64,000 nucleotides of DNA from Proteus terrae subsp. cibarius (GTDB lineage: Bacteria > Pseudomonadota > Gammaproteobacteria > Enterobacterales > Enterobacteriaceae). A program made the position numbers and the translations under genes. Below the pieces are notes generated by a model that had not been told where the DNA came from, searched no databases, and saw only the letters and a program-made list of their open reading frames with translations. The first letter of the stretch is position 1. Each line of letters starts with the position of its first letter. Below, piece after piece: positions 1 to 64,000 of the stretch. The DNA is taken from the NCBI RefSeq assembly GCF_011045835.1, contig NZ_CP047349.1, forward strand, positions 2,356,001 to 2,420,000, written 5' to 3'.

Positions 1-1994
1 AATTGATCTACCAATAAAGCATAACGACGTCCGGCACTTTGAACAATTACCGCAATTGCTTGAGTAATATCGGTTTGAGCACCTTCAATATTAAAAGTAC
101 GATGCAGTTCAATCAGTGGTAAATATTCTCCTCTGACCTGCAATAATTTCTCATCACCAGCCAATGGATAAATATCTTCTTCTTCCGGTTGTAAAGAACT
201 GACTACCGTTCCTAATGGTAAAATAAAGACTTCGTCATGAACTTTAACAGACATACCATCTAAAATTGCTAATGTCAGTGGAAGTAAAATACGAATGCGC
301 GTTCCTTTACCTACTTCAAAACTAATTTGAATTTGACCGCCCATCTCTTGGATATTTCTTTTTACAACATCCATACCCACACCACGACCAGAAACATCCG
401 TGACGACTTCTGCAGTAGAGAAACCCGGTGCAAAAATCAGCATAGCAACTTCTTCGTTGCTCATATTTTCAGAAACTGCAAGCCCAGAGGAAATCGCTTT
501 TTTCAAAATACGTTCACGGTTTAATCCGGCACCATCATCAGTCACTTCAATACAAATATTACCGCCTTGATGTTCCGCAGACAGGGTTAATTGCCCCGCT
601 TCCGGTTTACCTGCTGCAACACGATCGGCTGGCATTTCAATACCATGATCAAGACTGTTACGAACTAAGTGAGTTAAAGGATCGATAATTTTTTCAATTA
701 AGCTTTTATCCAGTTCTGTTGAGCTACCAATCATATTTAGCTCAACTTTTTTATTCATTTTACCTGCAACATCACGCACAACTCGAGGGAAGCGACTGAA
801 AACATATTCCATCGGCATCATACGAATTGACATAACAGATTCTTGCAAATCACGAGAATTACGCTGTAACTGAGCAATACAACTTAGTAAATCACTATAT
901 ATTGCAGGCTCAAGGCTACCACTGTGCTGTGCCAACATTGACTGTGTGATAACCAGTTCACCAACTAAGTTGATTAATTGGTCAACTTTTTCAACTGCAA
1001 CACGAATACTGCTTGATTCTGTTTTTGGTGCAGCTGCCGCAACAGGTCTTTTCGCTGATGCAGCCGATGCCACTGGTGCTTTAGCAGGTTCTGCTGATGG
1101 AGTCACTTTTTCAGCAACTGTTTTTTGTGCAGATATAGCTTGTTCTACTTGGCTTTCAACATGAACATCATCAACAGATGTTGTACTTTCTTCTGTAACT
1201 GTGTTTTCTTCTGGTGCTTTTTCTGCAACAGCCACTTTTTTAAACGAGATTTGTTCAGGTTCAATCACAAAACAAAGTACAGCGCTGATATCTTCTTCTG
1301 TTGCAGTGGTTTTTAATATTGCTTCAAGACCATGATGCTGTTTTTCAACTTGGCTAACTTCACCAAGGTGTTTTAATTCATCAAGCATTAAATCAATATC
1401 TGTCTCTTTAAGATCAGACAAAATAATATGATGGTAATAATGTCCATCAGCCGCCATTGTCGATGTTACTTCGACCATGGTTTCTGTGGCTTCAGTTTGC
1501 ACACTTTCAGAGTCAGATGACAAAACAGAAGTTTCAGTCATTGTCGCTTGTGAGTCTGAAGCTTCAGATCCAGCACCAACCTCAACTTGAGGAGCGGATT
1601 GTTCTTCTTTTACATCGAGAGCCAGCTGACGCAACTTCTCACAAATATAGTTAAATGTTTCCTCATCAGGTTCTTGTGAGTTTTTATGTGCATCCAATTG
1701 CTGTTGCATAATATCTTTCGCTTCCAGAAACAGGTTAATAATGTCGTCGGTGAGCGCCATCTCATGACGTCTTGCACTATCGAGCAAGTTTTCAAGCACA
1801 TGAGTGGTCTGTTGAAGTTTAACGAAGCCAAATGTTGCAGCTCCTCCTTTTATGGAGTGCGCACTACGGAAAATCGCATTCATCTGTTCTTGATCTGGAT
1901 TTGCAGGATCAAGTAACAGCAAATGCTGTTCCATATCAGCTAACAACTCATCTGCTTCATCAAAAAATGTTTGATAAAACTCAGTAATATCCAT
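1..1994 (-). CDS. cheA: Chemotaxis sensor histidine kinase CheA (3' end cut by window)
   Basis: CheA takes signals from chemoreceptors through CheW and phosphorylates CheY and CheB. Reading from ATG at 1994, the frame stays open to the window edge (about 664 codons). Domains in order: an Hpt/P1 domain with the phospho-accepting His46 in SAHSIKGGA, a CheY-binding P2 region, a long Ala/Pro/Glu-rich linker, the P3 dimerisation helices (VDQLINLVGELVITQS), the ATPase with N-box HLVRNSLDHGIE and G-box DVSGRGVGMDVV, and the first part of the CheW-like P5 domain. The linker appears longer than in E. coli CheA (654 aa in total), since P5 is unfinished at residue 664. It lies directly downstream of motB, as in the enterobacterial motA-motB-cheA-cheW operon. 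Confidence 0.95.
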   Translation of the reverse strand, partial: MDITEFYQTFFDEADELLADMEQHLLLLDPANPDQEQMNAIFRSAHSIKGGAATFGFVKLQQTTHVLENLLDSARRHEMALTDDIINLFLEAKDIMQQQLDAHKNSQEPDEETFNYICEKLRQLALDVKEEQSAPQVEVGAGSEASDSQATMTETSVLSSDSESVQTEATETMVEVTSTMAADGHYYHHIILSDLKETDIDLMLDELKHLGEVSQVEKQHHGLEAILKTTATEEDISAVLCFVIEPEQISFKKVAVAEKAPEENTVTEESTTSVDDVHVESQVEQAISAQKTVAEKVTPSAEPAKAPVASAASAKRPVAAAAPKTESSSIRVAVEKVDQLINLVGELVITQSMLAQHSGSLEPAIYSDLLSCIAQLQRNSRDLQESVMSIRMMPMEYVFSRFPRVVRDVAGKMNKKVELNMIGSSTELDKSLIEKIIDPLTHLVRNSLDHGIEMPADRVAAGKPEAGQLTLSAEHQGGNICIEVTDDGAGLNRERILKKAISSGLAVSENMSNEEVAMLIFAPGFSTAEVVTDVSGRGVGMDVVKRNIQEMGGQIQISFEVGKGTRIRILLPLTLAILDGMSVKVHDEVFILPLGTVVSSLQPEEEDIYPLAGDEKLLQVRGEYLPLIELHRTFNIEGAQTDITQAIAVIVQSAGRRYALLVDQ

Positions 1995-2029
1995 CGTTAC
2001 TCATTCACCTTTACGCGATTACTAACAAA

Positions 2030-3076
2030 TTAGGGGGCTGTTCCCTGCTTTGTAGTAATATTTGTCGATTGTGATGGCAAACTTTCCCCAGAAACTCCTG
2101 TTTCAACATTTTCCTTTTTTGATTCGGGAAGCTCAGATGCAGAAGACACAGACGAACCCGTCTGTGTATTTTCTGCTTTTTCTTGTGGGGTTTCTTGCCC
2201 TGAAAGTAGAGGTTCAATTTCTGAAGCCTCAGTTACTGTCGGTGCAACCCGCTCATTTTCTTGTACAATTTTTTGTTCTGCTTGCTTCGTTAAGACCAGA
2301 ATACTGATCCGTCGGTTAGCAGGTGCAAAACCATCCTCTTTAACTAAATGAACTGTTGATGCCATACCCACAACACGCAACACTTTCCATTCACCTAAGC
2401 CAGCACCAATTAACTCTCGACGAGAGGCATTCGCGCGATCCGTTGATAGTTCCCAGTTACTGTATTTAAAAGCGCCACTTGCATAAGGAATATCATCGGT
2501 ATGACCCGATAAACTAATTTTGTATGGCGTGTCATTTAAAATAGGTGCAATTGCCGTCAAAATATCCTTCATATAAGGTTCAACGGTAGCACTACCGACT
2601 CTAAACATAGGTCGATTGGCTTTATCGATAATTTGGATGCGTAAACCTTCATCCATCATGTCGATTAATAAATGAGGCTTCAGATCTTTTAATCTAGGAT
2701 CATTTAAAATGACTTGTTCTAAATTCTCTTTTAATCGGCGGAATTGTTGTTTTTCATTGAGCTGTTTATCTTCCTGGCCTTTTGGCAAAATATCACCTTC
2801 GTTATAAACAGGATCACGCCCGCCTCCAGGAATAGGATTGGTTGCATCCCCACTAAATCGCCCTTTTTCAATAGCAACTTTTAATGGCGTACGAAAGTAT
2901 TCTGCTACACGAGTTAATTCTTGCGGGCTAGAGATTGAAAGTAACCACATCACCAGAAAGAAAGCCATCATTGCAGTCATAAAGTCAGCATAAGCTATCT
3001 TCCATGCACCGCCATGAGCGTTATGTTGCTTTCTTCCTCGCTTTTTAACTCGAATGATTTGTGAATTACTCTTCAT
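2030..3076 (-). CDS. motB: Flagellar motor stator protein MotB
   Basis: MotB anchors the stator to peptidoglycan and, with MotA, forms the proton channel that drives the flagellum. The short cytoplasmic N-terminus leads into a single membrane helix containing the proton-binding aspartate (Asp31, in [11 protein letters not shown]). An OmpA-like peptidoglycan-binding domain follows, roughly residues 150-265 ([24 protein letters not shown]). The protein is 348 residues against about 308 in E. coli; the extra length is a Ser/Glu/Pro-rich tail after residue 270 with no recognisable domain. The start lies 2 bases after the motA stop, so the two are probably translationally coupled. Confidence 0.96.
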
Positions 3077-3078
3077 AA

Positions 3079-3972
3079 TTACTCTTCTTTCATTGCATCA
3101 GGATTTGCCTGCATTGGTGTCCGTACCTGACGTACATGTTCTTCCAACTCAATAAAAGAAGGTCTGTCTGCCAGAAAGAGGGTTTTACGTCCAAATTCAA
3201 CAGCTATCTGTGGCGCATATCCATTCATGCTAGATAACAATGTTGTTTTGATGCACTCCATCATTTTCATTTGCTGACTAGAGCGCTGTCTGAGTCTAGA
3301 AGCTAATGGCGAAATAAAACCATAAGCTAATAAAATACCTAAGAAAGTACCAACCATTGCGTGTCCAATTAATACGCCCATTTCGCCAGCAGGTCTATCC
3401 GCGGCACCTAACGCATTAACAACACCCATAACCGCAGCAACGATACCGAACGCTGGTAATGAATCACCCATCGCCGATAAGCCTGTTGCAGGCACTTCGC
3501 TTTCCTCCTCAAAAGTTGCAATCTCTTCATCCATCAGAGATTCAATTTCATAAGGATTCATATTTCCTGTCACCATCAGACGCATATAGTCAGTAATAAA
3601 ACTGAGCATATAAACATCTTTCATAATGCGAGGATATTGGGAAAAAATGTCACTTTGTTGTGGGTTTTCGATATCTCTCTCTAATGCCAACATCCCGTTT
3701 TGACGGGCTTTTGACAATAAACGAAACATGAGTGCCATTAAATCCATGTACATCGCTTTATTGTAATTTGTACTACGAAGTAATTTCGGTAAGATCTTCA
3801 TTGTCGATACAATTGCTCTACCATTATTACCCACAATAAAAGCACCGATACCGGCACCAAAGATGATTATAAATTCGGCTGGCTGGTACAAGGCACCTAA
3901 ACTACCACCGACGAGAAGATATCCCCCGATGACGGCGCTCATAACCACGATATATCCTAAGAGTACTAACAC
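3079..3972 (-). CDS. motA: Flagellar motor stator protein MotA
   Basis: MotA is the four-helix membrane subunit of the stator; with MotB it converts proton flow into torque on FliG. The N-terminus ([20 protein letters not shown]) and the GNNGRAIV and [15 protein letters not shown] segments match enterobacterial MotA, as does the length (297 aa; E. coli 295). The large cytoplasmic loop between helices 2 and 3 carries the charged residues that contact the rotor. It is first in the motA-motB-cheA run and is separated from flhC by 134 bases that contain an 11-bp stem-loop. I see no clear sigma28 promoter there. Confidence 0.97.
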
Positions 3973-4053
3973 GCGATATCCCTTTAGCTAATTTCGTTAT
4001 AGAGAGAATGGCGAACATAGCAGCAAGAGATAGGAGGGGGAGAGGAAACGGCT

Positions 4054-4084
4054 CAGGTTATAGATAACTAAGCTCTATAACCTG
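4054..4084 (-). terminator. Stem-loop between flhC and motA
   Basis: An 11-bp perfect inverted repeat (CAGGTTATAGA / TCTATAACCTG) with a 9-base loop lies between the flhC stop and motA. Neither strand shows a classical U-tract directly after it, so it may be a partial terminator, a processing site or an mRNA-stability element rather than a strong terminator. Confidence 0.4.
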
Positions 4085-4106
4085 ATATTTAACTTTCAAT
4101 CTCGAA

Positions 4107-4688
4107 TCACATTGCAAACTGTTCAAGACCATCCAACAGTTGTAAGTTAATATCGGCAGGATTGGCGGAAAGTTTACGTTTTTTTATTGCGCGAGAAGGT
4201 GGCTGGCAAAGACTACAAACATAATTGCTAGCTGGCTGGTGTGCGTGTGTAATAAATGAACCATTACATTTGGTACAAACGGAAAGTTGCAACATGCCAC
4301 TTTCAACAAAGCGTACTAATGTCCATGCTCTTGTTAGTGCTAAAATAGGTTCTTGATCTTTAACAGGTGGACATTGTTCTAAGTATAAACGATAAGCTTT
4401 AACAACAGCCTCAACACCAACACAACCGCCATTTTTTAATAAAAAGCGATAGGCGTTATAGAACATTGAGGAATGGATATTTTGTTCCCATGTCATAAAC
4501 CAATCCGTTGAAAATGGCAGCATTCCTTTTGGAGGGGGGCTCCCTCTTAATTCTTTGTATAATTTAATTAAACGCCCCCGACTTAATTGAGTTTCACTTT
4601 CAAGCATCTGTAAGCGGGCACCCAAGGTGATTAATTCCATTGCTAAGCGAATATCCTTCGCTTCTCGGACGATACTTTTCTCACTCAT
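4107..4688 (-). CDS. flhC: Flagellar master transcriptional regulator subunit FlhC
   Basis: FlhC joins FlhD in the FlhD4C2 complex that activates class 2 flagellar promoters and, in Proteus, swarmer differentiation. It is 193 residues (E. coli 192). The four zinc-binding cysteines are visible near the C-terminus in CTKC...CSLC spacing (residues about 138-161). It starts 2 bases after the flhD stop, the usual coupled flhDC arrangement. Control comes from the flhD promoter upstream. Confidence 0.97.
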
Positions 4689-4690
4689 TG

Positions 4691-5041
4691 TTATGCCCGT
4701 TTCTTTGTCGCAGTAGTATCTTGTTCCGATAACTGACGAAACAAGTTAGAAGAAAGAAGAATGCCAGTATGGATTTGTTGCAAATCATCCACTCTAGATT
4801 CTTTAGTGAGTTGTTCTATTGTTTCGCTGTCTTCAAACCGGAAATTACAGATTAGTTGGTTTGTTTCAGCCAACTTAACCAATTGAGGCAATGTAAGCTC
4901 TGCCAGTGCATCCGCCATAGCGTCACTAATCCCAAGCCGAAACATTGCGGAAGCCTTTTCTTGGTTAATTAACCTTTGCGCCAAAAGCAAATACGATAAA
5001 TTTATGTCATAAATATGCTTAAGCAATTCAACCGTACTCAT
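4691..5041 (-). CDS. flhD: Flagellar master transcriptional regulator subunit FlhD
   Basis: FlhD is the partner of FlhC in the flagellar master regulator. The protein is 116 residues, the expected length. The N-terminal half ([20 protein letters not shown]) is characteristic of the family, and the helix-turn-helix region follows around residues 40-80. It is the first gene of flhDC. The probable transcription start is about 237 bases upstream, giving a long untranslated leader as in E. coli, and sites for CRP and RcsB flank the promoter. Confidence 0.97.
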
Positions 5042-5262
5042 CTCTTTACATCCCGTCCGATTATATTGAACAAAGAGGATCTCTCTAATGAAAGATCCCG
5101 AGGAAATTAATATAAATGTAATATTAAATCTCCAGGCCCCATTTTATGAACATGACACGTAGTAACACTACCTTGTATTACTTAGTTACGATCATTTTCA
5201 AAAGTAGCGAAAAAAACATTTAAATTAAAAGTAAACTTTAAATGCTCGCCAATATAGCTCGT

Positions 5263-5276
5263 TAAGAATAATCCTA
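5263..5276 (-). promoter_or_regulatory. RcsB (RcsAB) box just downstream of the flhDC start site
   Basis: TAAGAATAATCCTA (plus strand) differs at one position from the RcsAB consensus TAAGAATATTCYTA. It lies a few bases downstream of the predicted flhDC transcription start, the position described for the repressing RcsB box of E. coli flhDC. Rcs repression of flhDC and swarming is established in Proteus. The site call is inferred from the match and its position. Confidence 0.72.
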
Positions 5277-5284
5277 ACGCGACA

Positions 5285-5314
5285 ACTTTACTCCTTAACG
5301 ATTAAGTTATTCAA
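5285..5314 (-). promoter_or_regulatory. Predicted flhDC sigma70 promoter
   Basis: On the minus strand TTGAAT (-35, 5309-5314) and TAAAGT (-10, 5285-5290) are separated by 18 bases. A start near 5278 would place the upstream CRP palindrome at about -72 and the RcsB box just downstream of +1, the same geometry as E. coli flhDC. The hexamers are only moderate, as expected for an activator-dependent promoter. Confidence 0.55.
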
Positions 5315-5342
5315 CGGATAAAGTAGTCTAATTTAAATACTA

Positions 5343-5358
5343 TGTGAGTCACATCACA
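5343..5358 (-). promoter_or_regulatory. CRP-binding site upstream of flhDC
   Basis: TGTGAGTCACATCACA is a perfect TGTGA-N6-TCACA palindrome, centred about 72 bases upstream of the predicted flhDC start. CRP-cAMP activation of flhDC from this distance is established in E. coli; activity here is inferred. Confidence 0.75.
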
Positions 5359-6104
5359 AAAAGATAATCATTATTATGGAATTAGTTCATTAACTATTCA
5401 AGTGATAAAAGTAATAAAACTAGGTGTAAATTAATAAGCTAATCTACCCAAATTAAAATATTAATGATAATTTTTTATTTTATACGATCTATTAAACTTA
5501 TAAACCTAAAAATACAGCATAAAAATTTGACAAATCCACAATTGAAGATTTTTTTGATCACAGTAACATATATTGATATATCTCCTCCTCATCTTTATCT
5601 AAACAAGCTTCCCAATTTTAATAAATATTTCTATAGATATTATTTTTTTCATCATTTACGTAAACCTTCAGAAATGATCACTTTTTATTTACAATTTGTT
5701 TGAAAAATAACCTATTCTAATTATTTATAGTTATCCTAAATTTTTTCATTATTTCATAATTGAAATTACTCTTTGAAATCAACATGATACTAAGGTTGGT
5801 TTATTAGGCAGGACGATAAGTCACATAAAATTAAATTCTTAGTTATGCATCTTCACCCTTAAATCATTGAATATTTATTTCCACGCCATTAAAGTTTCAA
5901 TTGTAATAATGCAATTTAACTAATACTTATTAAGTGCTATTTAACACTTAAATTACAGAACTCTTAATAAGAGTTTTATTGGCTGTAAATTAGTCACAGA
6001 GAAATAATATCCACATACAAATAAGTTTTATTTATGAATTACAGTATATATTATGAACAGTGAGAATTTAAAATCTCAACGAGATTAATATAAAATCAAA
6101 AGAA

Positions 6105-6132
6105 TGTTTTTTATTTAATTAAATAAAAAACA
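6105..6132. repeat. 28-bp perfect palindrome
   Basis: The 14-base arm TGTTTTTTATTTAA is followed immediately by its exact reverse complement, with no loop. A hairpin could form on either strand, but the symmetry and zero spacer suit a dimeric protein site or a bidirectional AT-rich terminator better. No adjacent gene explains it. Confidence 0.6.
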
Positions 6133-7187
6133 CCTGAAATTTAATTATCAATTTAAAATGCAATATAAGAATAATACAATATTTAGCTTAAGTTAATTTC
6201 AAAAAAACAATCATCTTTTTATAAAATAAAGCCATACTTTATTAAATTTAAAAATAAAATTAAAAGCACCTTATTTTTTTACTGTATAGATATATATATT
6301 AATTAAACAGCCTAAAATTAATTAAAAATATAACGATCAGTAAAAAAACATAAAGAAAAAAACAGTTCTATTAATTATATTTTATATAACCACTCCTCTT
6401 TTGTTATAAAAAAAAGACATTTTTTGAAATATAAATTTCAATTCCATAAAAAAAGATCCCAAGATCTTCAATATAAAGTAATTAATTCATAAAATAATAA
6501 GACAAAATATAAATTCTGTTTTTCCTGTTATCAGCATTACCTCTGCACAATAAATGACTGTAATGACAAATACGACAACTCCGAGTTAACACTTGTACAC
6601 ATCAGCTTTTTCAATGTAAAGACAGAAAAGCAAATATGATCAAAATAACATCTTATTGATTATTCTATTGGCATTACCTAGAACTAAAAAATATCAAATG
6701 TTACTTTTTACCCCCAAAACAACTCTTAACAGCAATTTGTTTTGCTCTTACAAATGATGAGTATTGTTTCACTTTTCTTCTTATCACTCGGTTAGCTTCT
6801 TTTTTTCAACCTAGTTAGCATAAGTCTCAAGACATTACAGAACAAAAAGTGCTGACATCGTAACAACATCATTACTTAACAAAAGTTGATGTTGACGGGA
6901 TTAGGAGAGCATAAAGATTTAAATATCGATATATCGTTACTTAAAACGATAAAATATATCTCTAAATATTCTTCTATTCTAACCACTAATTTGACTCATT
7001 TTATTACCCTTTTTATGAGTAATTTCGAGTTTCAAAAGACTTTTCCTCTCTATCAAAACCTAATAAAAATATTGATGTATCTAAATAATCAAGGCCCACA
7101 TCTCATTTATTAGATTAATCTTAAAAACCAATAACAATGCTTAGTATTCTATACCCCAAAAGTGTTCTAAATTTTTGGAAAAGAAAG

Positions 7188-7222
7188 CTTTTGAAAAATA
7201 TTGTAACCGTATTTTTCAAAAG
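7188..7222. repeat. 13-bp perfect inverted repeat with 9-base loop
   Basis: CTTTTGAAAAATA (7188-7200) and its exact complement TATTTTTCAAAAG (7210-7222) flank a 9-base spacer, TTGTAACCG. No gene lies within 1.5 kb on either side. It could be the terminator of an unannotated small RNA or a remnant of a mobile-element end. Confidence 0.6.
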
Positions 7223-8699
7223 TAATAATTGAGTTTATTCATGCCGTGAATGCAAATACTTTGTGTATTGCTTTCAGTTCTATTGAAATGAGTTACAGCG
7301 TTTTTTAGTAAGCAAACATGAAATGATTGCTCACTCTTTTATACTGGCAATTTTTTTAATTAGCGTTCCTCTTATACTTGATTTTATCTTTTTTGGTAAA
7401 TCGAAAAAGGTCAGTGGCACAATTATCTTTTATATATATTTCCACTGTAAATACCAATGACACATCTATTTCATACTAAGATAATTCTCTTTCTGTAATA
7501 AGTAAGATTTACATCCTTGACAAAGTTATAAACAATATAATTCTGAAATTATTATTTTATCGAATGAAAGAGGCGGTGTGATTTTTCTACGCTTATTATA
7601 AGATTACTTATTGGTATCATTTTCTCTACATGACCTTTACAAAAAATCCTACAATCTTTCAAAAGATTTTCATTCATCATTGATTAGTGATTACAAACTA
7701 CATACCACAGCAATTCATCAGCTTTACTGTAGCGGTCTAAACTCACCATTTTCCTGAATTCTTCTCCATTTTTTGAGGGGCTAATTTGATTAAATTAAAA
7801 ACATTACTCAAAAAATCAAACTTAAATTAAATGCGATAGAAAATATTGATAAAATTTTCACCAAATACATTGAAATAATTTGAGAGTATAAATTAGGTAT
7901 TAAAAAAAAATCCAATATAATCAATGGAAAACATTGATTTTAACCCAAGATTCTATACTGCGCTAAGCCCCTTAATAACGACTTTTTGTCCTACAATACC
8001 CCTAAGTACCTCATTTAATAAGTAAACCATAAGTAGCAATCGCTTACTTGATTTTAGTTTTTACTGTTTATTAAAAACAAAATAAACAGAGATAAATCAA
8101 ATTGACTTAAAGCGCGAGATTAATAAAGATGAGAAATCACGCCAAATATACTCGAGCTCTGTTCAATATTTTTCATTCATAGCTCATTATATACGGGTTA
8201 ACCACAATGCAAATAATTGTGTATTAATCAATTTAGGTAAAATGTTTGTTTTTATTAAAACGAAAATGAATATATTCCACCCTATTGCGTATTTTAATTA
8301 GCTTTTTTTGAATAGATTTTTCCTTTTTTTATTCCATAAAGTAATAGTTACAAAAATAATAATTACTCAAACAAAATACTTTATTTCTATATATTAGTAA
8401 TAATACGTAATATATGACTAAGATCTCATTATTCTCATCAAAGGAGTTAGTTCTTAAATTAAGTATTATGTTGATGATATGAATAGTTTGAGGTTTGGAT
8501 AGGCAAAAGTGAATGCTTTACTAAGAGCATACAAAAGTATGTAACTGATACGAATAAGCGTAATCCCCGACACAACAGCTTGAAATATGACAGAACTATT
8601 ACTTACAAACTACAAAGTTATATTCTTTATAACTTTTATCAATACTTATATTCTTTTTTGAAATAACTTTGTAAGTTGATATCTAGTTATCTCGATGAC

Positions 8700-8731
8700 A
8701 AAAAGCTCCTATAATCAATACAAGGAGCTTT
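8700..8731 (-). terminator. Terminator of the mgtC-like gene
   Basis: AAAGCTCCT / AGGAGCTTT arms with a 12-base loop lie about 30 bases past the mgtC-like stop. On the minus strand the second arm runs into TTTTTGTC, a typical intrinsic terminator. Confidence 0.75.
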
Positions 8732-8762
8732 GGTTAGAAAGGCATTATTCTCAAAAAACTCA

Positions 8763-9461
8763 TTAAGCAGGATGCTCTGCCGCTATCTTCCAATTAATTG
8801 CACTGACACTCTTCTCTAAACTTACTCTACAAACAATCGCCTCTATCTCTTTTTGCTCAACAGGTGTTGCAAGTAATTCAGCACAAACTTCCAACTGGCT
8901 AGGCATCAATGTATCAGCACTACTTAAAGATTGTAATCTAACATGTAGTCCATTTATTGCTTGTAAAATGAGTGTTCTAACTAAAACCTCATCTTCTTCA
9001 TGACAAATAATTCGTATTGAGTAACGTTGTTCAATGTCTATCGCTTGATGTTGTGGCTGAGCGTTTATCCGCTGAGCAGCTTCTCGTAATAAAATATTCG
9101 CACAAAGAATAAGAAGTGTAGCTATGGTTGCTAATTGATATAAGCCTAAGCCACATAACACGCCAATTCCTGCTGAACACCAAAGCGTTGCGGCTGTATT
9201 AAGACCACGTATATTCATTCCTTCACGCATGATCACACCAGCACCAAGAAATCCAATACCTGAAACAACTTGAGCTGCAATACGACCAGGGCTATCTGGC
9301 GAAGTTTCTATTGAACTTAAAATAAAAACAGCCGCCCCTGTTGCAACTAAAGCATTTGTTCTTAACCCTGCCATTCTTTGCCGCCATTGGCGTTCAGCGC
9401 CAATCAAAGCACCAAGACACATTGCAATTATGAGATTTAAAATATAAGGCGTCATCGTCAT
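8763..9461 (-). CDS. mgtC: MgtC/SapB-family inner-membrane protein
   Basis: MgtC proteins are inner-membrane factors. In Salmonella, MgtC is PhoP-induced at low Mg2+ and inhibits the F1Fo ATP synthase. The 232-residue length matches Salmonella MgtC (231). The family signature is clear: LGALIGAERQWRQRMAGLRT, SGIGFLGAGVIMREG and GLNTAATLWCSAGIG, with four to five membrane helices in the first 130 residues and a soluble ACT-like C-terminal domain. Unlike Salmonella, no mgtB follows. About 350 bases of leader precede it, with a mini-ORF and hairpins, which suggests attenuation control. Confidence 0.88.
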   Translation of the reverse strand: MTMTPYILNLIIAMCLGALIGAERQWRQRMAGLRTNALVATGAAVFILSSIETSPDSPGRIAAQVVSGIGFLGAGVIMREGMNIRGLNTAATLWCSAGIGVLCGLGLYQLATIATLLILCANILLREAAQRINAQPQHQAIDIEQRYSIRIICHEEDEVLVRTLILQAINGLHVRLQSLSSADTLMPSQLEVCAELLATPVEQKEIEAIVCRVSLEKSVSAINWKIAAEHPA

Positions 9462-9506
9462 GTTTATTTCCTCTACATGATGATTAAAATCGATATGAAA
9501 ATTTTG

Positions 9507-9522
9507 CTCTGATAGTTCAGAG
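9507..9522 (-). promoter_or_regulatory. Attenuator-like hairpin in the mgtC leader
   Basis: A perfect 6-bp stem with a 4-base loop (CTCTGA-ACTA-TCAGAG on the minus strand), followed by CAAAATTTTC, lies 8 bases after the stop of the proline-run leader ORF and about 45 bases before the mgtC start. A ribosome stalled on the proline codons could influence its folding. Function is inferred from position. Confidence 0.5.
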
Positions 9523-9530
9523 TATTGAAA

Positions 9531-9581
9531 TTAATCCATCACCTTAGGTGGAGGAAATAAAGAGAAAAAAATGTAGCACAT
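9531..9581 (-). CDS. Proline-run leader peptide of mgtC
   Basis: A 16-codon frame, MCYIFFSLFPPPKVMD, starts at ATG 9581 with a good ribosome-binding site (GAAGGG, about 7 bases upstream). Three consecutive proline codons sit at residues 10-12. Salmonella mgtA and mgtC leaders use proline-rich mini-ORFs (mgtL, mgtP) whose slow translation under low charged-tRNA-Pro or low Mg2+ raises expression of the downstream gene. The same design here is inference from codon content, a hairpin directly downstream and the leader context. Confidence 0.65.
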   Translation of the reverse strand: MCYIFFSLFPPPKVMD

Positions 9582-9815
9582 GAAGTTACCCTTCGTATTT
9601 TAGTTGTATAAGGGAAATCATTTGGGTAAGTGCAGAATAGGAATATATAGGAAAGAGATATTACAATGCACTGCCCACCAAAATGGTAAGCAGTTTCAGT
9701 GAAGAAAACAGCCTACCTATTATTTTGACTAAAATTATTCACAGTTAATGGATTTCTCATTAACCTACAACTTTGTGTATCCAAGGTGTTTTCTCCTAAC
9801 TAAAATTTAGGCAAA

Positions 9816-9861
9816 AGTATAAGTAGCTGATTTGAAAATGTAAATGAACAGTACCTAAACG
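9816..9861 (-). promoter_or_regulatory. mgtC promoter with a candidate PhoP box
   Basis: Minus-strand TTTACA (9839-9844) and TATACT (9816-9821) are spaced by 17 bases, each matching five of six consensus bases, and predict a start near 9809. Immediately upstream, CGTTTA-N5-TGTTCA (9845-9861) resembles the PhoP direct repeat (T/G)GTTTA-N5-(T/G)GTTTA. The box sits one helical turn further upstream than the classical position overlapping -35. Confidence 0.5.
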
Positions 9862-9865
9862 TAAG

Positions 9866-10060
9866 TCACTTTTGCTGTATTGGTCTAACGAATGTTCCTT
9901 CTCCACCCTCTTTTTCATTAAAAAACCAAATTCCTTTTGGATACTCGGGAAGTGATACTAAATACATTATGCCTTCGTTAAATTCTTCAATAAGTAGAAT
10001 TGTTCCTTCACGATCGTCAATGCCATCAGTTTTCACAACAACGCTATCATTAACCTGCAT
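9866..10060 (-). CDS. dsrB: DsrB-like small protein
   Basis: This 64-residue protein ([20 protein letters not shown]...) aligns from memory with E. coli DsrB (62 aa) across its length: a KVNDxVxVKTDG start, an EEFxEGxMYLVSL core and the YPxGIWFFNE segment. DsrB has no known function; in E. coli it lies beside the small RNA dsrA and rcsA. Here its neighbours are cspC/E and mgtC. It has no membrane segment or signal. The fold is likely all-beta, judging from the alternating hydrophobic pattern. Confidence 0.7.
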
Positions 10061-10107
10061 TTTCTCTCCTGATAAATATTATCATTCTCTTTTTCTTTAT
10101 TTTACCC

Positions 10108-10144
10108 ATAAAGAAAAAGCCTGCCACCATAAGGTGACAGGCTT
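10108..10144 (-). terminator. Terminator of the cold-shock gene
   Basis: Minus strand AAGCCTGTCACC / GGTGGCAGGCTT (one G-U pair) with a 4-base loop, followed by TTTCTTT, lies 27 bases past the cold-shock stop. It is a strong intrinsic terminator, so dsrB is probably transcribed separately. Confidence 0.88.
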
Positions 10145-10170
10145 GAAGAAAATTTTTAAAAGGCTTTAAA

Positions 10171-10383
10171 TTACAGAGCTGTTACGTTAGCAGCTGCTGG
10201 ACCTTTTGCACCGTTTTCAATTGTGAATTCTACGTTCTGACCTTCAGCCAGAGTTTTGAAACCGTTACCTTGAATGGCAGAAAAGTGAACGAATACGTCT
10301 TTGCTTCCGTCTGCTGGAGTAATAAAACCAAAGCCTTTAGACTCGTTGAACCACTTAACTTGACCTTTCATTTTGTCAGACAT
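10171..10383 (-). CDS. cspC: Cold-shock-family RNA chaperone (CspC/CspE type)
   Basis: A 70-residue single cold-shock domain that binds single-stranded RNA/DNA and melts RNA structure. The RNP1 (KGFGFI) and RNP2 (VFVHFSAI) motifs are intact. Residues 6-53 read like E. coli CspC ([20 protein letters not shown]), while the C-terminus ([14 protein letters not shown]) is closer to CspE, so the paralogue assignment is uncertain. It is monocistronic, with a strong terminator downstream and a long AT-rich upstream region. Confidence 0.9.
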
Positions 10384-10838
10384 GTGACTTTCCTATATAT
10401 CAATAAAACGTTGCCTTCTCGGCATCTACTGGCCTGAACTACCTATAACTTATGGGCACACATGAAGAAAACGGTCAAAAAGCGATGCTGTTTAAAACTC
10501 ATTAACTTAGAATGTCAATCATAAATCAGGTCTGTATTGAGGCCTTACTCATTAACGCATGAGACAAGTTTAATAGCAATAGTTTTATGCGTCTAAAGAT
10601 TAAAAAAATGCGAATTGCACATTAAAAATACAATTCTTCCTCTATTTTTATCACTGTGCATAAAATTTATTTGATATTTTATCTCTATTATTAACAACAA
10701 CTAAGAATATTCTTAATGGCCTAACAATAACAGTTAATGCCAGATTTAAAAAAAACTGTTCTACCCGCTTATCTTGTCCCCGTGATAATCTAGTAACAAG
10801 AAACAAGTTTGCAACATTCATCTCTTAAGGTGTTTACA
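10384..10838. other. Divergent intergenic region between cspC and ylaC
   Basis: About 455 bases without a gene. It must hold the cspC promoter/leader (minus) and the ylaC promoter (plus); GATAAT at 10784-10789 is a candidate ylaC -10 without a good -35. I do not see a reliable cold-box match. Confidence 0.4.
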
Positions 10839-11345
10839 ATGAATGTATTAAAAGAAATCTTAGAGCGTGATTTAGACCGGATCAATAAAGCAGAGAAAAG
10901 AGACGGAAAACCACATTTTAATAGTCAATTTTTAAAGAACCATATCTGGTTATGTATCAGCATGGTTCTCTCTTATGTATTACTCGCTGCGTTATTAATT
11001 TATTCACCTTACTTTGGTGTTATCTCACTCGTGCTTTTTACTGTGATGTTTTTAGTTATGGCTGGTATCTTGTTATTTGATATTAAGCCTATCTATAAAT
11101 TTGAAGATATTGGTGTTCTCGATTTGAGAGTTTGTTATAACGGTGAATGGTATACTTTTGAAAAACTCTCTGATGAAGCCATAAATGAGATCCACCAGCA
11201 CCCAGCGATATCTCAACAAATAAAAGAAGACATTCGTGAGATTATTAGTAAAAAACAAGAAATTCATTTTTACGATGTGTACTTGATGGCATTTGATCCC
11301 GTTCAACAATCAATTGCAGCATCACAATTATCTCCTCAAGCCTAA
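10839..11345 (+). CDS. ylaC: YlaC-family inner-membrane protein
   Basis: The predicted protein of 168 residues begins at ATG 10839, with AAGG eight bases upstream; an in-frame ATG 30 bases earlier lacks a ribosome-binding site. It matches E. coli YlaC in layout: a charged N-terminus (NKAEKRDGKP), two adjacent membrane helices (residues about 40-85), and a conserved cytoplasmic part beginning FEDIGVLDLRVCYNGEWY and ending KKQEIHFYDVY. The function of YlaC is unknown. Confidence 0.85.
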   Translation: MNVLKEILERDLDRINKAEKRDGKPHFNSQFLKNHIWLCISMVLSYVLLAALLIYSPYFGVISLVLFTVMFLVMAGILLFDIKPIYKFEDIGVLDLRVCYNGEWYTFEKLSDEAINEIHQHPAISQQIKEDIREIISKKQEIHFYDVYLMAFDPVQQSIAASQLSPQA

Positions 11346-11445
11346 TTTATTCTCCGTGTTACATATAAAACACGGGGAATAATTTCTATTATTTAGCCAC
11401 TTTGTTGATAAAGCAACCAAATAGATATTTAACCCACTTTTAACG

Positions 11446-11474
11446 TTGACACTCTGATATATCATCGTTATTAT
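11446..11474 (+). promoter_or_regulatory. Promoter of tRNA-Asn copy 1
   Basis: TTGACA (11446-11451), 17 bases, TATTAT (11469-11474), then a GC-rich discriminator (GCGCCTCG) typical of stringently controlled stable-RNA promoters. Confidence 0.85.
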
Positions 11475-11500
11475 GCGCCTCGTTCTCAAGAGAACTCGCT

Positions 11501-11576
11501 TCCTCCATAGTTCAGTCGGTAGAACGGCGGACTGTTAATCCGTATGTCACTGGTTCGAGTCCAGTTGGAGGAGCCA
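11501..11576 (+). tRNA. tRNA-Asn (GTT), copy 1
   Basis: A 76-base tRNA including the encoded CCA. The acceptor stem TCCTCCA pairs with TGGAGGA, the anticodon loop CTGTTAA gives anticodon GTT, and the T-loop is TTCGAGT. It has its own promoter upstream and terminator downstream. Confidence 0.97.
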
Positions 11577-11583
11577 AATTTAG

Positions 11584-11617
11584 AAAAGCCCGCACCATCA
11601 TAGTGTGGGCTTTTTGC
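11584..11617 (+). terminator. Terminator of tRNA-Asn copy 1
   Basis: AAAGCCCGCAC / GTGTGGGCTTTTT hairpin directly after the tRNA. The same element, slightly diverged, follows copies 2 and 3. Confidence 0.9.
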
Positions 11618-11718
11618 TTTCTTAGCTTTCACCATCTAAATCAGCTACCTAAATCCAATCTGTATCGTTATTTTGATTGACTAATAGATAGCTAATTTAT
11701 ATCTAGCAAGAGAAATAT

Positions 11719-12312
11719 CTAATCAGCGATCCCAACTATTTCTTGTTCTAAGTGTTTTTTATACGCTTTAATATCTTGTTCAATTTGTGGCTGTTTCACC
11801 ACATCAAACATTCCGAAGGTTTTTAATCCTTCCATACCTAAAAATTGATTCGCTTTATGGAATGGGAAATAGACAGCATCAATTCCTTTTCCTTCAAAGA
11901 ACTGTTCTTGCTCTTCAAAAGATTCAAAAGGTGCATTCCAAGTTACAGAAAGAAGATATTTCTTGCCTTGCAATAACCCCCCCGAGCCATATTTTTTCGA
12001 AGGATCTTTTCGCGTACGGCCATCATCAATAAACATTTTTCCGTATCCAGCACTAAATACATCATCAATGTATTTTTTTAAGATCCAAGGCCCTTCCATC
12101 CACCAGGCAGGCATTTGATAAATAATAACATCAGCCCATAAATATTTATCGACTTCTTCGTCATTATCATAACCATTATCAATACGTGTTGATTGCACAT
12201 TTATATGATGTGAAGACAATAATTCTGTGGCAACTTGCGTCAAATGGTCATTGAGCTTCCCTTCAGACCCATCAAACTCTTTTGCCGCATTAATAATAAA
12301 AACATTCGTCAC
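11719..12312 (-). CDS. mdaB: NAD(P)H:quinone oxidoreductase, MdaB-like
   Basis: A flavodoxin-fold FAD enzyme that reduces quinones by two electrons and protects against redox-cycling compounds. The 197-residue protein matches E. coli MdaB (193 aa) through its length: WADVIIYQMPAWWMEGPW, KKYIDDVF, DGRTRKDPSKKYGSGGLLQGKKY and FHKANQFLGME. The following -TWNAPFESF- segment is also conserved. It lies downstream of the AraC-type regulator on the same strand, so that regulator may control it. Confidence 0.9.
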   Translation of the reverse strand: MTNVFIINAAKEFDGSEGKLNDHLTQVATELLSSHHINVQSTRIDNGYDNDEEVDKYLWADVIIYQMPAWWMEGPWILKKYIDDVFSAGYGKMFIDDGRTRKDPSKKYGSGGLLQGKKYLLSVTWNAPFESFEEQEQFFEGKGIDAVYFPFHKANQFLGMEGLKTFGMFDVVKQPQIEQDIKAYKKHLEQEIVGIAD

Positions 12313-12402
12313 GTTTAAACTCCTTTATATACACATAGTTAATAAACTGACTGTAACGCAATTATCTATTACTACTTTAACTCATTTCTCCATTATTCTT
12401 GC

Positions 12403-13344
12403 CTAATAATCCAAAGATACCCTTTCTGAACTAGAGGCTTTTAATCGTTGAATATCTTTTAGTGGCGACAATCCAAATAATCGCTGATATTCACGACTAA
12501 ACTGTGATGGACTTTCATAACCCACAGTAAATGCTGCTTTAGAAACATCACTCATTTCAATTAGCATGATCCTTCTCGCTTCATTTAGTCGTAACCATTT
12601 TTGATATTGCAATGGTGTCATGCCAGTTCGATTTTTAAAGTGGAAATGAAATGAGGAGGTGCTCATACCCACTAACGTTGTTAGATCTTCAATTCGGATT
12701 GTTTCGCGATAATGTTGTTTAATCCAATCAAGAGCATGACTAATTTGCCGGCACTGAGGATGTTGCGAAGCTAGTAGTTGCTGACGCGCGCCATCGTTTG
12801 ATCGTAATAAGTAATAAAGGATCTCTTTTTGGATCAAAGGAGCAATAAACGGTGCATCTTCGGGTGTATCTATTAGTTTTATAAGCCTTGTTACTGCTTG
12901 TAGGATTGGTGCGGTTACTTGAACAATTTGTTGAGCTCGGATCTCGTTATTTTCTTGTAGTAATTCAAACTTATTTTCAGCTAACAGTTCAGGTAATAGA
13001 GCGAGATCTAATTTTAGCAATATTGCTAAAAAAGGCGTTTCTTTTGAAGCCTCACAAACTTTAGCAAAAGTGGGTATTTCTGATGATGTTAAAAGCATAT
13101 TCATAGGACGATAGCAATTTGTCTCTACCCCTATTGTTATCTGCTTTGCACCTTGCGCAGCAATAGCCAAACTTGGTTCATACATCCAGCCTTCTGATTC
13201 TGTAATAGAACTATACCGACATAACGCTAGACCAGAGACAACCGTATCCCACCCCCCGTCTTTATCTTTTGTATGTAGAAGAAGTGTTCTTTTAAAATGC
13301 TCAAACTCTAATACTATCGGTGTTGATAAATTTGTAGTATCCAT
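12403..13344 (-). CDS. AraC-family transcriptional regulator (YqhC-like)
   Basis: A 313-residue regulator with an AraC_N (PF06719-type) ligand domain over residues 20-180 and a C-terminal pair of helix-turn-helix motifs from about residue 200 (IRIEDLTTLVGMSTSSFHFHFK; VSKAAFTVGYESPSQFSREYQRLFG). Proteins of this build, such as E. coli YqhC, respond to aldehydes or other toxic small molecules and activate oxidoreductases. That fits the mdaB-like gene 91 bases downstream on the same strand. The inducer cannot be read from the sequence. Confidence 0.85.
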   Translation of the reverse strand: MDTTNLSTPIVLEFEHFKRTLLLHTKDKDGGWDTVVSGLALCRYSSITESEGWMYEPSLAIAAQGAKQITIGVETNCYRPMNMLLTSSEIPTFAKVCEASKETPFLAILLKLDLALLPELLAENKFELLQENNEIRAQQIVQVTAPILQAVTRLIKLIDTPEDAPFIAPLIQKEILYYLLRSNDGARQQLLASQHPQCRQISHALDWIKQHYRETIRIEDLTTLVGMSTSSFHFHFKNRTGMTPLQYQKWLRLNEARRIMLIEMSDVSKAAFTVGYESPSQFSREYQRLFGLSPLKDIQRLKASSSERVSLDY

Positions 13345-13586
13345 AGTCTCTGATTCTTCAATTTAGCCTGTGAATTCGTCAGATTGTATTACTAAATAGT
13401 TTGAAAAACTTTCTTTTAAAAAAGTACCTTATTTTTTCTTACCAAGGTAAGACATATTTCATCTAGTAGAAATATAATTTCGAGTATTATTTCTACTGAT
13501 AACCATTTATTTTTTATACATTTTTATCAAAAAAGAAACAATCTGATGCTCTCTTGAGCAAACAGTTATTTTTTTCATTTTTTTAC

Positions 13587-13615
13587 TTTACAAGGTGACT
13601 GAGGATAGCTATTAT
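13587..13615 (+). promoter_or_regulatory. Promoter of tRNA-Asn copy 2
   Basis: TTTACA (13587-13592), 17 bases, TATTAT (13610-13615), followed by the discriminator and leader segment (CGCCTCGTTCTCA) shared with copies 1 and 3. Confidence 0.8.
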
Positions 13616-13641
13616 TCGCCTCGTTCTCACGAGAACACGCT

Positions 13642-13717
13642 TCCTCCATAGTTCAGTCGGTAGAACGGCGGACTGTTAATCCGTATGTCACTGGTTCGAG
13701 TCCAGTTGGAGGAGCCA
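13642..13717 (+). tRNA. tRNA-Asn (GTT), copy 2
   Basis: Identical over 76 bases to copy 1, anticodon GTT, encoded CCA. Its own promoter lies upstream and a GCCCGCACTAT-type terminator downstream. Confidence 0.97.
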
Positions 13718-13723
13718 AATTTA

Positions 13724-13757
13724 GAAAAGCCCGCACTATCACAGTGCGGGCTTTTTG
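13724..13757 (+). terminator. Terminator of tRNA-Asn copy 2
   Basis: AAAGCCCGCACT / AGTGCGGGCTTTTT hairpin, perfect stem, immediately after the tRNA. Confidence 0.9.
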
Positions 13758-14015
13758 CTTTCTACTCATCAGCTATTTTTATTCCTTCATTTTTTATTTA
13801 TTTCCTTTGTATTCTTTACATCTCCGTCTTATGCATCTGCTATTTCAATTCCGCGTTAACTCAAAGTCATCAATAAAAGCGTGCGTTCTTATAGGATCAT
13901 TTAAATCAACACCTCTCCACTGACTATTTTTTAAACTCAAAACCACTTTATTTGATTTAAAAACTATAAATTAGTTATTTTTTAACCACTTAAACTATTA
14001 TTTCACTTTTTTTAC

Positions 14016-14044
14016 TTTACAAACTTCATCACCCTCGCTATTAT
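14016..14044 (+). promoter_or_regulatory. Promoter of tRNA-Asn copy 3
   Basis: TTTACA (14016-14021), 17 bases, TATTAT (14039-14044). The flanks resemble copy 2, including the ACTTTACAA stretch. Confidence 0.8.
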
Positions 14045-14070
14045 CCGTCTCGTTCTCACGAGAACTCGCT

Positions 14071-14146
14071 TCCTCCATAGTTCAGTCGGTAGAACGGCGG
14101 ACTGTTAATCCGTATGTCACTGGTTCAAGTCCAGTTGGAGGAGCCA
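14071..14146 (+). tRNA. tRNA-Asn (GTT), copy 3, T-loop variant
   Basis: Same as the other copies except that the T-loop reads TTCAAGT instead of TTCGAGT. This is a purine-for-purine change in the loop that should not disturb folding. It has its own promoter and terminator. Confidence 0.97.
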
Positions 14147-14153
14147 AATTTAG

Positions 14154-14186
14154 AAAAGCCCGCGCTATTATAGTGCGGGCTTTTTG
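14154..14186 (+). terminator. Terminator of tRNA-Asn copy 3
   Basis: AAAGCCCGCGCTA / TAGTGCGGGCTTTTT hairpin with one mismatch, immediately after the tRNA. Confidence 0.88.
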
Positions 14187-14419
14187 CTTTCTACCTTCTC
14201 TATTATCAATACCATTCCTATTTTCTTCCCTTTTATTTTTCAGATCTCATAGTCGTCTCAAATACGTTATCTCTTTATTTTTTATCTTTATTTTCAGTCT
14301 TCAATGTAGAGAAAATAACCATTAAAAAATGCTTACCTCCCCATTATTAGATTATCAGTTTTAGAAACACACAATATGTTGTTTATCTACGCACTTAAAC
14401 AAATATCGTCGATTGCCCT

Positions 14420-14448
14420 TTGACATATCAAATCACTCACTATATGAT
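14420..14448 (+). promoter_or_regulatory. Promoter of tRNA-Asn copy 4
   Basis: TTGACA (14420-14425), 17 bases, TATGAT (14443-14448). The flanking sequence differs from copies 1-3. Confidence 0.82.
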
Positions 14449-14467
14449 ACACGCCACTTAATGATGT

Positions 14468-14543
14468 TCCTCCATAGTTCAGTCGGTAGAACGGCGGACT
14501 GTTAATCCGTATGTCACTGGTTCGAGTCCAGTTGGAGGAGCCA
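14468..14543 (+). tRNA. tRNA-Asn (GTT), copy 4
   Basis: Identical to copies 1 and 2 over 76 bases. The GCCCGC-type terminator is absent; the next hairpin is an AT-rich one about 85 bases downstream. Confidence 0.97.
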
Positions 14544-14626
14544 TTTCTATTTGTGTCACCCTCGTAACCTTTTGATTTTATTCTCTGTTTCACCTTACAT
14601 AATTCCAAAAACATAATAAAAAAATG

Positions 14627-14657
14627 CGATTAAATAGTAGCTATTTAATCGTTTTCG
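14627..14657 (+). terminator. Probable terminator after tRNA-Asn copy 4
   Basis: CGATTAAATAG / CTATTTAATCG with a tiny loop, followed by TTTTCG. It lies between tRNA copy 4 and pyrC and would separate the two transcripts. Confidence 0.65.
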
Positions 14658-14741
14658 TATTAGCATTCATTTCCGGCTTGACTATCTAGTCCAATCCAAT
14701 CCTTGATCTTTCGATTTTCCTAAGACACACGGAGCCGGTAT

Positions 14742-15794
14742 ATGACCACTGCACAACCTATCACCCTCACTATTCGCCGTCCTGATGATTGGCATGTTCA
14801 CTTTCGTGATGATGACATGCTAAAAACTGTTGTTCCTTATACCAGTCGCTATTTTGGCAGAGCTATTGTCATGCCAAACCTTGTTCCACCAGTTACAACG
14901 ATTGAAGCTGCTCGCACTTATCGTGATCGCATCACAGCGGCTATTCCTACGGGAGATAACTTCGAACCGTTAATGACTTGCTATTTAACAGATAGCACAC
15001 TGCCTTCAGAAGTCGAACAAGGTTTCTTACAAGGTGTTTTTACTGCTTGTAAACTTTATCCTGCAAATGCAACAACCAACTCCAGTCATGGCGTATCAGA
15101 TATCACAAAGATTTACCCTATCTTAAGTGTGATGGAAAAAATCGGTATGCCATTGCTGATCCACGGCGAAGTAACCGCTTCAAATATTGATATTTTTGAT
15201 AGAGAAGCACGTTTTATTGATGGAGTTATGTCTCCTGTACGCAAGCAATTTCCTGAGCTAAAAATTGTTTTTGAACACATTACAACTAAAGAAGCAGCTC
15301 AGTATGTGTTAGAAGGAAACGAATTTCTTGGAGCCACCATCACTCCGCAACATTTGATGTTTAACCGTAATCATATGTTGGTTGGTGGAGTTAAACCTCA
15401 TCTATATTGCTTACCTATTCTTAAACGCAACGTTCACCAAGAAGCACTAAGAGAAGCTGTTGCATCAGGAAACTCTCGCTTTTTCTTAGGTACAGATTCT
15501 GCACCTCACTTACAACACCGTAAAGAATCATCTTGTGGTTGTGCAGGAGTATTTAATGCACCAACCGCACTGGCAGCTTACGCAACCGTATTTAAAGAAC
15601 TCAATGCATTACAAAACTTTGAAGCTTTTTGCTCTTTAAATGGCCCTCGTTTTTATGGTTTACCTGTTAATGAAGGAACAATCACATTAACTGAAAAAAC
15701 GGTTGAGGCACCAGCGCAAATCCTTTGTGGTAATGAAGCGCTTATTCCTTTCTTAGCAAATGAAAATATTCATTGGGATATCACTGTCGATTAA
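14742..15794 (+). CDS. pyrC: Dihydroorotase
   Basis: PyrC closes N-carbamoyl-L-aspartate to L-dihydroorotate in pyrimidine synthesis. At 350 residues it matches E. coli PyrC (348). Zinc ligands are visible at His18 and His20 (DWHVHFRD), and the lysine expected to be carboxylated lies in [14 protein letters not shown]. Further His ligands are in LLIHGEV and FEHITT, and the catalytic Asp is in LGTDSAPH. The start has GGAG eight bases upstream. As in E. coli, bssS is close by. Confidence 0.97.
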
Positions 15795-15818
15795 TTCTTC
15801 CCCTTGATATTTATCTAA

Positions 15819-15867
15819 AATGCACCATATAACATTTGTTCGACTGTTAATGGTGCATTACTCTTTT
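15819..15867 (+). terminator. Terminator downstream of pyrC
   Basis: AATGCACCAT and ATGGTGCATT arms about 21 bases apart, followed by ACTCTTTTATC. Confidence 0.65.
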
Positions 15868-16005
15868 ATCAGAGCCAGCACACATTTTTTTGTTATAACA
15901 AAAATTTATCTTTTTAATCACGATAAATCTCGTATACTGAAAAGTAACCACTTTGTGTGGGAGCTTCTCTCTTAGTCAAAACCGGTTGTATGATTAGGAG
16001 GTATT

Positions 16006-16260
16006 ATGAGTAGAAAAAATGAAGTTATTCAGACACATCCTGTTGTAGGCTGGGACATTAGTACCGTTGACATCTACGATGCCATGATGTTGCGTTTACA
16101 TTATCTTCCTGAAAACGAACATCACCCAGAAAACGCAGTTGTAGATAAGACACTTTGGCTCACAACAGACATAGCTAGACAGTTGATTCACATTCTTCAA
16201 GCAGGTATTGATAAAATTGAATCATCTGAAGATTCTGTTTCAGACAACACCAAGCACTAA
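16006..16260 (+). CDS. bssS: BssS-family biofilm regulator
   Basis: This 84-residue protein has the same length as E. coli BssS (YceP), and NEVIQTHPVVGWDISTVD, YDAMMLRLHY and LWLTTDIARQ are nearly identical. BssS affects biofilm formation and indole/AI-2 signalling in E. coli; the molecular mechanism is unknown. A strong ribosome-binding site (AGGAGG) lies upstream. Its place next to pyrC is conserved with E. coli. Confidence 0.92.
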   Translation: MSRKNEVIQTHPVVGWDISTVDIYDAMMLRLHYLPENEHHPENAVVDKTLWLTTDIARQLIHILQAGIDKIESSEDSVSDNTKH

Positions 16261-16293
16261 TAAAAAGATCTAGAAAAGATAGCGAACGCAAAG

Positions 16294-16322
16294 CAGGAGT
16301 ACTTGGTACTCCTGTTCTCATT
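16294..16322 (+). terminator. Terminator of bssS
   Basis: CAGGAGTAC / GTACTCCTG perfect 9-bp stem with a 3-base loop, followed by TTCTCATTTT. Confidence 0.75.
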
Positions 16323-16554
16323 TTAGCCTCTCTATAACCCATCATCATATATTGGTTATATCCATATATGAACCAACTCTTACGATATAAAAACAATTAG
16401 TTATATAATGAATTAAATTACATTTAATGGAAATACAATCATAATCTTTTTATTCGATATATCTTCAAAAAAAGAACATATAAGCCGAATTGACATAAAA
16501 TGAGGTTATCTTTATTTTAATAAATTAAAACGGCTACAAACAAGGAAGTTATTT

Positions 16555-17157
16555 GTGAAAGTATTAATTATTGATGAATGTTTTTTTACTCGTAATGGTA
16601 TAAAACATTATTTTTCGAAGAAAAATGTAAGACATGAAATAATTGACATCTCATCTATACAAGAAGCAAATAATTATATTAATCACTCAATGCCAGATAT
16701 TATATTTATTGATCTTACAAGGTATTGTCGAGAAATAGCACATTGCCCACATTTGCAGTTTTTTTTCATTTCAACAAGAAGTTGTCGCCTTTATCTTTAT
16801 ATTGATGCAAACTACCCAGACAAAGAAAGACCTATCGCATTGACAAATAACTGTTTTATTCTCCCTAAGAAGATACTTCCTTGGGTGCTTGAAAAGACAT
16901 CTTTATTCACTTCTCGTTGCCAAGTTTTCTTTCCAACTTATAAACATTCATTATGTTCTATTTTCAGTTTACAAGAACAAAAAATTATTAATTATTGGAT
17001 GAATGAAATACCTAATCATCAAATTGCTAAAAAACTGTCCATTAGTAGTAGCACCGTATATTCACACAAAAGACATATTACCGAAAAAATTAATGTGAAA
17101 AATCGAATTGAATTATTTTTCATATATAACATTTTAAAATATATATACGAGAAATAA
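16555..17157 (+). CDS. LuxR-type regulator resembling RcsA
   Basis: A 200-residue protein with a degenerate receiver-like N-terminus (VLIIDECFFTRNGIKHYF) and a C-terminal LuxR helix-turn-helix (LQEQKIINYWMNEIPNHQIAKKL, then STVYSHKRHITEKIN). Length, arrangement and the HKR-I-KI pattern are close to RcsA (207 aa), the unstable accessory partner of RcsB. The start is GTG at 16555, with AGGAAG upstream. The usual receiver acid pair and phospho-Asp are not cleanly conserved, as in RcsA. It could also be another RcsB-interacting co-regulator; the DNA target is unknown. The local sequence is unusually AT-rich. Confidence 0.65.
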   Translation: MKVLIIDECFFTRNGIKHYFSKKNVRHEIIDISSIQEANNYINHSMPDIIFIDLTRYCREIAHCPHLQFFFISTRSCRLYLYIDANYPDKERPIALTNNCFILPKKILPWVLEKTSLFTSRCQVFFPTYKHSLCSIFSLQEQKIINYWMNEIPNHQIAKKLSISSSTVYSHKRHITEKINVKNRIELFFIYNILKYIYEK

Positions 17158-17227
17158 TCTTATTATATTTAAATCAAAAAACAGAAGAAAAAAGGAGTCC
17201 AATTCCCATTATTACTCACTGTAATTG

Positions 17228-17262
17228 AGGTGGCTAATATGCGTGTTGGCCACCTTAAATTT
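17228..17262 (+). terminator. Terminator after the RcsA-like gene
   Basis: AGGTGGC / GCCACCT arms with a 14-base loop, followed by TAAATTTATT. Confidence 0.6.
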
Positions 17263-17361
17263 ATTATAATATTATGTATGTAGGGTACATGTGATATTAA
17301 AATAATTAAACTGATCTAGTTCTATCTTATCGCAGATAAAGTAAAACTAATTTTTTGTGCG

Positions 17362-17399
17362 AGCACTTCACTCTTGATTTAATAAAGAGTGAAGTGCTT
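17362..17399 (-). terminator. Long stem-loop downstream of ttrA
   Basis: A perfect 14-bp inverted repeat (AGCACTTCACTCTT / AAGAGTGAAGTGCT) with a 10-base loop lies 22 bases past the ttrA stop. The U-tract is weak on both strands, but the length and position fit the 3' end of the ttrBCA transcript. Confidence 0.6.
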
Positions 17400-17421
17400 A
17401 TTTAAAATACCAAATTGATAA

Positions 17422-20400
17422 TTAAGCTATACGCTCAATTTTAGCAGGTAAGCCTTGGCGAACAGATGCACCAGATACCCAATCTAACCACGTATTAGTA
17501 ATTTGACGTGTTGGATCAGCAAAGCCTAAATCATTAAGATTGATACCATTGCCAATACCTTTATCCATAGGTAATGGTTGTTCGTCTAAGTAATGCTGAC
17601 GAGAGCCTAACTCTTGATGCCCATATCCATGCTCAATCGCTAAAACACCCGGCATCACGCCATCGAGTAAACTAATCTCAGCTTCAACTTGCCCACCCGG
17701 TGTAACAATGCGAACTTTATCACCATGATTAACACCCCATTTTTTACCATCTTGAGGATTAATTGCGACTAAGTTGCTCGGTTTCACCATTCTTAAACGT
17801 TGGATCATGCCTGTTGAACTACTTACCACATGAGATTTAAAGGACATTAATTTTAATGGCCATTGCTCTTCAGGATAGTGCTGATGAATATCACTACCAT
17901 CTGATAAACGCGGTGGATAATAAGTCGGGCAGCCACTATAACGTTCACCGGTTATTGCGTGATGGTTTTTCGCAACGTCTTCATTCCAAATCTGCAATGG
18001 TTTTTTCCACTGTGGTCCAGTTTCATCACCATTCCATGCTTTCTCATAAGGTGCAAAACGACCACCTCGTGTATAGATGTACGCAACTTGAAGGACTTCT
18101 TCATTTTTTAACGTTGACGTTATCGCCGGTAAAATACGGTCTACACCACTCAATAAAATATCTTCATTGGTTGCTGGTGCAACAGGTTTCTCACCCATAA
18201 ATGCCATATTGGCTGCAACACGTAAATAGTAGTCTTCTGCACTATTGATTGGATAAAAGTTACCATCCATATCTTCAATTGCTTTCTCACCAAAGCCGGG
18301 TAAATCTAAAGCTTTTGCTACCGCAATACAGAATGTTTCCATTGAAATTGGTTGACCATCGGCTGTTTTTGCAACACGAGGTTCGATAATCGGCCAACGC
18401 GCTGTACTTGCTTTAGTTTGAACACCAGACCAAGGCGCACTAAAACCCCAGCTTTCGAAGTTATGCGTATCAGGAACAATATAATCGGCCAGCGCTGTAG
18501 TTTCATTCATAAAGGCATCAATACCAATAATTAAAGGCAGATGCTTAGGATCCTTCAGGCGCTCTTCCATCACTTGGCGAATACCTGCAATCCCATAAAT
18601 AGGGTTGGTCATATTCGTTATCCATGCTTTCAATGGATAAGGATAACCAGCTAATGCAGAGCCTAGTTGCTCAGTTAATTGTCCAGCAGCAAACGGATAC
18701 CAAGGTGCTTTTGCAGGATATGGAGATTCTCCTTTCTCTACACGCTCACGGTACTCATCAGATTTTTCATAGGCTGCTTTACTGCGTGATAACACCATGC
18801 CTTTTGGTTTAACTTTACCTTTAAAGCTATCCATTTTGTAACATGGGCCATCAGTTGCACCATTAAACTTACCACCACCAACAGATACCCCACCTTTAAG
18901 GTTTAAGTTACCTATTAGCGCATTAAGCATGATCACACTCCACGCTGTATAGAAACCATTACCTCCCATCATGCCACCATGAGAGATAACCGCAGCTTTT
19001 CGACCATATGCCGTAAATTCACGTCCTAATGCAACAATTGTTGTTTCTGGTACCTTACAACGCTCACTATATTCCGCCAGTGTCATACGTTTAGCAGCTT
19101 CATCAAGTAATTGGAAACTTGATTTAACTGTAACAGTAGCACCCGTTTTTAATGTCACAGTATGCGTAGCAAACAATTGTGCTTTATCAACTTGAGTAGA
19201 TGGAACTAATTCTCCCTCAAGTGATAAAACTAAAGTTTGCTCTTCACCTTCTGCAACATCATTAAAATGTGCTGTTGTCAGCATTTGCCCTGATAGAGGA
19301 TGTTTTTCATCACTGATCACAAGGTGAGTCGCATTTGTCCAGCTCTTCTCACCTACATTTTTCATTGAAGCTTCACTTGGTACTGACAGATATTCCGCAT
19401 TGTAGCGATTGTTTTCAATGATCCAGCGGATCATCCCCATCACTAAAGCAGCATCTGTTCCCGGTTGAACAGGAACCCAATGTCCATGATCGTTAGCCAA
19501 TGTCGTTGTTAACGGTAATGCAGGTGCAACAACCACATAATTGAACGAATCACGAATACGAGCATTAGCTAATTGGCGACCTTGACGCTTAAATGGGTTA
19601 CCTGATTGTGCCGGCGATGTTCCTAAAAACAGCGCGAATTCAACATAATCCCAGTCAGGTTTAACGTGGGCGTTTTTATCTAAATCATTCATTAACGCAC
19701 CAGAGCCAGCTCGGTACGCTAATCCACAATAAGAGCCATGGGCACCAAAGTTTTTACTACCAAATGAGTTTTGAGCAAAGCGACGAATAAACGTATCACG
19801 TCCATCATCACCCGCATTTGTCATTAATAATTGGTTAGCTTTAGGGCCTAAAGCCGGTTGCTTTGGATCAATTAAAGTATCTAAATCACGGATGGCACGT
19901 AAACCATCAACATGACCTTCACCAAAGAGATCGCCACCTTCTACAATTTCTTGGATCAACTGCTCAAAACTGATGCGTTTCCATTTACCTTCACCGCGTT
20001 TCCCCACACGTTTCATCGGTTCAAGAATACGAGTTGGGCTGTCTAAGCTTTCCATCATGGTTGCACCACGAGCACAAGCTGTAGAACGGTTTTCTAAACC
20101 ACTTTCACCCCCCATTTTTTCAAATGCTTCTTTAATTGGCATGTTATAGCCAAAGTGGTGATCATGAGAAAGTGGGTGATAAGGGTTACCTGCAATACGT
20201 AAAACTTTATTGTTTGCTCTATCAACACGAGCACGGACGCCACATTGTGTCCAGCAACCAAAACATTGTGTCATGCAAACAGATTGATCTGTATTTGCTT
20301 GCCATTTTGCGTCTTTTACAACTTTACCTTCAGGTAATAAAGAATTTCCGTTGATCCTATCAAGTGTCACTTTGCCTGATGTGCCATCAACTAAACCATC

Positions 20401-20502
20401 TATGGCACGTTTAGCAACATCACGGTAGCTGGCAGCAAATGCGGCAATACCACCGATAACTAACCCACCTTTAAGCCATTGACGTCTTGTAAACTTAGCC
20501 AT
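17422..20502 (-). CDS. ttrA: Tetrathionate reductase catalytic subunit TtrA
   Basis: TtrA is the molybdenum bis-MGD subunit that reduces tetrathionate to thiosulfate on the periplasmic side. The chosen start (ATG 20502, AGGAG eight bases upstream) gives about 1026 residues, close to Salmonella TtrA. It opens with a twin-arginine signal (TRRQWLKGG) and a hydrophobic stretch. The N-terminal [4Fe-4S] cysteines are in CMTQCFGCWTQC, and the molybdopterin domains follow (GSYCGLAYRAGSG; NPFKRQGRQLA; C-terminal GDKVRIVTPGG). It overlaps the ttrC stop by 8 bases, so it is the last gene of ttrBCA. Confidence 0.96.
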   Translation of the reverse strand: MAKFTRRQWLKGGLVIGGIAAFAASYRDVAKRAIDGLVDGTSGKVTLDRINGNSLLPEGKVVKDAKWQANTDQSVCMTQCFGCWTQCGVRARVDRANNKVLRIAGNPYHPLSHDHHFGYNMPIKEAFEKMGGESGLENRSTACARGATMMESLDSPTRILEPMKRVGKRGEGKWKRISFEQLIQEIVEGGDLFGEGHVDGLRAIRDLDTLIDPKQPALGPKANQLLMTNAGDDGRDTFIRRFAQNSFGSKNFGAHGSYCGLAYRAGSGALMNDLDKNAHVKPDWDYVEFALFLGTSPAQSGNPFKRQGRQLANARIRDSFNYVVVAPALPLTTTLANDHGHWVPVQPGTDAALVMGMIRWIIENNRYNAEYLSVPSEASMKNVGEKSWTNATHLVISDEKHPLSGQMLTTAHFNDVAEGEEQTLVLSLEGELVPSTQVDKAQLFATHTVTLKTGATVTVKSSFQLLDEAAKRMTLAEYSERCKVPETTIVALGREFTAYGRKAAVISHGGMMGGNGFYTAWSVIMLNALIGNLNLKGGVSVGGGKFNGATDGPCYKMDSFKGKVKPKGMVLSRSKAAYEKSDEYRERVEKGESPYPAKAPWYPFAAGQLTEQLGSALAGYPYPLKAWITNMTNPIYGIAGIRQVMEERLKDPKHLPLIIGIDAFMNETTALADYIVPDTHNFESWGFSAPWSGVQTKASTARWPIIEPRVAKTADGQPISMETFCIAVAKALDLPGFGEKAIEDMDGNFYPINSAEDYYLRVAANMAFMGEKPVAPATNEDILLSGVDRILPAITSTLKNEEVLQVAYIYTRGGRFAPYEKAWNGDETGPQWKKPLQIWNEDVAKNHHAITGERYSGCPTYYPPRLSDGSDIHQHYPEEQWPLKLMSFKSHVVSSSTGMIQRLRMVKPSNLVAINPQDGKKWGVNHGDKVRIVTPGGQVEAEISLLDGVMPGVLAIEHGYGHQELGSRQHYLDEQPLPMDKGIGNGINLNDLGFADPTRQITNTWLDWVSGASVRQGLPAKIERIA

Positions 20503-21523
20503 GCTGCACTCTCCTGACAACCCAACGAATACTTTCTCTAAATAAAATGGTTAACGCTATCCACAATCCAAATGTACCGACAATTGCCATCAGTCCATCA
20601 TTACCTAGCGTAAACTCATAAGGGTTTGTAATTATGTTATATTTTGGAATGTATTGAGCACCCATCAACATCAACCAGCGTAATACCCACGCAAGTCCCA
20701 TTGATACAAATGCCATGATGGTAATAAATGCAACCGAACGAGCTTGTTTTGCCATCAAAAGACCCATCGCGACAGAGATAACCCATAGCGTGATAACCCC
20801 CATGGCACTCCACCAACCAAGACTTCCCATTGCTAATTGTTCTCTAATTGCTTGGCCTGAAATCGTATCGCCAGCAACCCAAAAGCCCGTACATACAGCT
20901 AGTAACATCAGTGAACTTACAAACCACATCGCTAATTCACGCTGATGTACTGGTTCACGACGAGTGCCTAATGCCAGTAATGTTGGTAACACTTGCATTG
21001 CACTAAAGAACAGCAATATTGGTAACCAATAGGTATACAACACCGGTCTTGCTTTTAAGATAGATGCTTCACGACCTGTATATAACAACAAACCAATCGC
21101 AGTTAATGAGCAAGCTAATGCAACCCAACGCGTTAATTTGTATTCACGCTTCCACACTAAGCGAACAACCATCGCTGCAAAGTAGAGCATACTAAACGCT
21201 GAGAATAACGGTAATAACAGTGAACCCCATGCCATCCATGACCACGGTGTTGGATAAGCATAGAAATGCCACACACGAGCTGTTTGGTGTAAATCTGCTG
21301 TTAACGCGAGAGGTGCCGTAATACCAGCTGTTACTGCAATAAATACAGCAACCGCTTCTAAACGTTGATTACCTGCACTGCCTTTCCAGCACTGCCAACA
21401 CGCATAAAGCGTTGCACTACAAGCAATACCAATGAAAAAGAAATATTGCACAGCCCAAGGTAACCAAAAATATTCTTGAGGGATCGCGATGACTTCTTGA
21501 ATTTGAGAAACTTGCGGGATCAT
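20495..21523 (-). CDS. ttrC: Tetrathionate reductase membrane subunit TtrC
   Basis: TtrC is the NrfD-like polytopic subunit that takes electrons from menaquinol and hands them to TtrB. ATG 21523 is preferred over the upstream in-frame start because AGGAGG lies seven bases before it and it overlaps the ttrB stop (ATGA), giving 342 residues. Eight to nine membrane helices are apparent, with conserved YFFFIGIACSATL near the N-terminus and ILKARPVLYTYWLPILLFF in the middle. It is coupled to both neighbours. Confidence 0.94.
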   Translation of the reverse strand: MIPQVSQIQEVIAIPQEYFWLPWAVQYFFFIGIACSATLYACWQCWKGSAGNQRLEAVAVFIAVTAGITAPLALTADLHQTARVWHFYAYPTPWSWMAWGSLLLPLFSAFSMLYFAAMVVRLVWKREYKLTRWVALACSLTAIGLLLYTGREASILKARPVLYTYWLPILLFFSAMQVLPTLLALGTRREPVHQRELAMWFVSSLMLLAVCTGFWVAGDTISGQAIREQLAMGSLGWWSAMGVITLWVISVAMGLLMAKQARSVAFITIMAFVSMGLAWVLRWLMLMGAQYIPKYNIITNPYEFTLGNDGLMAIVGTFGLWIALTILFRESIRWVVRRVQHG

Positions 21524-22263
21524 GAGTGAACCTCCTGCTGCCATAATGCGGGTTGTCCTTGACCTGCTAACGGTTGTACAAATGCATCATCGAGGCCGAG
21601 ATAGAAAACTTGTGGCAAGGTGCCGCTTTCTGGCTTTAATACTTTTAGCTCTTTTTCATGAGTAAGCAGCATTTTGCTGATAGTACTATTAGGATCTTTC
21701 ATATCGCCGATAATACGAGCACCGCCGACACAAGATTCAACGCACGCTGGCAGTAATCCAACTTCGAGGCGATGTGCGCAGAAAGTACATTTATCTGCTG
21801 TTTGTGTTGAGTGATTAATAAAACGAGCATCGTAAGGACATGCTTGAACACAATAAGCACAGCCAACACAACGTTCATTATCAACAACGACAATACCATC
21901 TTTACGTTGGAAAGTTGCTTGAACAGGGCAAACTGGCACACAAGGTGGTTCATCACAGTGGTTACACAATCTAGGCAGTAAGACGTTGGTTATCCCCTCT
22001 TGCCCCTTGATAGCAACCTGATATTGGTTTACTGTCGTCCTAAATTGTCCTTGGGGAGTCTGATTCTCAATATTACAGCTTACTGTACAGGACTGGCATC
22101 CTACACAACGGCGTAAATCAATCAGCATTCCGTAGCGTTTATCTTCCGAGCCCTCACGACGCTCAGGTGATAATTTAATGCCGGCTTCAGCTAAAGGAAC
22201 CAGTGAAGCACCAGCAGTAAGGACCCCTAATTGTTGTAGAAATTTTCGTTTTCCAAGATCCAT
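21520..22263 (-). CDS. ttrB: Tetrathionate reductase iron-sulfur subunit TtrB
   Basis: TtrB is the four-cluster ferredoxin-like electron-transfer subunit. ATG 22263 is chosen (GGAG about nine bases upstream) over an in-frame start six codons earlier. It has a short N-terminal KRKFLQQLGVLTAG segment of the Tat/anchor type, then four cysteine groups: CVGCQSCTVSC, CNHCDEPPCVPVC, CVGCAYCVQAC and CTFCAH...CVESC. It is the first gene of ttrBCA and is divergent from ttrS, with about 180 bases of shared control region. Confidence 0.96.
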   Translation of the reverse strand: MDLGKRKFLQQLGVLTAGASLVPLAEAGIKLSPERREGSEDKRYGMLIDLRRCVGCQSCTVSCNIENQTPQGQFRTTVNQYQVAIKGQEGITNVLLPRLCNHCDEPPCVPVCPVQATFQRKDGIVVVDNERCVGCAYCVQACPYDARFINHSTQTADKCTFCAHRLEVGLLPACVESCVGGARIIGDMKDPNSTISKMLLTHEKELKVLKPESGTLPQVFYLGLDDAFVQPLAGQGQPALWQQEVHS

Positions 22264-22379
22264 ATTTGTCTCCAGCATCACTCAATAACACAATCTCACT
22301 ATGAGTGAAGGAAATAGAAATTAAAAAGTATGTGTTTTGTTATAAATGCATTGTAAAAATTACTGAAGACGACACCTAT

Positions 22380-22421
22380 TGTGGTTTACCACATACCAAG
22401 TGCGAACTTGATCCAAGACAA
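22380..22421. promoter_or_regulatory. Candidate operators between ttrB and ttrS
   Basis: A perfect inverted repeat TGTGGT-TT-ACCACA (22380-22393) lies in the divergent region; it is a candidate TtrR (or other dimer) site. TTGATCCAAGACAA (22408-22421) keeps one FNR half-site (TTGAT) and part of the other. TtrR and anaerobic Fnr control of ttr is established in Salmonella; both assignments here are inferred. Confidence 0.4.
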
Positions 22422-22440
22422 TATTTAACATTAGATATTT

Positions 22441-24204
22441 ATGACGATAAAACAGACAATTGGGATAAGAAACGCAGTAAGTATCGGGTTATTACTGCTC
22501 TTTTTTATACTTCCTCTACAAGCCTCTGCAAAAGAGTGGACAATCGGTGTTTTAGCATTACGTGGTGATGCATCAACGCAAAGACACTGGCATCCACTTG
22601 TTGACACCTTAAATGAACAATTTCCGTCAGAAAACTTTGTATTAGTGCCGTTAAATCTGGAAGAGATGAAATTAGCAGTTGCAAAGAAAAATGTTGATTT
22701 CTTACTGACAAATCCTGCGCAATTTGTTCAATTAGATAATGCATTTCCATTACGTTGGTTGCTTTCTTTACGTTCCGGCTATGAGCCTGATAACACAACA
22801 CGAAATGTCATTGGCAGCCTAATTCTCGTCCGTAACGATAGTCCAATTACTTCCGCCCATGAATTAATCGGAAAACGCGTTGGCGCCATCGCACCAGATG
22901 CCTTTGGTGGCTATCTTCTAGGTTACAAAGCACTACGAGAAGAAGGTATTGATCCTGATAAAGATTTCACATTGCGTTTCACGGGCTTTCCAGCCGACGC
23001 TTTACTTTATCTCTTACGTGATGAAGATATTAACGCAGCAATTATTCCTGTTTGCTTACTGGAAAATATGGATCATGAAGGGCTTATTCGTAAAAGTGAT
23101 TACCGCCCCGTGATTTCCTATCAAACCAATACCCCTTGTTTAACCAGTACACCGCTCTACCCTAATTGGTCATTTGCAGCGCTAGATACCGTTCCTGATG
23201 AGCTTGTTGATAAGGTCACTCGCGTTTTACTTACCGATGACAGTAAACCGATGAAATGGGGAGCGCCGGCTTCACATACTCAAGTTGAAAATCTATTAAG
23301 AGAAGTCAACCAACATCCTCGACAAAGGCAGCTTTGGCAAGATGCGAAAAGTTGGGCTATTCAGCACCAATTTATTATTGGTCTTTCATTAGCTGCCATT
23401 CTTTTTCTCATCCTAAACCAAGTGTGGGTCAGCTATTTAGTTAGGCGTCGTAGTCGTCAACTGGAACAAGCTCACAATCGATTAAGACAGCAAAAGGAAG
23501 AGTTAGAACACGCTCAGCGCTTAAATATATTGGGAGAAATGGCATCCGGGTTTGCTCATGAGCTTAATCAGCCACTTTCTGCGATTAAAAGCTATGCACA
23601 AGGGAGTGTTATTCGCCTTAAAAAAGAGAATGAATCGCACCCATTGCTCCCAGCATTGCAACAAATAGATAAGCAGGCACAGCGCGGTGCTGATATCATT
23701 AGAAATCTACGTTTATGGGTTGGAAAACAAACACCTAACAGTGATACGATGTTGCTTTCTCATCAAAATATTGCGCAGTGTATTCAACATATCTGGAAGC
23801 TCTTACGCGTAGAAGATAAATACCCACAGGTTTCATTGATCACTCATATTGATGAACATGATACCCTGTGTTTACCCGAAACTTTATTAGAGCAAATTTT
23901 ATCCAATTTAATCACCAATAGTCTCCAAGCTGGCGCTAAAGTACTAAAGATTAGCACCCATAAGGCCCCTGATAGGTTACTTATTGTCATTGAAGATGAT
24001 GCGGGTGGAATGAGCCATAGCCAACTTGAACACCCCTTTTCCCCATTCCAAACAACAAAAATGGAAGGACTTGGATTAGGTTTGGTGATTTGCCAACGTT
24101 TATTACTTTCTCAAGGTGCTGATATTCATATTGAAAACCAAAAGAATGAACAAAATAAAGTTGGAATAAAAATTACACTGATTTTCCCTAACAAAAATAA
24201 ATAA
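22441..24204 (+). CDS. ttrS: Tetrathionate sensor histidine kinase TtrS
   Basis: TtrS senses periplasmic tetrathionate and phosphorylates TtrR. The 587-residue protein has an N-terminal signal/anchor helix, a periplasmic phosphonate-type solute-binding domain (residues about 30-275), a second membrane helix near 310-330, a short coiled coil, and the kinase core. The phospho-accepting His373 lies in GFAHELNQPLSAI; the ATPase has NLITNSLQAG (N-box), DDAGGM (G1) and GLGLGLVIC (G2). The ribosome-binding site before this ATG is weak, so the start is less certain. ttrR follows after 10 bases. Confidence 0.95.
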   Translation: MTIKQTIGIRNAVSIGLLLLFFILPLQASAKEWTIGVLALRGDASTQRHWHPLVDTLNEQFPSENFVLVPLNLEEMKLAVAKKNVDFLLTNPAQFVQLDNAFPLRWLLSLRSGYEPDNTTRNVIGSLILVRNDSPITSAHELIGKRVGAIAPDAFGGYLLGYKALREEGIDPDKDFTLRFTGFPADALLYLLRDEDINAAIIPVCLLENMDHEGLIRKSDYRPVISYQTNTPCLTSTPLYPNWSFAALDTVPDELVDKVTRVLLTDDSKPMKWGAPASHTQVENLLREVNQHPRQRQLWQDAKSWAIQHQFIIGLSLAAILFLILNQVWVSYLVRRRSRQLEQAHNRLRQQKEELEHAQRLNILGEMASGFAHELNQPLSAIKSYAQGSVIRLKKENESHPLLPALQQIDKQAQRGADIIRNLRLWVGKQTPNSDTMLLSHQNIAQCIQHIWKLLRVEDKYPQVSLITHIDEHDTLCLPETLLEQILSNLITNSLQAGAKVLKISTHKAPDRLLIVIEDDAGGMSHSQLEHPFSPFQTTKMEGLGLGLVICQRLLLSQGADIHIENQKNEQNKVGIKITLIFPNKNK

Positions 24205-24214
24205 CGGAGAAAAA

Positions 24215-24817
24215 ATGCCAACAATTCATCTTGTTGATGATGATCTTGCTGTCACTGATGCTTGTCAGTTTTTATTAGAAAGCTTAGGTTATTCAGCCCA
24301 TGTTTGGAATGATAGCGAGTTCTTTATCAACAATGTTAATCTCTATCAACAAGGTGTTGTCTTGTTAGATATGAGAATGCCAAAACCCGATGGCAGGCAA
24401 GTCCACCAGCATTTAATTGATAAGCACAGTACACTTTCTGTGATTTTTTTGACTGGTCATGGCGATATTCCTATGGCAGTTGAAGAGATCAAAAAAGGGG
24501 CTATCGACTTTCTACAAAAACCCGTTGATAGTAATGCATTGTTATCTGCATTAGATGCCGCATTTCTTGAAACTAATACGCGTTTTACCGCACACGATAT
24601 TCGCCGCCGTTATGCATCATTAACCCCTAGAGAAAAAGACATTGCTTATTATGTTATTCAAGGATTAATGAACAGAGAAATAGCAGAAGTTGCTTGTGTC
24701 TCAATAAGAACCGTCGAAGTTCATCGAGCAAAAGTGATGGATAAAATGGCAGCTAAAAATATTGCTGAATTGGTGACTGCATTACAAGGCATCGAAATAA
24801 TTTCACCTAATTTATGA
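24215..24817 (+). CDS. ttrR: Tetrathionate response regulator TtrR
   Basis: A FixJ/NarL-type response regulator that activates ttrBCA. The receiver domain has the acidic pair in LVDDD, phospho-acceptor Asp52 in VVLLDMRMP, and Lys in LQKPVD. The C-terminal LuxR helix-turn-helix is LTPREKDIAYYVIQG...NREIAEVACVSIRTVEVHRAKVMDKM. The 200-residue length is usual. It is co-transcribed with ttrS; a GGAG ribosome-binding site precedes the ATG. Confidence 0.95.
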   Translation: MPTIHLVDDDLAVTDACQFLLESLGYSAHVWNDSEFFINNVNLYQQGVVLLDMRMPKPDGRQVHQHLIDKHSTLSVIFLTGHGDIPMAVEEIKKGAIDFLQKPVDSNALLSALDAAFLETNTRFTAHDIRRRYASLTPREKDIAYYVIQGLMNREIAEVACVSIRTVEVHRAKVMDKMAAKNIAELVTALQGIEIISPNL

Positions 24818-24891
24818 CAAAATTTCTTATCTGAGCTAAAAAATGTCACAATATAAGATATTCATTGGAAAAATAGTAAATAGATAGGCTT

Positions 24892-25833
24892 ATGATAAAG
24901 TCACCTCCATTTAAAAAATCATTTTTACAGCCTAAATATTGGCTAACTTGGTTCGGGATTGGATTACTCTATATTCTGGTTCTCCTTCCTTATCCTGTCA
25001 TTTATTGGCTAGGGACACGCCTAGGCCGTTTTTCAAAAGTTTTTTTAAAAAAACGCGTCCAAATAGCGGAACGTAATCTTGAGCTCTGTTTTCCACAGAT
25101 GCCCAAAAGTCAGCGAGAAGCCTTAGTTAATAAAAATTTTGAATCTGTTGGTATGGGATTATTCGAAACTGGCATGGCGTGGTTTTGGCCTGAATGGCGA
25201 GTCAAACGTTGGTTTAAAGTCAGTGGACTTGAAAATGTCTCAATGATTCAAGAAAAAGGACAAGGCATTTTGCTCATTGGCATCCATTTTCTAACACTTG
25301 AACTGGGTGCTCGAATTTTTGGTATCTATACCCCTGGAGTTGGTGTTTATCGCCCTAACGATAATCCCGTTATGGACTGGCTACAAACATGGGGTCGATT
25401 ACGTTCTAATAAATTTATGATCGACAGAAAAGATGTCAAAGGCATGATCCGCAGTTTAAAAGCAGGTGAAATTGTTTGGTATGCACCAGACCATGATTAT
25501 GGTCCACGTAAAAGCGTTTTTGTACCTTTGTTCGCTGTTGATAAAGCGGCAACAACAACGGGGACTTATATTCTGGCAAGAACCAGCAAACCCGCATTAA
25601 TTCCATTTACGCCCAAACGCTTACCTGAAGGTAAAGGTTATGAGTTAATTATCTCACCACCTGTTGCTGATTTTCCTGTTGATAATGAGGAAAATGCCGC
25701 TAAAGCAATGAATAAAGTGGTTGAACAAGAGATTTTACGCGCGCCAGACCAATATATGTGGTTGCATCGTCGCTTTAAAACTCGCCCAGAAGGTGACGCT
25801 TCTTTATATAACGAAATAAAGAAAGTACACTAA
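24892..25833 (+). CDS. lpxL: Lipid A lauroyl acyltransferase LpxL
   Basis: LpxL adds the secondary lauroyl chain to Kdo2-lipid IVA at the inner membrane. The protein (313 aa; E. coli 306) follows E. coli LpxL closely: an N-terminal membrane helix after [23 protein letters not shown], the HX4E catalytic motif in [31 protein letters not shown] and the C-terminal [13 protein letters not shown]. mdtG lies nearby, as in E. coli. The closely related cold-type LpxP is an alternative but less likely. Confidence 0.92.
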
Positions 25834-25837
25834 TCGC

Positions 25838-25873
25838 AAAGTGGCTGTTTTATTCCAAAGCAGCCACTTTGTA
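25838..25873 (+). terminator. Terminator of lpxL
   Basis: AAAGTGGCTG / CAGCCACTTT arms with a 13-base loop five bases after the stop, followed by GTAATAT. Stem quality is high and the U-tract is weak. Confidence 0.65.
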
Positions 25874-26105
25874 ATATCACGATATACTGCAATAACGATA
25901 ATAAAATCAATAACAGCACAAGCTGTAAACTCCTGCAAAACACATTATAAGAGCAAGACCTATCGCACTTATTCTGTATCATGGCTATATTCTTATTCAT
26001 CATAAAATAAGAAAACCGACTCGTTGTTGCCACGCTCAACATCGCTACGGTTATTTTCAGCCTATTTTCTTGGTTTACTCTCTCGTTCTCGGCTAAAGGA
26101 GTAAC

Positions 26106-27314
26106 ATGGATCTCAAGCCCCGAAATAATTCTTGGAAACGTAATCTCTATATTGTCTGGTTTGGCTGTTTTCTAACTGGCGCCGGTTTTAGTCTGATCAT
26201 GCCTTTTCTCCCTCTCTATGTAGAGGAACTGGGTATAACCGATCACGAAGAGCTTAATCTTTGGACAGGCGTTGCATTTAGTATTACCTTCCTTTTTTCT
26301 GCTATCGCTGCGCCTTTTTGGGGAAAATTATCAGATAGAAAAGGTCGAAAATTAATGCTATTGCGTTCAGCCCTTGGTATGGCGATTGTGATGGTATTAA
26401 TTGGATTTGCACAAAATATATGGCAATTATTAATACTGAGAGCCTTGCTCGGTATATTAGGTGGCTTTGTTCCGAATGCAAATGCGTTAATTGCCACTCA
26501 AGTACCCGTTAAAAAAAGCGGCTGGGCATTAGGTACACTTTCAACAGGTGCTGTAAGTGGTGCATTAATAGGCCCTTTAATTGGTGGTATGCTTGCTGAT
26601 CTCTATGGTTTACGCCCCGTCTTCTTTATTACTTCAGCCGTTTTATTTATTTGCTTTTTAGTCACCCTCTTTTTCGTCAGTGAGAACTTCACGCCTGTTT
26701 CTAAAAAAGACGCACTAACCACAAAACAAGTATTTTCATCCCTTAAAAACAAAAGGCTCGTTGTGTGTCTGTTTTTCACCACAATGATAATTCAAGTAGC
26801 AACGGGGTCAGTTACACCTATTTTGACGCTTTATATCCGTGAATTAACGGGTTCAGTCAACAATCTTGCCTTTATCAGTGGTGTTATAGCCTCTGTACCC
26901 GGTATTGCAGCACTTATTAGTGCCCCTCGTTTTGGTAAATTAGGTGACCGAATTGGTCCGGATAAAGTGCTTATCTTTACCCTAGGGCTCTCTATTTTTA
27001 TGTTAATTCCAATGGCGCTGGTCAGTAATTATTGGGAGCTAGGTGCGCTACGTTTTTTACTTGGCGCAGTCAACGCTGCTATGTTACCTGCGGTACAAAC
27101 ACTTATCCTCTACAACATCACCCCTGCTATTGCTGGTCGAATTTTCAGCTATAACCAAGCACTAAGAGATGTTGGAAATGTTACAGGGCCGTTAATGGGG
27201 GCTTTTGTTGCTGCAAGCTATGGATTTAGAGCTGTTTTTTATTTCACCGCAGCCGTTGTCTTTTTTAATTTAATTTACTCTTGGTTAAGCTTTAGAAGGC
27301 CACAAGAAAAGTAG
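26106..27314 (+). CDS. mdtG: MFS multidrug efflux transporter MdtG
   Basis: A 12-helix major facilitator of 402 residues (E. coli MdtG/YceE about 408). The opening [58 protein letters not shown] and [10 protein letters not shown] are near-identical to MdtG, which exports fosfomycin and deoxycholate in E. coli. A good ribosome-binding site (AAAGGAG) precedes the ATG. The lpxL-mdtG neighbourhood is shared with E. coli, where expression depends on MarA/SoxS/Rob; I do not see a confident marbox here. Confidence 0.92.
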
Positions 27315-27734
27315 TCAAAAAATCCACAAATAAGATCAGTTAATAGTTTTTTTTCTTCAAAAAATTATACTTTTACATTTAAAGGCTCAATTGTTACTTC
27401 TTTTATTCTATTTTTTGTAATTTATTGTTTATTAAGAATATTCTCACCCCCTATTTGTTAAGACCTCTAAAATTTTCTTGTCCTCTTTTTTCAAAAAATT
27501 GCAAGGTTAACTATTGCAAAATGAGATTTTTATCGACTTTTGCACCAAAAAATGGTTTATAAAGTATTAAATATACTTTTAGTCGCTGAATTCTGACAAA
27601 AGTATGTTAAAAATATATTAATTAAATGTGGTGGATACTGATAACAGAATGAAATAATTCTGTTTCTCCACTTACTGCTATTTTGTTCTTTTTACTTGCA
27701 AACGACCTGTAGAGGTTTTTTTTGGGAATTTAAG
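27315..27734. other. AT-rich intergenic region before the peptide transporter
   Basis: About 420 bases without a supported gene or strong hairpin. It presumably holds the promoter of the POT transporter; I see no confident -35/-10 pair or regulator site. Confidence 0.4.
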
Positions 27735-29270
27735 ATGCAATCTACTCACTCAAAATCTAGCCGAACTTTCTTTGGCCACCCATATCCATTAAGCTCCCTT
27801 TTCTTCACCGAAATGTGGGAACGCTTTTCTTTCTATGGTATTCGCCCATTATTAATCCTATTTATGGCGGCAACCGTTTATGAGGGTGGCATGGAAATCC
27901 CCAGAGAGCAGGCATCTGCTATTGTGGGTATTTTCGCAGGCGGTGTTTATTTAACATCACTGCCAGGAGGTTGGCTCGCTGATAACTGGTTAGGTCAACG
28001 CCTAGCTGTATGGTATGGCTCTATCTTTATCGCTTTAGGGCACCTATCCATCGCACTTTCCGCATTTTGGTCACAAGACCTGTTCTTTATCGGTTTATTA
28101 CTGATTGTATTGGGTACGGGGCTATTTAAAACCTGCGTAACTGTGATGGTAGGAACCTTATATAAAAGGGATGATACTCGCCGTGATGGTGGATTCTCCT
28201 TATTTTATATGGGTATCAATATGGGCTCATTTATTGCACCACTCATCACAGGTTTCTTAGTGCGTGATTATGGCTGGCATTGGGGCTTTGGTATTGGTGG
28301 GATTGGTATGCTTGTTGCGTTACTGATTTTCCGCTTTTACGCAGTACCTACTATGCGTCGCTTTGATAGCGAAGTCGGTTTAGATTCAAGTTGGGATCGC
28401 CCAACCGTTGTTCGTCGTAATGTCGGTCAATGGATTTTAGCGTTATCTGTTGTTCTTATGGCAATTGTTGGCCTTATTATTTCTGGCGTTATTCCTTTTA
28501 ACCCAGTTGTTGTGGCTAACTTTATGGTCTATGTGATTTCCGGTAGTGTTATCGCCTATTTTATCTATTTATTCCTATTTGCTGGATTAAGTAGTAGTGA
28601 TCGCTCTCGCTTATTTGTTTGTTTCCTCTTATTGGTATCAGCAGCCCTTTTCTGGTCTGCATTCGAACAAAAACCGACATCATTTAACTTATTTGCTAAC
28701 GACTATACTGACTTAAACTTTATGGGATTTGAGATCCCTGCGGTTTGGTTCCAGTCTGTTAACGCTCTGTTTATTATTATTCTTGCACCAGTATTTAGCT
28801 GGTTATGGCCAATGATGGCACGTAAGAATATGAATTTAAGCAGTATGAGTAAGTTTGTAATTGGTATCTTATTTGCAGCAGGTGGCTTTACCGTCATGAT
28901 GTTTGCATCTGAAAGCGTTATTGCAACAGGACAAGGTGTTTCACCACTTTGGTTAATTGGCAGTATCTTATTGCTGACATTAGGCGAATTATGCTTAAGC
29001 CCAATTGGACTTGCCACAATGACTATTTTAGCGCCAGCTAAAATGCGTGGGCAGGTTATGGGATTATGGTTCTGTGCAAGCGCATTAGGAAATTTAGCAG
29101 CTGGTTTAATGGGTGGAAATATTCGTCCAGATAAACTCGATGTCATGCCTGATTTCTTCTCTCATGTTTCTATCGCTCTGGTTATTTGTGCCGTTGTTCT
29201 TGCTGCACTGATTATTCCGGTTCGTAAGCTTTTACAAAGCGCAGATAGTAAAGAGAAAGCACAAGCTTAA
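27735..29270 (+). CDS. POT/PTR2-family proton-dependent di/tripeptide transporter
   Basis: A 12- to 14-helix proton-coupled oligopeptide transporter of about 511 residues from ATG 27735 (GGGA about seven bases upstream; an earlier in-frame start lacks a site). The family signature is clear: FFTEMWERFSFYGIRPLL (the ExxER proton-coupling motif), GGWLADNWLGQR and FSLFYMGINMGSFIAPL (the PTR2 signature), plus FWSAFEQKPTSFNLFA and GELCLSPIGLA. It resembles DtpT-like members with an FFGHPYPL start more than E. coli DtpA/DtpB, so I give no gene symbol. Confidence 0.9.
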   Translation: MQSTHSKSSRTFFGHPYPLSSLFFTEMWERFSFYGIRPLLILFMAATVYEGGMEIPREQASAIVGIFAGGVYLTSLPGGWLADNWLGQRLAVWYGSIFIALGHLSIALSAFWSQDLFFIGLLLIVLGTGLFKTCVTVMVGTLYKRDDTRRDGGFSLFYMGINMGSFIAPLITGFLVRDYGWHWGFGIGGIGMLVALLIFRFYAVPTMRRFDSEVGLDSSWDRPTVVRRNVGQWILALSVVLMAIVGLIISGVIPFNPVVVANFMVYVISGSVIAYFIYLFLFAGLSSSDRSRLFVCFLLLVSAALFWSAFEQKPTSFNLFANDYTDLNFMGFEIPAVWFQSVNALFIIILAPVFSWLWPMMARKNMNLSSMSKFVIGILFAAGGFTVMMFASESVIATGQGVSPLWLIGSILLLTLGELCLSPIGLATMTILAPAKMRGQVMGLWFCASALGNLAAGLMGGNIRPDKLDVMPDFFSHVSIALVICAVVLAALIIPVRKLLQSADSKEKAQA

Positions 29271-29288
29271 TCTAATGCGTTAATTATT

Positions 29289-29330
29289 AAAGCCATGTCT
29301 AATTACTTAGGCATGGCTTTTTGCTTTTAT
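29289..29330 (+). terminator. Terminator of the peptide transporter
   Basis: AAAGCCATG / CATGGCTTTTT arms with a 14-base loop, then GCTTTTAT. Confidence 0.85.
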
Positions 29331-29432
29331 ATCTTACAACTTAGATGCTGTTTTTAAGTATTGCACCCAATATTTAAAACACTTAATCTCATTACCTTCT
29401 ATTTATTGATAGTTTATCACTAAGGTAATGGA

Positions 29433-30212
29433 ATGACTGTTCTTCCTATTTATTATGTTAATGCTTTTTCCTCTATGCCTTTTGCAGGAAACCCCGCAGC
29501 TGTCGTTTTGTTAGAAGAATGGTTGCCTGATGACACCTTAATTACACTTGCTAGTGAGATTAATTTACCTGAAACCGCGTTTTTAGTTGGTGACCATATT
29601 CGTTGGTTTACACCTAAAATTGAAGTTCCTCTTTGTGGACACGCAACATTAGCCACTGCTTTTGTACTAAAAACCATAAAACATTCCCCTCATGATCTCT
29701 TTAAATTCCAGTCTCTTTCAGGTGAACTCATAGTTTCTTGCCAAAACTCTCTTTTTACACTGAATTTCCCAGCTATACCTGCAACATTAAATAACGATAT
29801 AAAATCAGCCCTTGAAGAAAAATTAGCATTACAAATCGATGAAGTTTGGCAAGCGCATGATCGTTATGTTTGCTTTTTATCTGATCCAGAAACAGTCACT
29901 AACTACCAACCTGACTTCATTCAAATCACACAGTTACCTTTGCCTGGCGTTATTATCACAGCTAAAGGTCATGCTCCTTTTGATTTTATTTCTCGCTTCT
30001 TCGCACCCGTAAAAGGCGTGAATGAAGATCCTGTTACGGGTACATCACATTGCATATTAGCGCCAATTTGGGCTAATAAACTCAATAAAACACAGTTACA
30101 AGCAAGACAAGTTTCAAAACGAGGTGGAAATATTAACTGTGTGTTAAGAGATAATCGCGTTTTACTGACAGGTGATGCTGCACTCTTTTTAACTGGCGAA
30201 ATAACCTTTTAG
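29433..30212 (+). CDS. PhzF-family isomerase-like protein
   Basis: A 259-residue protein with the two-lobed diaminopimelate-epimerase-like fold of PhzF. The N-terminal YYVNAFSSMPFAGNPAAVV, the catalytic Glu47 in NLPETAFLV, FTPKIEVPLCGHATLA and the C-terminal NEDPVTGTSHC are characteristic. PhzF itself isomerises DHHA in phenazine synthesis, but most enterobacterial members lie outside phenazine clusters and have unknown substrates. No other phenazine gene is nearby, so a different role is likely. Confidence 0.85.
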   Translation: MTVLPIYYVNAFSSMPFAGNPAAVVLLEEWLPDDTLITLASEINLPETAFLVGDHIRWFTPKIEVPLCGHATLATAFVLKTIKHSPHDLFKFQSLSGELIVSCQNSLFTLNFPAIPATLNNDIKSALEEKLALQIDEVWQAHDRYVCFLSDPETVTNYQPDFIQITQLPLPGVIITAKGHAPFDFISRFFAPVKGVNEDPVTGTSHCILAPIWANKLNKTQLQARQVSKRGGNINCVLRDNRVLLTGDAALFLTGEITF

Positions 30213-30318
30213 TTACAGACGGCATAATCAATCATTCATCTACTTTGCTTTCAATTTACTCTATTTTATACTGTGGGGAATATCTCCCTACAGTATAAAA
30301 GAAAAAGGCTTTATTGTT

Positions 30319-30729
30319 ATGTCCATCTCTGACTTATCCCCTGAACTACAAGATAAAATTAAAAATTCAGTCACTCGTGTTTCTAAAGTCATATTCCCTA
30401 CCACCACCAATCACCACTCAACACTCTTTGGTGGCACAGCACTAGCTTGGATGGACGAAGTTTCATTTATCACCGCTACCCGCTTTAGCCGTAAACGTCT
30501 AGTGACGGTTTCTACTGAAAAAATAAATTTTAATCACCCTATTCCATCGGGTACGATTATTGAATTAGTCGGTGAAGTTATTCGTGTTGGACGCACAAGT
30601 TTAACGGTAAATGTTTCTATTTTTCTTGAAGATATGTACGCAGAAGGCCGTGAAGAAGTGATCCATGGTCAATTTAATTTTGTTGCGGTTGATCATGACG
30701 GAAAACCAACGCCATTATTCGATAAATAG
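30319..30729 (+). CDS. Acyl-CoA thioesterase, hotdog fold (YciA-like)
   Basis: A 136-residue single hotdog-domain protein. The motif HHSTLFGGTALAWMDEVSFITA, with its Asp, and the later KINFNHPIPSGTIIELVGEV are typical of the acyl-CoA hydrolase (YciA/ACOT) group that cleaves fatty acyl-CoA to free acid and CoA. Substrate chain length cannot be read from sequence. It appears monocistronic, 106 bases after the PhzF-like gene and on the same strand. Confidence 0.85.
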   Translation: MSISDLSPELQDKIKNSVTRVSKVIFPTTTNHHSTLFGGTALAWMDEVSFITATRFSRKRLVTVSTEKINFNHPIPSGTIIELVGEVIRVGRTSLTVNVSIFLEDMYAEGREEVIHGQFNFVAVDHDGKPTPLFDK

Positions 30730-30957
30730 TATCTATAGAGAGATTTGTCATACTTTTTATCTCTATTAATTAAAAATGACATTATTTTATTATGTTCTTT
30801 ATTATTTTGAATAATAATAAAGTATTAAGATCATTAATTTAATGGATGCTTTTCAAGCAATATAAAATATCCAATAAAATCAACAAATAATAAGATTACT
30901 AACATGTAAAACAAGAGTTATCCACAGTTAATGTGGATAACTGAATAAATCCAAAAA

Positions 30958-31275
30958 TCAGAGAACACAGATTTTTGTTACTTCAAATTCAATCTGACAA
31001 ACGGTCAATTTCCTTCCTGCTGTTGCACTTTCAGCAATAACAATATCCGTTGATTGTGAATACTGTCGCCCTACTTCAAGCGCTAATTCAATGGTAGGTT
31101 CAATCAGTAATATCGCCCCAATCTTTTCAAGATCAACAGGAAATTCTGCCAGTGATCTAAATTGCACCACTTGTTTTATCTTATTGTTAGCAATTTCTTG
31201 TGCTTTTTCCGTTGCAACTTGATTAACTCTTGCTTGTTTTTCAAAAGCACCACCACCTGAATGAAGATAAATCAT
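30958..31275 (-). CDS. Hypothetical protein, 105 residues
   Basis: I do not recognise this protein. It is soluble, without a signal peptide or membrane helix. The N-terminal third (KQARVNQVATEKAQEIANNKIKQV by composition) is likely helical; a GAILLIEPTIELALEVGRQY segment and a beta-rich end follow. The start codon lacks a strong Shine-Dalgarno sequence. It lies between the thioesterase and the autotransporter with AT-rich spacers on both sides and could be a recently acquired orphan. Confidence 0.55.
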   Translation of the reverse strand: MIYLHSGGGAFEKQARVNQVATEKAQEIANNKIKQVVQFRSLAEFPVDLEKIGAILLIEPTIELALEVGRQYSQSTDIVIAESATAGRKLTVCQIEFEVTKICVL

Positions 31276-31407
31276 ATTTTACTCACATAGAAAACAAAGG
31301 CTGTTACCTTTATTATTCAAATCAAAGGCATAAAAGCCAGCAGAATGATAAAAAAGTAACAACCTTATCTCTACTTTTTATCTTACTCAGCACAATACAA
31401 AAATGCT

Positions 31408-33150
31408 TTACCAGCCATAAGAAACGCCCCCGCCTACAACACCGCGATCTTCTGTATTCCATGAAGCTGAAACACGAATAATGGCGCTTTCTGTTATTTG
31501 ATACTGAGCACCCGTTGCAAATGCATTAGCATCGCGATAATTACCCACTCCAACACCTAAACTAAACGTGTGATTGGTTACGTAAGGAATATTAGCCATC
31601 GCCGCGACAGAAGCAATCCCGGCACTTGCTCTTTTATCTGCTTTATCGATTTTATTATCCATATTCTTAAGTGCAATATCATTATCAATAAAGATATTCT
31701 TAAATTTATTATTGGTATATTCATTTGCAATAGAGATAGAGTCATGTTTTGATTTTTCAATATATTCCTTCAGCGATTCATCTCTTTCATTAATTATCGT
31801 ATTGGTCACATTTATATACTCATTTCCTTTTTGAGTAACATAGCTTTGATGTTCTTTGGTTAATTTCTCATTATTTTTTCCAATAAGTCCTTCTATACCC
31901 GATGCTATTTTACTAATCTCAATATCGGTATAACTATTGGCATTTTTTTCTGATGCGTTAACCTTTCGCTCTGTTGAAAAGGTAACTTCATCCTTAATAT
32001 TGTTAACGTGTTCAACTATTTTCTTATCGTGTTCGTTGACTTTAAAGTCAGTGTATTCTTTAATATTTTTTTCAGACTCATTGATCCTATTATTTGTGCT
32101 CTTCTCTATTACTTTCTTCATATTATTTATTTTATTATCAGTATAACTTTCCGCACCTTTTTTTATTTCATCTGCTTTTTTATTTGTATAATTTTCAGTA
32201 TCTACTTTTAGATCAGATAATTTTTCTTCATTATAAAGATACATTTCACTTTTAACTTCATTGATATAATTAACAGTATTAGTCTGATACTCATTGATTT
32301 TACTATCAGTATATTGATTTGAGTTTTTTTCTGCATTTTCTGCGAATGTTTTTGCTTTAAGCTCGCTCTCTTTTAAGACTGCTTCATTTGCCTTTATGAT
32401 ATCTCCTTGTATTATCTTATTATTTTCATTTATTTGTTTTGTTGTTGCTTCAACAATCGTATTTTTCTCTTGCTCAATTTTATTATAAATAGTGGTATTA
32501 TTATCATTAATGCGCTTATCAGCCTCAATAAGAATATTATCTTTTTCTTTTTTTAATTGAGAAACATTGACGGCATCTGTATTTTCCGTACCTGCTGCAA
32601 CATTAATAATTTGCCTCTGGTTTTTATCACTACCGATTGATAATGTATTATTACGATTATTACTGCTATTATCACCTAATATAATCGCATTACTTGCTGA
32701 TCCTGAAGACTTACTACCAATAATCACTGAATTCTCTGCGTTATCAGAAAGGCGACTACTACTACCTAAAATAACACCATTCTCAGCATTATTTATTACT
32801 CCTTTCCCTATACTAATTGAGTCTTTATTTTCACTATAAGCCTGAGAACCTATAGAAAGAGAACCCTCACCAATTGCCATTGCACCACTTCCCAATGACA
32901 TCGCATTATCACCAATTGCCGTACTTCTATGTCCTATTGCAGTTGCATTTTCACCTTCAGCACCTGCATTAGCACCGATTGCCGTTGATTGATCAGAATG
33001 CGCCCACGTATTATATCCAACAGCCGTAGATTCATTACCGTCTGCTTTACTATTTCCACCCAATAAGGTTGTATTATTTGCATAAGATAAAGGTGATGAT
33101 AATAATGAAATCACTAACAGCTTTACCTGAAAATATTTATTTTTAATCAT
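31408..33150 (-). CDS. Trimeric autotransporter adhesin (YadA-like)
   Basis: A type Vc secreted adhesin of about 580 residues. The signal peptide (MIKNKYFQVKLLVISLLSSPLSYA) is followed by a YadA head of left-handed parallel beta-roll repeats (AxAIGxxAxAxGxxxxAIGxxS, residues about 30-175), a neck (AAGTENTDAVNVSQLK), and a long coiled-coil stalk of TDxKINExxK-type repeats. It ends in the C-terminal four-strand membrane anchor (ASAGIASVAAMANIP ... GVSYGW). The final aromatic residue is typical of outer-membrane insertion. The anchor is complete, so the protein should be functional. P. mirabilis encodes similar adhesins (AipA, TaaP); this one is not clearly either. Confidence 0.92.
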   Translation of the reverse strand: MIKNKYFQVKLLVISLLSSPLSYANNTTLLGGNSKADGNESTAVGYNTWAHSDQSTAIGANAGAEGENATAIGHRSTAIGDNAMSLGSGAMAIGEGSLSIGSQAYSENKDSISIGKGVINNAENGVILGSSSRLSDNAENSVIIGSKSSGSASNAIILGDNSSNNRNNTLSIGSDKNQRQIINVAAGTENTDAVNVSQLKKEKDNILIEADKRINDNNTTIYNKIEQEKNTIVEATTKQINENNKIIQGDIIKANEAVLKESELKAKTFAENAEKNSNQYTDSKINEYQTNTVNYINEVKSEMYLYNEEKLSDLKVDTENYTNKKADEIKKGAESYTDNKINNMKKVIEKSTNNRINESEKNIKEYTDFKVNEHDKKIVEHVNNIKDEVTFSTERKVNASEKNANSYTDIEISKIASGIEGLIGKNNEKLTKEHQSYVTQKGNEYINVTNTIINERDESLKEYIEKSKHDSISIANEYTNNKFKNIFIDNDIALKNMDNKIDKADKRASAGIASVAAMANIPYVTNHTFSLGVGVGNYRDANAFATGAQYQITESAIIRVSASWNTEDRGVVGGGVSYGW

Positions 33151-33156
33151 ACCCAC

Positions 33157-33517
33157 ATCACTCCATAATTAATAAAGTCACATATAGAATAATATGTATT
33201 TTATTTTTTACACATTAGATATCTTATAAAATAAACTAATGATAAATTGAAACTCTATTAATTAAAAATAATAACAATGTCATATAATTAACTTTATTAT
33301 AAATAAACATTGTGATTTGATTTATATTTAAATGATAATCAACAACTAAAGAAAATAGATAAAAAATAAAAATCAAAAATAAATTTTAAAAAATAAAATC
33401 ATTAACCATCTATAAAAATAAAATATTTTTACTTTTGAGATAATGATCAAATAAAAGGAAATGCTACTCTATAAATATAAATACTATTTTTAAAATATAT
33501 TAAAAGAAACACTAAGT
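33157..33517. other. AT-rich gap upstream of the autotransporter
   Basis: About 360 bases with very low GC and no gene. It probably contains the autotransporter promoter on the minus strand; nothing else is discernible. Confidence 0.4.
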
Positions 33518-33551
33518 AAAACCCCTAGGCTTATTACCGCTTAGGGGGGTT
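33518..33551 (-). terminator. Terminator of the CatB-like gene
   Basis: Minus strand AACCCCCCTAAGC / AGCCTAGGGGTTTT stem with a short loop a few bases past the stop, followed by TTTTAC. Confidence 0.75.
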
Positions 33552-33555
33552 AGTA

Positions 33556-34185
33556 TTATTCAATAAACTGTGCTTCTGCAATTAATAATTTATCAATTGA
33601 TGATTGGCATAAAAGAGGTCTGAGCGCTTCAAATTTCTTTTCTGACCATTGGTAAATCTTTAAAGATAATAGTTGCTCAATAACTTTAGGCTCAAATCGA
33701 TATTTAAGATGTTGTGCGGGTGTTCCTCCTACAATGCTATAAGGTTCAACATTTTTGGAAACAACGCTATTAGCCGCAACAATAGCACCTTCACCAATTG
33801 TCACACCTGGCATTATCATTGCACGCATTCCTATCCATGCGCCATCATGAATATAGGTATCACCTTTGCCAATATAGGCTTCCTCAATCTTATCCATAAA
33901 AGGATAAAGAGAAAACCAATCCATTCGGTGAGTATGATTGCCACCCATTAATATCACCGCTTGCGCACCAATACAGACATAATCGCCAATATATAATTTA
34001 TCAATTTCCCACAATGGTTCCCATTGCAGGCTAATCTCGTCACCATATAGATAACGTACAACTGAAGTTTCAAAACCATCATCCCAACAATCACTGTAAT
34101 AACTGTGTTGTCCTTTGATGATAATGTTTTTATTTTTAACTGTTTCGTGCAGATATTCTACACGCGACCAATGTTTATTTTTCAT
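33556..34185 (-). CDS. Type-B (xenobiotic) O-acetyltransferase, CatB/Vat-like
   Basis: A 209-residue left-handed beta-helix acetyltransferase. The hexapeptide repeats (VCIGAQAVILMGG, IHDGAWIGMRAMIMPGVTIGEGAIVAANSVVSK) and the active-site loop GGNHTHRMDWFSLYPF, with its catalytic His, match the xenobiotic acetyltransferase family that acetylates chloramphenicol or streptogramin A. The C-terminal helical tail (WSEKKFEALRPLLC) is also conserved with CatB. The substrate is unproven: many chromosomal members act on other alcohols. It is distinct from the type-A trimeric CAT usually reported in P. mirabilis. Confidence 0.85.
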   Translation of the reverse strand: MKNKHWSRVEYLHETVKNKNIIIKGQHSYYSDCWDDGFETSVVRYLYGDEISLQWEPLWEIDKLYIGDYVCIGAQAVILMGGNHTHRMDWFSLYPFMDKIEEAYIGKGDTYIHDGAWIGMRAMIMPGVTIGEGAIVAANSVVSKNVEPYSIVGGTPAQHLKYRFEPKVIEQLLSLKIYQWSEKKFEALRPLLCQSSIDKLLIAEAQFIE

Positions 34186-34389
34186 AATATGACTCGCTAT
34201 AAATTAATGAGTCATCAAAGAATGCTTAATTCTCTGATGATGTGTTCGCATTCAAAACACATCGTCTTAAGCAATCCTTGGTTGAAGTAATAAGGGATTT
34301 TTTTTCATCTTGCTTTACGGCCAACTTTTCCAACGCAATGCGCTTATACTTGCAGTTTATCTGCACCATAATAAAGATTATCAAAGAAA

Positions 34390-34438
34390 AAGCTACGGAT
34401 AACCTTAATAACGATTGGTTATTTCCCGTAGCTTGATA
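34390..34438 (-). terminator. Terminator of the old-yellow-enzyme gene
   Basis: AAGCTACGG / CCGTAGCTT arms followed on the minus strand by TTTTCTTTG, beginning a few bases past the oxidoreductase stop. Confidence 0.8.
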
Positions 34439-34441
34439 ATA

Positions 34442-35533
34442 TTATTTAAAAAAGTCTTTGCTACCATGAGGCGCACAACGTAAATATTGAGGTGCTACTT
34501 TTATGGTTTGTTTGAGTTTTTCTGCTGCATGCCAAGGCCAACGAGGATCATAAAGAATACCTCTGCCTAAAGCGATAAAATCAGCTTGCTCTGTAAGTAA
34601 AATAGCTTCTGCTTGTTCTGGCTCAGTAATAAGGCCAACTGTAATAACAGGCAGTTGTGTTTCATTATAAATTGCTTGAGCAAATGGTACTTGGTAATTA
34701 GGGCCTAGCTTAATTTCTTGCTTTTCTGATAATCCACCAGAAGAAACATGAATATAATGACAACCTAACTCTTCAAGATGCTGAGTTAAAGCAATCGTAC
34801 TTTCTAAGTCCCAACCAGCTTCAACCCAATCTGTTGCGGAAATCCTGACGCCAACACAAACATTATCAGAAACTGCATTTTTCACTGCAACAAAGACATC
34901 CACTAATAACCGACTACGATTATTAAAATCACCACCGTATTGATCCGTTCTGTGATTAGATAGTGGAGATAGGAATTCGTGCAATAAATATCCGTGAGCA
35001 CCGTGGATCTCAATAACGTCAAATCCTGCTGATTCAGCCCTTTTAGCAGCATCAACAAAAGCTTGTTTTATTTCGTCAATTTCATCGACAGCCAACGCAT
35101 GAGGTTGATGATTCTTTCCAAAAGGGATTTCTGAAGGTGCAACTTTTTGCCATCCATTAGGAGAATCTGGCGCTAATGATGCTCCGCCATTCCAAGGTAA
35201 ATCAGTCGATGCTTTACGTCCGGCATGTGCAATCTGTATACCGACTTTTGCAGATGAATACAGTTTAATATTATCAACTAGCTTTTTTAGTTCATTACCA
35301 TGTTGGTCAGACCAAATACCTAAATCTTTATAGCTAATACGACCTCTAGGCTCAACCGCTGTTGCTTCAACAATCACTAACGAAGCACCAGATAGTGCTA
35401 GTTGCCCGTAATGCATAGTGTGCCATGCGGTTGGGTAACCTTCTTGTGCTGAATATTGGCACATAGGTGCAACAATAATACGGTTATCTAACTGATGGGG
35501 GCCTAATTTTTTAGGGGAGAACAACAAACTCAT
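34442..35533 (-). CDS. namA: NADPH-dependent flavin oxidoreductase, YqjM/NamA-like
   Basis: A 363-residue old-yellow-enzyme barrel that binds FMN and reduces activated C=C bonds of enones. Features of the YqjM class are visible: Cys25 in VAPMCQYSA (the redox-tuning Cys), the substrate-binding His pair in EIHGAHGYLLHEFLSP, the NRTDQYGG-type segment (SNHRTDQYGGDFNNR), and the C-terminal phosphate-binding ALGRGILYDPRWPWHAA with the arginine finger. The physiological substrate is unknown. It is monocistronic with an AGGAGG ribosome-binding site. Confidence 0.88.
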   Translation of the reverse strand: MSLLFSPKKLGPHQLDNRIIVAPMCQYSAQEGYPTAWHTMHYGQLALSGASLVIVEATAVEPRGRISYKDLGIWSDQHGNELKKLVDNIKLYSSAKVGIQIAHAGRKASTDLPWNGGASLAPDSPNGWQKVAPSEIPFGKNHQPHALAVDEIDEIKQAFVDAAKRAESAGFDVIEIHGAHGYLLHEFLSPLSNHRTDQYGGDFNNRSRLLVDVFVAVKNAVSDNVCVGVRISATDWVEAGWDLESTIALTQHLEELGCHYIHVSSGGLSEKQEIKLGPNYQVPFAQAIYNETQLPVITVGLITEPEQAEAILLTEQADFIALGRGILYDPRWPWHAAEKLKQTIKVAPQYLRCAPHGSKDFFK

Positions 35534-35705
35534 TTAAAGCCTCCTGCTATCAATAAGAATTTATGCAAAGAAAATGTCTTCGCTTTTAGATATACCATTT
35601 AAATATACAGGTTTAAGGCTATCGGATCTTATTCATTTAGGCGATGTTTTACTTCACATTGTGAAAAACAAAGAAATCCGCAATTGATGCGGATCTCTTT
35701 GTTGA

Positions 35706-35984
35706 TTAATCATTAGATTTGGCAGGTTTCACCAATAATAGTGAAAAGCGTCTTGCGATTGGTAAGACAAATAAAACCGTTGGAAAAGCAATCATCCAAG
35801 AGATCCCCCAAGAAGTTAACCATGGGGAGATTACATACATTCCCATTCCTAACGATTTGACGGTACTAATAAACGAAACAATACCTGACATAATAAAAGA
35901 AAGGAAAAAGGGAACAAGAAAAATCATTGCTCGAGTAGGAAGTTTAGGAATACCTAAAAAGTAATTTTTGTCCTGAAAAGACAT
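35706..35984 (-). CDS. DUF2798-family small membrane protein
   Basis: From ATG 35984 (GGAG nine bases upstream) this is a 92-residue protein with two membrane helices. The layout KLPTRAMIFLVPFFLSFIMSGIVSFISTVKS, then WLTSWGISWMIAFPTVLFVLPIARR, fits the DUF2798 family, whose function is unknown. An in-frame start 16 codons upstream has no ribosome-binding site. It stands alone between the oxidoreductase and a DUF5713-like gene. Confidence 0.75.
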   Translation of the reverse strand: MSFQDKNYFLGIPKLPTRAMIFLVPFFLSFIMSGIVSFISTVKSLGMGMYVISPWLTSWGISWMIAFPTVLFVLPIARRFSLLLVKPAKSND

Positions 35985-36226
35985 AGATAAAGACTCCAAT
36001 AATACGATTGTACAACAGCACATAACTGCCAATACAACAGGCTAAAAATGTTATATGCGTTGATTAACGTAAACGCTTACGAGTCTTTGTTGACTAAACT
36101 GGGTGCTAGTTTATTAATAAATATTTCTTTGTCAACTAAATTATTCTCATTATCATTTAGATGGTCATTGATAAAATTAAAGCTCATCTAGATGAGAAAA
36201 CACAAAATAGTTTTCTCATCTTATTT

Positions 36227-36565
36227 CTACCAATCTCGTGTTGCAATTAATTCTTCTATATCAGCATCTTCAAAGCCATATTCATCAGCAATGACGCCAA
36301 AATCTTCAGCAATACACTCTCTTGCTACTGTTTCGATCTCGCTATTTTCCTCATAAAACTCTTCAGCTAACTCATTAAATTGGTCTGTTGTTTCTTGCGT
36401 AAGAATATAAAGCTCTGCCAAATTTTTAGGTGAAGTTGCTTCTATTTTTAAACAAAGTGCTTTTAATAACTCTTGTCCTTTCTTCACAAGATGTGTTGGA
36501 TAATAATTATCATTGTCCATTTCTTTTAAAAAATAATGCTCTGCTAGTACTTTATTTTTAATCAT
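36227..36565 (-). CDS. DUF5713-like cytoplasmic protein
   Basis: A 112-residue acidic, helical protein from ATG 36565 (AAGGA eight bases upstream). The pattern LVKKGQELLKALCLKIEA, LYILTQETTDQFNELAEEFYEENSEIETVARE and DFGVIADEYGFEDADIEELIATRDW resembles the DUF5713 family. Members are often found near polymorphic-toxin or contact-dependent loci, sometimes as putative immunity proteins; here there is no toxin neighbour. The function is unknown. Confidence 0.65.
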   Translation of the reverse strand: MIKNKVLAEHYFLKEMDNDNYYPTHLVKKGQELLKALCLKIEATSPKNLAELYILTQETTDQFNELAEEFYEENSEIETVARECIAEDFGVIADEYGFEDADIEELIATRDW

Positions 36566-36727
36566 TACAAACATCCTTATCTAAGTATTTATCTTAAGGT
36601 CATTAAAGTATACTTATTATCTCAATTACGGAAAAGTATATTACGTTTCTTAATTAAATGTCTCGCTTTTATTTATCCGAATTTATAGAATTCTGTCCAG
36701 CAAACGGAAAATAGGCAATTAATTAAA

Positions 36728-37459
36728 ATGGCTAAAAAAATACGATTTATATTTCTTTTTTTGACTATTGCACTGCTCTCTTTTTTGACTATTAATAAAT
36801 TTTTTAAAAGCTCACCATTGGCGACCTGGCACTTCTATGGCAATAATGGTGAATATATTACAGGTCATTACTACCCACCAGCAGAAGATGATGTAACAGA
36901 TGCGGTGATTTCCATTCCAGAAAAACCAGCTAAAGAAGGTTTAACAATAACACATTGGAATACTTGCAGTATTGAACTGAATATTGATAATAAAACGCTT
37001 TATATTTCTTATTTTACTAATGGCCTTATTCAAGCTTCTTTATCAACAAAAAATACATCTTACGTTGTATTAACTGAGCTGTATTTTTATCATCCTGATG
37101 ATATGCATTGGTCGATAAATCGATTAGAAGATGGAACATACAAAGGTTGGATTTGGGATAATGTTGCAAACCAGCTTATTCCTGTTCGTTATCAGGAAGA
37201 TAAAACAACAATTATTGACGGTACAAAATATACTTTGATGCCAGAAAGTTATTGGCTATTTCAACGTTGGGCTAATGGCGTTTTAGTGGAAGAGTACACA
37301 TTAGATGATTTACCAGCAAAAGATGGCTTTATTCCTGATATAGATAAACAACGACTAGCTCAAGCAAAAGCAGAGCTTCAAACTACCACAAATGAATTGG
37401 TGAAACCGTTAAATTTACCATTTAACTTAATGTTGTGGGATAACTCACTTTGCAAGTGA
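36728..37459 (+). CDS. Hypothetical single-helix-anchored protein (DUF2931-like)
   Basis: A 243-residue protein with a positively charged N-terminus and one hydrophobic segment (IRFIFLFLTIALLSFLTI), so it is probably inner-membrane anchored or exported. The remainder is rich in Trp/Tyr and beta-strand patterns (WHFYGNNGEYITGHYYPP; YLFQRWANGV-type region near residue 175). It resembles DUF2931-type proteins often seen next to interbacterial effectors, but the match is from memory and weak. No operon partner is evident. Confidence 0.5.
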   Translation: MAKKIRFIFLFLTIALLSFLTINKFFKSSPLATWHFYGNNGEYITGHYYPPAEDDVTDAVISIPEKPAKEGLTITHWNTCSIELNIDNKTLYISYFTNGLIQASLSTKNTSYVVLTELYFYHPDDMHWSINRLEDGTYKGWIWDNVANQLIPVRYQEDKTTIIDGTKYTLMPESYWLFQRWANGVLVEEYTLDDLPAKDGFIPDIDKQRLAQAKAELQTTTNELVKPLNLPFNLMLWDNSLCK

Positions 37460-37464
37460 TATGT

Positions 37465-37494
37465 GAAATGCTCCCAGAGGGTTGGGAGCATTTC
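37465..37494 (+). terminator. Terminator after the DUF2931-like gene
   Basis: GAAATGCTCCC / GGGAGCATTTC perfect 11-bp stem with an 8-base loop, five bases past the stop. Confidence 0.75.
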
Positions 37495-38141
37495 TGACAC
37501 AGAATGATTTAATTTATACTAAATAACACCATCTAATTTCATATAAATTCCTTTTATTGAAAATTTAATTCCTTTCCAGTAGTTAAGTTTTACTGCAAGA
37601 GTATAGATGAATAGAGTAAATAATTTAAATCTGATAAAAATGTTGCACAACAGGGGTATATTAAAATAGTTATTTATTTTCAATAAAAGAATAAGGCATC
37701 AATTTAATAGCTATATTATTCAATAAAATCAATATTCTATATTTATATTATTTTAAACATAAAAACTTATTTATTAAACATTAATTTTTAATAGACTTCA
37801 TTTTTAAATCTAAAAAATCTCAAATAAAGTATTTAAGTTATCTTAGCATAATAATGTGAGATATTTATTATTCACATTAGGTTAATTACGCTAATTCTAT
37901 CTAAAAAAAATCTTTAAAATTAACATTAAATGCCTTAACACGATAAAAATGAAATAAATAGTATATTTATCTCAATCTACTCCTAAAAACTCTAGTCATT
38001 TATTTTTAGTAAAACATATTAAATAAAAATTTATCTTACATTAAGAGTTCATTAATCAAACCTTGCTTTACATTTTATTATATTGCTCAATTTTTATTTG
38101 GCTCTTATACTTTCTTAAGACGATTTTAGGTAGGTATTATT
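37495..38141. other. AT-rich upstream region of the two-component operon
   Basis: About 650 bases without a gene. Near its right end is a plausible promoter, TTGCTC (38083-38088), 17 bases, TATACT (38106-38111). Further upstream is a direct repeat ATTAAG-N5-ATTAAT (38040-38056) close to the PmrA-type YTTAAK-N5-YTTAAK box. This could allow autoregulation, but it lies about 70 bases upstream of the start, unlike the classical overlap with -35. Confidence 0.4.
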
Positions 38142-38807
38142 ATGAATATTTTATTAGTTGAAGACGACTTACAACTTGGTAAAGCGCTTTGTCGCGGGCT
38201 TGAAATTGCAGGTTTTCAACCATGTTGGGTCAGATTACTTGCAGATGCTCGTGTTCAATTAAGCCAGCGCCCTTTTGATTTAATGTTATTAGATTTAGGT
38301 CTACCTGATGGTGATGGGCAAGACGAACTGATTGCACTTAGAAAAAGTGGTGAGAAAATTCCAATTATCATTTTAACTGCTCGCACTCAAATTGATAATT
38401 TAGTACAAACATTAGATTCAGGTGCAGATGACTTTTTACCAAAGCCTTTTGCTATGCCTGAACTTATTTCTCGCGTAAAAGCGGTTAGTCGTAGAATGGC
38501 TGGTTTTTCTTCACAAATATGGTCCATTGGTGATTTACAACTTAATCCAGCAAACCATCAAGTCACTTTAAATAACGAACTGCTTTTGTTATCAGGTAAA
38601 GAATACCAGCTATTATATGAATTAATGCGTAATTCTGACAATGTGGTACGTAAATCAGAGTTAGAACAGCGCTTATTTGGTTTAGACGATAAAATCGAAA
38701 GTAATTCCCTTGAAGTGCATATGCATAATTTACGAAGAAAAATAGGCAAAGAGCGCATTATCACGGTTCGTGGCGTAGGTTATTTATTAAAAAAAGAAGC
38801 TAATTAA
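38142..38807 (+). CDS. rppA: OmpR-family response regulator, RppA/QseB-like
   Basis: A 221-residue response regulator: receiver domain with the acidic pair in LLVEDD, phospho-acceptor Asp51 in LMLLDLGLPDGDG, Thr in ILTAR and Lys in FLPKPF. A winged-helix DNA-binding domain follows (LLLLSGKEYQLLYELMRN ... IITVRGVGYLLKK). It is most like QseB/PmrA/TctD regulators. P. mirabilis RppA, which controls polymyxin B resistance and swarming, is of this type and maps near flhDC and ttr, so this is probably its orthologue. The kinase starts right after the stop codon. Confidence 0.7.
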   Translation: MNILLVEDDLQLGKALCRGLEIAGFQPCWVRLLADARVQLSQRPFDLMLLDLGLPDGDGQDELIALRKSGEKIPIIILTARTQIDNLVQTLDSGADDFLPKPFAMPELISRVKAVSRRMAGFSSQIWSIGDLQLNPANHQVTLNNELLLLSGKEYQLLYELMRNSDNVVRKSELEQRLFGLDDKIESNSLEVHMHNLRRKIGKERIITVRGVGYLLKKEAN

Positions 38808-40211
38808 ATGAAGATCCGCTCCTTCTTTATTTACACCATTGTCCTTCAGATTATCTCCATAGTTATGCTTTGGGGCGTTTGGTTAGCTTGGATACAATTT
38901 GATTATCTTGCTGAGTTCGAAAAAGTTTATAATCAACAACAAGAAATTATTGCTGAGGGTTTTGCTAATACCTTAGAAATTGTTGCTGATCAGCCTGAAG
39001 TCCTTAAAGAAGTCGCTCATAACTTACAAGGTATGTATATCGACGCCATGCTCAATGGTGAGGATGATGAATTACAATATCTGCCGTGGATTATTGCCTT
39101 AGATGCAAATAATACCCTGATTTATACTAACCGCCCTGAGCTACCAATCCCTACAAGAGTTCTTTCATTAGCATCAGAAAGAGTATCTGTGGCGGGTGAA
39201 AAGTGGATCCTCTCTTTTAGTTGGGGTGATAAACGCAAAATAAAAGTCTTTATTGGTGAGTCGGTTGAAGATAGAGGCCATGTTATTGGTAACCCTGTTG
39301 AAGGCACCTTTGTTCCTTTCCTATTTATTCTTGCGACTGTTATTTTTGCAATCTTAATTACCGCTTATTTTAGTTTACGGCCTCTAAGACAAGCTGCAGA
39401 GCTTATCTCTAATCGTAAACCTCGTAATTTAACGCCGATAAATGTAGGCCAGCAATTTAAAGAAATACGCCCTATCTTTAAAGAATTAAACCAATTAATG
39501 GCTAGAATTGACGCGGCCAATATTCGTGAAAAACAATTTATGGCAGATGCTGCCCATGAATTGAGAACACCAATAGCCGCTGTTATTGCTCAATTACACC
39601 TGCTCTCTTTAGTCGATGATCAAAAAGAGCGTGAAGAAATTATTGATGATATGAAACAATCTCTTGATAGAGCGGCGGCTCTTTCTCATCAATTAATTGA
39701 TTTGGCGCGATTAGAATCTGACGATTTTCCATTAAAAATAGAATCTCTTGATATCTATAACGTCATTGGAAATGCAATAGCACAACGTGTTCCTTATGCA
39801 ATTACTAAAAATATTGAGCTATCACTCAATGAAGGCCACGCTTTAACGATTAAAACTGATAAACAGGCTTTGCTCTCCATATTTAATAATCTGCTTGATA
39901 ATGCCATCAAATATTGCCCCAAAGGTAGCCAAGTTGAGGTAACTATTGAGAATCGATATGCGGAAGGGATCCATGTTATCGTGCGTGATGATGGCCCTGG
40001 TGTCGCAAAAGAACATATCAATGTTCTATTTTCACGTTTTTACCGCGTTCCTGGCTCCAACGAAACAGGGAGTGGATTAGGTCTATCTATTGCACAAAAT
40101 CTCGCTAATAAAATTCAAGCATCGTTACTTGTGACTGAAGGGCTAAATAATAAAGGTATTGGTTTTATTATTGTTCTGCCTTTAGAGGCTAAATCATCAG
40201 ACAGCGATTAA
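38808..40211 (+). CDS. rppB: Sensor histidine kinase, RppB/QseC-like
   Basis: A 467-residue membrane kinase: TM1 about residues 8-28, a periplasmic domain to about 165, TM2 about 167-188, then HAMP and a DHp domain with His250 in ADAAHELRTPIAAV. The ATPase follows, with NNLLDNAIKYC (N-box), VRDDGPGV (G1) and GSGLGLSIAQNL (G2). It is the partner of the upstream regulator, with no gap between them, and an intrinsic terminator follows. The signal is unknown; RppB is linked to low Mg2+ and polymyxin responses in P. mirabilis. Orthology is inferred. Confidence 0.7.
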   Translation: MKIRSFFIYTIVLQIISIVMLWGVWLAWIQFDYLAEFEKVYNQQQEIIAEGFANTLEIVADQPEVLKEVAHNLQGMYIDAMLNGEDDELQYLPWIIALDANNTLIYTNRPELPIPTRVLSLASERVSVAGEKWILSFSWGDKRKIKVFIGESVEDRGHVIGNPVEGTFVPFLFILATVIFAILITAYFSLRPLRQAAELISNRKPRNLTPINVGQQFKEIRPIFKELNQLMARIDAANIREKQFMADAAHELRTPIAAVIAQLHLLSLVDDQKEREEIIDDMKQSLDRAAALSHQLIDLARLESDDFPLKIESLDIYNVIGNAIAQRVPYAITKNIELSLNEGHALTIKTDKQALLSIFNNLLDNAIKYCPKGSQVEVTIENRYAEGIHVIVRDDGPGVAKEHINVLFSRFYRVPGSNETGSGLGLSIAQNLANKIQASLLVTEGLNNKGIGFIIVLPLEAKSSDSD

Positions 40212-40236
40212 TAGATAGATAACCGATATTCCATAA

Positions 40237-40264
40237 TAAAGGAGGATATTGTACCTCCTTTTTA
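40237..40264 (+). terminator. Terminator of the two-component operon
   Basis: AAAGGAGG / CCTCCTTT arms with an 8-base loop, then TTTATTTG. Confidence 0.85.
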
Positions 40265-40293
40265 TTTGATTACAGTGATGACCTAAAGGGGGA

Positions 40294-40620
40294 TTATCCC
40301 CAAAGATTAATTAACCAACGTAAACCTGCTGTCACTATTGCGGCACTCAGTACAATCATAATAAAAGGCTTTTTCTGCCAAGTAAGAACGCCTGCCACAC
40401 CCACACCAATAACTTTTGAGATATCAGCAAGTTGGTCACCATCAAAAAATGTCGATGTCATCGCCACTGAAAACAGAATAACAATCGCCGACAATGAGAG
40501 GAGCTCTTTAACTCTCTCTGACACACCCGCTTTATTGTTGAGTAATATGCCGGAAAGACGCATAGCGTATGTACCAACAGCAAGAATAATAATTCCTGTA
40601 ATAATAGATGCCGTGGACAT
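40294..40620 (-). CDS. azlD: AzlD-family branched-chain amino acid exporter subunit
   Basis: A 108-residue protein with four predicted membrane helices (ITGIIILAVGTYAMRL; LLSLSAIVILFSVAM; VLTWQKKPFIMIVLSAAIVTAGLRWL). It fits AzlD/YgaH, the small partner of AzlC/YgaZ in branched-chain amino acid export. The start overlaps the azlC stop by one base, so translation is coupled. Confidence 0.85.
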   Translation of the reverse strand: MSTASIITGIIILAVGTYAMRLSGILLNNKAGVSERVKELLSLSAIVILFSVAMTSTFFDGDQLADISKVIGVGVAGVLTWQKKPFIMIVLSAAIVTAGLRWLINLWG

Positions 40621-41282
40621 TATATTTTCCTTATCACAAACAATACGCCTAATAGCGATAATAAAACGGGGATCCCAACAGGGAGGAATAATGTGGTTGC
40701 AAGTGCAATAATGCTTCCTATTATTGCTGCATGGCGTGTTAGTTTATTTTTTAATGCCGGTAAACTTAATGCGAGGATGATGGCTGGAAACATCGCATCT
40801 AGCCCTAACATCTTTATATCTACAATAAATGATCCTAAGTAAACACCAAGCATGGTTCCTAAAGGCCAAACAAGTAAAATACCCAACCCACAGGCCCAAA
40901 ATGCTAATTTATTTTGTTCAGCAGTACGTTGAGATAAACCAAATACAACACTTTCATCATTTAATATATGAAAACCTAATAATGATTTAAGCCCTTTCCC
41001 CGGTAAATCTTTTACGGCCATACTAAAAGGAATATGTCGTGCATTGACCATTAATCCAGCAAGAGCGGCATATATTGCACTTCCTCCCATCGCCACAACG
41101 CCAATAAAAAGAAATTCGGAAGCCCCCGCTAAAACAAAAATGGATAACACCAACGGTACCCAAAAATCAAAGCCTTGGGTATGTGCTAATGCACCATAAG
41201 AGATACCGACGATACCATCTGCTAATGAAACAAGCACAATATCTCTAAGTACGTTATTATCAAGACGACTGTTAATTTTCAT
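40620..41282 (-). CDS. azlC: AzlC-family branched-chain amino acid exporter subunit
   Basis: A 220-residue protein with six or so membrane helices. The AzlC core is present: SLADGIVGISYGALAHTQGFDFWVPLVLSIFVLAGASEF (by region), INARHI-type segment MVNARHIPFSMAV, and GFHILNDESVVFG. AzlCD/YgaZH complexes export valine, leucine and related analogues. It is divergent from an XRE-cupin regulator 85 bases away, the usual control arrangement for this pair. Confidence 0.88.
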   Translation of the reverse strand: MKINSRLDNNVLRDIVLVSLADGIVGISYGALAHTQGFDFWVPLVLSIFVLAGASEFLFIGVVAMGGSAIYAALAGLMVNARHIPFSMAVKDLPGKGLKSLLGFHILNDESVVFGLSQRTAEQNKLAFWACGLGILLVWPLGTMLGVYLGSFIVDIKMLGLDAMFPAIILALSLPALKNKLTRHAAIIGSIIALATTLFLPVGIPVLLSLLGVLFVIRKI

Positions 41283-41367
41283 AGAATGTAGTATTTTTTA
41301 TCGAACCATTCGTTCATTATGTTGAACGACTTATTTTTTTGCAAGATGATTTTTGAAGGAATCTATG

Positions 41368-41928
41368 ATGTCATCGCCTTGTGCGCCTATTGAAATTATT
41401 TCTCAAGCACTGGCTAGAGAAAGAAAAAAAGCGGGCCTTTCACTTGCTGAAATAGCAAGACGAGCCGGTGTTGCAAAATCAACATTATCTCAATTAGAAG
41501 CAGGACAAGGAAATCCAAGTATTGAAACACTTTGGGCAATTTGTGTTGCATTAAACATCCCTTTCTCTCAACTTATTTCAGCGCCACAGCCTGAAGTGAA
41601 GGTAATACGTAAAGGCGATGGCTTTAAAATTAGCGCAGAAAAAGCCTATTACCATGCTTTTTTACTTTCATCCTGTCCAATAGGTGCAAAACGCGATATA
41701 TACACGGTAATTGCACAGCCGGGAAAAGATAGAGTTTCAGATCCCCACAGTAAGAATGTCACTGAACATATTATTATTATCAGTGGCAGTGCAATGGTGG
41801 GCACTTTAGATGATCAGCAAGAATTACAACCTGGTGATTATATTTGCTACCCTGGTGATGTTACTCATGTATTACGAGCTTTAGAACCTGACACAACCGC
41901 AGTCATGATTATTGAACATCATAATTAA
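41368..41928 (+). CDS. XRE-family regulator with C-terminal cupin
   Basis: From ATG 41368 (AAGGA seven bases upstream) the protein is about 186 residues. The N-terminal XRE helix-turn-helix (ALARERKKAGLSLAEIARRAGVAKSTLSQLEAGQGNPS) is followed by a C-terminal cupin beta-barrel (TEHIIIISGSAMVGTLDD; LQPGDYICYPGDVTH). Such regulators commonly sense a small molecule and control a divergent transporter, here azlCD. The ligand is unknown; a branched-chain amino acid is a reasonable guess. Confidence 0.88.
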   Translation: MSSPCAPIEIISQALARERKKAGLSLAEIARRAGVAKSTLSQLEAGQGNPSIETLWAICVALNIPFSQLISAPQPEVKVIRKGDGFKISAEKAYYHAFLLSSCPIGAKRDIYTVIAQPGKDRVSDPHSKNVTEHIIIISGSAMVGTLDDQQELQPGDYICYPGDVTHVLRALEPDTTAVMIIEHHN

Positions 41929-41950
41929 CATAGTAAAATTATGAATTTAC

Positions 41951-41990
41951 CGCACTGCTATACTGCCATCGATATCCAAAAAGCAGTGCG
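41951..41990. terminator. Convergent hairpin between XRE-cupin and dat genes
   Basis: CGCACTGCT / AGCAGTGCG perfect 9-bp arms with a 22-base loop, in the gap between two converging genes. U-tracts are weak on both strands. Confidence 0.5.
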
Positions 41991-42022
41991 ATAAATTTGA
42001 TAAAGAATATCTGCTTATTCAA

Positions 42023-42877
42023 TTACTTCTTAAGTGCTTTATCAATATAGATCTCTCGTAGACGTTGAGATAAATGCCCAACTTTTCCCTGATTTATATC
42101 TTCATTATCGATTGAAACAACTGGCCAAATAAATGTGGTTGCTGAACTAATAAAAGCTTCTTTTGCTTTTTTAGCTTCATCAAGCGTAAATAGGCGTTCT
42201 GTTATTTTAAGCCCTTCTTCTTGTGCTAACTGAATAATCGCTTGGCGGGTAATACCGGGTAAAATATTCTGACTCAATGGCCGTGTAATAATTTCATTAT
42301 CGTGATTAACAATAAAGAAGTTACTTGAACTCCCTTCTGTTATATAACCATCTTTAATTAAAATAGCATCATCAGCACCTTGTTGATGTGCATGGTGTTT
42401 TGCTAAACATGCCGCTAATAATGCCACTGTTTTAATATCACAACGTTGCCAGCGAATATCTTCAACACTCACTACCGAAATACCTTTTTTTGCATTGGGA
42501 TGGTTAATGACTGTGGAGTGCTGAACAAAAGCAACTATTGTAGAAGGAACAGATGAAGCCGGAAAATCAAAAAAACGAGAGGAATCAGTACCTCGTGTTA
42601 TTTGTAAATAAATAAGCCCTTCATGAAGGTTATTTTTTTCGATAAGTTGATGATGAACATCAATTAGCTGCTCTTTGGTAATAGAAAGCGATAGCGCTAA
42701 TTCTTTGCATGAACGCTGTAAGCGTTGAAAATGCCCATTAAAGTCAATAAGCTGACCATCAATAACGGCAGTGACTTCATAAACGGCATCTGCAAATAAA
42801 AAACCACGGTCAAAAACAGATATTTTAGCCTGCTCTTTAGGTACAAAGTGACTGTCTAAATACACGATATCAGACAT
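42023..42877 (-). CDS. dat: D-amino-acid transaminase (class IV PLP enzyme)
   Basis: A 284-residue fold-type IV aminotransferase that interconverts D-amino acids and 2-oxo acids. The N-terminal YLDSHFVPKEQAKISVFDRGFLFADAVYEV is typical of Dat. The PLP lysine is in WQRCDIKTVALLA, and the cofactor-binding segments are ITEGSSSNFFIV and ILPGITRQAIIQLA. A branched-chain aminotransferase or ADC lyase is possible, but residue spacing and length favour Dat. Its genomic neighbours give no further hint of substrate. Confidence 0.87.
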   Translation of the reverse strand: MSDIVYLDSHFVPKEQAKISVFDRGFLFADAVYEVTAVIDGQLIDFNGHFQRLQRSCKELALSLSITKEQLIDVHHQLIEKNNLHEGLIYLQITRGTDSSRFFDFPASSVPSTIVAFVQHSTVINHPNAKKGISVVSVEDIRWQRCDIKTVALLAACLAKHHAHQQGADDAILIKDGYITEGSSSNFFIVNHDNEIITRPLSQNILPGITRQAIIQLAQEEGLKITERLFTLDEAKKAKEAFISSATTFIWPVVSIDNEDINQGKVGHLSQRLREIYIDKALKK

Positions 42878-43070
42878 TTTACCTCCGTTATAAATTTTAT
42901 TAACAATTTATCTTAATCCACTACCTTACTCTTTCAATTTTCTATTTTAAAGACGATCTTCCACATCACTACCTCTTTTTAATTATAGTTTTATGTAACT
43001 AAGCCATGTTATATAAGCAGAAATTGCTATAATTTAACTTATGTACCAAATATAAGGATAAGAGGTGGCT

Positions 43071-43649
43071 ATGTTAGATATTAATAAAAATAATTTATCC
43101 CAGCTAACAGAGAAACTGGTTAAAAAACAATGTACTTTAATGACTGTTATTGCCACATTGGGTTTCATTGCAGGTTTTATCTGTATTATTAACCCACTTT
43201 CTTCTGGCATTGTTATCAGTATATTACTCGGTGTTGTATTTTTTGCCTGCGCAATATCCAGCATTATTGGTGGTTTTAATGCTCAAGTCTCTTCTGGTTG
43301 GTCAATGTTGATCACATTATTGGCGGGTTTTATTTATCTCCTGCTTGGCTATATTTTTGTCACCGACCCACTAAAAGGTATGCTTAGCCTCGCCTTTTTT
43401 ATCGGTTTTTTATTTATTTTTGCAGGAATACTGCGCCTAAATATAGGTTTTAAACAGATCAAAGATAATTTTTATGGCTGGTTTAATATCTTGGTGGGAT
43501 TTTTAGATTTAGTAATTGCCTATTTCTTGCTTGCTTTCGGCCCTGAAACCTCAGTGGCATTAGTTATGGCATTGATTGGTATACAACTCATTTTAAGTTC
43601 TATCACAATATTATCGATAACCAGTGCAATAAAAAGAATGACCCATTAA
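43071..43649 (+). CDS. HdeD/DUF308-family membrane protein
   Basis: A 192-residue protein with six predicted membrane helices in three pairs and short loops (LGFIAGFICIINPLSSGIVIS; LGYIFVTDPLKGMLSLAFFIG; DLVIAYFLLAFGPETSVALVM). This three-fold repeat is the HdeD pattern, where E. coli HdeD contributes to acid resistance at high cell density. ATG 43071 with GAGG upstream is preferred over the GTG two codons earlier. No hdeAB genes are nearby. Confidence 0.82.
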   Translation: MLDINKNNLSQLTEKLVKKQCTLMTVIATLGFIAGFICIINPLSSGIVISILLGVVFFACAISSIIGGFNAQVSSGWSMLITLLAGFIYLLLGYIFVTDPLKGMLSLAFFIGFLFIFAGILRLNIGFKQIKDNFYGWFNILVGFLDLVIAYFLLAFGPETSVALVMALIGIQLILSSITILSITSAIKRMTH

Positions 43650-43691
43650 TTGATTATTCAGTAATAATAATCTCATCCATTTTATATAGAC

Positions 43692-43715
43692 TAAGAGCCA
43701 CATAAGTGGCTCTTA
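43692..43715. terminator. Bidirectional terminator between HdeD-like and 540-aa genes
   Basis: TAAGAGCCAC / GTGGCTCTTA perfect 10-bp stem with a 4-base loop, flanked by A and T tracts on both sides, between two converging genes. Confidence 0.75.
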
Positions 43716-43740
43716 ATTTATGGAAAACGAAACAGAGGCA

Positions 43741-45363
43741 TCAAGCACAAGGTAAGCGCAGAGATACCGTATACATATTCTCCCCGCAAAGGTAGCAATT
43801 ACCTGTATTTTCAAAGACCATGACTTGAATACCTAATTGCCCTACTTCAATATTTGGCAACGCATCTGCCAAAATACTTTCTAACGCAGGTTCTAGTACT
43901 TCAACCACATTAATAGGCTCATTATTCGGCGTGGTATCCTGTAAGAAATTGCCTAAACGAGGATCATCAGCATAAATTTCAAGTGTAGAACGATACACCA
44001 ACGTTCTTTCACTACTATTGACCTTAGAGTAACCATTAAAAATGATAACCATTTTTTGAATATTCATTTTGGCAACGCGGTTTTTAATCTGTAAACATAA
44101 AGAAGGTACGAGCCTAATATTCACAGAATTAAAATAGCGATCACAAATTTGTGGAATAGTGACACTAATACAAGGTTTAGGTGCAATATTTTTAATTTGT
44201 TTACCACACTCCCCCGTTAAAGAATTATCGACAATAATACGTTCACGTCGGGAGAAACAAATATTATCAAAGATATCAACCGTAAAGAAAGAGATATAAT
44301 GAATACCATTAGTTAACGCTTGATTTTCCAGCCTTACCGAAACAGCTGACTTGTCAGTACAAGGCAACATTTTTAATTGGTCATTAAAATAAAAACCAAC
44401 CTGTGTGCTTTCGCTAATATCGCGTCCTAAAATTAGGTTTGCATTCACACAATAATTTTCGCTGTGATAGCTTAAAATACCATTTAACGTTGCCGGAACT
44501 TTTGGCGATGGTAATTTTTCGGTTGTCATTTCAACATAGTAATCTCTTGATTTAAGAGGTTTATCCGGCTCTTCGCTATTTTCAGATTCAGCATGAAAAA
44601 CAGCAATTTGCTTAGGTTCACTCTTCTTAATTTTCACTTTAAAATTTGCGATACCGTACTTATTAGTTTTTCCTATATTAATTTTTTCACCATCGGAATT
44701 ATAAATTTCTGGTTCAACCTCTAAGCTACTATTATCCGTATCGTAAACGAGCTTTACCTCTTTATTTGAAACATCTTCACCTTCTTTATCCTGTAAATGT
44801 ACAACAAAATTTTTAGGTACACTTGCCCATTTGCTTGGCCATTGCATCGATTCCGAACGTATTGTCAGTAAATCATCAAACTTTTCACAATTAGTCACAG
44901 CGCAATCAGTGTTAGGATTAGGCTTTGGAGGCGTAACTCGAATTTGAATCGGCGTTGCGTAATACACAATACTTTCATCATCTTCATCTTTTAATATCAA
45001 TTGCAATGACGCCACACCATTACGATTTCCCGTTAAAGAGATCTCTGTTTTATTATTATCCACTATCGTAATGTAGACATCTTTATTATTAGGTAAAATT
45101 AAAATCCCTTTAGGGCTTGTACGCCATTCGGCTAAACGCAGATTAATCCCCGTTACAACAACCTCATATTTGATGACTCTATTCATTTTAACTTCGTTAT
45201 CAGCTTCATCGGGTGATGATTTGATCTGATTAAATTCAACTTTCACATCGGCATCAACGACAACTTGTGATTGTGCATTATAAATAGGGGGCTGAAAGGC
45301 CAGAATGTCCTTCTCACCTTGTATAATTTTTTGCAGGCGTTCTTCTTTTGTTTCGATATTCAT
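43741..45363 (-). CDS. Large protein of unknown function with Ig-like repeats
   Basis: I do not recognise this 540-residue protein. There is no signal peptide or membrane helix. The N-terminal 350 residues are beta-rich with repeated bacterial-Ig/invasin-like patterns (VVTGINLRLAEWRTSPKGILIL; VHLQDKEGEDVSNKEVKLVYD; NKYGIANFKVKIKKSE). The last 200 residues contain about ten cysteines (DRYFNSVNIRLVPSLCLQIK; CYLCGENMY) and end in LRLPCA. The lack of an export signal with a cysteine-rich, adhesin-like body suggests a cargo of a specialised secretion route or a cytoplasmic structural protein. A terminator separates it from its neighbour. Confidence 0.7.
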   Translation of the reverse strand: MNIETKEERLQKIIQGEKDILAFQPPIYNAQSQVVVDADVKVEFNQIKSSPDEADNEVKMNRVIKYEVVVTGINLRLAEWRTSPKGILILPNNKDVYITIVDNNKTEISLTGNRNGVASLQLILKDEDDESIVYYATPIQIRVTPPKPNPNTDCAVTNCEKFDDLLTIRSESMQWPSKWASVPKNFVVHLQDKEGEDVSNKEVKLVYDTDNSSLEVEPEIYNSDGEKINIGKTNKYGIANFKVKIKKSEPKQIAVFHAESENSEEPDKPLKSRDYYVEMTTEKLPSPKVPATLNGILSYHSENYCVNANLILGRDISESTQVGFYFNDQLKMLPCTDKSAVSVRLENQALTNGIHYISFFTVDIFDNICFSRRERIIVDNSLTGECGKQIKNIAPKPCISVTIPQICDRYFNSVNIRLVPSLCLQIKNRVAKMNIQKMVIIFNGYSKVNSSERTLVYRSTLEIYADDPRLGNFLQDTTPNNEPINVVEVLEPALESILADALPNIEVGQLGIQVMVFENTGNCYLCGENMYTVSLRLPCA

Positions 45364-45640
45364 TGAGTGATTTCCTTTCTTTTTCCGATTCCATTTTTAG
45401 CTTAAAGCAAAAATTTTGAGTGAAAATCACAATAGAAAAAAGTCAACTAAGTATTGTTGTCAGATGGAAGAAATAAATACCTAATAAACAATAAGATAAA
45501 AATCGATCCTAATAAAATTATCTCAAATTGATCGCTAAAAAATGCCTTTAACATAAAAAATAATTTAAATTTTAAAATATTTTTGTATAAAGCTATTGAC
45601 TGTTATGGAAATGTGATTAAAATCAATATCAGAAAATATT

Positions 45641-45656
45641 TGTGACGTGAATCACA
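45641..45656 (+). promoter_or_regulatory. CRP-binding site upstream of a small transcription unit
   Basis: TGTGACGTGAATCACA is a perfect TGTGA-N6-TCACA palindrome. A TAATAT hexamer at 45675-45680 would give a start about 40 bases from the site centre (class II position), but that start would lie inside the mini-ORF below. Confidence 0.65.
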
Positions 45657-45678
45657 TTTTATTAATAGGATACTTAAT

Positions 45679-45753
45679 ATGAAATCAATGACTTCTTTTA
45701 TTACTCACCTGCACAAAGTTGTTGTACAATTATCATCAACTCGTTTACTGTAA
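45679..45753 (+). CDS. Candidate 24-residue small protein or leader peptide
   Basis: A 24-codon frame beginning MKSMTSFITHLHKVVVQL and ending STRLL, with AGGA eight bases before the ATG and a perfect CRP site 23 bases upstream. A strong hairpin follows 30 bases after the stop. I recognise no known leader peptide; the tnaC-type Trp and Pro are missing. The unit could be a small protein, a regulatory leader or simply part of a CRP-controlled small RNA whose true start is inside the frame. Confidence 0.4.
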   Translation: MKSMTSFITHLHKVVVQLSSTRLL

Positions 45754-45782
45754 TTATTTGATTTAAAAATAAAATAAAGTAT

Positions 45783-45834
45783 AAAGCCAGAAGTAGCACC
45801 CTCATCGCACAAAAGACTATTTCTGGCTTTTACT
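45783..45834 (+). terminator. Strong terminator of the CRP-linked unit
   Basis: AAAGCCAGAAGTAG pairs with CTATTTCTGGCTTT (14 bp, one G-U) around a 20-base loop, followed by TACTCC. It ends a transcript of roughly 150 bases from the CRP-linked promoter. Confidence 0.7.
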
Positions 45835-45963
45835 CCTCTCTTTACGTTTATTCATTACCTCGTGTACCCTCGTATTTTTCGTAACAAAAAATTCACCTTC
45901 TTGAACTAAGCTCTCTTTTCTGTACTCTTAATATATAGCTCACATTAACTATGAGGATATTTT

Positions 45964-47220
45964 ATGCAGCAGCAACTGCTTACATGGATACGTCAATTCA
46001 ATGAGGAGTATGCCCAAATCGCTTCTCTCCTACTCGTTTTAGCCATTATTTTTCTTGTCGCAATCATTCTCCATTTTATTTTGCACAAGTTAGTCTTACC
46101 TAAAATTTCCAAAGCAATAACTCAGTACGATCAGAAATGGCAACTTTCTCTAGAAATAAATAAACTATTTAGTCGTTTTGCTTTTTTAATCCAAGGTGTT
46201 GTTGTTAATATCCAAGCGCTGGTGTGGATGGGATCAGGTAAAACACAAGAAATTCTCACCACCAGCGCTCAAGCATGGTGTTTAATTTTCGGCTTGTTGA
46301 TGCTTTTCTCTATTATGGATCTCTGTATGCAGATCATGAGAAATTCATCCTCATTTGGCCGATTACCATTAAAAGGTATTTTTCAAAGCTTAAAACTCGC
46401 CGCCTCTGTGCTAATTGGGATAATGATTATTTCCCTACTTATTGGCAAATCACCACTTATTTTACTTAGTGGTTTAGGTGCCATGACGGCTGTATTAATG
46501 TTGGTGTTTAAAGATCCTATTATGGGATTAGTTGCCGGTATTCAACTGTCTGCAAACAATATGATAAGCCTTGGTGATTGGCTAGAGATGCCTAAATACG
46601 GTGCTGATGGCGCCGTTATTGATATTAGTTTAACGACCGTTAAGGTGCGTAATTGGGATAATACTGTCACCACTATTCCAACTTATTCTCTGATTTCAGA
46701 TTCCTTTAAAAATTGGCAAGCAATGACAAAATCAGGTGGACGTCGTATTAAACGAAGTCTTGCTCTTGATATTAATAGCATCCATTTTTTAGATAAAAAA
46801 CAACTTGATGATCTAGAAAAAGCTCACTTATTAGCACCTTATATCAAAAATAAGGAAAGCGAAATTAATCAATTCAATGCAACTTTGGGCAATGAATGTC
46901 AAACGCCATTAAACCAGCGTGGCATGACCAATATTGGAACCTTCCGTGCGTATGTTGAAGCTTATTTAAAAAACCATCCTAACGTACATAAGCAAATGAC
47001 GATTATGGTAAGACAATTAGCACCCACCTCAGATGGGCTTCCCATTGAAATTTATGCTTTCACTAACACCACCGTTTGGGTTCAATACGAGGCTATTCAA
47101 TCAGATATATTTGATCATATCTTTGCTATTTTGCCTCAATTTAGCTTAAGAGTTCACCAATCTCCAACTGGAAATGATGTAAGAGCACTCAGATTTCCTG
47201 CTGAAAATAATCCGCAATAA
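45964..47220 (+). CDS. ybdG: Mechanosensitive channel, YbdG-like
   Basis: A 418-residue MscS-superfamily channel (E. coli YbdG 415 aa). Five hydrophobic segments lead to the pore helix (LSGLGAMTAVLMLVFKDPIMGLVAGIQLSANNMI) and the beta domain (GDWLEMPKYGADGAVIDISLTTVKVRNWDNTVTTIPTY). A YbdG-type insertion (NWQAMTKSGGRRIKRS) precedes the C-terminal cytoplasmic part. YbdG contributes a miniconductance (MscM) activity during hypo-osmotic shock and has been tied to stress adaptation. It is monocistronic. Confidence 0.9.
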   Translation: MQQQLLTWIRQFNEEYAQIASLLLVLAIIFLVAIILHFILHKLVLPKISKAITQYDQKWQLSLEINKLFSRFAFLIQGVVVNIQALVWMGSGKTQEILTTSAQAWCLIFGLLMLFSIMDLCMQIMRNSSSFGRLPLKGIFQSLKLAASVLIGIMIISLLIGKSPLILLSGLGAMTAVLMLVFKDPIMGLVAGIQLSANNMISLGDWLEMPKYGADGAVIDISLTTVKVRNWDNTVTTIPTYSLISDSFKNWQAMTKSGGRRIKRSLALDINSIHFLDKKQLDDLEKAHLLAPYIKNKESEINQFNATLGNECQTPLNQRGMTNIGTFRAYVEAYLKNHPNVHKQMTIMVRQLAPTSDGLPIEIYAFTNTTVWVQYEAIQSDIFDHIFAILPQFSLRVHQSPTGNDVRALRFPAENNPQ

Positions 47221-47491
47221 ATCATTTTGTATTAAGTAAAAAAGGAGAATTATTCTTCTTTTTTACTTTTCTTATTAACAAATATTTTTATATCTTTTAT
47301 TTTGTTATCATGTTAACAATCTTGTTTTTCTATATATTAGCAAAAATCGATATGTTATATTTTATATATCGTTCGATTGTTAATTCCTATTTATTTGATA
47401 TTTTATTTACCACTAAAGTGGTATTAATCAGAAATTGTAACCATTTGTTTAATAATTATTTTTTTATATAACGTTATTAACATTTTTTATA

Positions 47492-47533
47492 TTGATATAA
47501 ATCATTATAGGTAGAAGGGTTATAACTTAACAT
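47492..47533 (+). promoter_or_regulatory. FNR site and promoter of dmsABC
   Basis: TTGATATAAATCAT (47492-47505) matches nine of ten positions of the FNR consensus TTGAT-N4-ATCAA. A TAACAT -10 at 47528-47533 gives a start near 47540, placing the FNR site at about -41.5, the class II activation position used at E. coli dmsA. Confidence 0.7.
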
Positions 47534-47578
47534 ATATATACAACTTTACTTGTTGTGAAAAATGTTAGGGTAATGTCA

Positions 47579-50011
47579 ATGTCAAAAATTAAAAATAATA
47601 CTTCTATGACTGAAATGAGTCGGCGTGGATTCATTCAGTCTGCAGCAGTTATTTCTGGAGCTGCTGCTGTTGCAGGAACGGTTTCATTACCATTCGCTGC
47701 TAATGCTCAAACTCCCCAGGGTATTCGTCCTGATGAGACTTCTGAAACTATCAAGTACAGTGCATGTCTAGTGAACTGTGGTAGCCGTTGTCCATTAAAA
47801 GTTCATGTGAAAGATGGTGTGATTCGCCGTATTTCTAATGAAACTATGTATGATGATTCAACATTTGGTCTTCACCAAATTCGTCCGTGTCTTCGTGGTC
47901 GTTCTGTACGTTGGAAAACATATAACCCAGATCGTTTAAAATACCCAATGAAACGTGTTGGTAAGCGTGGTGAAGGTAAATTTGAACGTATTTCTTGGGA
48001 TGAAGCGACTTCAATCATCGCGGAAAAATTAAAATATACCATTGAAAAATATGGTAATGAGTCCATTTATTACCAATATGGTACAGGCTCTACTGGTGCA
48101 AACTTACACGGTAGAACTGCATGTAAACGTTTATTAAGTACTGTCGGTGGTTTTTTAAGTGACTATGGTACTTATTCATACTCTCAATTAACTGGTATTG
48201 TGCCTTATGTTTATGGCGATATGCTGGAATCACTGTTAACAGAAATTGAGAATTCAGACTTAGTGGTGATGTTTGGTCATAACTTGGCTGAAACACGTAT
48301 GTCTGGTGGTGGTCAGTTCTATGAAACGTTAAATGCGTTAGATAAGAGCAAAAGTAAAGTTATCATCATCGACCCTCGTCGTACCGACAGTGTGACAACA
48401 TTAGGTGCCGAATGGATCCCAATTTATCCAGGTACTGATGCTGCATTAGTGGCTGCATTAGGCTATGTGATGATCCAAGAAGGTATCACCGATGAAGATT
48501 TCTTACGTGAATATTGTGTCGGTTGGGATAAACAAACATTACCTGCATCAGCACCTGAAAATGGCTCTTATAAAGATTACATTTTAGGTAATGGCCCTGA
48601 TGGCATTGCAAAAACACCTGAGTGGGCAAGTAAATTAACTGGTATTTCTGTTGCACGTATCATCCAATTAGCGCGTGAAATTGGCGGTGCAAGAGCAGCA
48701 TGGATTTCTCAAGGTTGGGGCATCCAGCGTACTTCAAATGGTGAGCAAGCATGTCGTGCGATTATGATGCTACCATTAATGTCAGGTCATATCGGTCGCC
48801 CTGGTACAAATACTGGTTGTTGGGGCGGTAACGTCGCTTACCCTGTTGCAAGCTTTGCACTTCCTAACCCAGTAAAAACGCTGATCCCAACTTTTATGTG
48901 GTCTGAAGCAATTGCACGTGGTGAAGAGTTAACCAGTAAAAATGCTGGTGTTAGAAATAAAGATAAACTTGATACTGGCATTAAATTTATGTGGTGTTAT
49001 TCCAGTAACGTGATTGGTAACCAACACGCTGACTTGAATAAAACACATGATTTACTGCAAGATGAATCAAAATGTGAGTTTATTTTAGTGTGGGATAACC
49101 ACATGACACCATCTGCAAAATACGCTGATATTTTACTGCCAGATGTGACAACAGTTGAGACAAACGATCTTATCAATAACTCTTACGCCAGTGGCGCTTA
49201 CCACTATGTTGTCCGTTTACAAAATGCGATTAAACCACTTTGGGAAAACCGCCCTTGCTATGATGTCTTAACTGACATTGCAGAAAAGATGGGTACCAAA
49301 GAACAATTCACTGAAGGACGTACTTACGAAGAGTGGATTGAATATTGCTATAACCAAATGCGTGAGAAAAACCCAGCGCTGCCTACATTTGCAGAAACTA
49401 ATGATGTAGGAATTATCGATCGTAAATTACCTAACCGTAATCAATACGTTGCACTCGAAGCATTCCGTCAAGATCCTATCGCTAATCCACTAAAAACAGC
49501 GTCAGGTAAGATTGAAATTTATTCTGAAAAACTAATGCAAGATACTGATGGCTGGGTGTTACCAGAAGGCGATCGTATCCCTGCAATTCCAGAATATTGT
49601 AAGAATGAAGAAGGCGTTGAAAACGTTAAGCTTAAAGAGAAATTCCCTCTGCAAATGACTGGTTTCCACGATAAAGGCCACGTTCACTCAAGTTACTATA
49701 ACGTTGCTATGTTACGTGAAGCTATTCCTCATCAATTCTGGCTAAACCCAATTGATGCGGCTGAACGCGGATTAAAATCTGGCGATATCGCTGAAATTTA
49801 TAATGCCCGTGGTCGTTTGAATATTCTCGTCAAAGTTACAGATCGTGTATTACCTGGTGTGATTGCAGTACCGCAAGGTGCATGGCGTTCACTTGATACA
49901 ACAGGTGTAGATACAGGTGGATGTATTAATACATTAACAAGCTGGCACCCATCGCCGTTTGCTAAAGGAAATCCACAACATACAAACCTTGTTGAAGTGA
50001 AACGTGCATAA
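47579..50011 (+). CDS. dmsA: DMSO reductase catalytic subunit DmsA
   Basis: DmsA is the molybdenum bis-MGD subunit that reduces dimethyl sulfoxide and amine N-oxides as terminal electron acceptors. ATG 47579 has AGGG eight bases upstream; two earlier in-frame starts are less well placed. The twin-arginine signal is SRRGFIQS with a long hydrophobic stretch and an ANAQ cleavage region. The [4Fe-4S] cysteines are in CLVNCGSRC...RPCLRGRS, the molybdenum-ligand serine region is DYGTYSYSQ, and the C-terminus ends PSPFAKGNPQHTNLVEV as in E. coli DmsA. The length, about 810 residues, is normal. It is the first gene of dmsABC. Confidence 0.95.
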   Translation: MSKIKNNTSMTEMSRRGFIQSAAVISGAAAVAGTVSLPFAANAQTPQGIRPDETSETIKYSACLVNCGSRCPLKVHVKDGVIRRISNETMYDDSTFGLHQIRPCLRGRSVRWKTYNPDRLKYPMKRVGKRGEGKFERISWDEATSIIAEKLKYTIEKYGNESIYYQYGTGSTGANLHGRTACKRLLSTVGGFLSDYGTYSYSQLTGIVPYVYGDMLESLLTEIENSDLVVMFGHNLAETRMSGGGQFYETLNALDKSKSKVIIIDPRRTDSVTTLGAEWIPIYPGTDAALVAALGYVMIQEGITDEDFLREYCVGWDKQTLPASAPENGSYKDYILGNGPDGIAKTPEWASKLTGISVARIIQLAREIGGARAAWISQGWGIQRTSNGEQACRAIMMLPLMSGHIGRPGTNTGCWGGNVAYPVASFALPNPVKTLIPTFMWSEAIARGEELTSKNAGVRNKDKLDTGIKFMWCYSSNVIGNQHADLNKTHDLLQDESKCEFILVWDNHMTPSAKYADILLPDVTTVETNDLINNSYASGAYHYVVRLQNAIKPLWENRPCYDVLTDIAEKMGTKEQFTEGRTYEEWIEYCYNQMREKNPALPTFAETNDVGIIDRKLPNRNQYVALEAFRQDPIANPLKTASGKIEIYSEKLMQDTDGWVLPEGDRIPAIPEYCKNEEGVENVKLKEKFPLQMTGFHDKGHVHSSYYNVAMLREAIPHQFWLNPIDAAERGLKSGDIAEIYNARGRLNILVKVTDRVLPGVIAVPQGAWRSLDTTGVDTGGCINTLTSWHPSPFAKGNPQHTNLVEVKRA

Positions 50012-50022
50012 GGAGTTAACTC

Positions 50023-50640
50023 ATGAAGCAATATGGTTTTTATTTTGACTCCACTAAATGCACTGGCTGTAAAACATGTCAAGTCAGTTGCAAGGATGAA
50101 AAAGATTTAGATTTAGGCCCTAAATTCCGTCGTGTTTACGAATACGGTGGTGGTAGCTGGGCAAAACAAGACGGGATCTGGACACAAAATATCTATAGTT
50201 ATTATTTATCCATTTCTTGTAACCATTGTTCAAACCCTACTTGCGTTGCAGGTTGCCCAACTGGCGCTATGCATAAACGTGAAGAAGATGGTTTAGTGGT
50301 TGTTAACCAAGATATTTGTGTTGGTTGCCGTTATTGCGAATTGCGTTGCCCTTATGGTGCGCCACAATTCGATGAGAAGAAAAAACTCATGTCTAAGTGT
50401 GATGGTTGCTACGAGCGTGTAGCACAAGGCATGAAACCGGTTTGTGTTGAGTCTTGTCCTCAACGTGCGCTTGATTTTGATGATATTGAAGTGATCAGAG
50501 CAAAACACGGTACTGAATGTGGTATCGCGCCAATGCCTGATCCTAGTTTGACCAATCCAAATATCGTGATCAAAGCACACAAAGAAGCTAAACCTTCTGG
50601 TGATAAAACCGGCTCAGTTCAAAATGCGGCGGAGGTATAA
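50023..50640 (+). CDS. dmsB: DMSO reductase iron-sulfur subunit DmsB
   Basis: A 205-residue four-cluster ferredoxin that carries electrons from DmsC to DmsA. The cysteine groups are CTGCKTCQVSC, CNHCSNPTCVAGC, CVGCRYCELRC and CDGCYERV...CVESC. E. coli DmsB is 205 residues, the same length. It starts 11 bases after dmsA with AAGGAG as the ribosome-binding site. Confidence 0.95.
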   Translation: MKQYGFYFDSTKCTGCKTCQVSCKDEKDLDLGPKFRRVYEYGGGSWAKQDGIWTQNIYSYYLSISCNHCSNPTCVAGCPTGAMHKREEDGLVVVNQDICVGCRYCELRCPYGAPQFDEKKKLMSKCDGCYERVAQGMKPVCVESCPQRALDFDDIEVIRAKHGTECGIAPMPDPSLTNPNIVIKAHKEAKPSGDKTGSVQNAAEV

Positions 50641-50643
50641 ACC

Positions 50644-51420
50644 ATGCATGAACTTCCTCTAGTCTTTTTTACTGTTTTAGGTTCGTCAGCAGCAGGCCTG
50701 TTTCTTATTGCTTATATCAGTAAAAAATTAGGTCAAATTGATGAAAACCAACTGCGTAATGCTAATATTTTAGCCTTGATTTTAATGTTAGTTGGTTTAG
50801 GTATTGGTGGATTACACGTTGGTCAGCCACTGCGTTTTTTCAATATGTTATTAGGCATTGGTCGTTCTCCAATGAGTAACGAAGCCTTCTTAAGTGGTGT
50901 GTTTACAGGTTTTGCTTTTGCAACTGTTGCACTCACTATTATGAAAAAATGGAAGGGTTTACGTGAAATTTGTAACCTACTTACTGTTGTTTTCGGTCTA
51001 GCATTTGTTTGGTCAATTCCACAAGTCTATCATATTCCTACAATTGCTAACTGGAATACAGACTACACCACATTGCAATTTTGGATGACGCTGTTAGTTG
51101 GCGGTGGTGTATTAGCAATGGCTACAGGTGCAAGACGTTTAGGCGCATTATCCTTTATTATCGGTGCCATTATTACTTTTGCGACTCGTTCTGGTTATGT
51201 TAGCTTCCTTGGCTTTACAGGCCCTGAACTTAGCGCTGATCAATCTCTATTTTGGGGATTCCAGTTAGCTGTATTAGCATTAGGTGTGGTTATCGTAGGA
51301 TTTACTGCAGTAAAAGCGCAAGCATCAAAAATGACGCTAGCAACTTGCGCGGCTGCGGTCATTATTGCTGAGTTATCAGGCCGTATCGCCTTTTATAACT
51401 TATGGCATATTACTATGTAA
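50644..51420 (+). CDS. dmsC: DMSO reductase membrane anchor DmsC
   Basis: DmsC oxidises menaquinol in the membrane and anchors DmsAB. The 258-residue protein has seven to eight membrane helices (LVFFTVLGSSAAGLFLIAYI; GIGGLHVGQPLRFFNMLLG; AFLSGVFTGFAFATVALTI), with the His-containing quinol region in LHVGQPLRF. It is shorter than E. coli DmsC (287 aa), mostly at the ends. It is 3 bases downstream of dmsB, and a strong terminator follows. Confidence 0.9.
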   Translation: MHELPLVFFTVLGSSAAGLFLIAYISKKLGQIDENQLRNANILALILMLVGLGIGGLHVGQPLRFFNMLLGIGRSPMSNEAFLSGVFTGFAFATVALTIMKKWKGLREICNLLTVVFGLAFVWSIPQVYHIPTIANWNTDYTTLQFWMTLLVGGGVLAMATGARRLGALSFIIGAIITFATRSGYVSFLGFTGPELSADQSLFWGFQLAVLALGVVIVGFTAVKAQASKMTLATCAAAVIIAELSGRIAFYNLWHITM

Positions 51421-51462
51421 TCTTAATTTTATGGCTGATTAATCGTCCATAGAAAAGAGACA

Positions 51463-51496
51463 AAAATGCATACCCGAAAAGGTATGCATTTTTTTT
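51463..51496. terminator. Bidirectional terminator after dmsC
   Basis: AAAATGCATACC / GGTATGCATTTTTTTT with a 6-base loop, between the converging dmsC and DUF924 genes. Confidence 0.9.
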
Positions 51497-52037
51497 AGAA
51501 TGAAGAGCCAGGTTGCTGTAAAAAATCTAATTCTTCTGGCGTAGATGTTCGACCTAAGATGGCATTACGATGAGGATAACGACCATATTTATCAATAATT
51601 TCTTTGTGTCTTAGTTCATATTGATAAGTATTTTCATCATCAATCTGAGAAAACAATATAACCGCATCTTGATGAATTTTAGGTGATTCTGAATGCATAA
51701 ATGGCATTATCATAAACTTACGTTTAACTGGTGCTAATGTCAGGTATTCAGGTAACCGGATAGCTTCTTGCGCTAAGATTAATGCCATATTATCTTGGGC
51801 AAAGGCTTTTGGCGTATCACGCCAAATATTACGCGAGAACTGATCAAGAATAATAATCTCAGCTAAGCGCCCTTCTATCGTTTCTCTCCACGATGCTAGT
51901 TCACCACGACTTGCACTTAAACATAATTCACCAAATCTACGGCTAATTTCTTTATCAAACTGAGTATCTTTTTTAAACCATTGCTCTGGTGTGCATTCTT
52001 CAAACCAAAACGTCAAAGTTGATTGATAAGGGATCAT
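51495..52037 (-). CDS. DUF924-family protein
   Basis: From ATG 52037 the protein is 180 residues. The DUF924 pattern is clear: TLTFWFEECTPEQWFKKDTQFD at the N-terminus, ETIEGRLAEIIILDQFSRNIWRDTPKAFAQDN in the middle, and APVKRKFMIMPFMHSE. It is an all-helical, TPR-like cytoplasmic protein of unknown function, common in proteobacteria. It stands alone and converges with dmsC. Confidence 0.85.
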   Translation of the reverse strand: MIPYQSTLTFWFEECTPEQWFKKDTQFDKEISRRFGELCLSASRGELASWRETIEGRLAEIIILDQFSRNIWRDTPKAFAQDNMALILAQEAIRLPEYLTLAPVKRKFMIMPFMHSESPKIHQDAVILFSQIDDENTYQYELRHKEIIDKYGRYPHRNAILGRTSTPEELDFLQQPGSSF

Positions 52038-52735
52038 AAAAACTACCACGCTAGTTGTTTATTAATCAAAATAGCGTTTATTTTCATCAAAATAAACGTC
52101 ATTGGCGAGTTACTACTTTGGTAAGTTACCATTTTAATATAGCAACAGCTATTGATCCCTATCCGAAAAGGACATAAAAATAAATCCCCTCTTTAATCTT
52201 TAAAGGGGATTTAAAATGCTTCCTAGCTAACGCTTAAATCCATTAAGTCGCGCCATCCATAAGCCAATTTATTTACAAATATGTATAAAATGGTATTCAT
52301 TCCATTTGTTACATTCTGTCGATATTATGATGCAATTTAACTAGCCTGAACATTTTACAAGCATCAAATTTATCTCTGTATCTCTATCCTGCCTTAAAAA
52401 TCAGCATTTAAAAATTTTAATTTTTATAGTGAAACCACTAAAAAAGATCGATACCGTCTTATTTTATTTTTTAAAAACATCATGTTATGACAATAAAGAT
52501 TGTTATAAATAAACAATTAAATCAATGCACTACATTTCAACTTTTAATTTTTCTGCTTTAACCTTGTTATTATCTTGTGTGATTACACCCAAAAGAAACC
52601 AGAGATCAAAAGTGAGATGAATGTTTAAAATTTGCACATTAGTAATGACATTTATTGAAAAGTTTGCCCTATTCCTCTGTTTCTTTAACAATTTTGGAGT
52701 ACAATTGTTGCAGTCTATTTACTGAATGATCTGTT
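52038..52735. other. Gap between the DUF924 gene and the toxin-like ORF
   Basis: About 700 bases without a gene. It contains a terminator-like hairpin (52182-52212) oriented for the minus strand with no known gene upstream of it; otherwise nothing is evident. Confidence 0.45.
52182..52212 (-). terminator. Orphan terminator-like hairpin
   Basis: Minus strand AAATCCCCT / AGGGGATTT arms with a loop of about 13 bases, followed by ATTTTTATG. No coding gene lies upstream on the minus strand within 1 kb, so it may end an unannotated small RNA. Confidence 0.5.
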
Positions 52736-52915
52736 ATGTCTGCTATCTCTATTATTGGAATAAGCTACCTTATTGGAGCTGTAATATCGTTTATTATTAC
52801 TTTCTTTTTAACCAAAGATCCTAGTCTTGCCATGCGCCTTTTAAGCGCATTATTAATTGCCTTAACTTGGCCTCTTAGCTTTCCTATGGCACTTATCTTC
52901 TCTATTTTTAGTTAA
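52736..52915 (+). CDS. GhoT/OrtT-family small membrane toxin
   Basis: A 59-residue protein too short for most gene finders. It begins MSAISIIGISYLIGAVISF and has two membrane helices. The second part, MRLLSALLIALTWPLSFPMA followed by LIFSIFS, matches the C-terminal signature of E. coli GhoT and OrtT (RLLSAFLVGxTWPMSxPVALLFSLF). These proteins damage the inner membrane, lower ATP and promote persistence. No GhoS-like antitoxin is visible on either side, so it resembles the orphan OrtT situation. The start has no strong Shine-Dalgarno sequence. The call rests on sequence memory, not a search. Confidence 0.8.
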   Translation: MSAISIIGISYLIGAVISFIITFFLTKDPSLAMRLLSALLIALTWPLSFPMALIFSIFS

Positions 52916-53291
52916 TTTTTTTAATTTAAACTTAATAACAGTAGTTATATTCTATTAAATTAGAATAATAACTATTTTCTTTTCTACTCTTAAATAAATA
53001 TATTAGCTACTTTTTAAAAATAACACTTTTAGCTTAGATTTTATCTAAAAAAGAATATCTAATTGCTCGTTATTTCATTCAAGAAATTACAATATTAACA
53101 AGCAATGTCAATACGTTATATTTAATAGTCACTTTATCGAAAATAGAGTGCCATTTTTAAACATAATATTCGAGTAAATATTTTTATAAATTTACAATCA
53201 AGCTTAATTTCATTACATTATCTTATGTAAATTGGTCGAATACGCATATTATTTACCATCACCAATAATAATTTTTAATTAGAGCTAGAAT
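52916..53291. other. AT-rich gap before the Rob-like regulator
   Basis: About 375 bases of very AT-rich sequence, with no gene and no confident promoter or hairpin. Confidence 0.4.
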
Positions 53292-54194
53292 ATGTTTAGT
53301 GAAAATGTCATTACAGATATTATCTATTGGATTGAAGAAAATTTAGAGAAAGATCTAAAACTTGAGAATGTTTCACAAAAATCAGGATATTCCAAATGGC
53401 ATCTTCAACGCATGTTTAAAGAGCAAACAGGATTAACATTAGCGTCTTATATTCGAGCTAGGCGACTTTCTTGTGCCGCTGTTGAATTACGCTTACAAAG
53501 AACGCCACTACTTGATATTGCGTTAAAATATCGTTTTGACTCGCAACAAACTTTCTCAAGAGCGTTTAAAAAGCTGTTTAATATGACGCCCTATAATTAT
53601 CGTAGAAAAGAGAATTGGCAGGCTCATGGCTTTACATTACCGTTAAGAAAATTTAGTGGTTTTAATTTAGATATCGAAATCGTCACTATTGATTCTCTCT
53701 CTTTAACGGGAATAGATCACACCTATAAAGCCAATGCAATTGATTGGAATTTTAATACAGAAAAATCACGAGAAGAGTATTGGAAGGTATTTTTTCAAAA
53801 TGCGCTCTACAAACATGAGCGAATTTATGCTTTACATAATATTTTATCTAAGAAAAATAATGAATTAACGATAAAATATGCAACTATGATGGAAAATAAA
53901 CCTGAAGTGTATAATGCACAATTTTTGCATAAAGCGCATATCGAGAATGCTAAATATCTTAAATTCACGATCCCTGAAAAATTACTCACATTAGAGTATA
54001 AAGATATTATCTATAATATTTATGGTATTTTACTTAGAAAGTTAAATATACCCAGAAAGAAGGGGTCGCCCGATATTGAGGAATATATTTTTAAAGAGGA
54101 ATATCCAGTTTCTAGCCTAGCTTATAAACCAATTCCTTTAGTGAAAGATGTGAATTACTATATTCCTATCGAAATTGGTGTTCAAAACACATAG
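53292..54194 (+). CDS. AraC/XylS-family regulator, Rob-like
   Basis: A 300-residue regulator with the DNA-binding domain at the N-terminus, as in Rob/MarA/SoxS. Helix-turn-helix 1 is LENVSQKSGYSKWHLQRMFKEQTG, helix-turn-helix 2 is LLDIALKYRFDSQQTFSRAFKKLF, and the MTPYNYRR end is typical. The C-terminal 180 residues form a GyrI/Rob-like ligand domain that is divergent and Lys/Asn/Ile-rich. Such proteins raise efflux and stress genes (marbox promoters). The target here is unknown. It abuts the phage tail module. Confidence 0.85.
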   Translation: MFSENVITDIIYWIEENLEKDLKLENVSQKSGYSKWHLQRMFKEQTGLTLASYIRARRLSCAAVELRLQRTPLLDIALKYRFDSQQTFSRAFKKLFNMTPYNYRRKENWQAHGFTLPLRKFSGFNLDIEIVTIDSLSLTGIDHTYKANAIDWNFNTEKSREEYWKVFFQNALYKHERIYALHNILSKKNNELTIKYATMMENKPEVYNAQFLHKAHIENAKYLKFTIPEKLLTLEYKDIIYNIYGILLRKLNIPRKKGSPDIEEYIFKEEYPVSSLAYKPIPLVKDVNYYIPIEIGVQNT

Positions 54195-54215
54195 AAAATA
54201 TAATTTATTTTTTAT

Positions 54216-54246
54216 AAAAGCTATCTAATTTTAGATAGCTTTTAAT
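54216..54246. terminator. Terminator after the Rob-like regulator
   Basis: AAAAGCTATCTA / TAGATAGCTTTT perfect 12-bp stem with a 4-base loop, followed by AATTAC. It sits between the regulator and the phage tail fibre gene, which converge, and could serve both. Confidence 0.75.
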
Positions 54247-54290
54247 TACATATTTATAAAATATAATTTTTATTTATTATTGATCTAATA

Positions 54291-55766
54291 TCAATCAGCT
54301 ACAAAAACTTGAATGTAATTTGCATAATCTCCATTAGCACTAACTAGTTTTCGACCATTACTTGTTGTTTTTATTCTTAAGAAACCACTCCCACCGTGAG
54401 TAATATTGATGTAAACATCATCTATTGGGGGTAAGGTGCCAAAAGTCCAAGATTTATCTTCATCATTTCTATTTAAGTATATAGTTTTTCCACGTATATC
54501 CTCTGTAACATCTATGGCTTGATGACGATCTATCGCGCCACCAACTTTACGCCATCCTTTGCTTATTCCTTTTTTCTCATACCGACTATCAGACTCACCT
54601 TTGGAATAACTATAACCCGATGCTAAATAATTCCCTTTCGGTTGATATTTTCCATCAGACTCACCTTTTGAATAAGCCCCCACATCAGCTGCTGTCGGTT
54701 TATTTTGACTATTAAACTCTTTAGCCCAAGGTGTAAAATTACCTTTATCATACTGGCTACGAGAATAAATACGGCTAGTGTTATAAACATAATAAAGCTG
54801 GGTAATGCCTGCATTTTTTAAAACAATTAATGTCCCCGCCATCGCTTCTGGGTAATTTAAGTTTGTTGTTGCATTCGCATTTGCAGGCTGAAAATAGATA
54901 CCCGCTGTTTTATAGTTATTTAAATTTTGATTCGCGCCAATTGAGATCGCTTGACCATTAAAAATATCTTGCGATGTTACCGTCACATCACCACTTAATG
55001 GCTTATTATTGACTTTTCGTGCCGTAGTCACATAGTTACCTTTAGCTTGATATTTATTATCCGCTTCAGATTTTGAGTAACTATAACCCGCTGCTTGGTA
55101 ATTCCCTTTTCCCTGATATTTACTATCAGATTCTGCTTTAGTATAGCTTTCGCCTTTAGTCGCATAATTTCCCGCAGGCTGATAACTTCCTTTTGGCTGA
55201 TATTTACCATCCGATTCTACTTTGGTATAGCTTTCCCCTTTGTTAGCATAATTTCCAGCTGGGGCATAATTCCCTTTAGGTTGATATTTGGTATCAGATT
55301 CTGCTTTTGAATAACCATAGCCTTCAGCTTGATATTTACCTACAGGTTGAAAACGTTTATCTGCATCACCTTTAGAATAAGCACCTACATCATTTGCATT
55401 AATATCAGCTTTTAATTCAATCCATGCATTACCTGCGACTGGCTCAACATTATTATTTTCAATTTTAGACTGCCAAACTTTATTTTTATGATAAACCACA
55501 CTACGAATAGGGTAAGGTTTCCCCGCTTCCGACCACTTAGCAAAACCCTGCAATTGCATTTCACCAATAGACTCGGTGATATCGTGAAATAAACTATTCA
55601 TTTTTTCACGTTCAATATCTTTTGCAGCCGGATCAGTCACTTGGTCACGTTCATAATCATAACCATAACCTTGTGTATAAGACACAGAACCATCAGATTG
55701 TATTTCAACAGGTACAACTGTTTTATCCCCTTGTGTTGCAAAGGGGGTTTTAAATATTTTAGTCAT
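54291..55766 (-). CDS. Phage tail fibre with repetitive shaft and pyocin-knob-like domain
   Basis: A 491-residue tail fibre. Residues about 110-255 carry at least five copies of a 15-25-residue repeat of the form YSKxESDxKYQxKGNY, a triple-stranded beta-fibre shaft. A pyocin-knob-like domain follows (VTSQDIFNGQAISIGANQNLN ... SQYDKGNFTPWAKEF), then two more repeats and a unique C-terminal 90-residue tip, presumably the receptor-binding part. It is last in the tail module. Confidence 0.85.
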   Translation of the reverse strand: MTKIFKTPFATQGDKTVVPVEIQSDGSVSYTQGYGYDYERDQVTDPAAKDIEREKMNSLFHDITESIGEMQLQGFAKWSEAGKPYPIRSVVYHKNKVWQSKIENNNVEPVAGNAWIELKADINANDVGAYSKGDADKRFQPVGKYQAEGYGYSKAESDTKYQPKGNYAPAGNYANKGESYTKVESDGKYQPKGSYQPAGNYATKGESYTKAESDSKYQGKGNYQAAGYSYSKSEADNKYQAKGNYVTTARKVNNKPLSGDVTVTSQDIFNGQAISIGANQNLNNYKTAGIYFQPANANATTNLNYPEAMAGTLIVLKNAGITQLYYVYNTSRIYSRSQYDKGNFTPWAKEFNSQNKPTAADVGAYSKGESDGKYQPKGNYLASGYSYSKGESDSRYEKKGISKGWRKVGGAIDRHQAIDVTEDIRGKTIYLNRNDEDKSWTFGTLPPIDDVYINITHGGSGFLRIKTTSNGRKLVSANGDYANYIQVFVAD

Positions 55767-55771
55767 AGGGA

Positions 55772-56428
55772 TTATTCTCCGAAATTACTCTTCAGAAAGT
55801 TTTTACGATATTGACCATAACCAAAAGCTTTTTTGGTTATGATGCGATATTTGACACCTACACCTGAAGGGCGAGGCATTAAATCGAAGTTTTCTAATAA
55901 AAGGCGTAAACGTTCATCTGGATTAAAATTAAAAACGTAATACATATACGTCATATCAAAAGGATCGAGCACAAAAACCTTGCTATCCTCACGCCAGAAA
56001 AAACGTTTAAGAAATTCATTAATATTGGTTACGGTAGGACTTTGAGTGAGATTGAAATAACGCATTCTCACCAGCATTCTTTTTTGATCTAAAGTCAGCG
56101 ATAAAGTGTAATCAGCATTTCGTCGAAAATTTGCTTTAAAATTGGTTTTCTTTTTACCAAAACCAAAACCTATTTTGTTTTTATCACTAGGAGGAATATC
56201 GATACCTAAAGGTACATCTAAAATACGTGACCATACTGATAAACCAAAATCGTTAGCTGTATCAATATTAAAGATATCTCGATACCAGTTTTGCCAAAAA
56301 GTAACCGTAGATTGATTAAAGTAAATAGCTTTTAAATGTGCTAATGCTTTTAATTTATCTGCGTTTTCATATTGCCAGAGGACTGCTTTTAGTAGATCAG
56401 AATGAAAATCAAATTCTTGAATATTCAT
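55772..56428 (-). CDS. DUF2612-family baseplate protein
   Basis: A 218-residue protein between baseplate J and the fibre, the usual place for DUF2612 proteins that link the wedge to the fibre. Typical features are KALAHLKAIYFNQSTVTFWQNWYRDIFNIDTAN, WSRILDVPLGI and TNINEFLKRFFW. Its start overlaps the end of the baseplate J gene by 4 bases (ATGA). Confidence 0.8.
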   Translation of the reverse strand: MNIQEFDFHSDLLKAVLWQYENADKLKALAHLKAIYFNQSTVTFWQNWYRDIFNIDTANDFGLSVWSRILDVPLGIDIPPSDKNKIGFGFGKKKTNFKANFRRNADYTLSLTLDQKRMLVRMRYFNLTQSPTVTNINEFLKRFFWREDSKVFVLDPFDMTYMYYVFNFNPDERLRLLLENFDLMPRPSGVGVKYRIITKKAFGYGQYRKNFLKSNFGE

Positions 56429-57612
56429 ACGATCACCACTTGTACTGCCCCTTTTGGTAATCGGGCAATTTGATTAAGTTTGATAGGAATTAATGCAACA
56501 TTCCAATTTTTTCCATCTGTTGAAAGCTCAACTTTAGTGACAAATAAATGAGGCTCAACCGCATTAACCGCTGCTGAAATTTCAAAAGGAGAAATTTCTC
56601 GCCCAACCACCAACCCATTATCTCCATCTATTTCGCCCTGAACCCATTTCTCTAACGCATTAGGAATAATGGTTTGCGCATCAATATTGGATTTTTTTAC
56701 AGAAACACGGCAAAACACAGGCACTTCTTTCGGGCGTGAAAACTTAATAGGATATTCTTGCTCACTTGCTGGCTCTATTACATTTATTTCAATATCACCA
56801 TTAAATGCAGCGCCTATTGTTTTTGTTCTTAATAATGATTTAGCAATTTCATGGCTATCTCCACCTTCTACACACACATAAATGCTGTGAGGTAATAATG
56901 AGATACCATCGACAACCAACGCTTTATCATTAAAATTTTCACGAAAAGAAAGGGAATTAACTCCCTCTAATTCATATAACGAAGAGGTAATCGCTTCTGC
57001 AACACTGACGGTATTTTTAGCTAATGTTTGTTTACGCCGACGCCTTGCCTTTATATCTGACTCAGCATGGCGACCAACAACAGCATGGGTTAAGTTATTC
57101 ACTTTTTCCCATCCTAATACAGAACTTGCTACTTTATTTAATTGCCCAACGCCACAAGCAATAGGGCCATATTCTTTGGCTCGCATATCGCCTTTAATTT
57201 TCCCGTTATTAGCGATAATTAATGGTGATAACGTTTCAAAGGTAGCACCTGTTATTGTGAGAGCCTGAGAGCCTTTAGGAATAATAGTACCGGGGATACC
57301 AGTAAACTCGACGTCACTTAAATAGGAATGTGTGGCATTAATACGCTCTCCGCCCATTAACGCCCAAATTGCATCGAGAAAAACACCACCAGCAATATCG
57401 GGATTTATTTGATTTGCGAGCTCAGCATTATTACGAACAATGGCATCTCTATTTTCAATTTCCATAGTTGCCAATACCCCTTGTGGGGTTTCTGGCGATA
57501 AATTAATAGATTGACCAAATACAGCGCGAAATTCATCTTCGACATTATTTCGTAACGTCGATGTGTCTGGAACAATCACCCCTTTATTATTAATATAACG
57601 ATAGTCAGCCAT
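56425..57612 (-). CDS. Baseplate J-like wedge protein
   Basis: A 395-residue Baseplate_J (gp47/gp6-like) protein that forms the baseplate wedge. Characteristic segments are the start ITxNGVIVPDTSTLRNNVEDEF-type region (here NNKGVIVPDTSTLRNN), AGGVFLDAIWALMGGER, GTIIPKGSQA and the RRRKQTLAKNTVS region, then NSLSFRENFND and PHSIYVCVEGG. It overlaps the gp25-like gene by 8 bases. Confidence 0.9.
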   Translation of the reverse strand: MADYRYINNKGVIVPDTSTLRNNVEDEFRAVFGQSINLSPETPQGVLATMEIENRDAIVRNNAELANQINPDIAGGVFLDAIWALMGGERINATHSYLSDVEFTGIPGTIIPKGSQALTITGATFETLSPLIIANNGKIKGDMRAKEYGPIACGVGQLNKVASSVLGWEKVNNLTHAVVGRHAESDIKARRRRKQTLAKNTVSVAEAITSSLYELEGVNSLSFRENFNDKALVVDGISLLPHSIYVCVEGGDSHEIAKSLLRTKTIGAAFNGDIEINVIEPASEQEYPIKFSRPKEVPVFCRVSVKKSNIDAQTIIPNALEKWVQGEIDGDNGLVVGREISPFEISAAVNAVEPHLFVTKVELSTDGKNWNVALIPIKLNQIARLPKGAVQVVIV

Positions 57613-57949
57613 TCAATGTAAATCCTCCATATATCGTGCGTATATCTGCCTGATATTTCAATGTCCCCTCTTCTAGAAAAGCATGGAAATAAGTGATAGC
57701 AACAACTTCCTCTATTTCTGCAATACGTTGTCGAAATGCCATTTCAAATAAAGGTATATCTACTTGTCGACTAAACGTTGCTGACCAATAAGGAATTCCT
57801 TTATCTTTTTTATGTAGCATTTCACCGCGTACAGCTTTAATAAAATGCTGACAAACGTTTTTTACAGCTTCATCGTTGTCGCAAATTTGAAGGTTACCAT
57901 CAGCACCTATCGCAAAATCATTCTGCTGATTTATTGAAAATGTCCTCAT
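57605..57949 (-). CDS. gp25-like baseplate wedge protein
   Basis: A 114-residue protein in the position of T4 gp25 / W-type wedge subunits, between the spike and baseplate J. The pattern FAIGADGNLQICDNDEAVKNVCQHFIKAVRGEMLHKKDKGIPYW, with its AVRGEM core, is typical of the gp25 lysozyme-like/DUF2634 group. It starts 4 bases inside the spike gene's end, so translation is coupled. Confidence 0.78.
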   Translation of the reverse strand: MRTFSINQQNDFAIGADGNLQICDNDEAVKNVCQHFIKAVRGEMLHKKDKGIPYWSATFSRQVDIPLFEMAFRQRIAEIEEVVAITYFHAFLEEGTLKYQADIRTIYGGFTLNG

Positions 57950-58638
57950 ATTGGACTCCCTGTATTATCTTTCCCTGATTGCACTCCACTATGAGTATGT
58001 GTTGAGCCGATATCCTTTCCGTTATGGCGCATCACTCCACCTTGTGAATCACTATTACCATTTACGGCGTAATTACCATTAACCGTCACATTGCCAGTAA
58101 ATATCGTTTCAGGTGCATTGATTTCATATTTTGGGGCTTCTAATACAACTTTATCGTTATGAAGAGAGAAACAGACTGAACCATCCATTGACTGAATAAC
58201 CAAGGCATCAATATTCTCCCCATCAATCGCCCATCCTTTGATCGTATCAGGAAAAAACATAGCATCACTAAACGAATGTAATCGTGTTGTATTGGGTTGA
58301 TCTTCCAAACCACCACGTTGAAAAATAAGGCTAATATCGCGATCACTCGCCTTTAGCCAGCCAAAGTCACCCGGTTTAATTGGCGCTCTAATAAAAAAAC
58401 CTCCACCACCAAATCGAAACACGGGAATATTAGCAACCGGTGCCCGAGAGATTTTTTCATCATCCGTAGTCAACATCATGACCAAAGGTTTGATCATGGC
58501 TCGATTAGTTTGCTCATCATAATTAATGACGGTTGCGGGTAACATATCATCTGTATTCATCATTAAATGGCGAAATGCAGACGAAAAAGCCCCTGCCAGT
58601 GAACCAACACTGGCAATATCATTATTGGGTTTACTCAT
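57946..58638 (-). CDS. Membrane-puncturing spike protein (Gp138-type)
   Basis: A 230-residue central spike. The N-terminal OB-fold (ATVINYDEQTNRAMIKPLV, VFRFGGGGFFIRAPIKPGDFGWLKASDRD) fits the Gp138 N-terminal domain. A beta-helix (TGNVTVNGNYAVNGNSDSQGGV) and a metal-binding tip, GSTHTHSGVQ, follow; the HxH motif binds iron in related spikes. It abuts the hub gene. Confidence 0.85.
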   Translation of the reverse strand: MSKPNNDIASVGSLAGAFSSAFRHLMMNTDDMLPATVINYDEQTNRAMIKPLVMMLTTDDEKISRAPVANIPVFRFGGGGFFIRAPIKPGDFGWLKASDRDISLIFQRGGLEDQPNTTRLHSFSDAMFFPDTIKGWAIDGENIDALVIQSMDGSVCFSLHNDKVVLEAPKYEINAPETIFTGNVTVNGNYAVNGNSDSQGGVMRHNGKDIGSTHTHSGVQSGKDNTGSPI

Positions 58639-58640
58639 AA

Positions 58641-59459
58641 TTAAGCTCGTTTACACGTTGCGGTATAAGTGAAATCTGCATCATGTGAAGCAACTTTAAA
58701 TTCAAGTTGCTCAATAATGTAGTCACCATTTAGTGAGGTATTTAATTTGCTATCGAGGCGAAGCATTCCGCCTAGTTCAGATGTGCTATCGATAAGATAA
58801 CTCACCGTTAAGCCACTCTCAGTGGCTTTGGGAATGCCAATCATGCCTGAATTCATATTCAAAATACGAAATCGGCTTTTTAATGCTTTATCATCATCTT
58901 TTACAAATAACGTATCATCATCAATAAAAGCTTTAACATTTCCCGACTCTTGTAAACGCTCTATTTGATGTAATGCAGAGCCACAATAATACCAATTAGC
59001 AATATTCTTATCGGTTGCCTGAAAATCCAATTTCACGCCACAATCATTAGCAATGGTTAACGCGATTTCACTCAATTTTTGAATTGCGCCACCACTAGAA
59101 GAAATAATTTTTCCAGAACAATGGTGGCTAGTTTTTGCAGATAACGTTACGGTGACATCCGGAGGAGAGTCTATTTCTGCACTGACAATATCGCCAATAA
59201 AAAGTGAGAATAGCCCAGAGTTAATTCGACCAACTTCTAAATAAAGTCGTCGAACTTGCTTATTTTTATTATAAGGACTTGTTTCCGTCAGCAAATAATC
59301 TCTTGTTTCGGTATTAAGCCCTGTAATAGCGATTTTACATTCGTTTTGTAATGGATTTGCATATTTCTTTCCTCCTGCTGATATACGCAATCCTTCATAC
59401 CATTGAAGCCTTTCACCGACCTCAATCCCCACCCTTATTCGCCGAAGCTCCATCTTCAT
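58641..59459 (-). CDS. Baseplate hub protein (gp27-like)
   Basis: A 272-residue protein between the plug and spike genes, in the position of the trimeric hub that bridges tube and spike. It begins with a beta-rich domain (RRIRVGIEVGERLQWYEGLRISAGGKKYANPLQNECKIAITGL), then DIVSAEIDSPPDVTVTLSAKT and a C-terminal FTYTATCKRA ending typical of hub proteins. The start lies 38 bases inside the preceding gene in another frame. Confidence 0.75.
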   Translation of the reverse strand: MKMELRRIRVGIEVGERLQWYEGLRISAGGKKYANPLQNECKIAITGLNTETRDYLLTETSPYNKNKQVRRLYLEVGRINSGLFSLFIGDIVSAEIDSPPDVTVTLSAKTSHHCSGKIISSSGGAIQKLSEIALTIANDCGVKLDFQATDKNIANWYYCGSALHQIERLQESGNVKAFIDDDTLFVKDDDKALKSRFRILNMNSGMIGIPKATESGLTVSYLIDSTSELGGMLRLDSKLNTSLNGDYIIEQLEFKVASHDADFTYTATCKRA

Positions 59460-59742
59460 TACTCCAATACACTAATGATTGTGTTTTTGTAAATTCCTCA
59501 TACCACGGTAAAGCATCATTTTCTGTTAGAAACATTAAATTAATCCCCTGGTTTAAATATCGATAAGGGATAATAGGTGTATTAGCAACTAAGCGAATAC
59601 CTGTAATAAGCACTTCACTATCTCGCTCAATATCAAAAAACATTGTTTGATTAGCGACTTTTAGCGTAAATGTCCAATCAACACCGGCTATTTCGATAGA
59701 AAATCGCTGATTAGGAATAGCTTGTAATGGAATAACTTGCAT
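59422..59742 (-). CDS. Baseplate plug-like phage protein
   Basis: A 106-residue beta-rich protein (VIPLQAIPNQRFSIEIAGVDWTFTLKVANQTMFFDIERDSE) that resembles the plug-type baseplate family (Pam3 gp18-like). It lies between the Dit-like protein and the hub, where such proteins sit in compact myophage tails. Its 3' end overlaps the hub gene start by 38 bases. Confidence 0.7.
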   Translation of the reverse strand: MQVIPLQAIPNQRFSIEIAGVDWTFTLKVANQTMFFDIERDSEVLITGIRLVANTPIIPYRYLNQGINLMFLTENDALPWYEEFTKTQSLVYWSNEDGASANKGGD

Positions 59743-59760
59743 TTTATCTATCTCCTATTT

Positions 59761-60243
59761 TTATTTTTTTCCTGCTTGTGTTGATTTTTTACTTTTGACA
59801 TTACCACGATTAACTGTTGAGGTTTGTTTTGGTTTTTTGGTCGATTTAGAGGATTTTTTATTATATTCGGGCACTATTGTTTTCCATTCTGTAAATTTAA
59901 GTTTTAATTCGATGGCATTCACTTTTTGGGGATCTTCATCGTGAGTCAAACTTTCTAACAACATTGGTTGATAGGTTCTGACTCTAGTTTGAATTCCCAC
60001 TAATGTATGTTCGTCATAAAGCTGCTTTATAATAGAATAACGATCCGCAATATCACCCGTTAATAGTAACTCGACACCTATATTAATAGGATTAATAATG
60101 ACGTGGTCGCTACGATTTTCGCCATTTTCAACCGCAAATTTAATGACTTGATGACTATCAGTAATTGAAACTTTCATCGGATTAACGCTATCAAATAGCG
60201 TTGTGAATGACTCTAAATCAAAAATTCTAACTTCCGTTATCAT
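59761..60243 (-). CDS. Dit-like tail/baseplate protein
   Basis: A 160-residue protein directly after the tape measure. The pattern ITEVRIFDLESFTTLFDSVNPMKVSITDSHQVIKFAVENG ... INPINIGVELLLTGDIADRYSIIKQLYDEHTLVGIQTRVRTYQPMLLESL matches the Dit-like/distal tail N-terminal domain of compact contractile phages. The last 35 residues are a Lys/Ser/Thr-rich, basic, probably disordered tail, which is unusual. Confidence 0.72.
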   Translation of the reverse strand: MITEVRIFDLESFTTLFDSVNPMKVSITDSHQVIKFAVENGENRSDHVIINPINIGVELLLTGDIADRYSIIKQLYDEHTLVGIQTRVRTYQPMLLESLTHDEDPQKVNAIELKLKFTEWKTIVPEYNKKSSKSTKKPKQTSTVNRGNVKSKKSTQAGKK

Positions 60244-60245
60244 AG

Positions 60246-62549
60246 TTAAGCCTTCCCTCCGCTAGAATAATGCTCTGATATTTCTTTAGAGGCTTTATTT
60301 TTCAATGTCTCATCAAGAACTTTAGCAACAGCAACGCCATCAGTGGCTTGTGTTTCAACTCTGATTTCACCAATTTGAACATTATTTTCATTTTTAATGC
60401 TTGATTGGTTACTGATCATTTGGCTAGTCATTGGGTTTAAACTATTTGTTGAAGATAGTGTTAATCCATTATTTAACGCATTTACATCTTGTATTGGATT
60501 ATAATATCGCATCGTTGGATTTGACTGTGGCAGGGTATAATTGAGACTACCTTCATCAGATAATTTTCGCTCTACTTTTTGAACAACAGTGACCTCTTTC
60601 TCGTCATCTTCCATTCCCAAAAAGCTTTTTGCTGATTGCCAAATCCCCTTTATGGAATCAATCCCCTCATTAACCCAACCTAATATTTTCTCTATATATT
60701 CCCACATCCAACTAAATACACTAACCACTGCATCAGAGACAAAAATAAAGACACTAATTATCGATTGCCCCCACTCGATAATATTATTAATGCCCGCATT
60801 AAGCGCTATAACAAATTGGTTAAATGCGTCAGATATATAATTCCAAGCAGCAATAAATTGTTCCGCAAGAACCTTTGAAGCAATCTTTAAAGATTGAACA
60901 AAAGTTTGCCAAGCTTCCCATACAACCATTATTGCGTCTTTAAGCGCTGGGTATTGATCCAAAATGCTGCCTATCATTGAATCATTACCACTAATAAAAT
61001 TCATAATATCGTCATAGACGAGTTTAAATGCCGTCGCTAAGAGACCAATAACCGCTGCAATAGCTAATATAGGAAGTGCTGTAGCAAGTGTAGCAACTGC
61101 CGCAGATATCATCGCGGGCAGATAATAAATAGCAACAGCGCTACCAATCGCGGAAAAAAAACCGATAACAAAATCTTTATTCTCAATACAGAAACTAACT
61201 AATTTATCAAACCACGTTATTCCTTTTGCAAGAACAGGAATGATTATCTCCAAAAAGTTGTTTTTTAATTGTGCTGCTAATTGATCAAACTTATTCATTA
61301 CTGCATTAAGTTGAATAGAACTTTCGATACTTTCATCATTAATGCCAGAGAATTGTTTTTGCACCCCCATTGTGCGCTCTAATTCTTCCCGGCCTTTCAT
61401 CATTAATTCAATGGTTTTTTCATCCACAACACCCAATTTTTCCAGCTCTTTTTGGGCTCCTTCAAAGCTCATTCCTTTGACTTTGTCTGCTGTTTTTAAT
61501 AGTTGTTCGATAGGATCTTCTGTATCAGTAAATGCATTTGCCATTGCAGTTAAATCGGCTTGAGCGGCTTCTTTTGTTCCTCCCATTTCAGCCATAGCAC
61601 CGGAAAAAGCATCGATATCGATAGCCGCGATACCTATCTTCTTACTTAGTTTATCTAATGACTCTATTTCTTTGGCACGATCTAATGAAGCAGTGAAAAC
61701 CTTTTGTAAAGCTCCCGTAATATCCTTAACCCCCATAGCGTTAAGAACATAATCCTTCATTTTCTCTACGGTTTTTTGATAGCTCTTACCTGTTTCATCA
61801 ACACTCTCACCTAATCGACGTTGAGCTTTAGCTTCTTCGACCGCAGCCTTAATGCCTTGTGTTTGCATTGTGCCAATAAAAGTATCGTAATCGGCGCCTA
61901 ATTGCTTAATGAGCGCATCAATAGCAATTTTACTTTCTTTATTTTTCTTCTCGGCTTCAGTTAAAGATCCCAATTCATTATTCAATGAGGATAGTTGATC
62001 CTCCATTGCATCATATTCAGCATTGAGACTTGCTAAAATATGGGCTTCAGCCACACCATTGTTATTAACCAATCCTCTTTGATAATCTAATACCGACATA
62101 GAACTTTTTAGAAAATCAATACTTTGTGTTACTGAATTAATTTTATCTTGAGTTTCACTAATATTAAGATCAATATTTATTGGTTCATCAAGTGATAAGC
62201 CCAACATACCCACTAAGATTTCTTGCAAGAATTTATCAAACTCTTGCGTTCCCATTAGCGCGCTTTTAACAATGCTTTGAATTGAATTTTCAACGATTAC
62301 AGAAGCACTTGTAATTTCATCACTATTAAATGAAATACTTATGTCATGATCTTCGGGTAATTCACCAAGATTGAGATGAATTTCTTGAACAAAATTATAG
62401 AAACTAGTGATACCGTCTGAAACACCCTGCTCAATATTTTTCATCTCAACAAGGATTTCATCTGCCGATTTTCTGATATTTGCTAATGCACTATCAGATA
62501 CTTCAGCCTCCAACATCAGTACCTGAGAAAATACCTGTAATAGAGACAT
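60246..62549 (-). CDS. Tail tape measure protein
   Basis: A 767-residue tape measure, fairly short, implying a short tail. It has helical and coiled-coil segments over residues 1-420, hydrophobic helices around 465-515 (VIGFFSAIGSAVAIYYLPAM; ALPILAIAAVIGLLATAFKL) and further amphipathic segments, then a C-terminal disordered part. Its ATG overlaps the stop of the frameshifted chaperone extension (TAATG), so the two are translationally coupled. Confidence 0.9.
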   Translation of the reverse strand: MSLLQVFSQVLMLEAEVSDSALANIRKSADEILVEMKNIEQGVSDGITSFYNFVQEIHLNLGELPEDHDISISFNSDEITSASVIVENSIQSIVKSALMGTQEFDKFLQEILVGMLGLSLDEPINIDLNISETQDKINSVTQSIDFLKSSMSVLDYQRGLVNNNGVAEAHILASLNAEYDAMEDQLSSLNNELGSLTEAEKKNKESKIAIDALIKQLGADYDTFIGTMQTQGIKAAVEEAKAQRRLGESVDETGKSYQKTVEKMKDYVLNAMGVKDITGALQKVFTASLDRAKEIESLDKLSKKIGIAAIDIDAFSGAMAEMGGTKEAAQADLTAMANAFTDTEDPIEQLLKTADKVKGMSFEGAQKELEKLGVVDEKTIELMMKGREELERTMGVQKQFSGINDESIESSIQLNAVMNKFDQLAAQLKNNFLEIIIPVLAKGITWFDKLVSFCIENKDFVIGFFSAIGSAVAIYYLPAMISAAVATLATALPILAIAAVIGLLATAFKLVYDDIMNFISGNDSMIGSILDQYPALKDAIMVVWEAWQTFVQSLKIASKVLAEQFIAAWNYISDAFNQFVIALNAGINNIIEWGQSIISVFIFVSDAVVSVFSWMWEYIEKILGWVNEGIDSIKGIWQSAKSFLGMEDDEKEVTVVQKVERKLSDEGSLNYTLPQSNPTMRYYNPIQDVNALNNGLTLSSTNSLNPMTSQMISNQSSIKNENNVQIGEIRVETQATDGVAVAKVLDETLKNKASKEISEHYSSGGKA

Positions 62550-62704
62550 TATCTCTCCTTTGACGCGGCAAGCGCCTCGTTATAACGATTAGTAATCGCG
62601 ATCTCCCACAGATCAAAGGCTTCTTCTAGATCTATGGTTGTTTTGAGTTCTGTGAAGGAGGCGAAACCCGCGGAGATGATGACTGCAAAGAAGCCATCAG
62701 CGTT
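62549..62704 (-). CDS. Tail assembly chaperone -1 frame extension
   Basis: A frame of about 51 codons with no start codon, overlapping the end of the chaperone gene in the -1 frame and stopping at the tape measure ATG. It reads NADGFFAVIISAGFASFTEL..., then a segment containing LEEAFDLWEIAITNRYNEAL, a sequence of normal composition that looks like real protein. In the overlap the 0-frame is Ser/Pro-rich and low in complexity. A run A-AAA-A at 62703-62707 (0-frame ATA AAA ACG) is the likeliest slip point. Phage tail chaperones commonly make a minor long product this way. Confidence 0.75.
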   Translation of the reverse strand, partial: NADGFFAVIISAGFASFTELKTTIDLEEAFDLWEIAITNRYNEALAASKER

Positions 62705-63090
62705 TTTATAATCGACGGGAGAGAACCGCTGAACTTGCCTAGAAGGTATTGTAGGAAATTTTGGCTCCCGTCTTTGCCGAAAAAACTGGTATTGTACTTC
62801 AACATTTCGAGCTCAAGACGGATCAAAGCTTCTCCATCGGGTACATGATTATCAATTAATGTGCTGGTTTTTAGATAAATTTCTTGCCCTTCTTTTTCGA
62901 TTGCAACATAAGCCATCATTTTTAACATGGCTTCTTTGCTAACTTCATAATCACCAATTTTGGGTGCATTTGATAAAGGGTATTTAGCAAGAATTTCTCG
63001 TCCAATCGTTGCAGGTAATCGGCTAATAATAAAAGTGTGTTCTTCACGATCACTATCAATAACAGTGATCTCTTTTGGTTTAATTAACAT
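62632..63090 (-). CDS. Tail assembly chaperone, short form
   Basis: A 152-residue protein upstream of the tape measure gene. Its conserved portion (ITVIDSDREEHTFIISRLPATIGREILAKYP ... YVAIEKEGQEIYLKTSTLIDNHV) resembles tail assembly chaperones of compact myophages. It should coat the tape measure during tail assembly. The last 25 residues are Ser/Pro-rich and overlap a better-looking -1 frame (see the extension entry), so a frameshifted long form of about 190 residues is expected as well. Confidence 0.8.
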   Translation of the reverse strand: MLIKPKEITVIDSDREEHTFIISRLPATIGREILAKYPLSNAPKIGDYEVSKEAMLKMMAYVAIEKEGQEIYLKTSTLIDNHVPDGEALIRLELEMLKYNTSFFGKDGSQNFLQYLLGKFSGSLPSIIKTLMASLQSSSPRVSPPSQNSKQP

Positions 63091-63152
63091 AATTAAATTC
63101 CATAAAAAAGGCGACCGAAGTCGCCATTACATTAAATGAATAACGCTAAAAA

Positions 63153-63605
63153 TTAACGTGCTCTGACACGATCAAAGTCTTGGAAAATAAAGGTGTATTG
63201 CTTAGATTTAAGGCGAGCATTGTTTGATATTGAATTACCACGGCTACCATTAGTAATTCTGCCATTACGAGCAGTGGTAATAGAACCATCACCATAAGAA
63301 GCCACTAGTGTAATAATATCGCTTGCATGACGACGTCCTCGTCTTGCTGTATTTGCATCAAGCAAAATAGCCAAGTTTTCATCTTCTTCGCTACCTGCTA
63401 ATACGTTGATTGTCACAGTTTGAGGTGTAGGTGCCGACCAACTCACTAAATTACCATTAATATCTACTGCGGTTGCTGTAATATCGACAGCCGGTAAATC
63501 TAATGGATCACCCTCATCCGAAAATGTGGTAATAGGAATACCTGCAGGAAATGTGTTACTTGCCTGAATAATTAAACTCAAACCTGTTGCTGAAATATCG
63601 TTCAT
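63153..63605 (-). CDS. Tail tube protein
   Basis: A 150-residue beta-rich protein between sheath and chaperone, the standard tube position in contractile tails of this type. It contains an Ig-like stretch (DLPAVDITATAVDINGNLVSWSAPTPQTVTINVLAGSEEDENLAILLDANTARRGR) and a C-terminal YTFIFQDFDRVRAR that is similar in style to DUF3277-type tube proteins. Family placement is from context and pattern, not a search. Confidence 0.7.
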   Translation of the reverse strand: MNDISATGLSLIIQASNTFPAGIPITTFSDEGDPLDLPAVDITATAVDINGNLVSWSAPTPQTVTINVLAGSEEDENLAILLDANTARRGRRHASDIITLVASYGDGSITTARNGRITNGSRGNSISNNARLKSKQYTFIFQDFDRVRAR

Positions 63606-63615
63606 TGTTTGTTCC

Positions 63616-64000
63616 TTAAACTAAATTATGTGAGCCTTCAACTTTACGAACCCAATCGCCTTTACCATAAATTAATACATATTTCATAGTGTATTCTGGT
63701 AAATTTGAAGGACCTGTTTCTTCAACGATTTCAGCGTTGTACCAATAACCTTTGTTTTGTACATCGTGCCACGCTAAATCATCACCTGCTGCATCTGTAA
63801 TTGCGATTTTTTGTACTTCAGTCAGCATTTTACTGGTAAGAATAGTGCCATTGTTTAATGCTTTCGTGACAGCGCCGGCAATAACCATCATGGCTCTTGC
63901 TTCTCCATCTTTATTAGCGGGGATCCCGCGAGTTGAAAGTAATAGACTCAACCACTGCTGTGCAATATAGGCTTTTAGCCATTGCTCATTAGTATGAACA
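63616..64000 (-). CDS. Tail sheath protein, C-terminal part (5' end off the window)
   Basis: The frame is open to the right edge and reads ...NEQWLKAYIAQQWLSLLLSTRGIPANKDGEARAMM (first part), then KALNNGTILTSKMLTEVQKIAITDAAGDD and YTMKYVLIYGKGDWVRKVEGSHNLV at the end. This is the C-terminal domain of DUF3383-type sheath proteins of compact myophages. At least 128 residues are visible; the true start lies outside the window. The tube gene follows after 10 bases. Confidence 0.8.
   Translation of the reverse strand, partial: VHTNEQWLKAYIAQQWLSLLLSTRGIPANKDGEARAMMVIAGAVTKALNNGTILTSKMLTEVQKIAITDAAGDDLAWHDVQNKGYWYNAEIVEETGPSNLPEYTMKYVLIYGKGDWVRKVEGSHNLV

Follow-up and report, generated by a model that had tools for sequence, protein, structure and literature searches.

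The mgtC leader of Proteus: an mgtM/mgtP tandem with a predicted pairing between stall codons and the mgtC Shine-Dalgarno sequence, in genomes lacking an MgtA/MgtB-family match

Results

The mgtC locus

The window analysed here is a stretch of 64,000 nucleotides from Proteus terrae subsp. cibarius (NZ_CP047349.1, positions 2,356,001 to 2,420,000). The mgtC gene is located on its minus strand (Table 1). The product matches the NCBIfam equivalog NF011912, 'MgtC family protein', with 331.1 bits (cut-off 255), and its identity with MgtC of Proteus cibi is 100% (rounded). A second mgtC-like gene is present in the genome (G000 C1:3794522-3794905, locus L002; 44% identity over 117 residues), and one such match per genome is found in all 20 Proteus genomes. 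From 5' to 3', the mgtC leader is composed of a PhoP-box-like repeat and promoter, a TTG-started ORF, three short segments, a mini-ORF, a small hairpin and the mgtC Shine-Dalgarno sequence.

Immediately upstream of the mgtC promoter, dsrB (9866-10060) separates it from a cspA thermoregulator (RF01766, 195.6 bits, 10114-10524) that lies over a CspC/CspE-like gene. At the gathering threshold, this cspA element and four tRNAs are the only Rfam matches in the whole window, and no mgtC-leader family is among them. With E values up to 1, region 5042-10100 gave just two chance matches far under their gathering scores, one of which (U12) falls on the mgtM stretch. Four tRNA-Asn (GTT) genes are spread over 3 kb (11501, 13642, 14071 and 14468). 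Elsewhere in the window, ORF 31408-33156 resembles a trimeric autotransporter adhesin with YadA head, stalk and anchor, and region 54291-63951 carries a minus-strand run of phage-tail-like genes, likely a prophage as judged from ORF translations only.

Table 1 Features of the mgtC locus and its leader
Feature	Position	Strand	Description
mgtC	8763..9461	-	232 aa; PF02308 and PF21770
mgtC Shine-Dalgarno region GAGGAAATAAA, partner of mgtP codons	9463..9473	-	fold predictions
Right arm of inner helix, directly before mgtC Shine-Dalgarno	9477..9487	-	predicted fold
Small perfect hairpin CTCTGA/TCAGAG, 6 bp	9507..9522	-	sequence; 8 bases past mgtP stop
mgtP 3' end, left arm of inner helix with 9487-9477	9531..9542	-	predicted fold
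mgtP ortholog MCYIFFSLFPPPKVMD	9531..9581	-	ATG at 9581; 16 codons and stop
Anti-Shine-Dalgarno TTTATTTCCTC within mgtP	9551..9561	-	from codon 7 (third base) to codon 11 (first base)
mgtP Shine-Dalgarno GAAGGG	9589..9594	-	sequence
Segment 3 GGTGGGCAG	9671..9679	-	stem B
Segment 2 CTGCTTACC	9685..9693	-	stem A with segment 1 or stem B with segment 3
Segment 1 GGTAGGC	9711..9717	-	stem A with segment 2
mgtM counterpart, TTG ORF LDTQSCRLMRNPLTVNNFSQNNR	9713..9784	-	24 codons with stop; stop inside segment 1
GTTAATG/CATTAAC hairpin inside mgtM	9744..9764	-	arms 9764-9758 / 9750-9744
Promoter TTTACA-N17-TATACT with PhoP-box-like repeat upstream	9816..9861	-	pattern and conservation of repeat
Weak mgtB remnant, residues 350-393 of Providencia MgtB	7857..7988	-	downstream of mgtC

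The promoter (9844-9816) has 10 of 12 consensus matches. The initial annotation had called it good. Sites of this sigma-70-like type are not in excess in region 8000-11500 (13 found versus 14.8 expected). The PhoP-box-like repeat, CGTTTA-N5-TGTTCA (9861-9845), deviates at 2 positions from the consensus. At 2 mismatches, the pattern occurs 39 times in the whole window versus 47.8 expected, so that taken alone it is not significant. GTTTA-N6-GTTCA nevertheless occurs at the equivalent position of 20/20 Proteus leaders. PhoQ is encoded in the genome. By homology, transcription of the mgtC leader would be PhoP-dependent.

mgtP is conserved across Enterobacterales

The mini-ORF corresponds to the earlier description of a 16-codon ORF with an excellent ribosome-binding site and three consecutive proline codons (CCT CCA CCT at codons 10-12). 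Its distribution was studied at 145 loci, that is, a table of 146 from which L153, with a broken mgtC, was set aside; in these counts, L154-L156 repeat places already in the table and some other loci are also one place entered twice, while L162-L176 (about 40% identity, another family), weaker matches and the distant loci L013-L022 and L024-L082 are excluded. An ATG mini-ORF with the motif L[F/L]PP[G/P] is found upstream of mgtC at 135 of the 145 loci, of which 93 are distinct. The motif is missing from ten loci: L012; L221, in which no mgtC start was found; and a set of eight MDWK-type rows (L148-L152, L159-L161), three of which are duplicates. The proline run is kept in 20/20 Proteus and, as LFPPP, LFPPG or LLPPG, across Enterobacterales. 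The lack of conservation that would have refuted the initial proposal is not seen, and a proline-codon leader of mgtC is confirmed.

SLFPPP is present in all 20 Proteus genomes, SLFPPG in Providencia, Serratia, Xenorhabdus and Budvicia, ALFPPG in Yersinia and Morganella, and ALLPPG or ILLPPG in the genus of G250. SLFPPP or ALFPPP is found in G102, G197, G277, G022 and others, a group that we take to be Salmonella-like from its layout. Genus labels of the numbered genomes were assigned from identity to named loci; the genus of G044, for example, is Serratia by identity of L125 with L008. In a named Proteus mirabilis record, mgtP reads MCYVFFSLFPPPRLL. At residue 12, the 93 distinct leaders have G in 61 cases and P in 32, with a motif that admits only these two; listings of any ATG ORF with PP and a search with a looser motif showed no other residue 12 in related leaders.

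Codon usage points to selection on the mgtP peptide, since among the distinct leaders the leucines of the motif are encoded by six codons and the glycine by four. Within Proteus, codons 5-12 read FFSLFPPP in 20/20 genomes, with synonymous changes at codons 6, 7, 8 and 11. Residues 13-17 vary, and the stop is shifted in L098, L100 and L101. A short ORF in AT-rich surroundings could have arisen by chance in a non-coding leader. The preserved start, frame and FFSLFPPP, with only synonymous changes over codons 5-12, and the presence of the motif at 135 of 145 loci argue against this reading, which we take as refuted and whose probability is negligible.

In Salmonella, mgtP is a 17-codon ORF with three proline codons; a response to limiting proline requires codons 10 and 11, and codon 12 is dispensable (Lee & Groisman 2012, PMC3641672). 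Consecutive prolines at codons 10 and 11 are found in the Proteus mini-ORF. Moreover, the Fig. 1B legend of the same paper lists an mgtP alignment of Salmonella, Dickeya, Photobacterium, Serratia, Yersinia, Proteus mirabilis and Photorhabdus. The mini-ORF is an mgtP ortholog, and the idea of a sequence unrelated to Salmonella mgtP has to be abandoned. The leader itself is known, and for the genus it has been partly in print since 2012, when Proteus mirabilis mgtP was listed.

mgtM and the alternative stems A and B

The upstream TTG ORF also exists as initially reported, with 24 codons and AGGAG (9797-9793). Its coordinates had been given slightly too wide, as 9797-9710, and its identity as the mgtM counterpart had been missed. 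Among the 20 Proteus leaders, the start codon is TTG in 16, GTG in 2 and ATG in 2, and the length varies from 14 to 24 codons with the stop. In 19/20, the stop occupies one constant position within segment 1; in L095 it is four bases earlier, in another frame. An mgtM-like ORF with a Shine-Dalgarno-like sequence, ending beside segment 1, is found in 18/18 cluster representatives across the order. The encoded peptide begins mostly with L/M-[D/E]-[S/T] in these 18 representatives; in PMC3641672, the deduced mgtM peptide is described as not conserved. Taken together, the leader almost certainly contains the orthologs of the mgtM/mgtP tandem.

The three-segment pattern is found in 116 of 126 distinct leaders and is absent in 10, including three distinct Morganella. 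The free position of the segments is C-G-C in 73 of the 116 leaders, T-A-T in 31 and a G-U-compatible mixture in 12; non-pairing combinations do not occur. The segments change in concert across genera, simultaneously at three places, in support of stems A and B as alternatives that exclude each other. Within Proteus, all pairs of both stems are kept. Such alternative stems are known from the 5' portion of the Salmonella leader (PMC3641672, PMC6908480). The GTTAATG/CATTAAC hairpin pointed out by the initial annotation was located inside mgtM. One of its pairs changes from U-A to C-G in 4/20 Proteus, and 2-3 rows have gaps.

Predicted pairing between mgtP codons and the mgtC Shine-Dalgarno sequence

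The small hairpin past the mgtP stop is real as a perfect 6-bp stem. The stronger predicted helix of the leader is not this hairpin and involves mgtP codons with the mgtC Shine-Dalgarno sequence. Over 11 bp, bases 9561-9551 match the reverse complement of 9473-9463 without a mismatch (helix 1), and they are paired in the minimum-energy fold. The fold of segment 9596-9435 has an energy of -35.4 kcal/mol versus -24.1 (sd 3.4) for shuffled sequences, none of which is as low (0/200). Each of the 20 Proteus leaders keeps 8-11 of the 11 pairs, and an RNAalifold consensus recovers 9 of them. In the Salmonella leader, the last mgtP codons make up the left arm of stem-loop C. In Proteus, an inner helix (9531-9542 with 9487-9477) is predicted, which is paired in 80.9% of cells over the 20 Proteus, with 8-11 of 11 pairs in 17/20 and 3-5 in L098, L100 and L101. 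Not all segments fold equally well: the fold z is below -2 in just 11/20 Proteus segments (mean -1.98), L087, L088, L093 and L097 have values between -0.75 and 0.04, and helix 1 is not formed in the ensemble of L090 (0.1 pairs) and L093 (1.2).

Within Proteus, the covariation signal is not strong enough to establish helix 1. The whole-structure score is 0.088 versus 0.071 in shuffled alignments (3/500 as high), a difference that, as the tool itself warns, relatedness can give, and the five pairs changed on both sides are equalled in 54/500 shuffles. Because helix 1 is nearly invariant, with one pair changed on both sides and an RNAalifold covariation term of 0.01, covariation says little about it.

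The comparison was extended to other genera with a threshold, per leader, of 4 or more expected pairs joining the LFPP codons of mgtP to the Shine-Dalgarno sequence, identical segments being merged (e.g. L086=L003, L189=L005, L125=L008, L119=L011) and segments longer than 260 bases being omitted (Xenorhabdus and Budvicia loci, L006, L188 and L194). Such pairing is predicted in 18/20 Proteus, 17/21 Providencia, 3/3 Morganella and 2/14 leaders of the genus of G256. It is predicted in 0/25 leaders of the Serratia genus (G044), 0/12 of the genus of G250 and 0/9 Salmonella-like leaders, all of which show a local hairpin at the mgtC Shine-Dalgarno sequence. Conversely, at least 4 expected local pairs at the mgtC ribosome-binding site, which stem-loop D holds in the Salmonella leader, are found in 9/9 Salmonella-like leaders and in 0/20 Proteus. 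Leaders beyond these main groups do not follow a single pattern; pairing between mgtP and the Shine-Dalgarno sequence is, for instance, predicted in L129, L133 and L137 as well. From these fold predictions, the Proteus switch seems to be folded differently from that of Salmonella.

A test for an order-wide constraint on pairing between mgtP codons and the mgtC Shine-Dalgarno sequence gave no support: the 18 clusters show no cognate preference (permutation p 0.29). Proteus and Providencia, which form one cluster in this test, rank 3/18.

Codon 10 of mgtP

In the 93 distinct leaders, the first proline codon (codon 10) is CCU in 84 cases, CCC in 1, CCG in 6 and CCA in 2. Codon 11 is far more diverse (53 CCA, 20 CCG, 16 CCT and 4 CCC). 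The eight CCG/CCA exceptions form one cluster, in which mgtC has no GGAGG Shine-Dalgarno sequence. This clade (L147, L157, L158 and L236-L243, within the genus of G256) keeps the LFPPP of mgtP and has AGGCGACA before mgtC in place of GGAGG. A compensatory reading, with GGCG for GGAG, fails for the CCA members L158 and L241. L133 has no GGAGG, yet shows 9.6 expected pairs. In L134, CCU is kept, GGAGG is absent and 1.5 pairs are expected, which speaks against pairing as the sole reason for CCU. The codon bias may reflect RNA pairing or m1G37-dependent decoding of CC[C/U]-[C/U]; the present data fit either.

PPP and PPG are strong EF-P-dependent stall motifs. A search of PMC11611912 for these motifs found no mention of them. 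In PMC5299641, mgtC and mgtB mRNA levels are reported to rise when EF-P is lost, an effect exerted through the proline codons of mgtP. Two proteins of the EF-P family (PF01132) are encoded in the genome.

Probable decay of mgtB in Proteus

No match to TIGR01524 (MgtA/MgtB) at E 1e-50 was found in any of the 20 Proteus genomes; in the genome studied here, the best score is 73 bits versus a cut-off of 610.75. No P-type ATPase motif is present in the 0.8-3 kb analysed downstream of mgtC at the Proteus loci, and an mgtC-mgtB operon is not found there. The motif is also absent from the 1.5-3 kb downstream of mgtC in 4/4 Morganella loci and in 12/12 loci of the genus of G250. The 3.7 kb between mgtC and flhD (5042-8762) contain no ORF of at least 80 aa and have 25.8% G+C versus 36.0% for the window.

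With Providencia MgtB as the query, a weak remnant was detected in this stretch (Table 1), with E values of 0.008 in a joint search and 7.6e-4 alone. The same query gave 5.5e-5 in L252 (two collinear stretches), 1.6e-5 in L253 and a weak 0.056 in L254; in L003 no stretch was detected, and in L255 no E value was below 6.5. As a control, the reversed MgtB protein gave a best E of 0.88. Stretch 5042-8762 is 79-92% identical over 2.9-3.7 kb in L252, L003, L253 and L254, and over about 1.0 kb in L255. It also contains a 35-base imperfect palindrome (85.7%) at 7188-7222, matched in L252 and L003. Because of the remnant traces downstream of mgtC and the absence of an MgtA/MgtB match in Proteus, the most likely history is decay of mgtB with retention of mgtC and the two leader ORFs. 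With mgtB lost, the output of the leader would be MgtC without MgtB.

Discussion

The best overall explanation of the locus is an mgtM/mgtP tandem-attenuator leader of mgtC in a Proteus form, to which we give a probability of about 0.78. By homology with the published logic, transcription would start under PhoP control and the position of the ribosome on mgtM would set stem A versus stem B. A ribosome slowed at PPP, because charged tRNA-Pro or EF-P is scarce or tRNA-Pro is undermethylated, would then lead to more mgtC expression. That the stall turns mgtC on is probable. In Proteus, the Leu-Phe-Pro-Pro codons are predicted to serve as the anti-Shine-Dalgarno of mgtC. With no ribosome on mgtP, or after fast translation, these codons would base-pair with GAGGAAAUAAA, keeping mgtC closed; when a ribosome is held at PPP, it would cover them and open mgtC translation. 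The stalled ribosome may also keep Rho off the transcript. If the stall codons are the anti-Shine-Dalgarno, one pause would both sense the signal and physically open the next gene. It is about an even call whether this pairing is the main off-state.

A switch of the Salmonella type, without direct pairing to the Shine-Dalgarno sequence, has a sizeable chance of being correct, if short of even. The stall would alter just the balance of stem-loops C/D versus E and thereby transcription elongation, perhaps in a Rho-dependent manner, and the complementarity of CCUCC to the Shine-Dalgarno sequence would be a by-product of the proline codons. This is the model published for Salmonella (PMC3641672); it is consistent with the lack of cognate preference across the order, and the pairing of the mgtP 3' end with bases before the Shine-Dalgarno sequence recalls stem-loop C. 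Against it, none of the 20 Proteus leaders reaches 4 expected local pairs while 18 of them pair the Shine-Dalgarno sequence with mgtP codons, and the match in the window extends past CCUCC to 11 bp. Classical attenuation, with the small hairpin as an intrinsic terminator, is very unlikely. The stem is perfect, lies eight bases past the mgtP stop and is whole in 15/20 Proteus. Two more leaders retain 5 of the 6 pairs, but L098, L100 and L101 keep only 2-4. The bases that follow are CAAAATTTTC, with no U-run, and a terminator scan lists nothing on the minus strand of 9462-9820. A G+C-rich stem with a U-run before the structural gene, as in trp/his-type attenuators, is not found in this interval.

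The nature of the signal raises another question. The leader might sense Mg2+ through tRNA methylation, CCU followed by C being an m1G37-dependent slow spot: low Mg2+ would reduce TrmD activity, translation of mgtP would slow at CCU-C and mgtC expression would increase. This sensing would act by way of the stall described above and could be what the leader truly responds to. The near-constant codon 10 (CCU or CCC in 84 + 1 of 93 leaders) next to a mixed codon 11 speaks for it. According to the review PMC6335274, in a model for mgtA, CC[C/U]-[C/U] tends to undergo +1 shifts when m1G37 is missing, and TrmD depends on Mg2+. On the other hand, the eight exceptions fall in one GGAGG-less cluster, which fits RNA pairing equally, CCT is also common among the proline codons of mgtC itself in several clusters, and the signal tested in PMC3641672 is proline limitation. 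We consider this sensor rather unlikely.

The tandem-attenuator reading places the Proteus leader close to the Salmonella mgtCBR leader (PMC3641672), with an mgtM-like ORF and alternative stems upstream, then mgtP with its proline codons 10-12, and mgtC next. It differs from it in two respects: no MgtA/MgtB-family match is found in 20 Proteus genomes, and the Proteus mgtC Shine-Dalgarno sequence is predicted to be hidden by mgtP codons rather than by a local stem-loop. The mgtL leader of Salmonella mgtA, to which the initial annotation had also compared the locus, is likewise a proline-codon ORF before an Mg2+-related gene, and slow mgtL translation turns mgtA on (PMC6335274). However, mgtL is a different ORF, called unrelated to mgtP in PMC3641672, and Proteus has no gene above the MgtA/MgtB family cut-off.

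Translation attenuators provide a parallel in the way of working only, with no homology. In erm and cat leaders, a stalled ribosome frees the downstream ribosome-binding site. In Proteus, a stalled ribosome is similarly predicted to melt a helix that hides the next Shine-Dalgarno sequence. Unlike in erm and cat, the stall codons themselves would form the hiding arm; the signal, the gene and the origin also differ.

A search by title and opening of the abstract, its scope lying mostly outside the subscription literature, found no papers on the Proteus leader, on mgtB loss in Proteus or on a helix between mgtP codons and the mgtC Shine-Dalgarno sequence. New here are the lack of an MgtA/MgtB-family match in Proteus together with a weak mgtB remnant, the predicted codon/Shine-Dalgarno pairing and the CCU bias at codon 10. 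Tentatively, and at a little less than even odds, we propose that in Proteus, Providencia and Morganella the stall codons are the anti-Shine-Dalgarno, and that the switch has outlived the loss of MgtA/MgtB in Proteus, so that the selected output would be MgtC itself and not Mg2+ import.

The comparison makes several questions testable: the reason for the near-constant CCU, RNA pairing versus m1G37-dependent decoding; the reason for P or G at residue 12 in all leaders counted; and which of the two, MgtC or the Mg2+ pump, is served by the leader. Having retained the leader after losing the pump, Proteus would offer a natural experiment on this last point.
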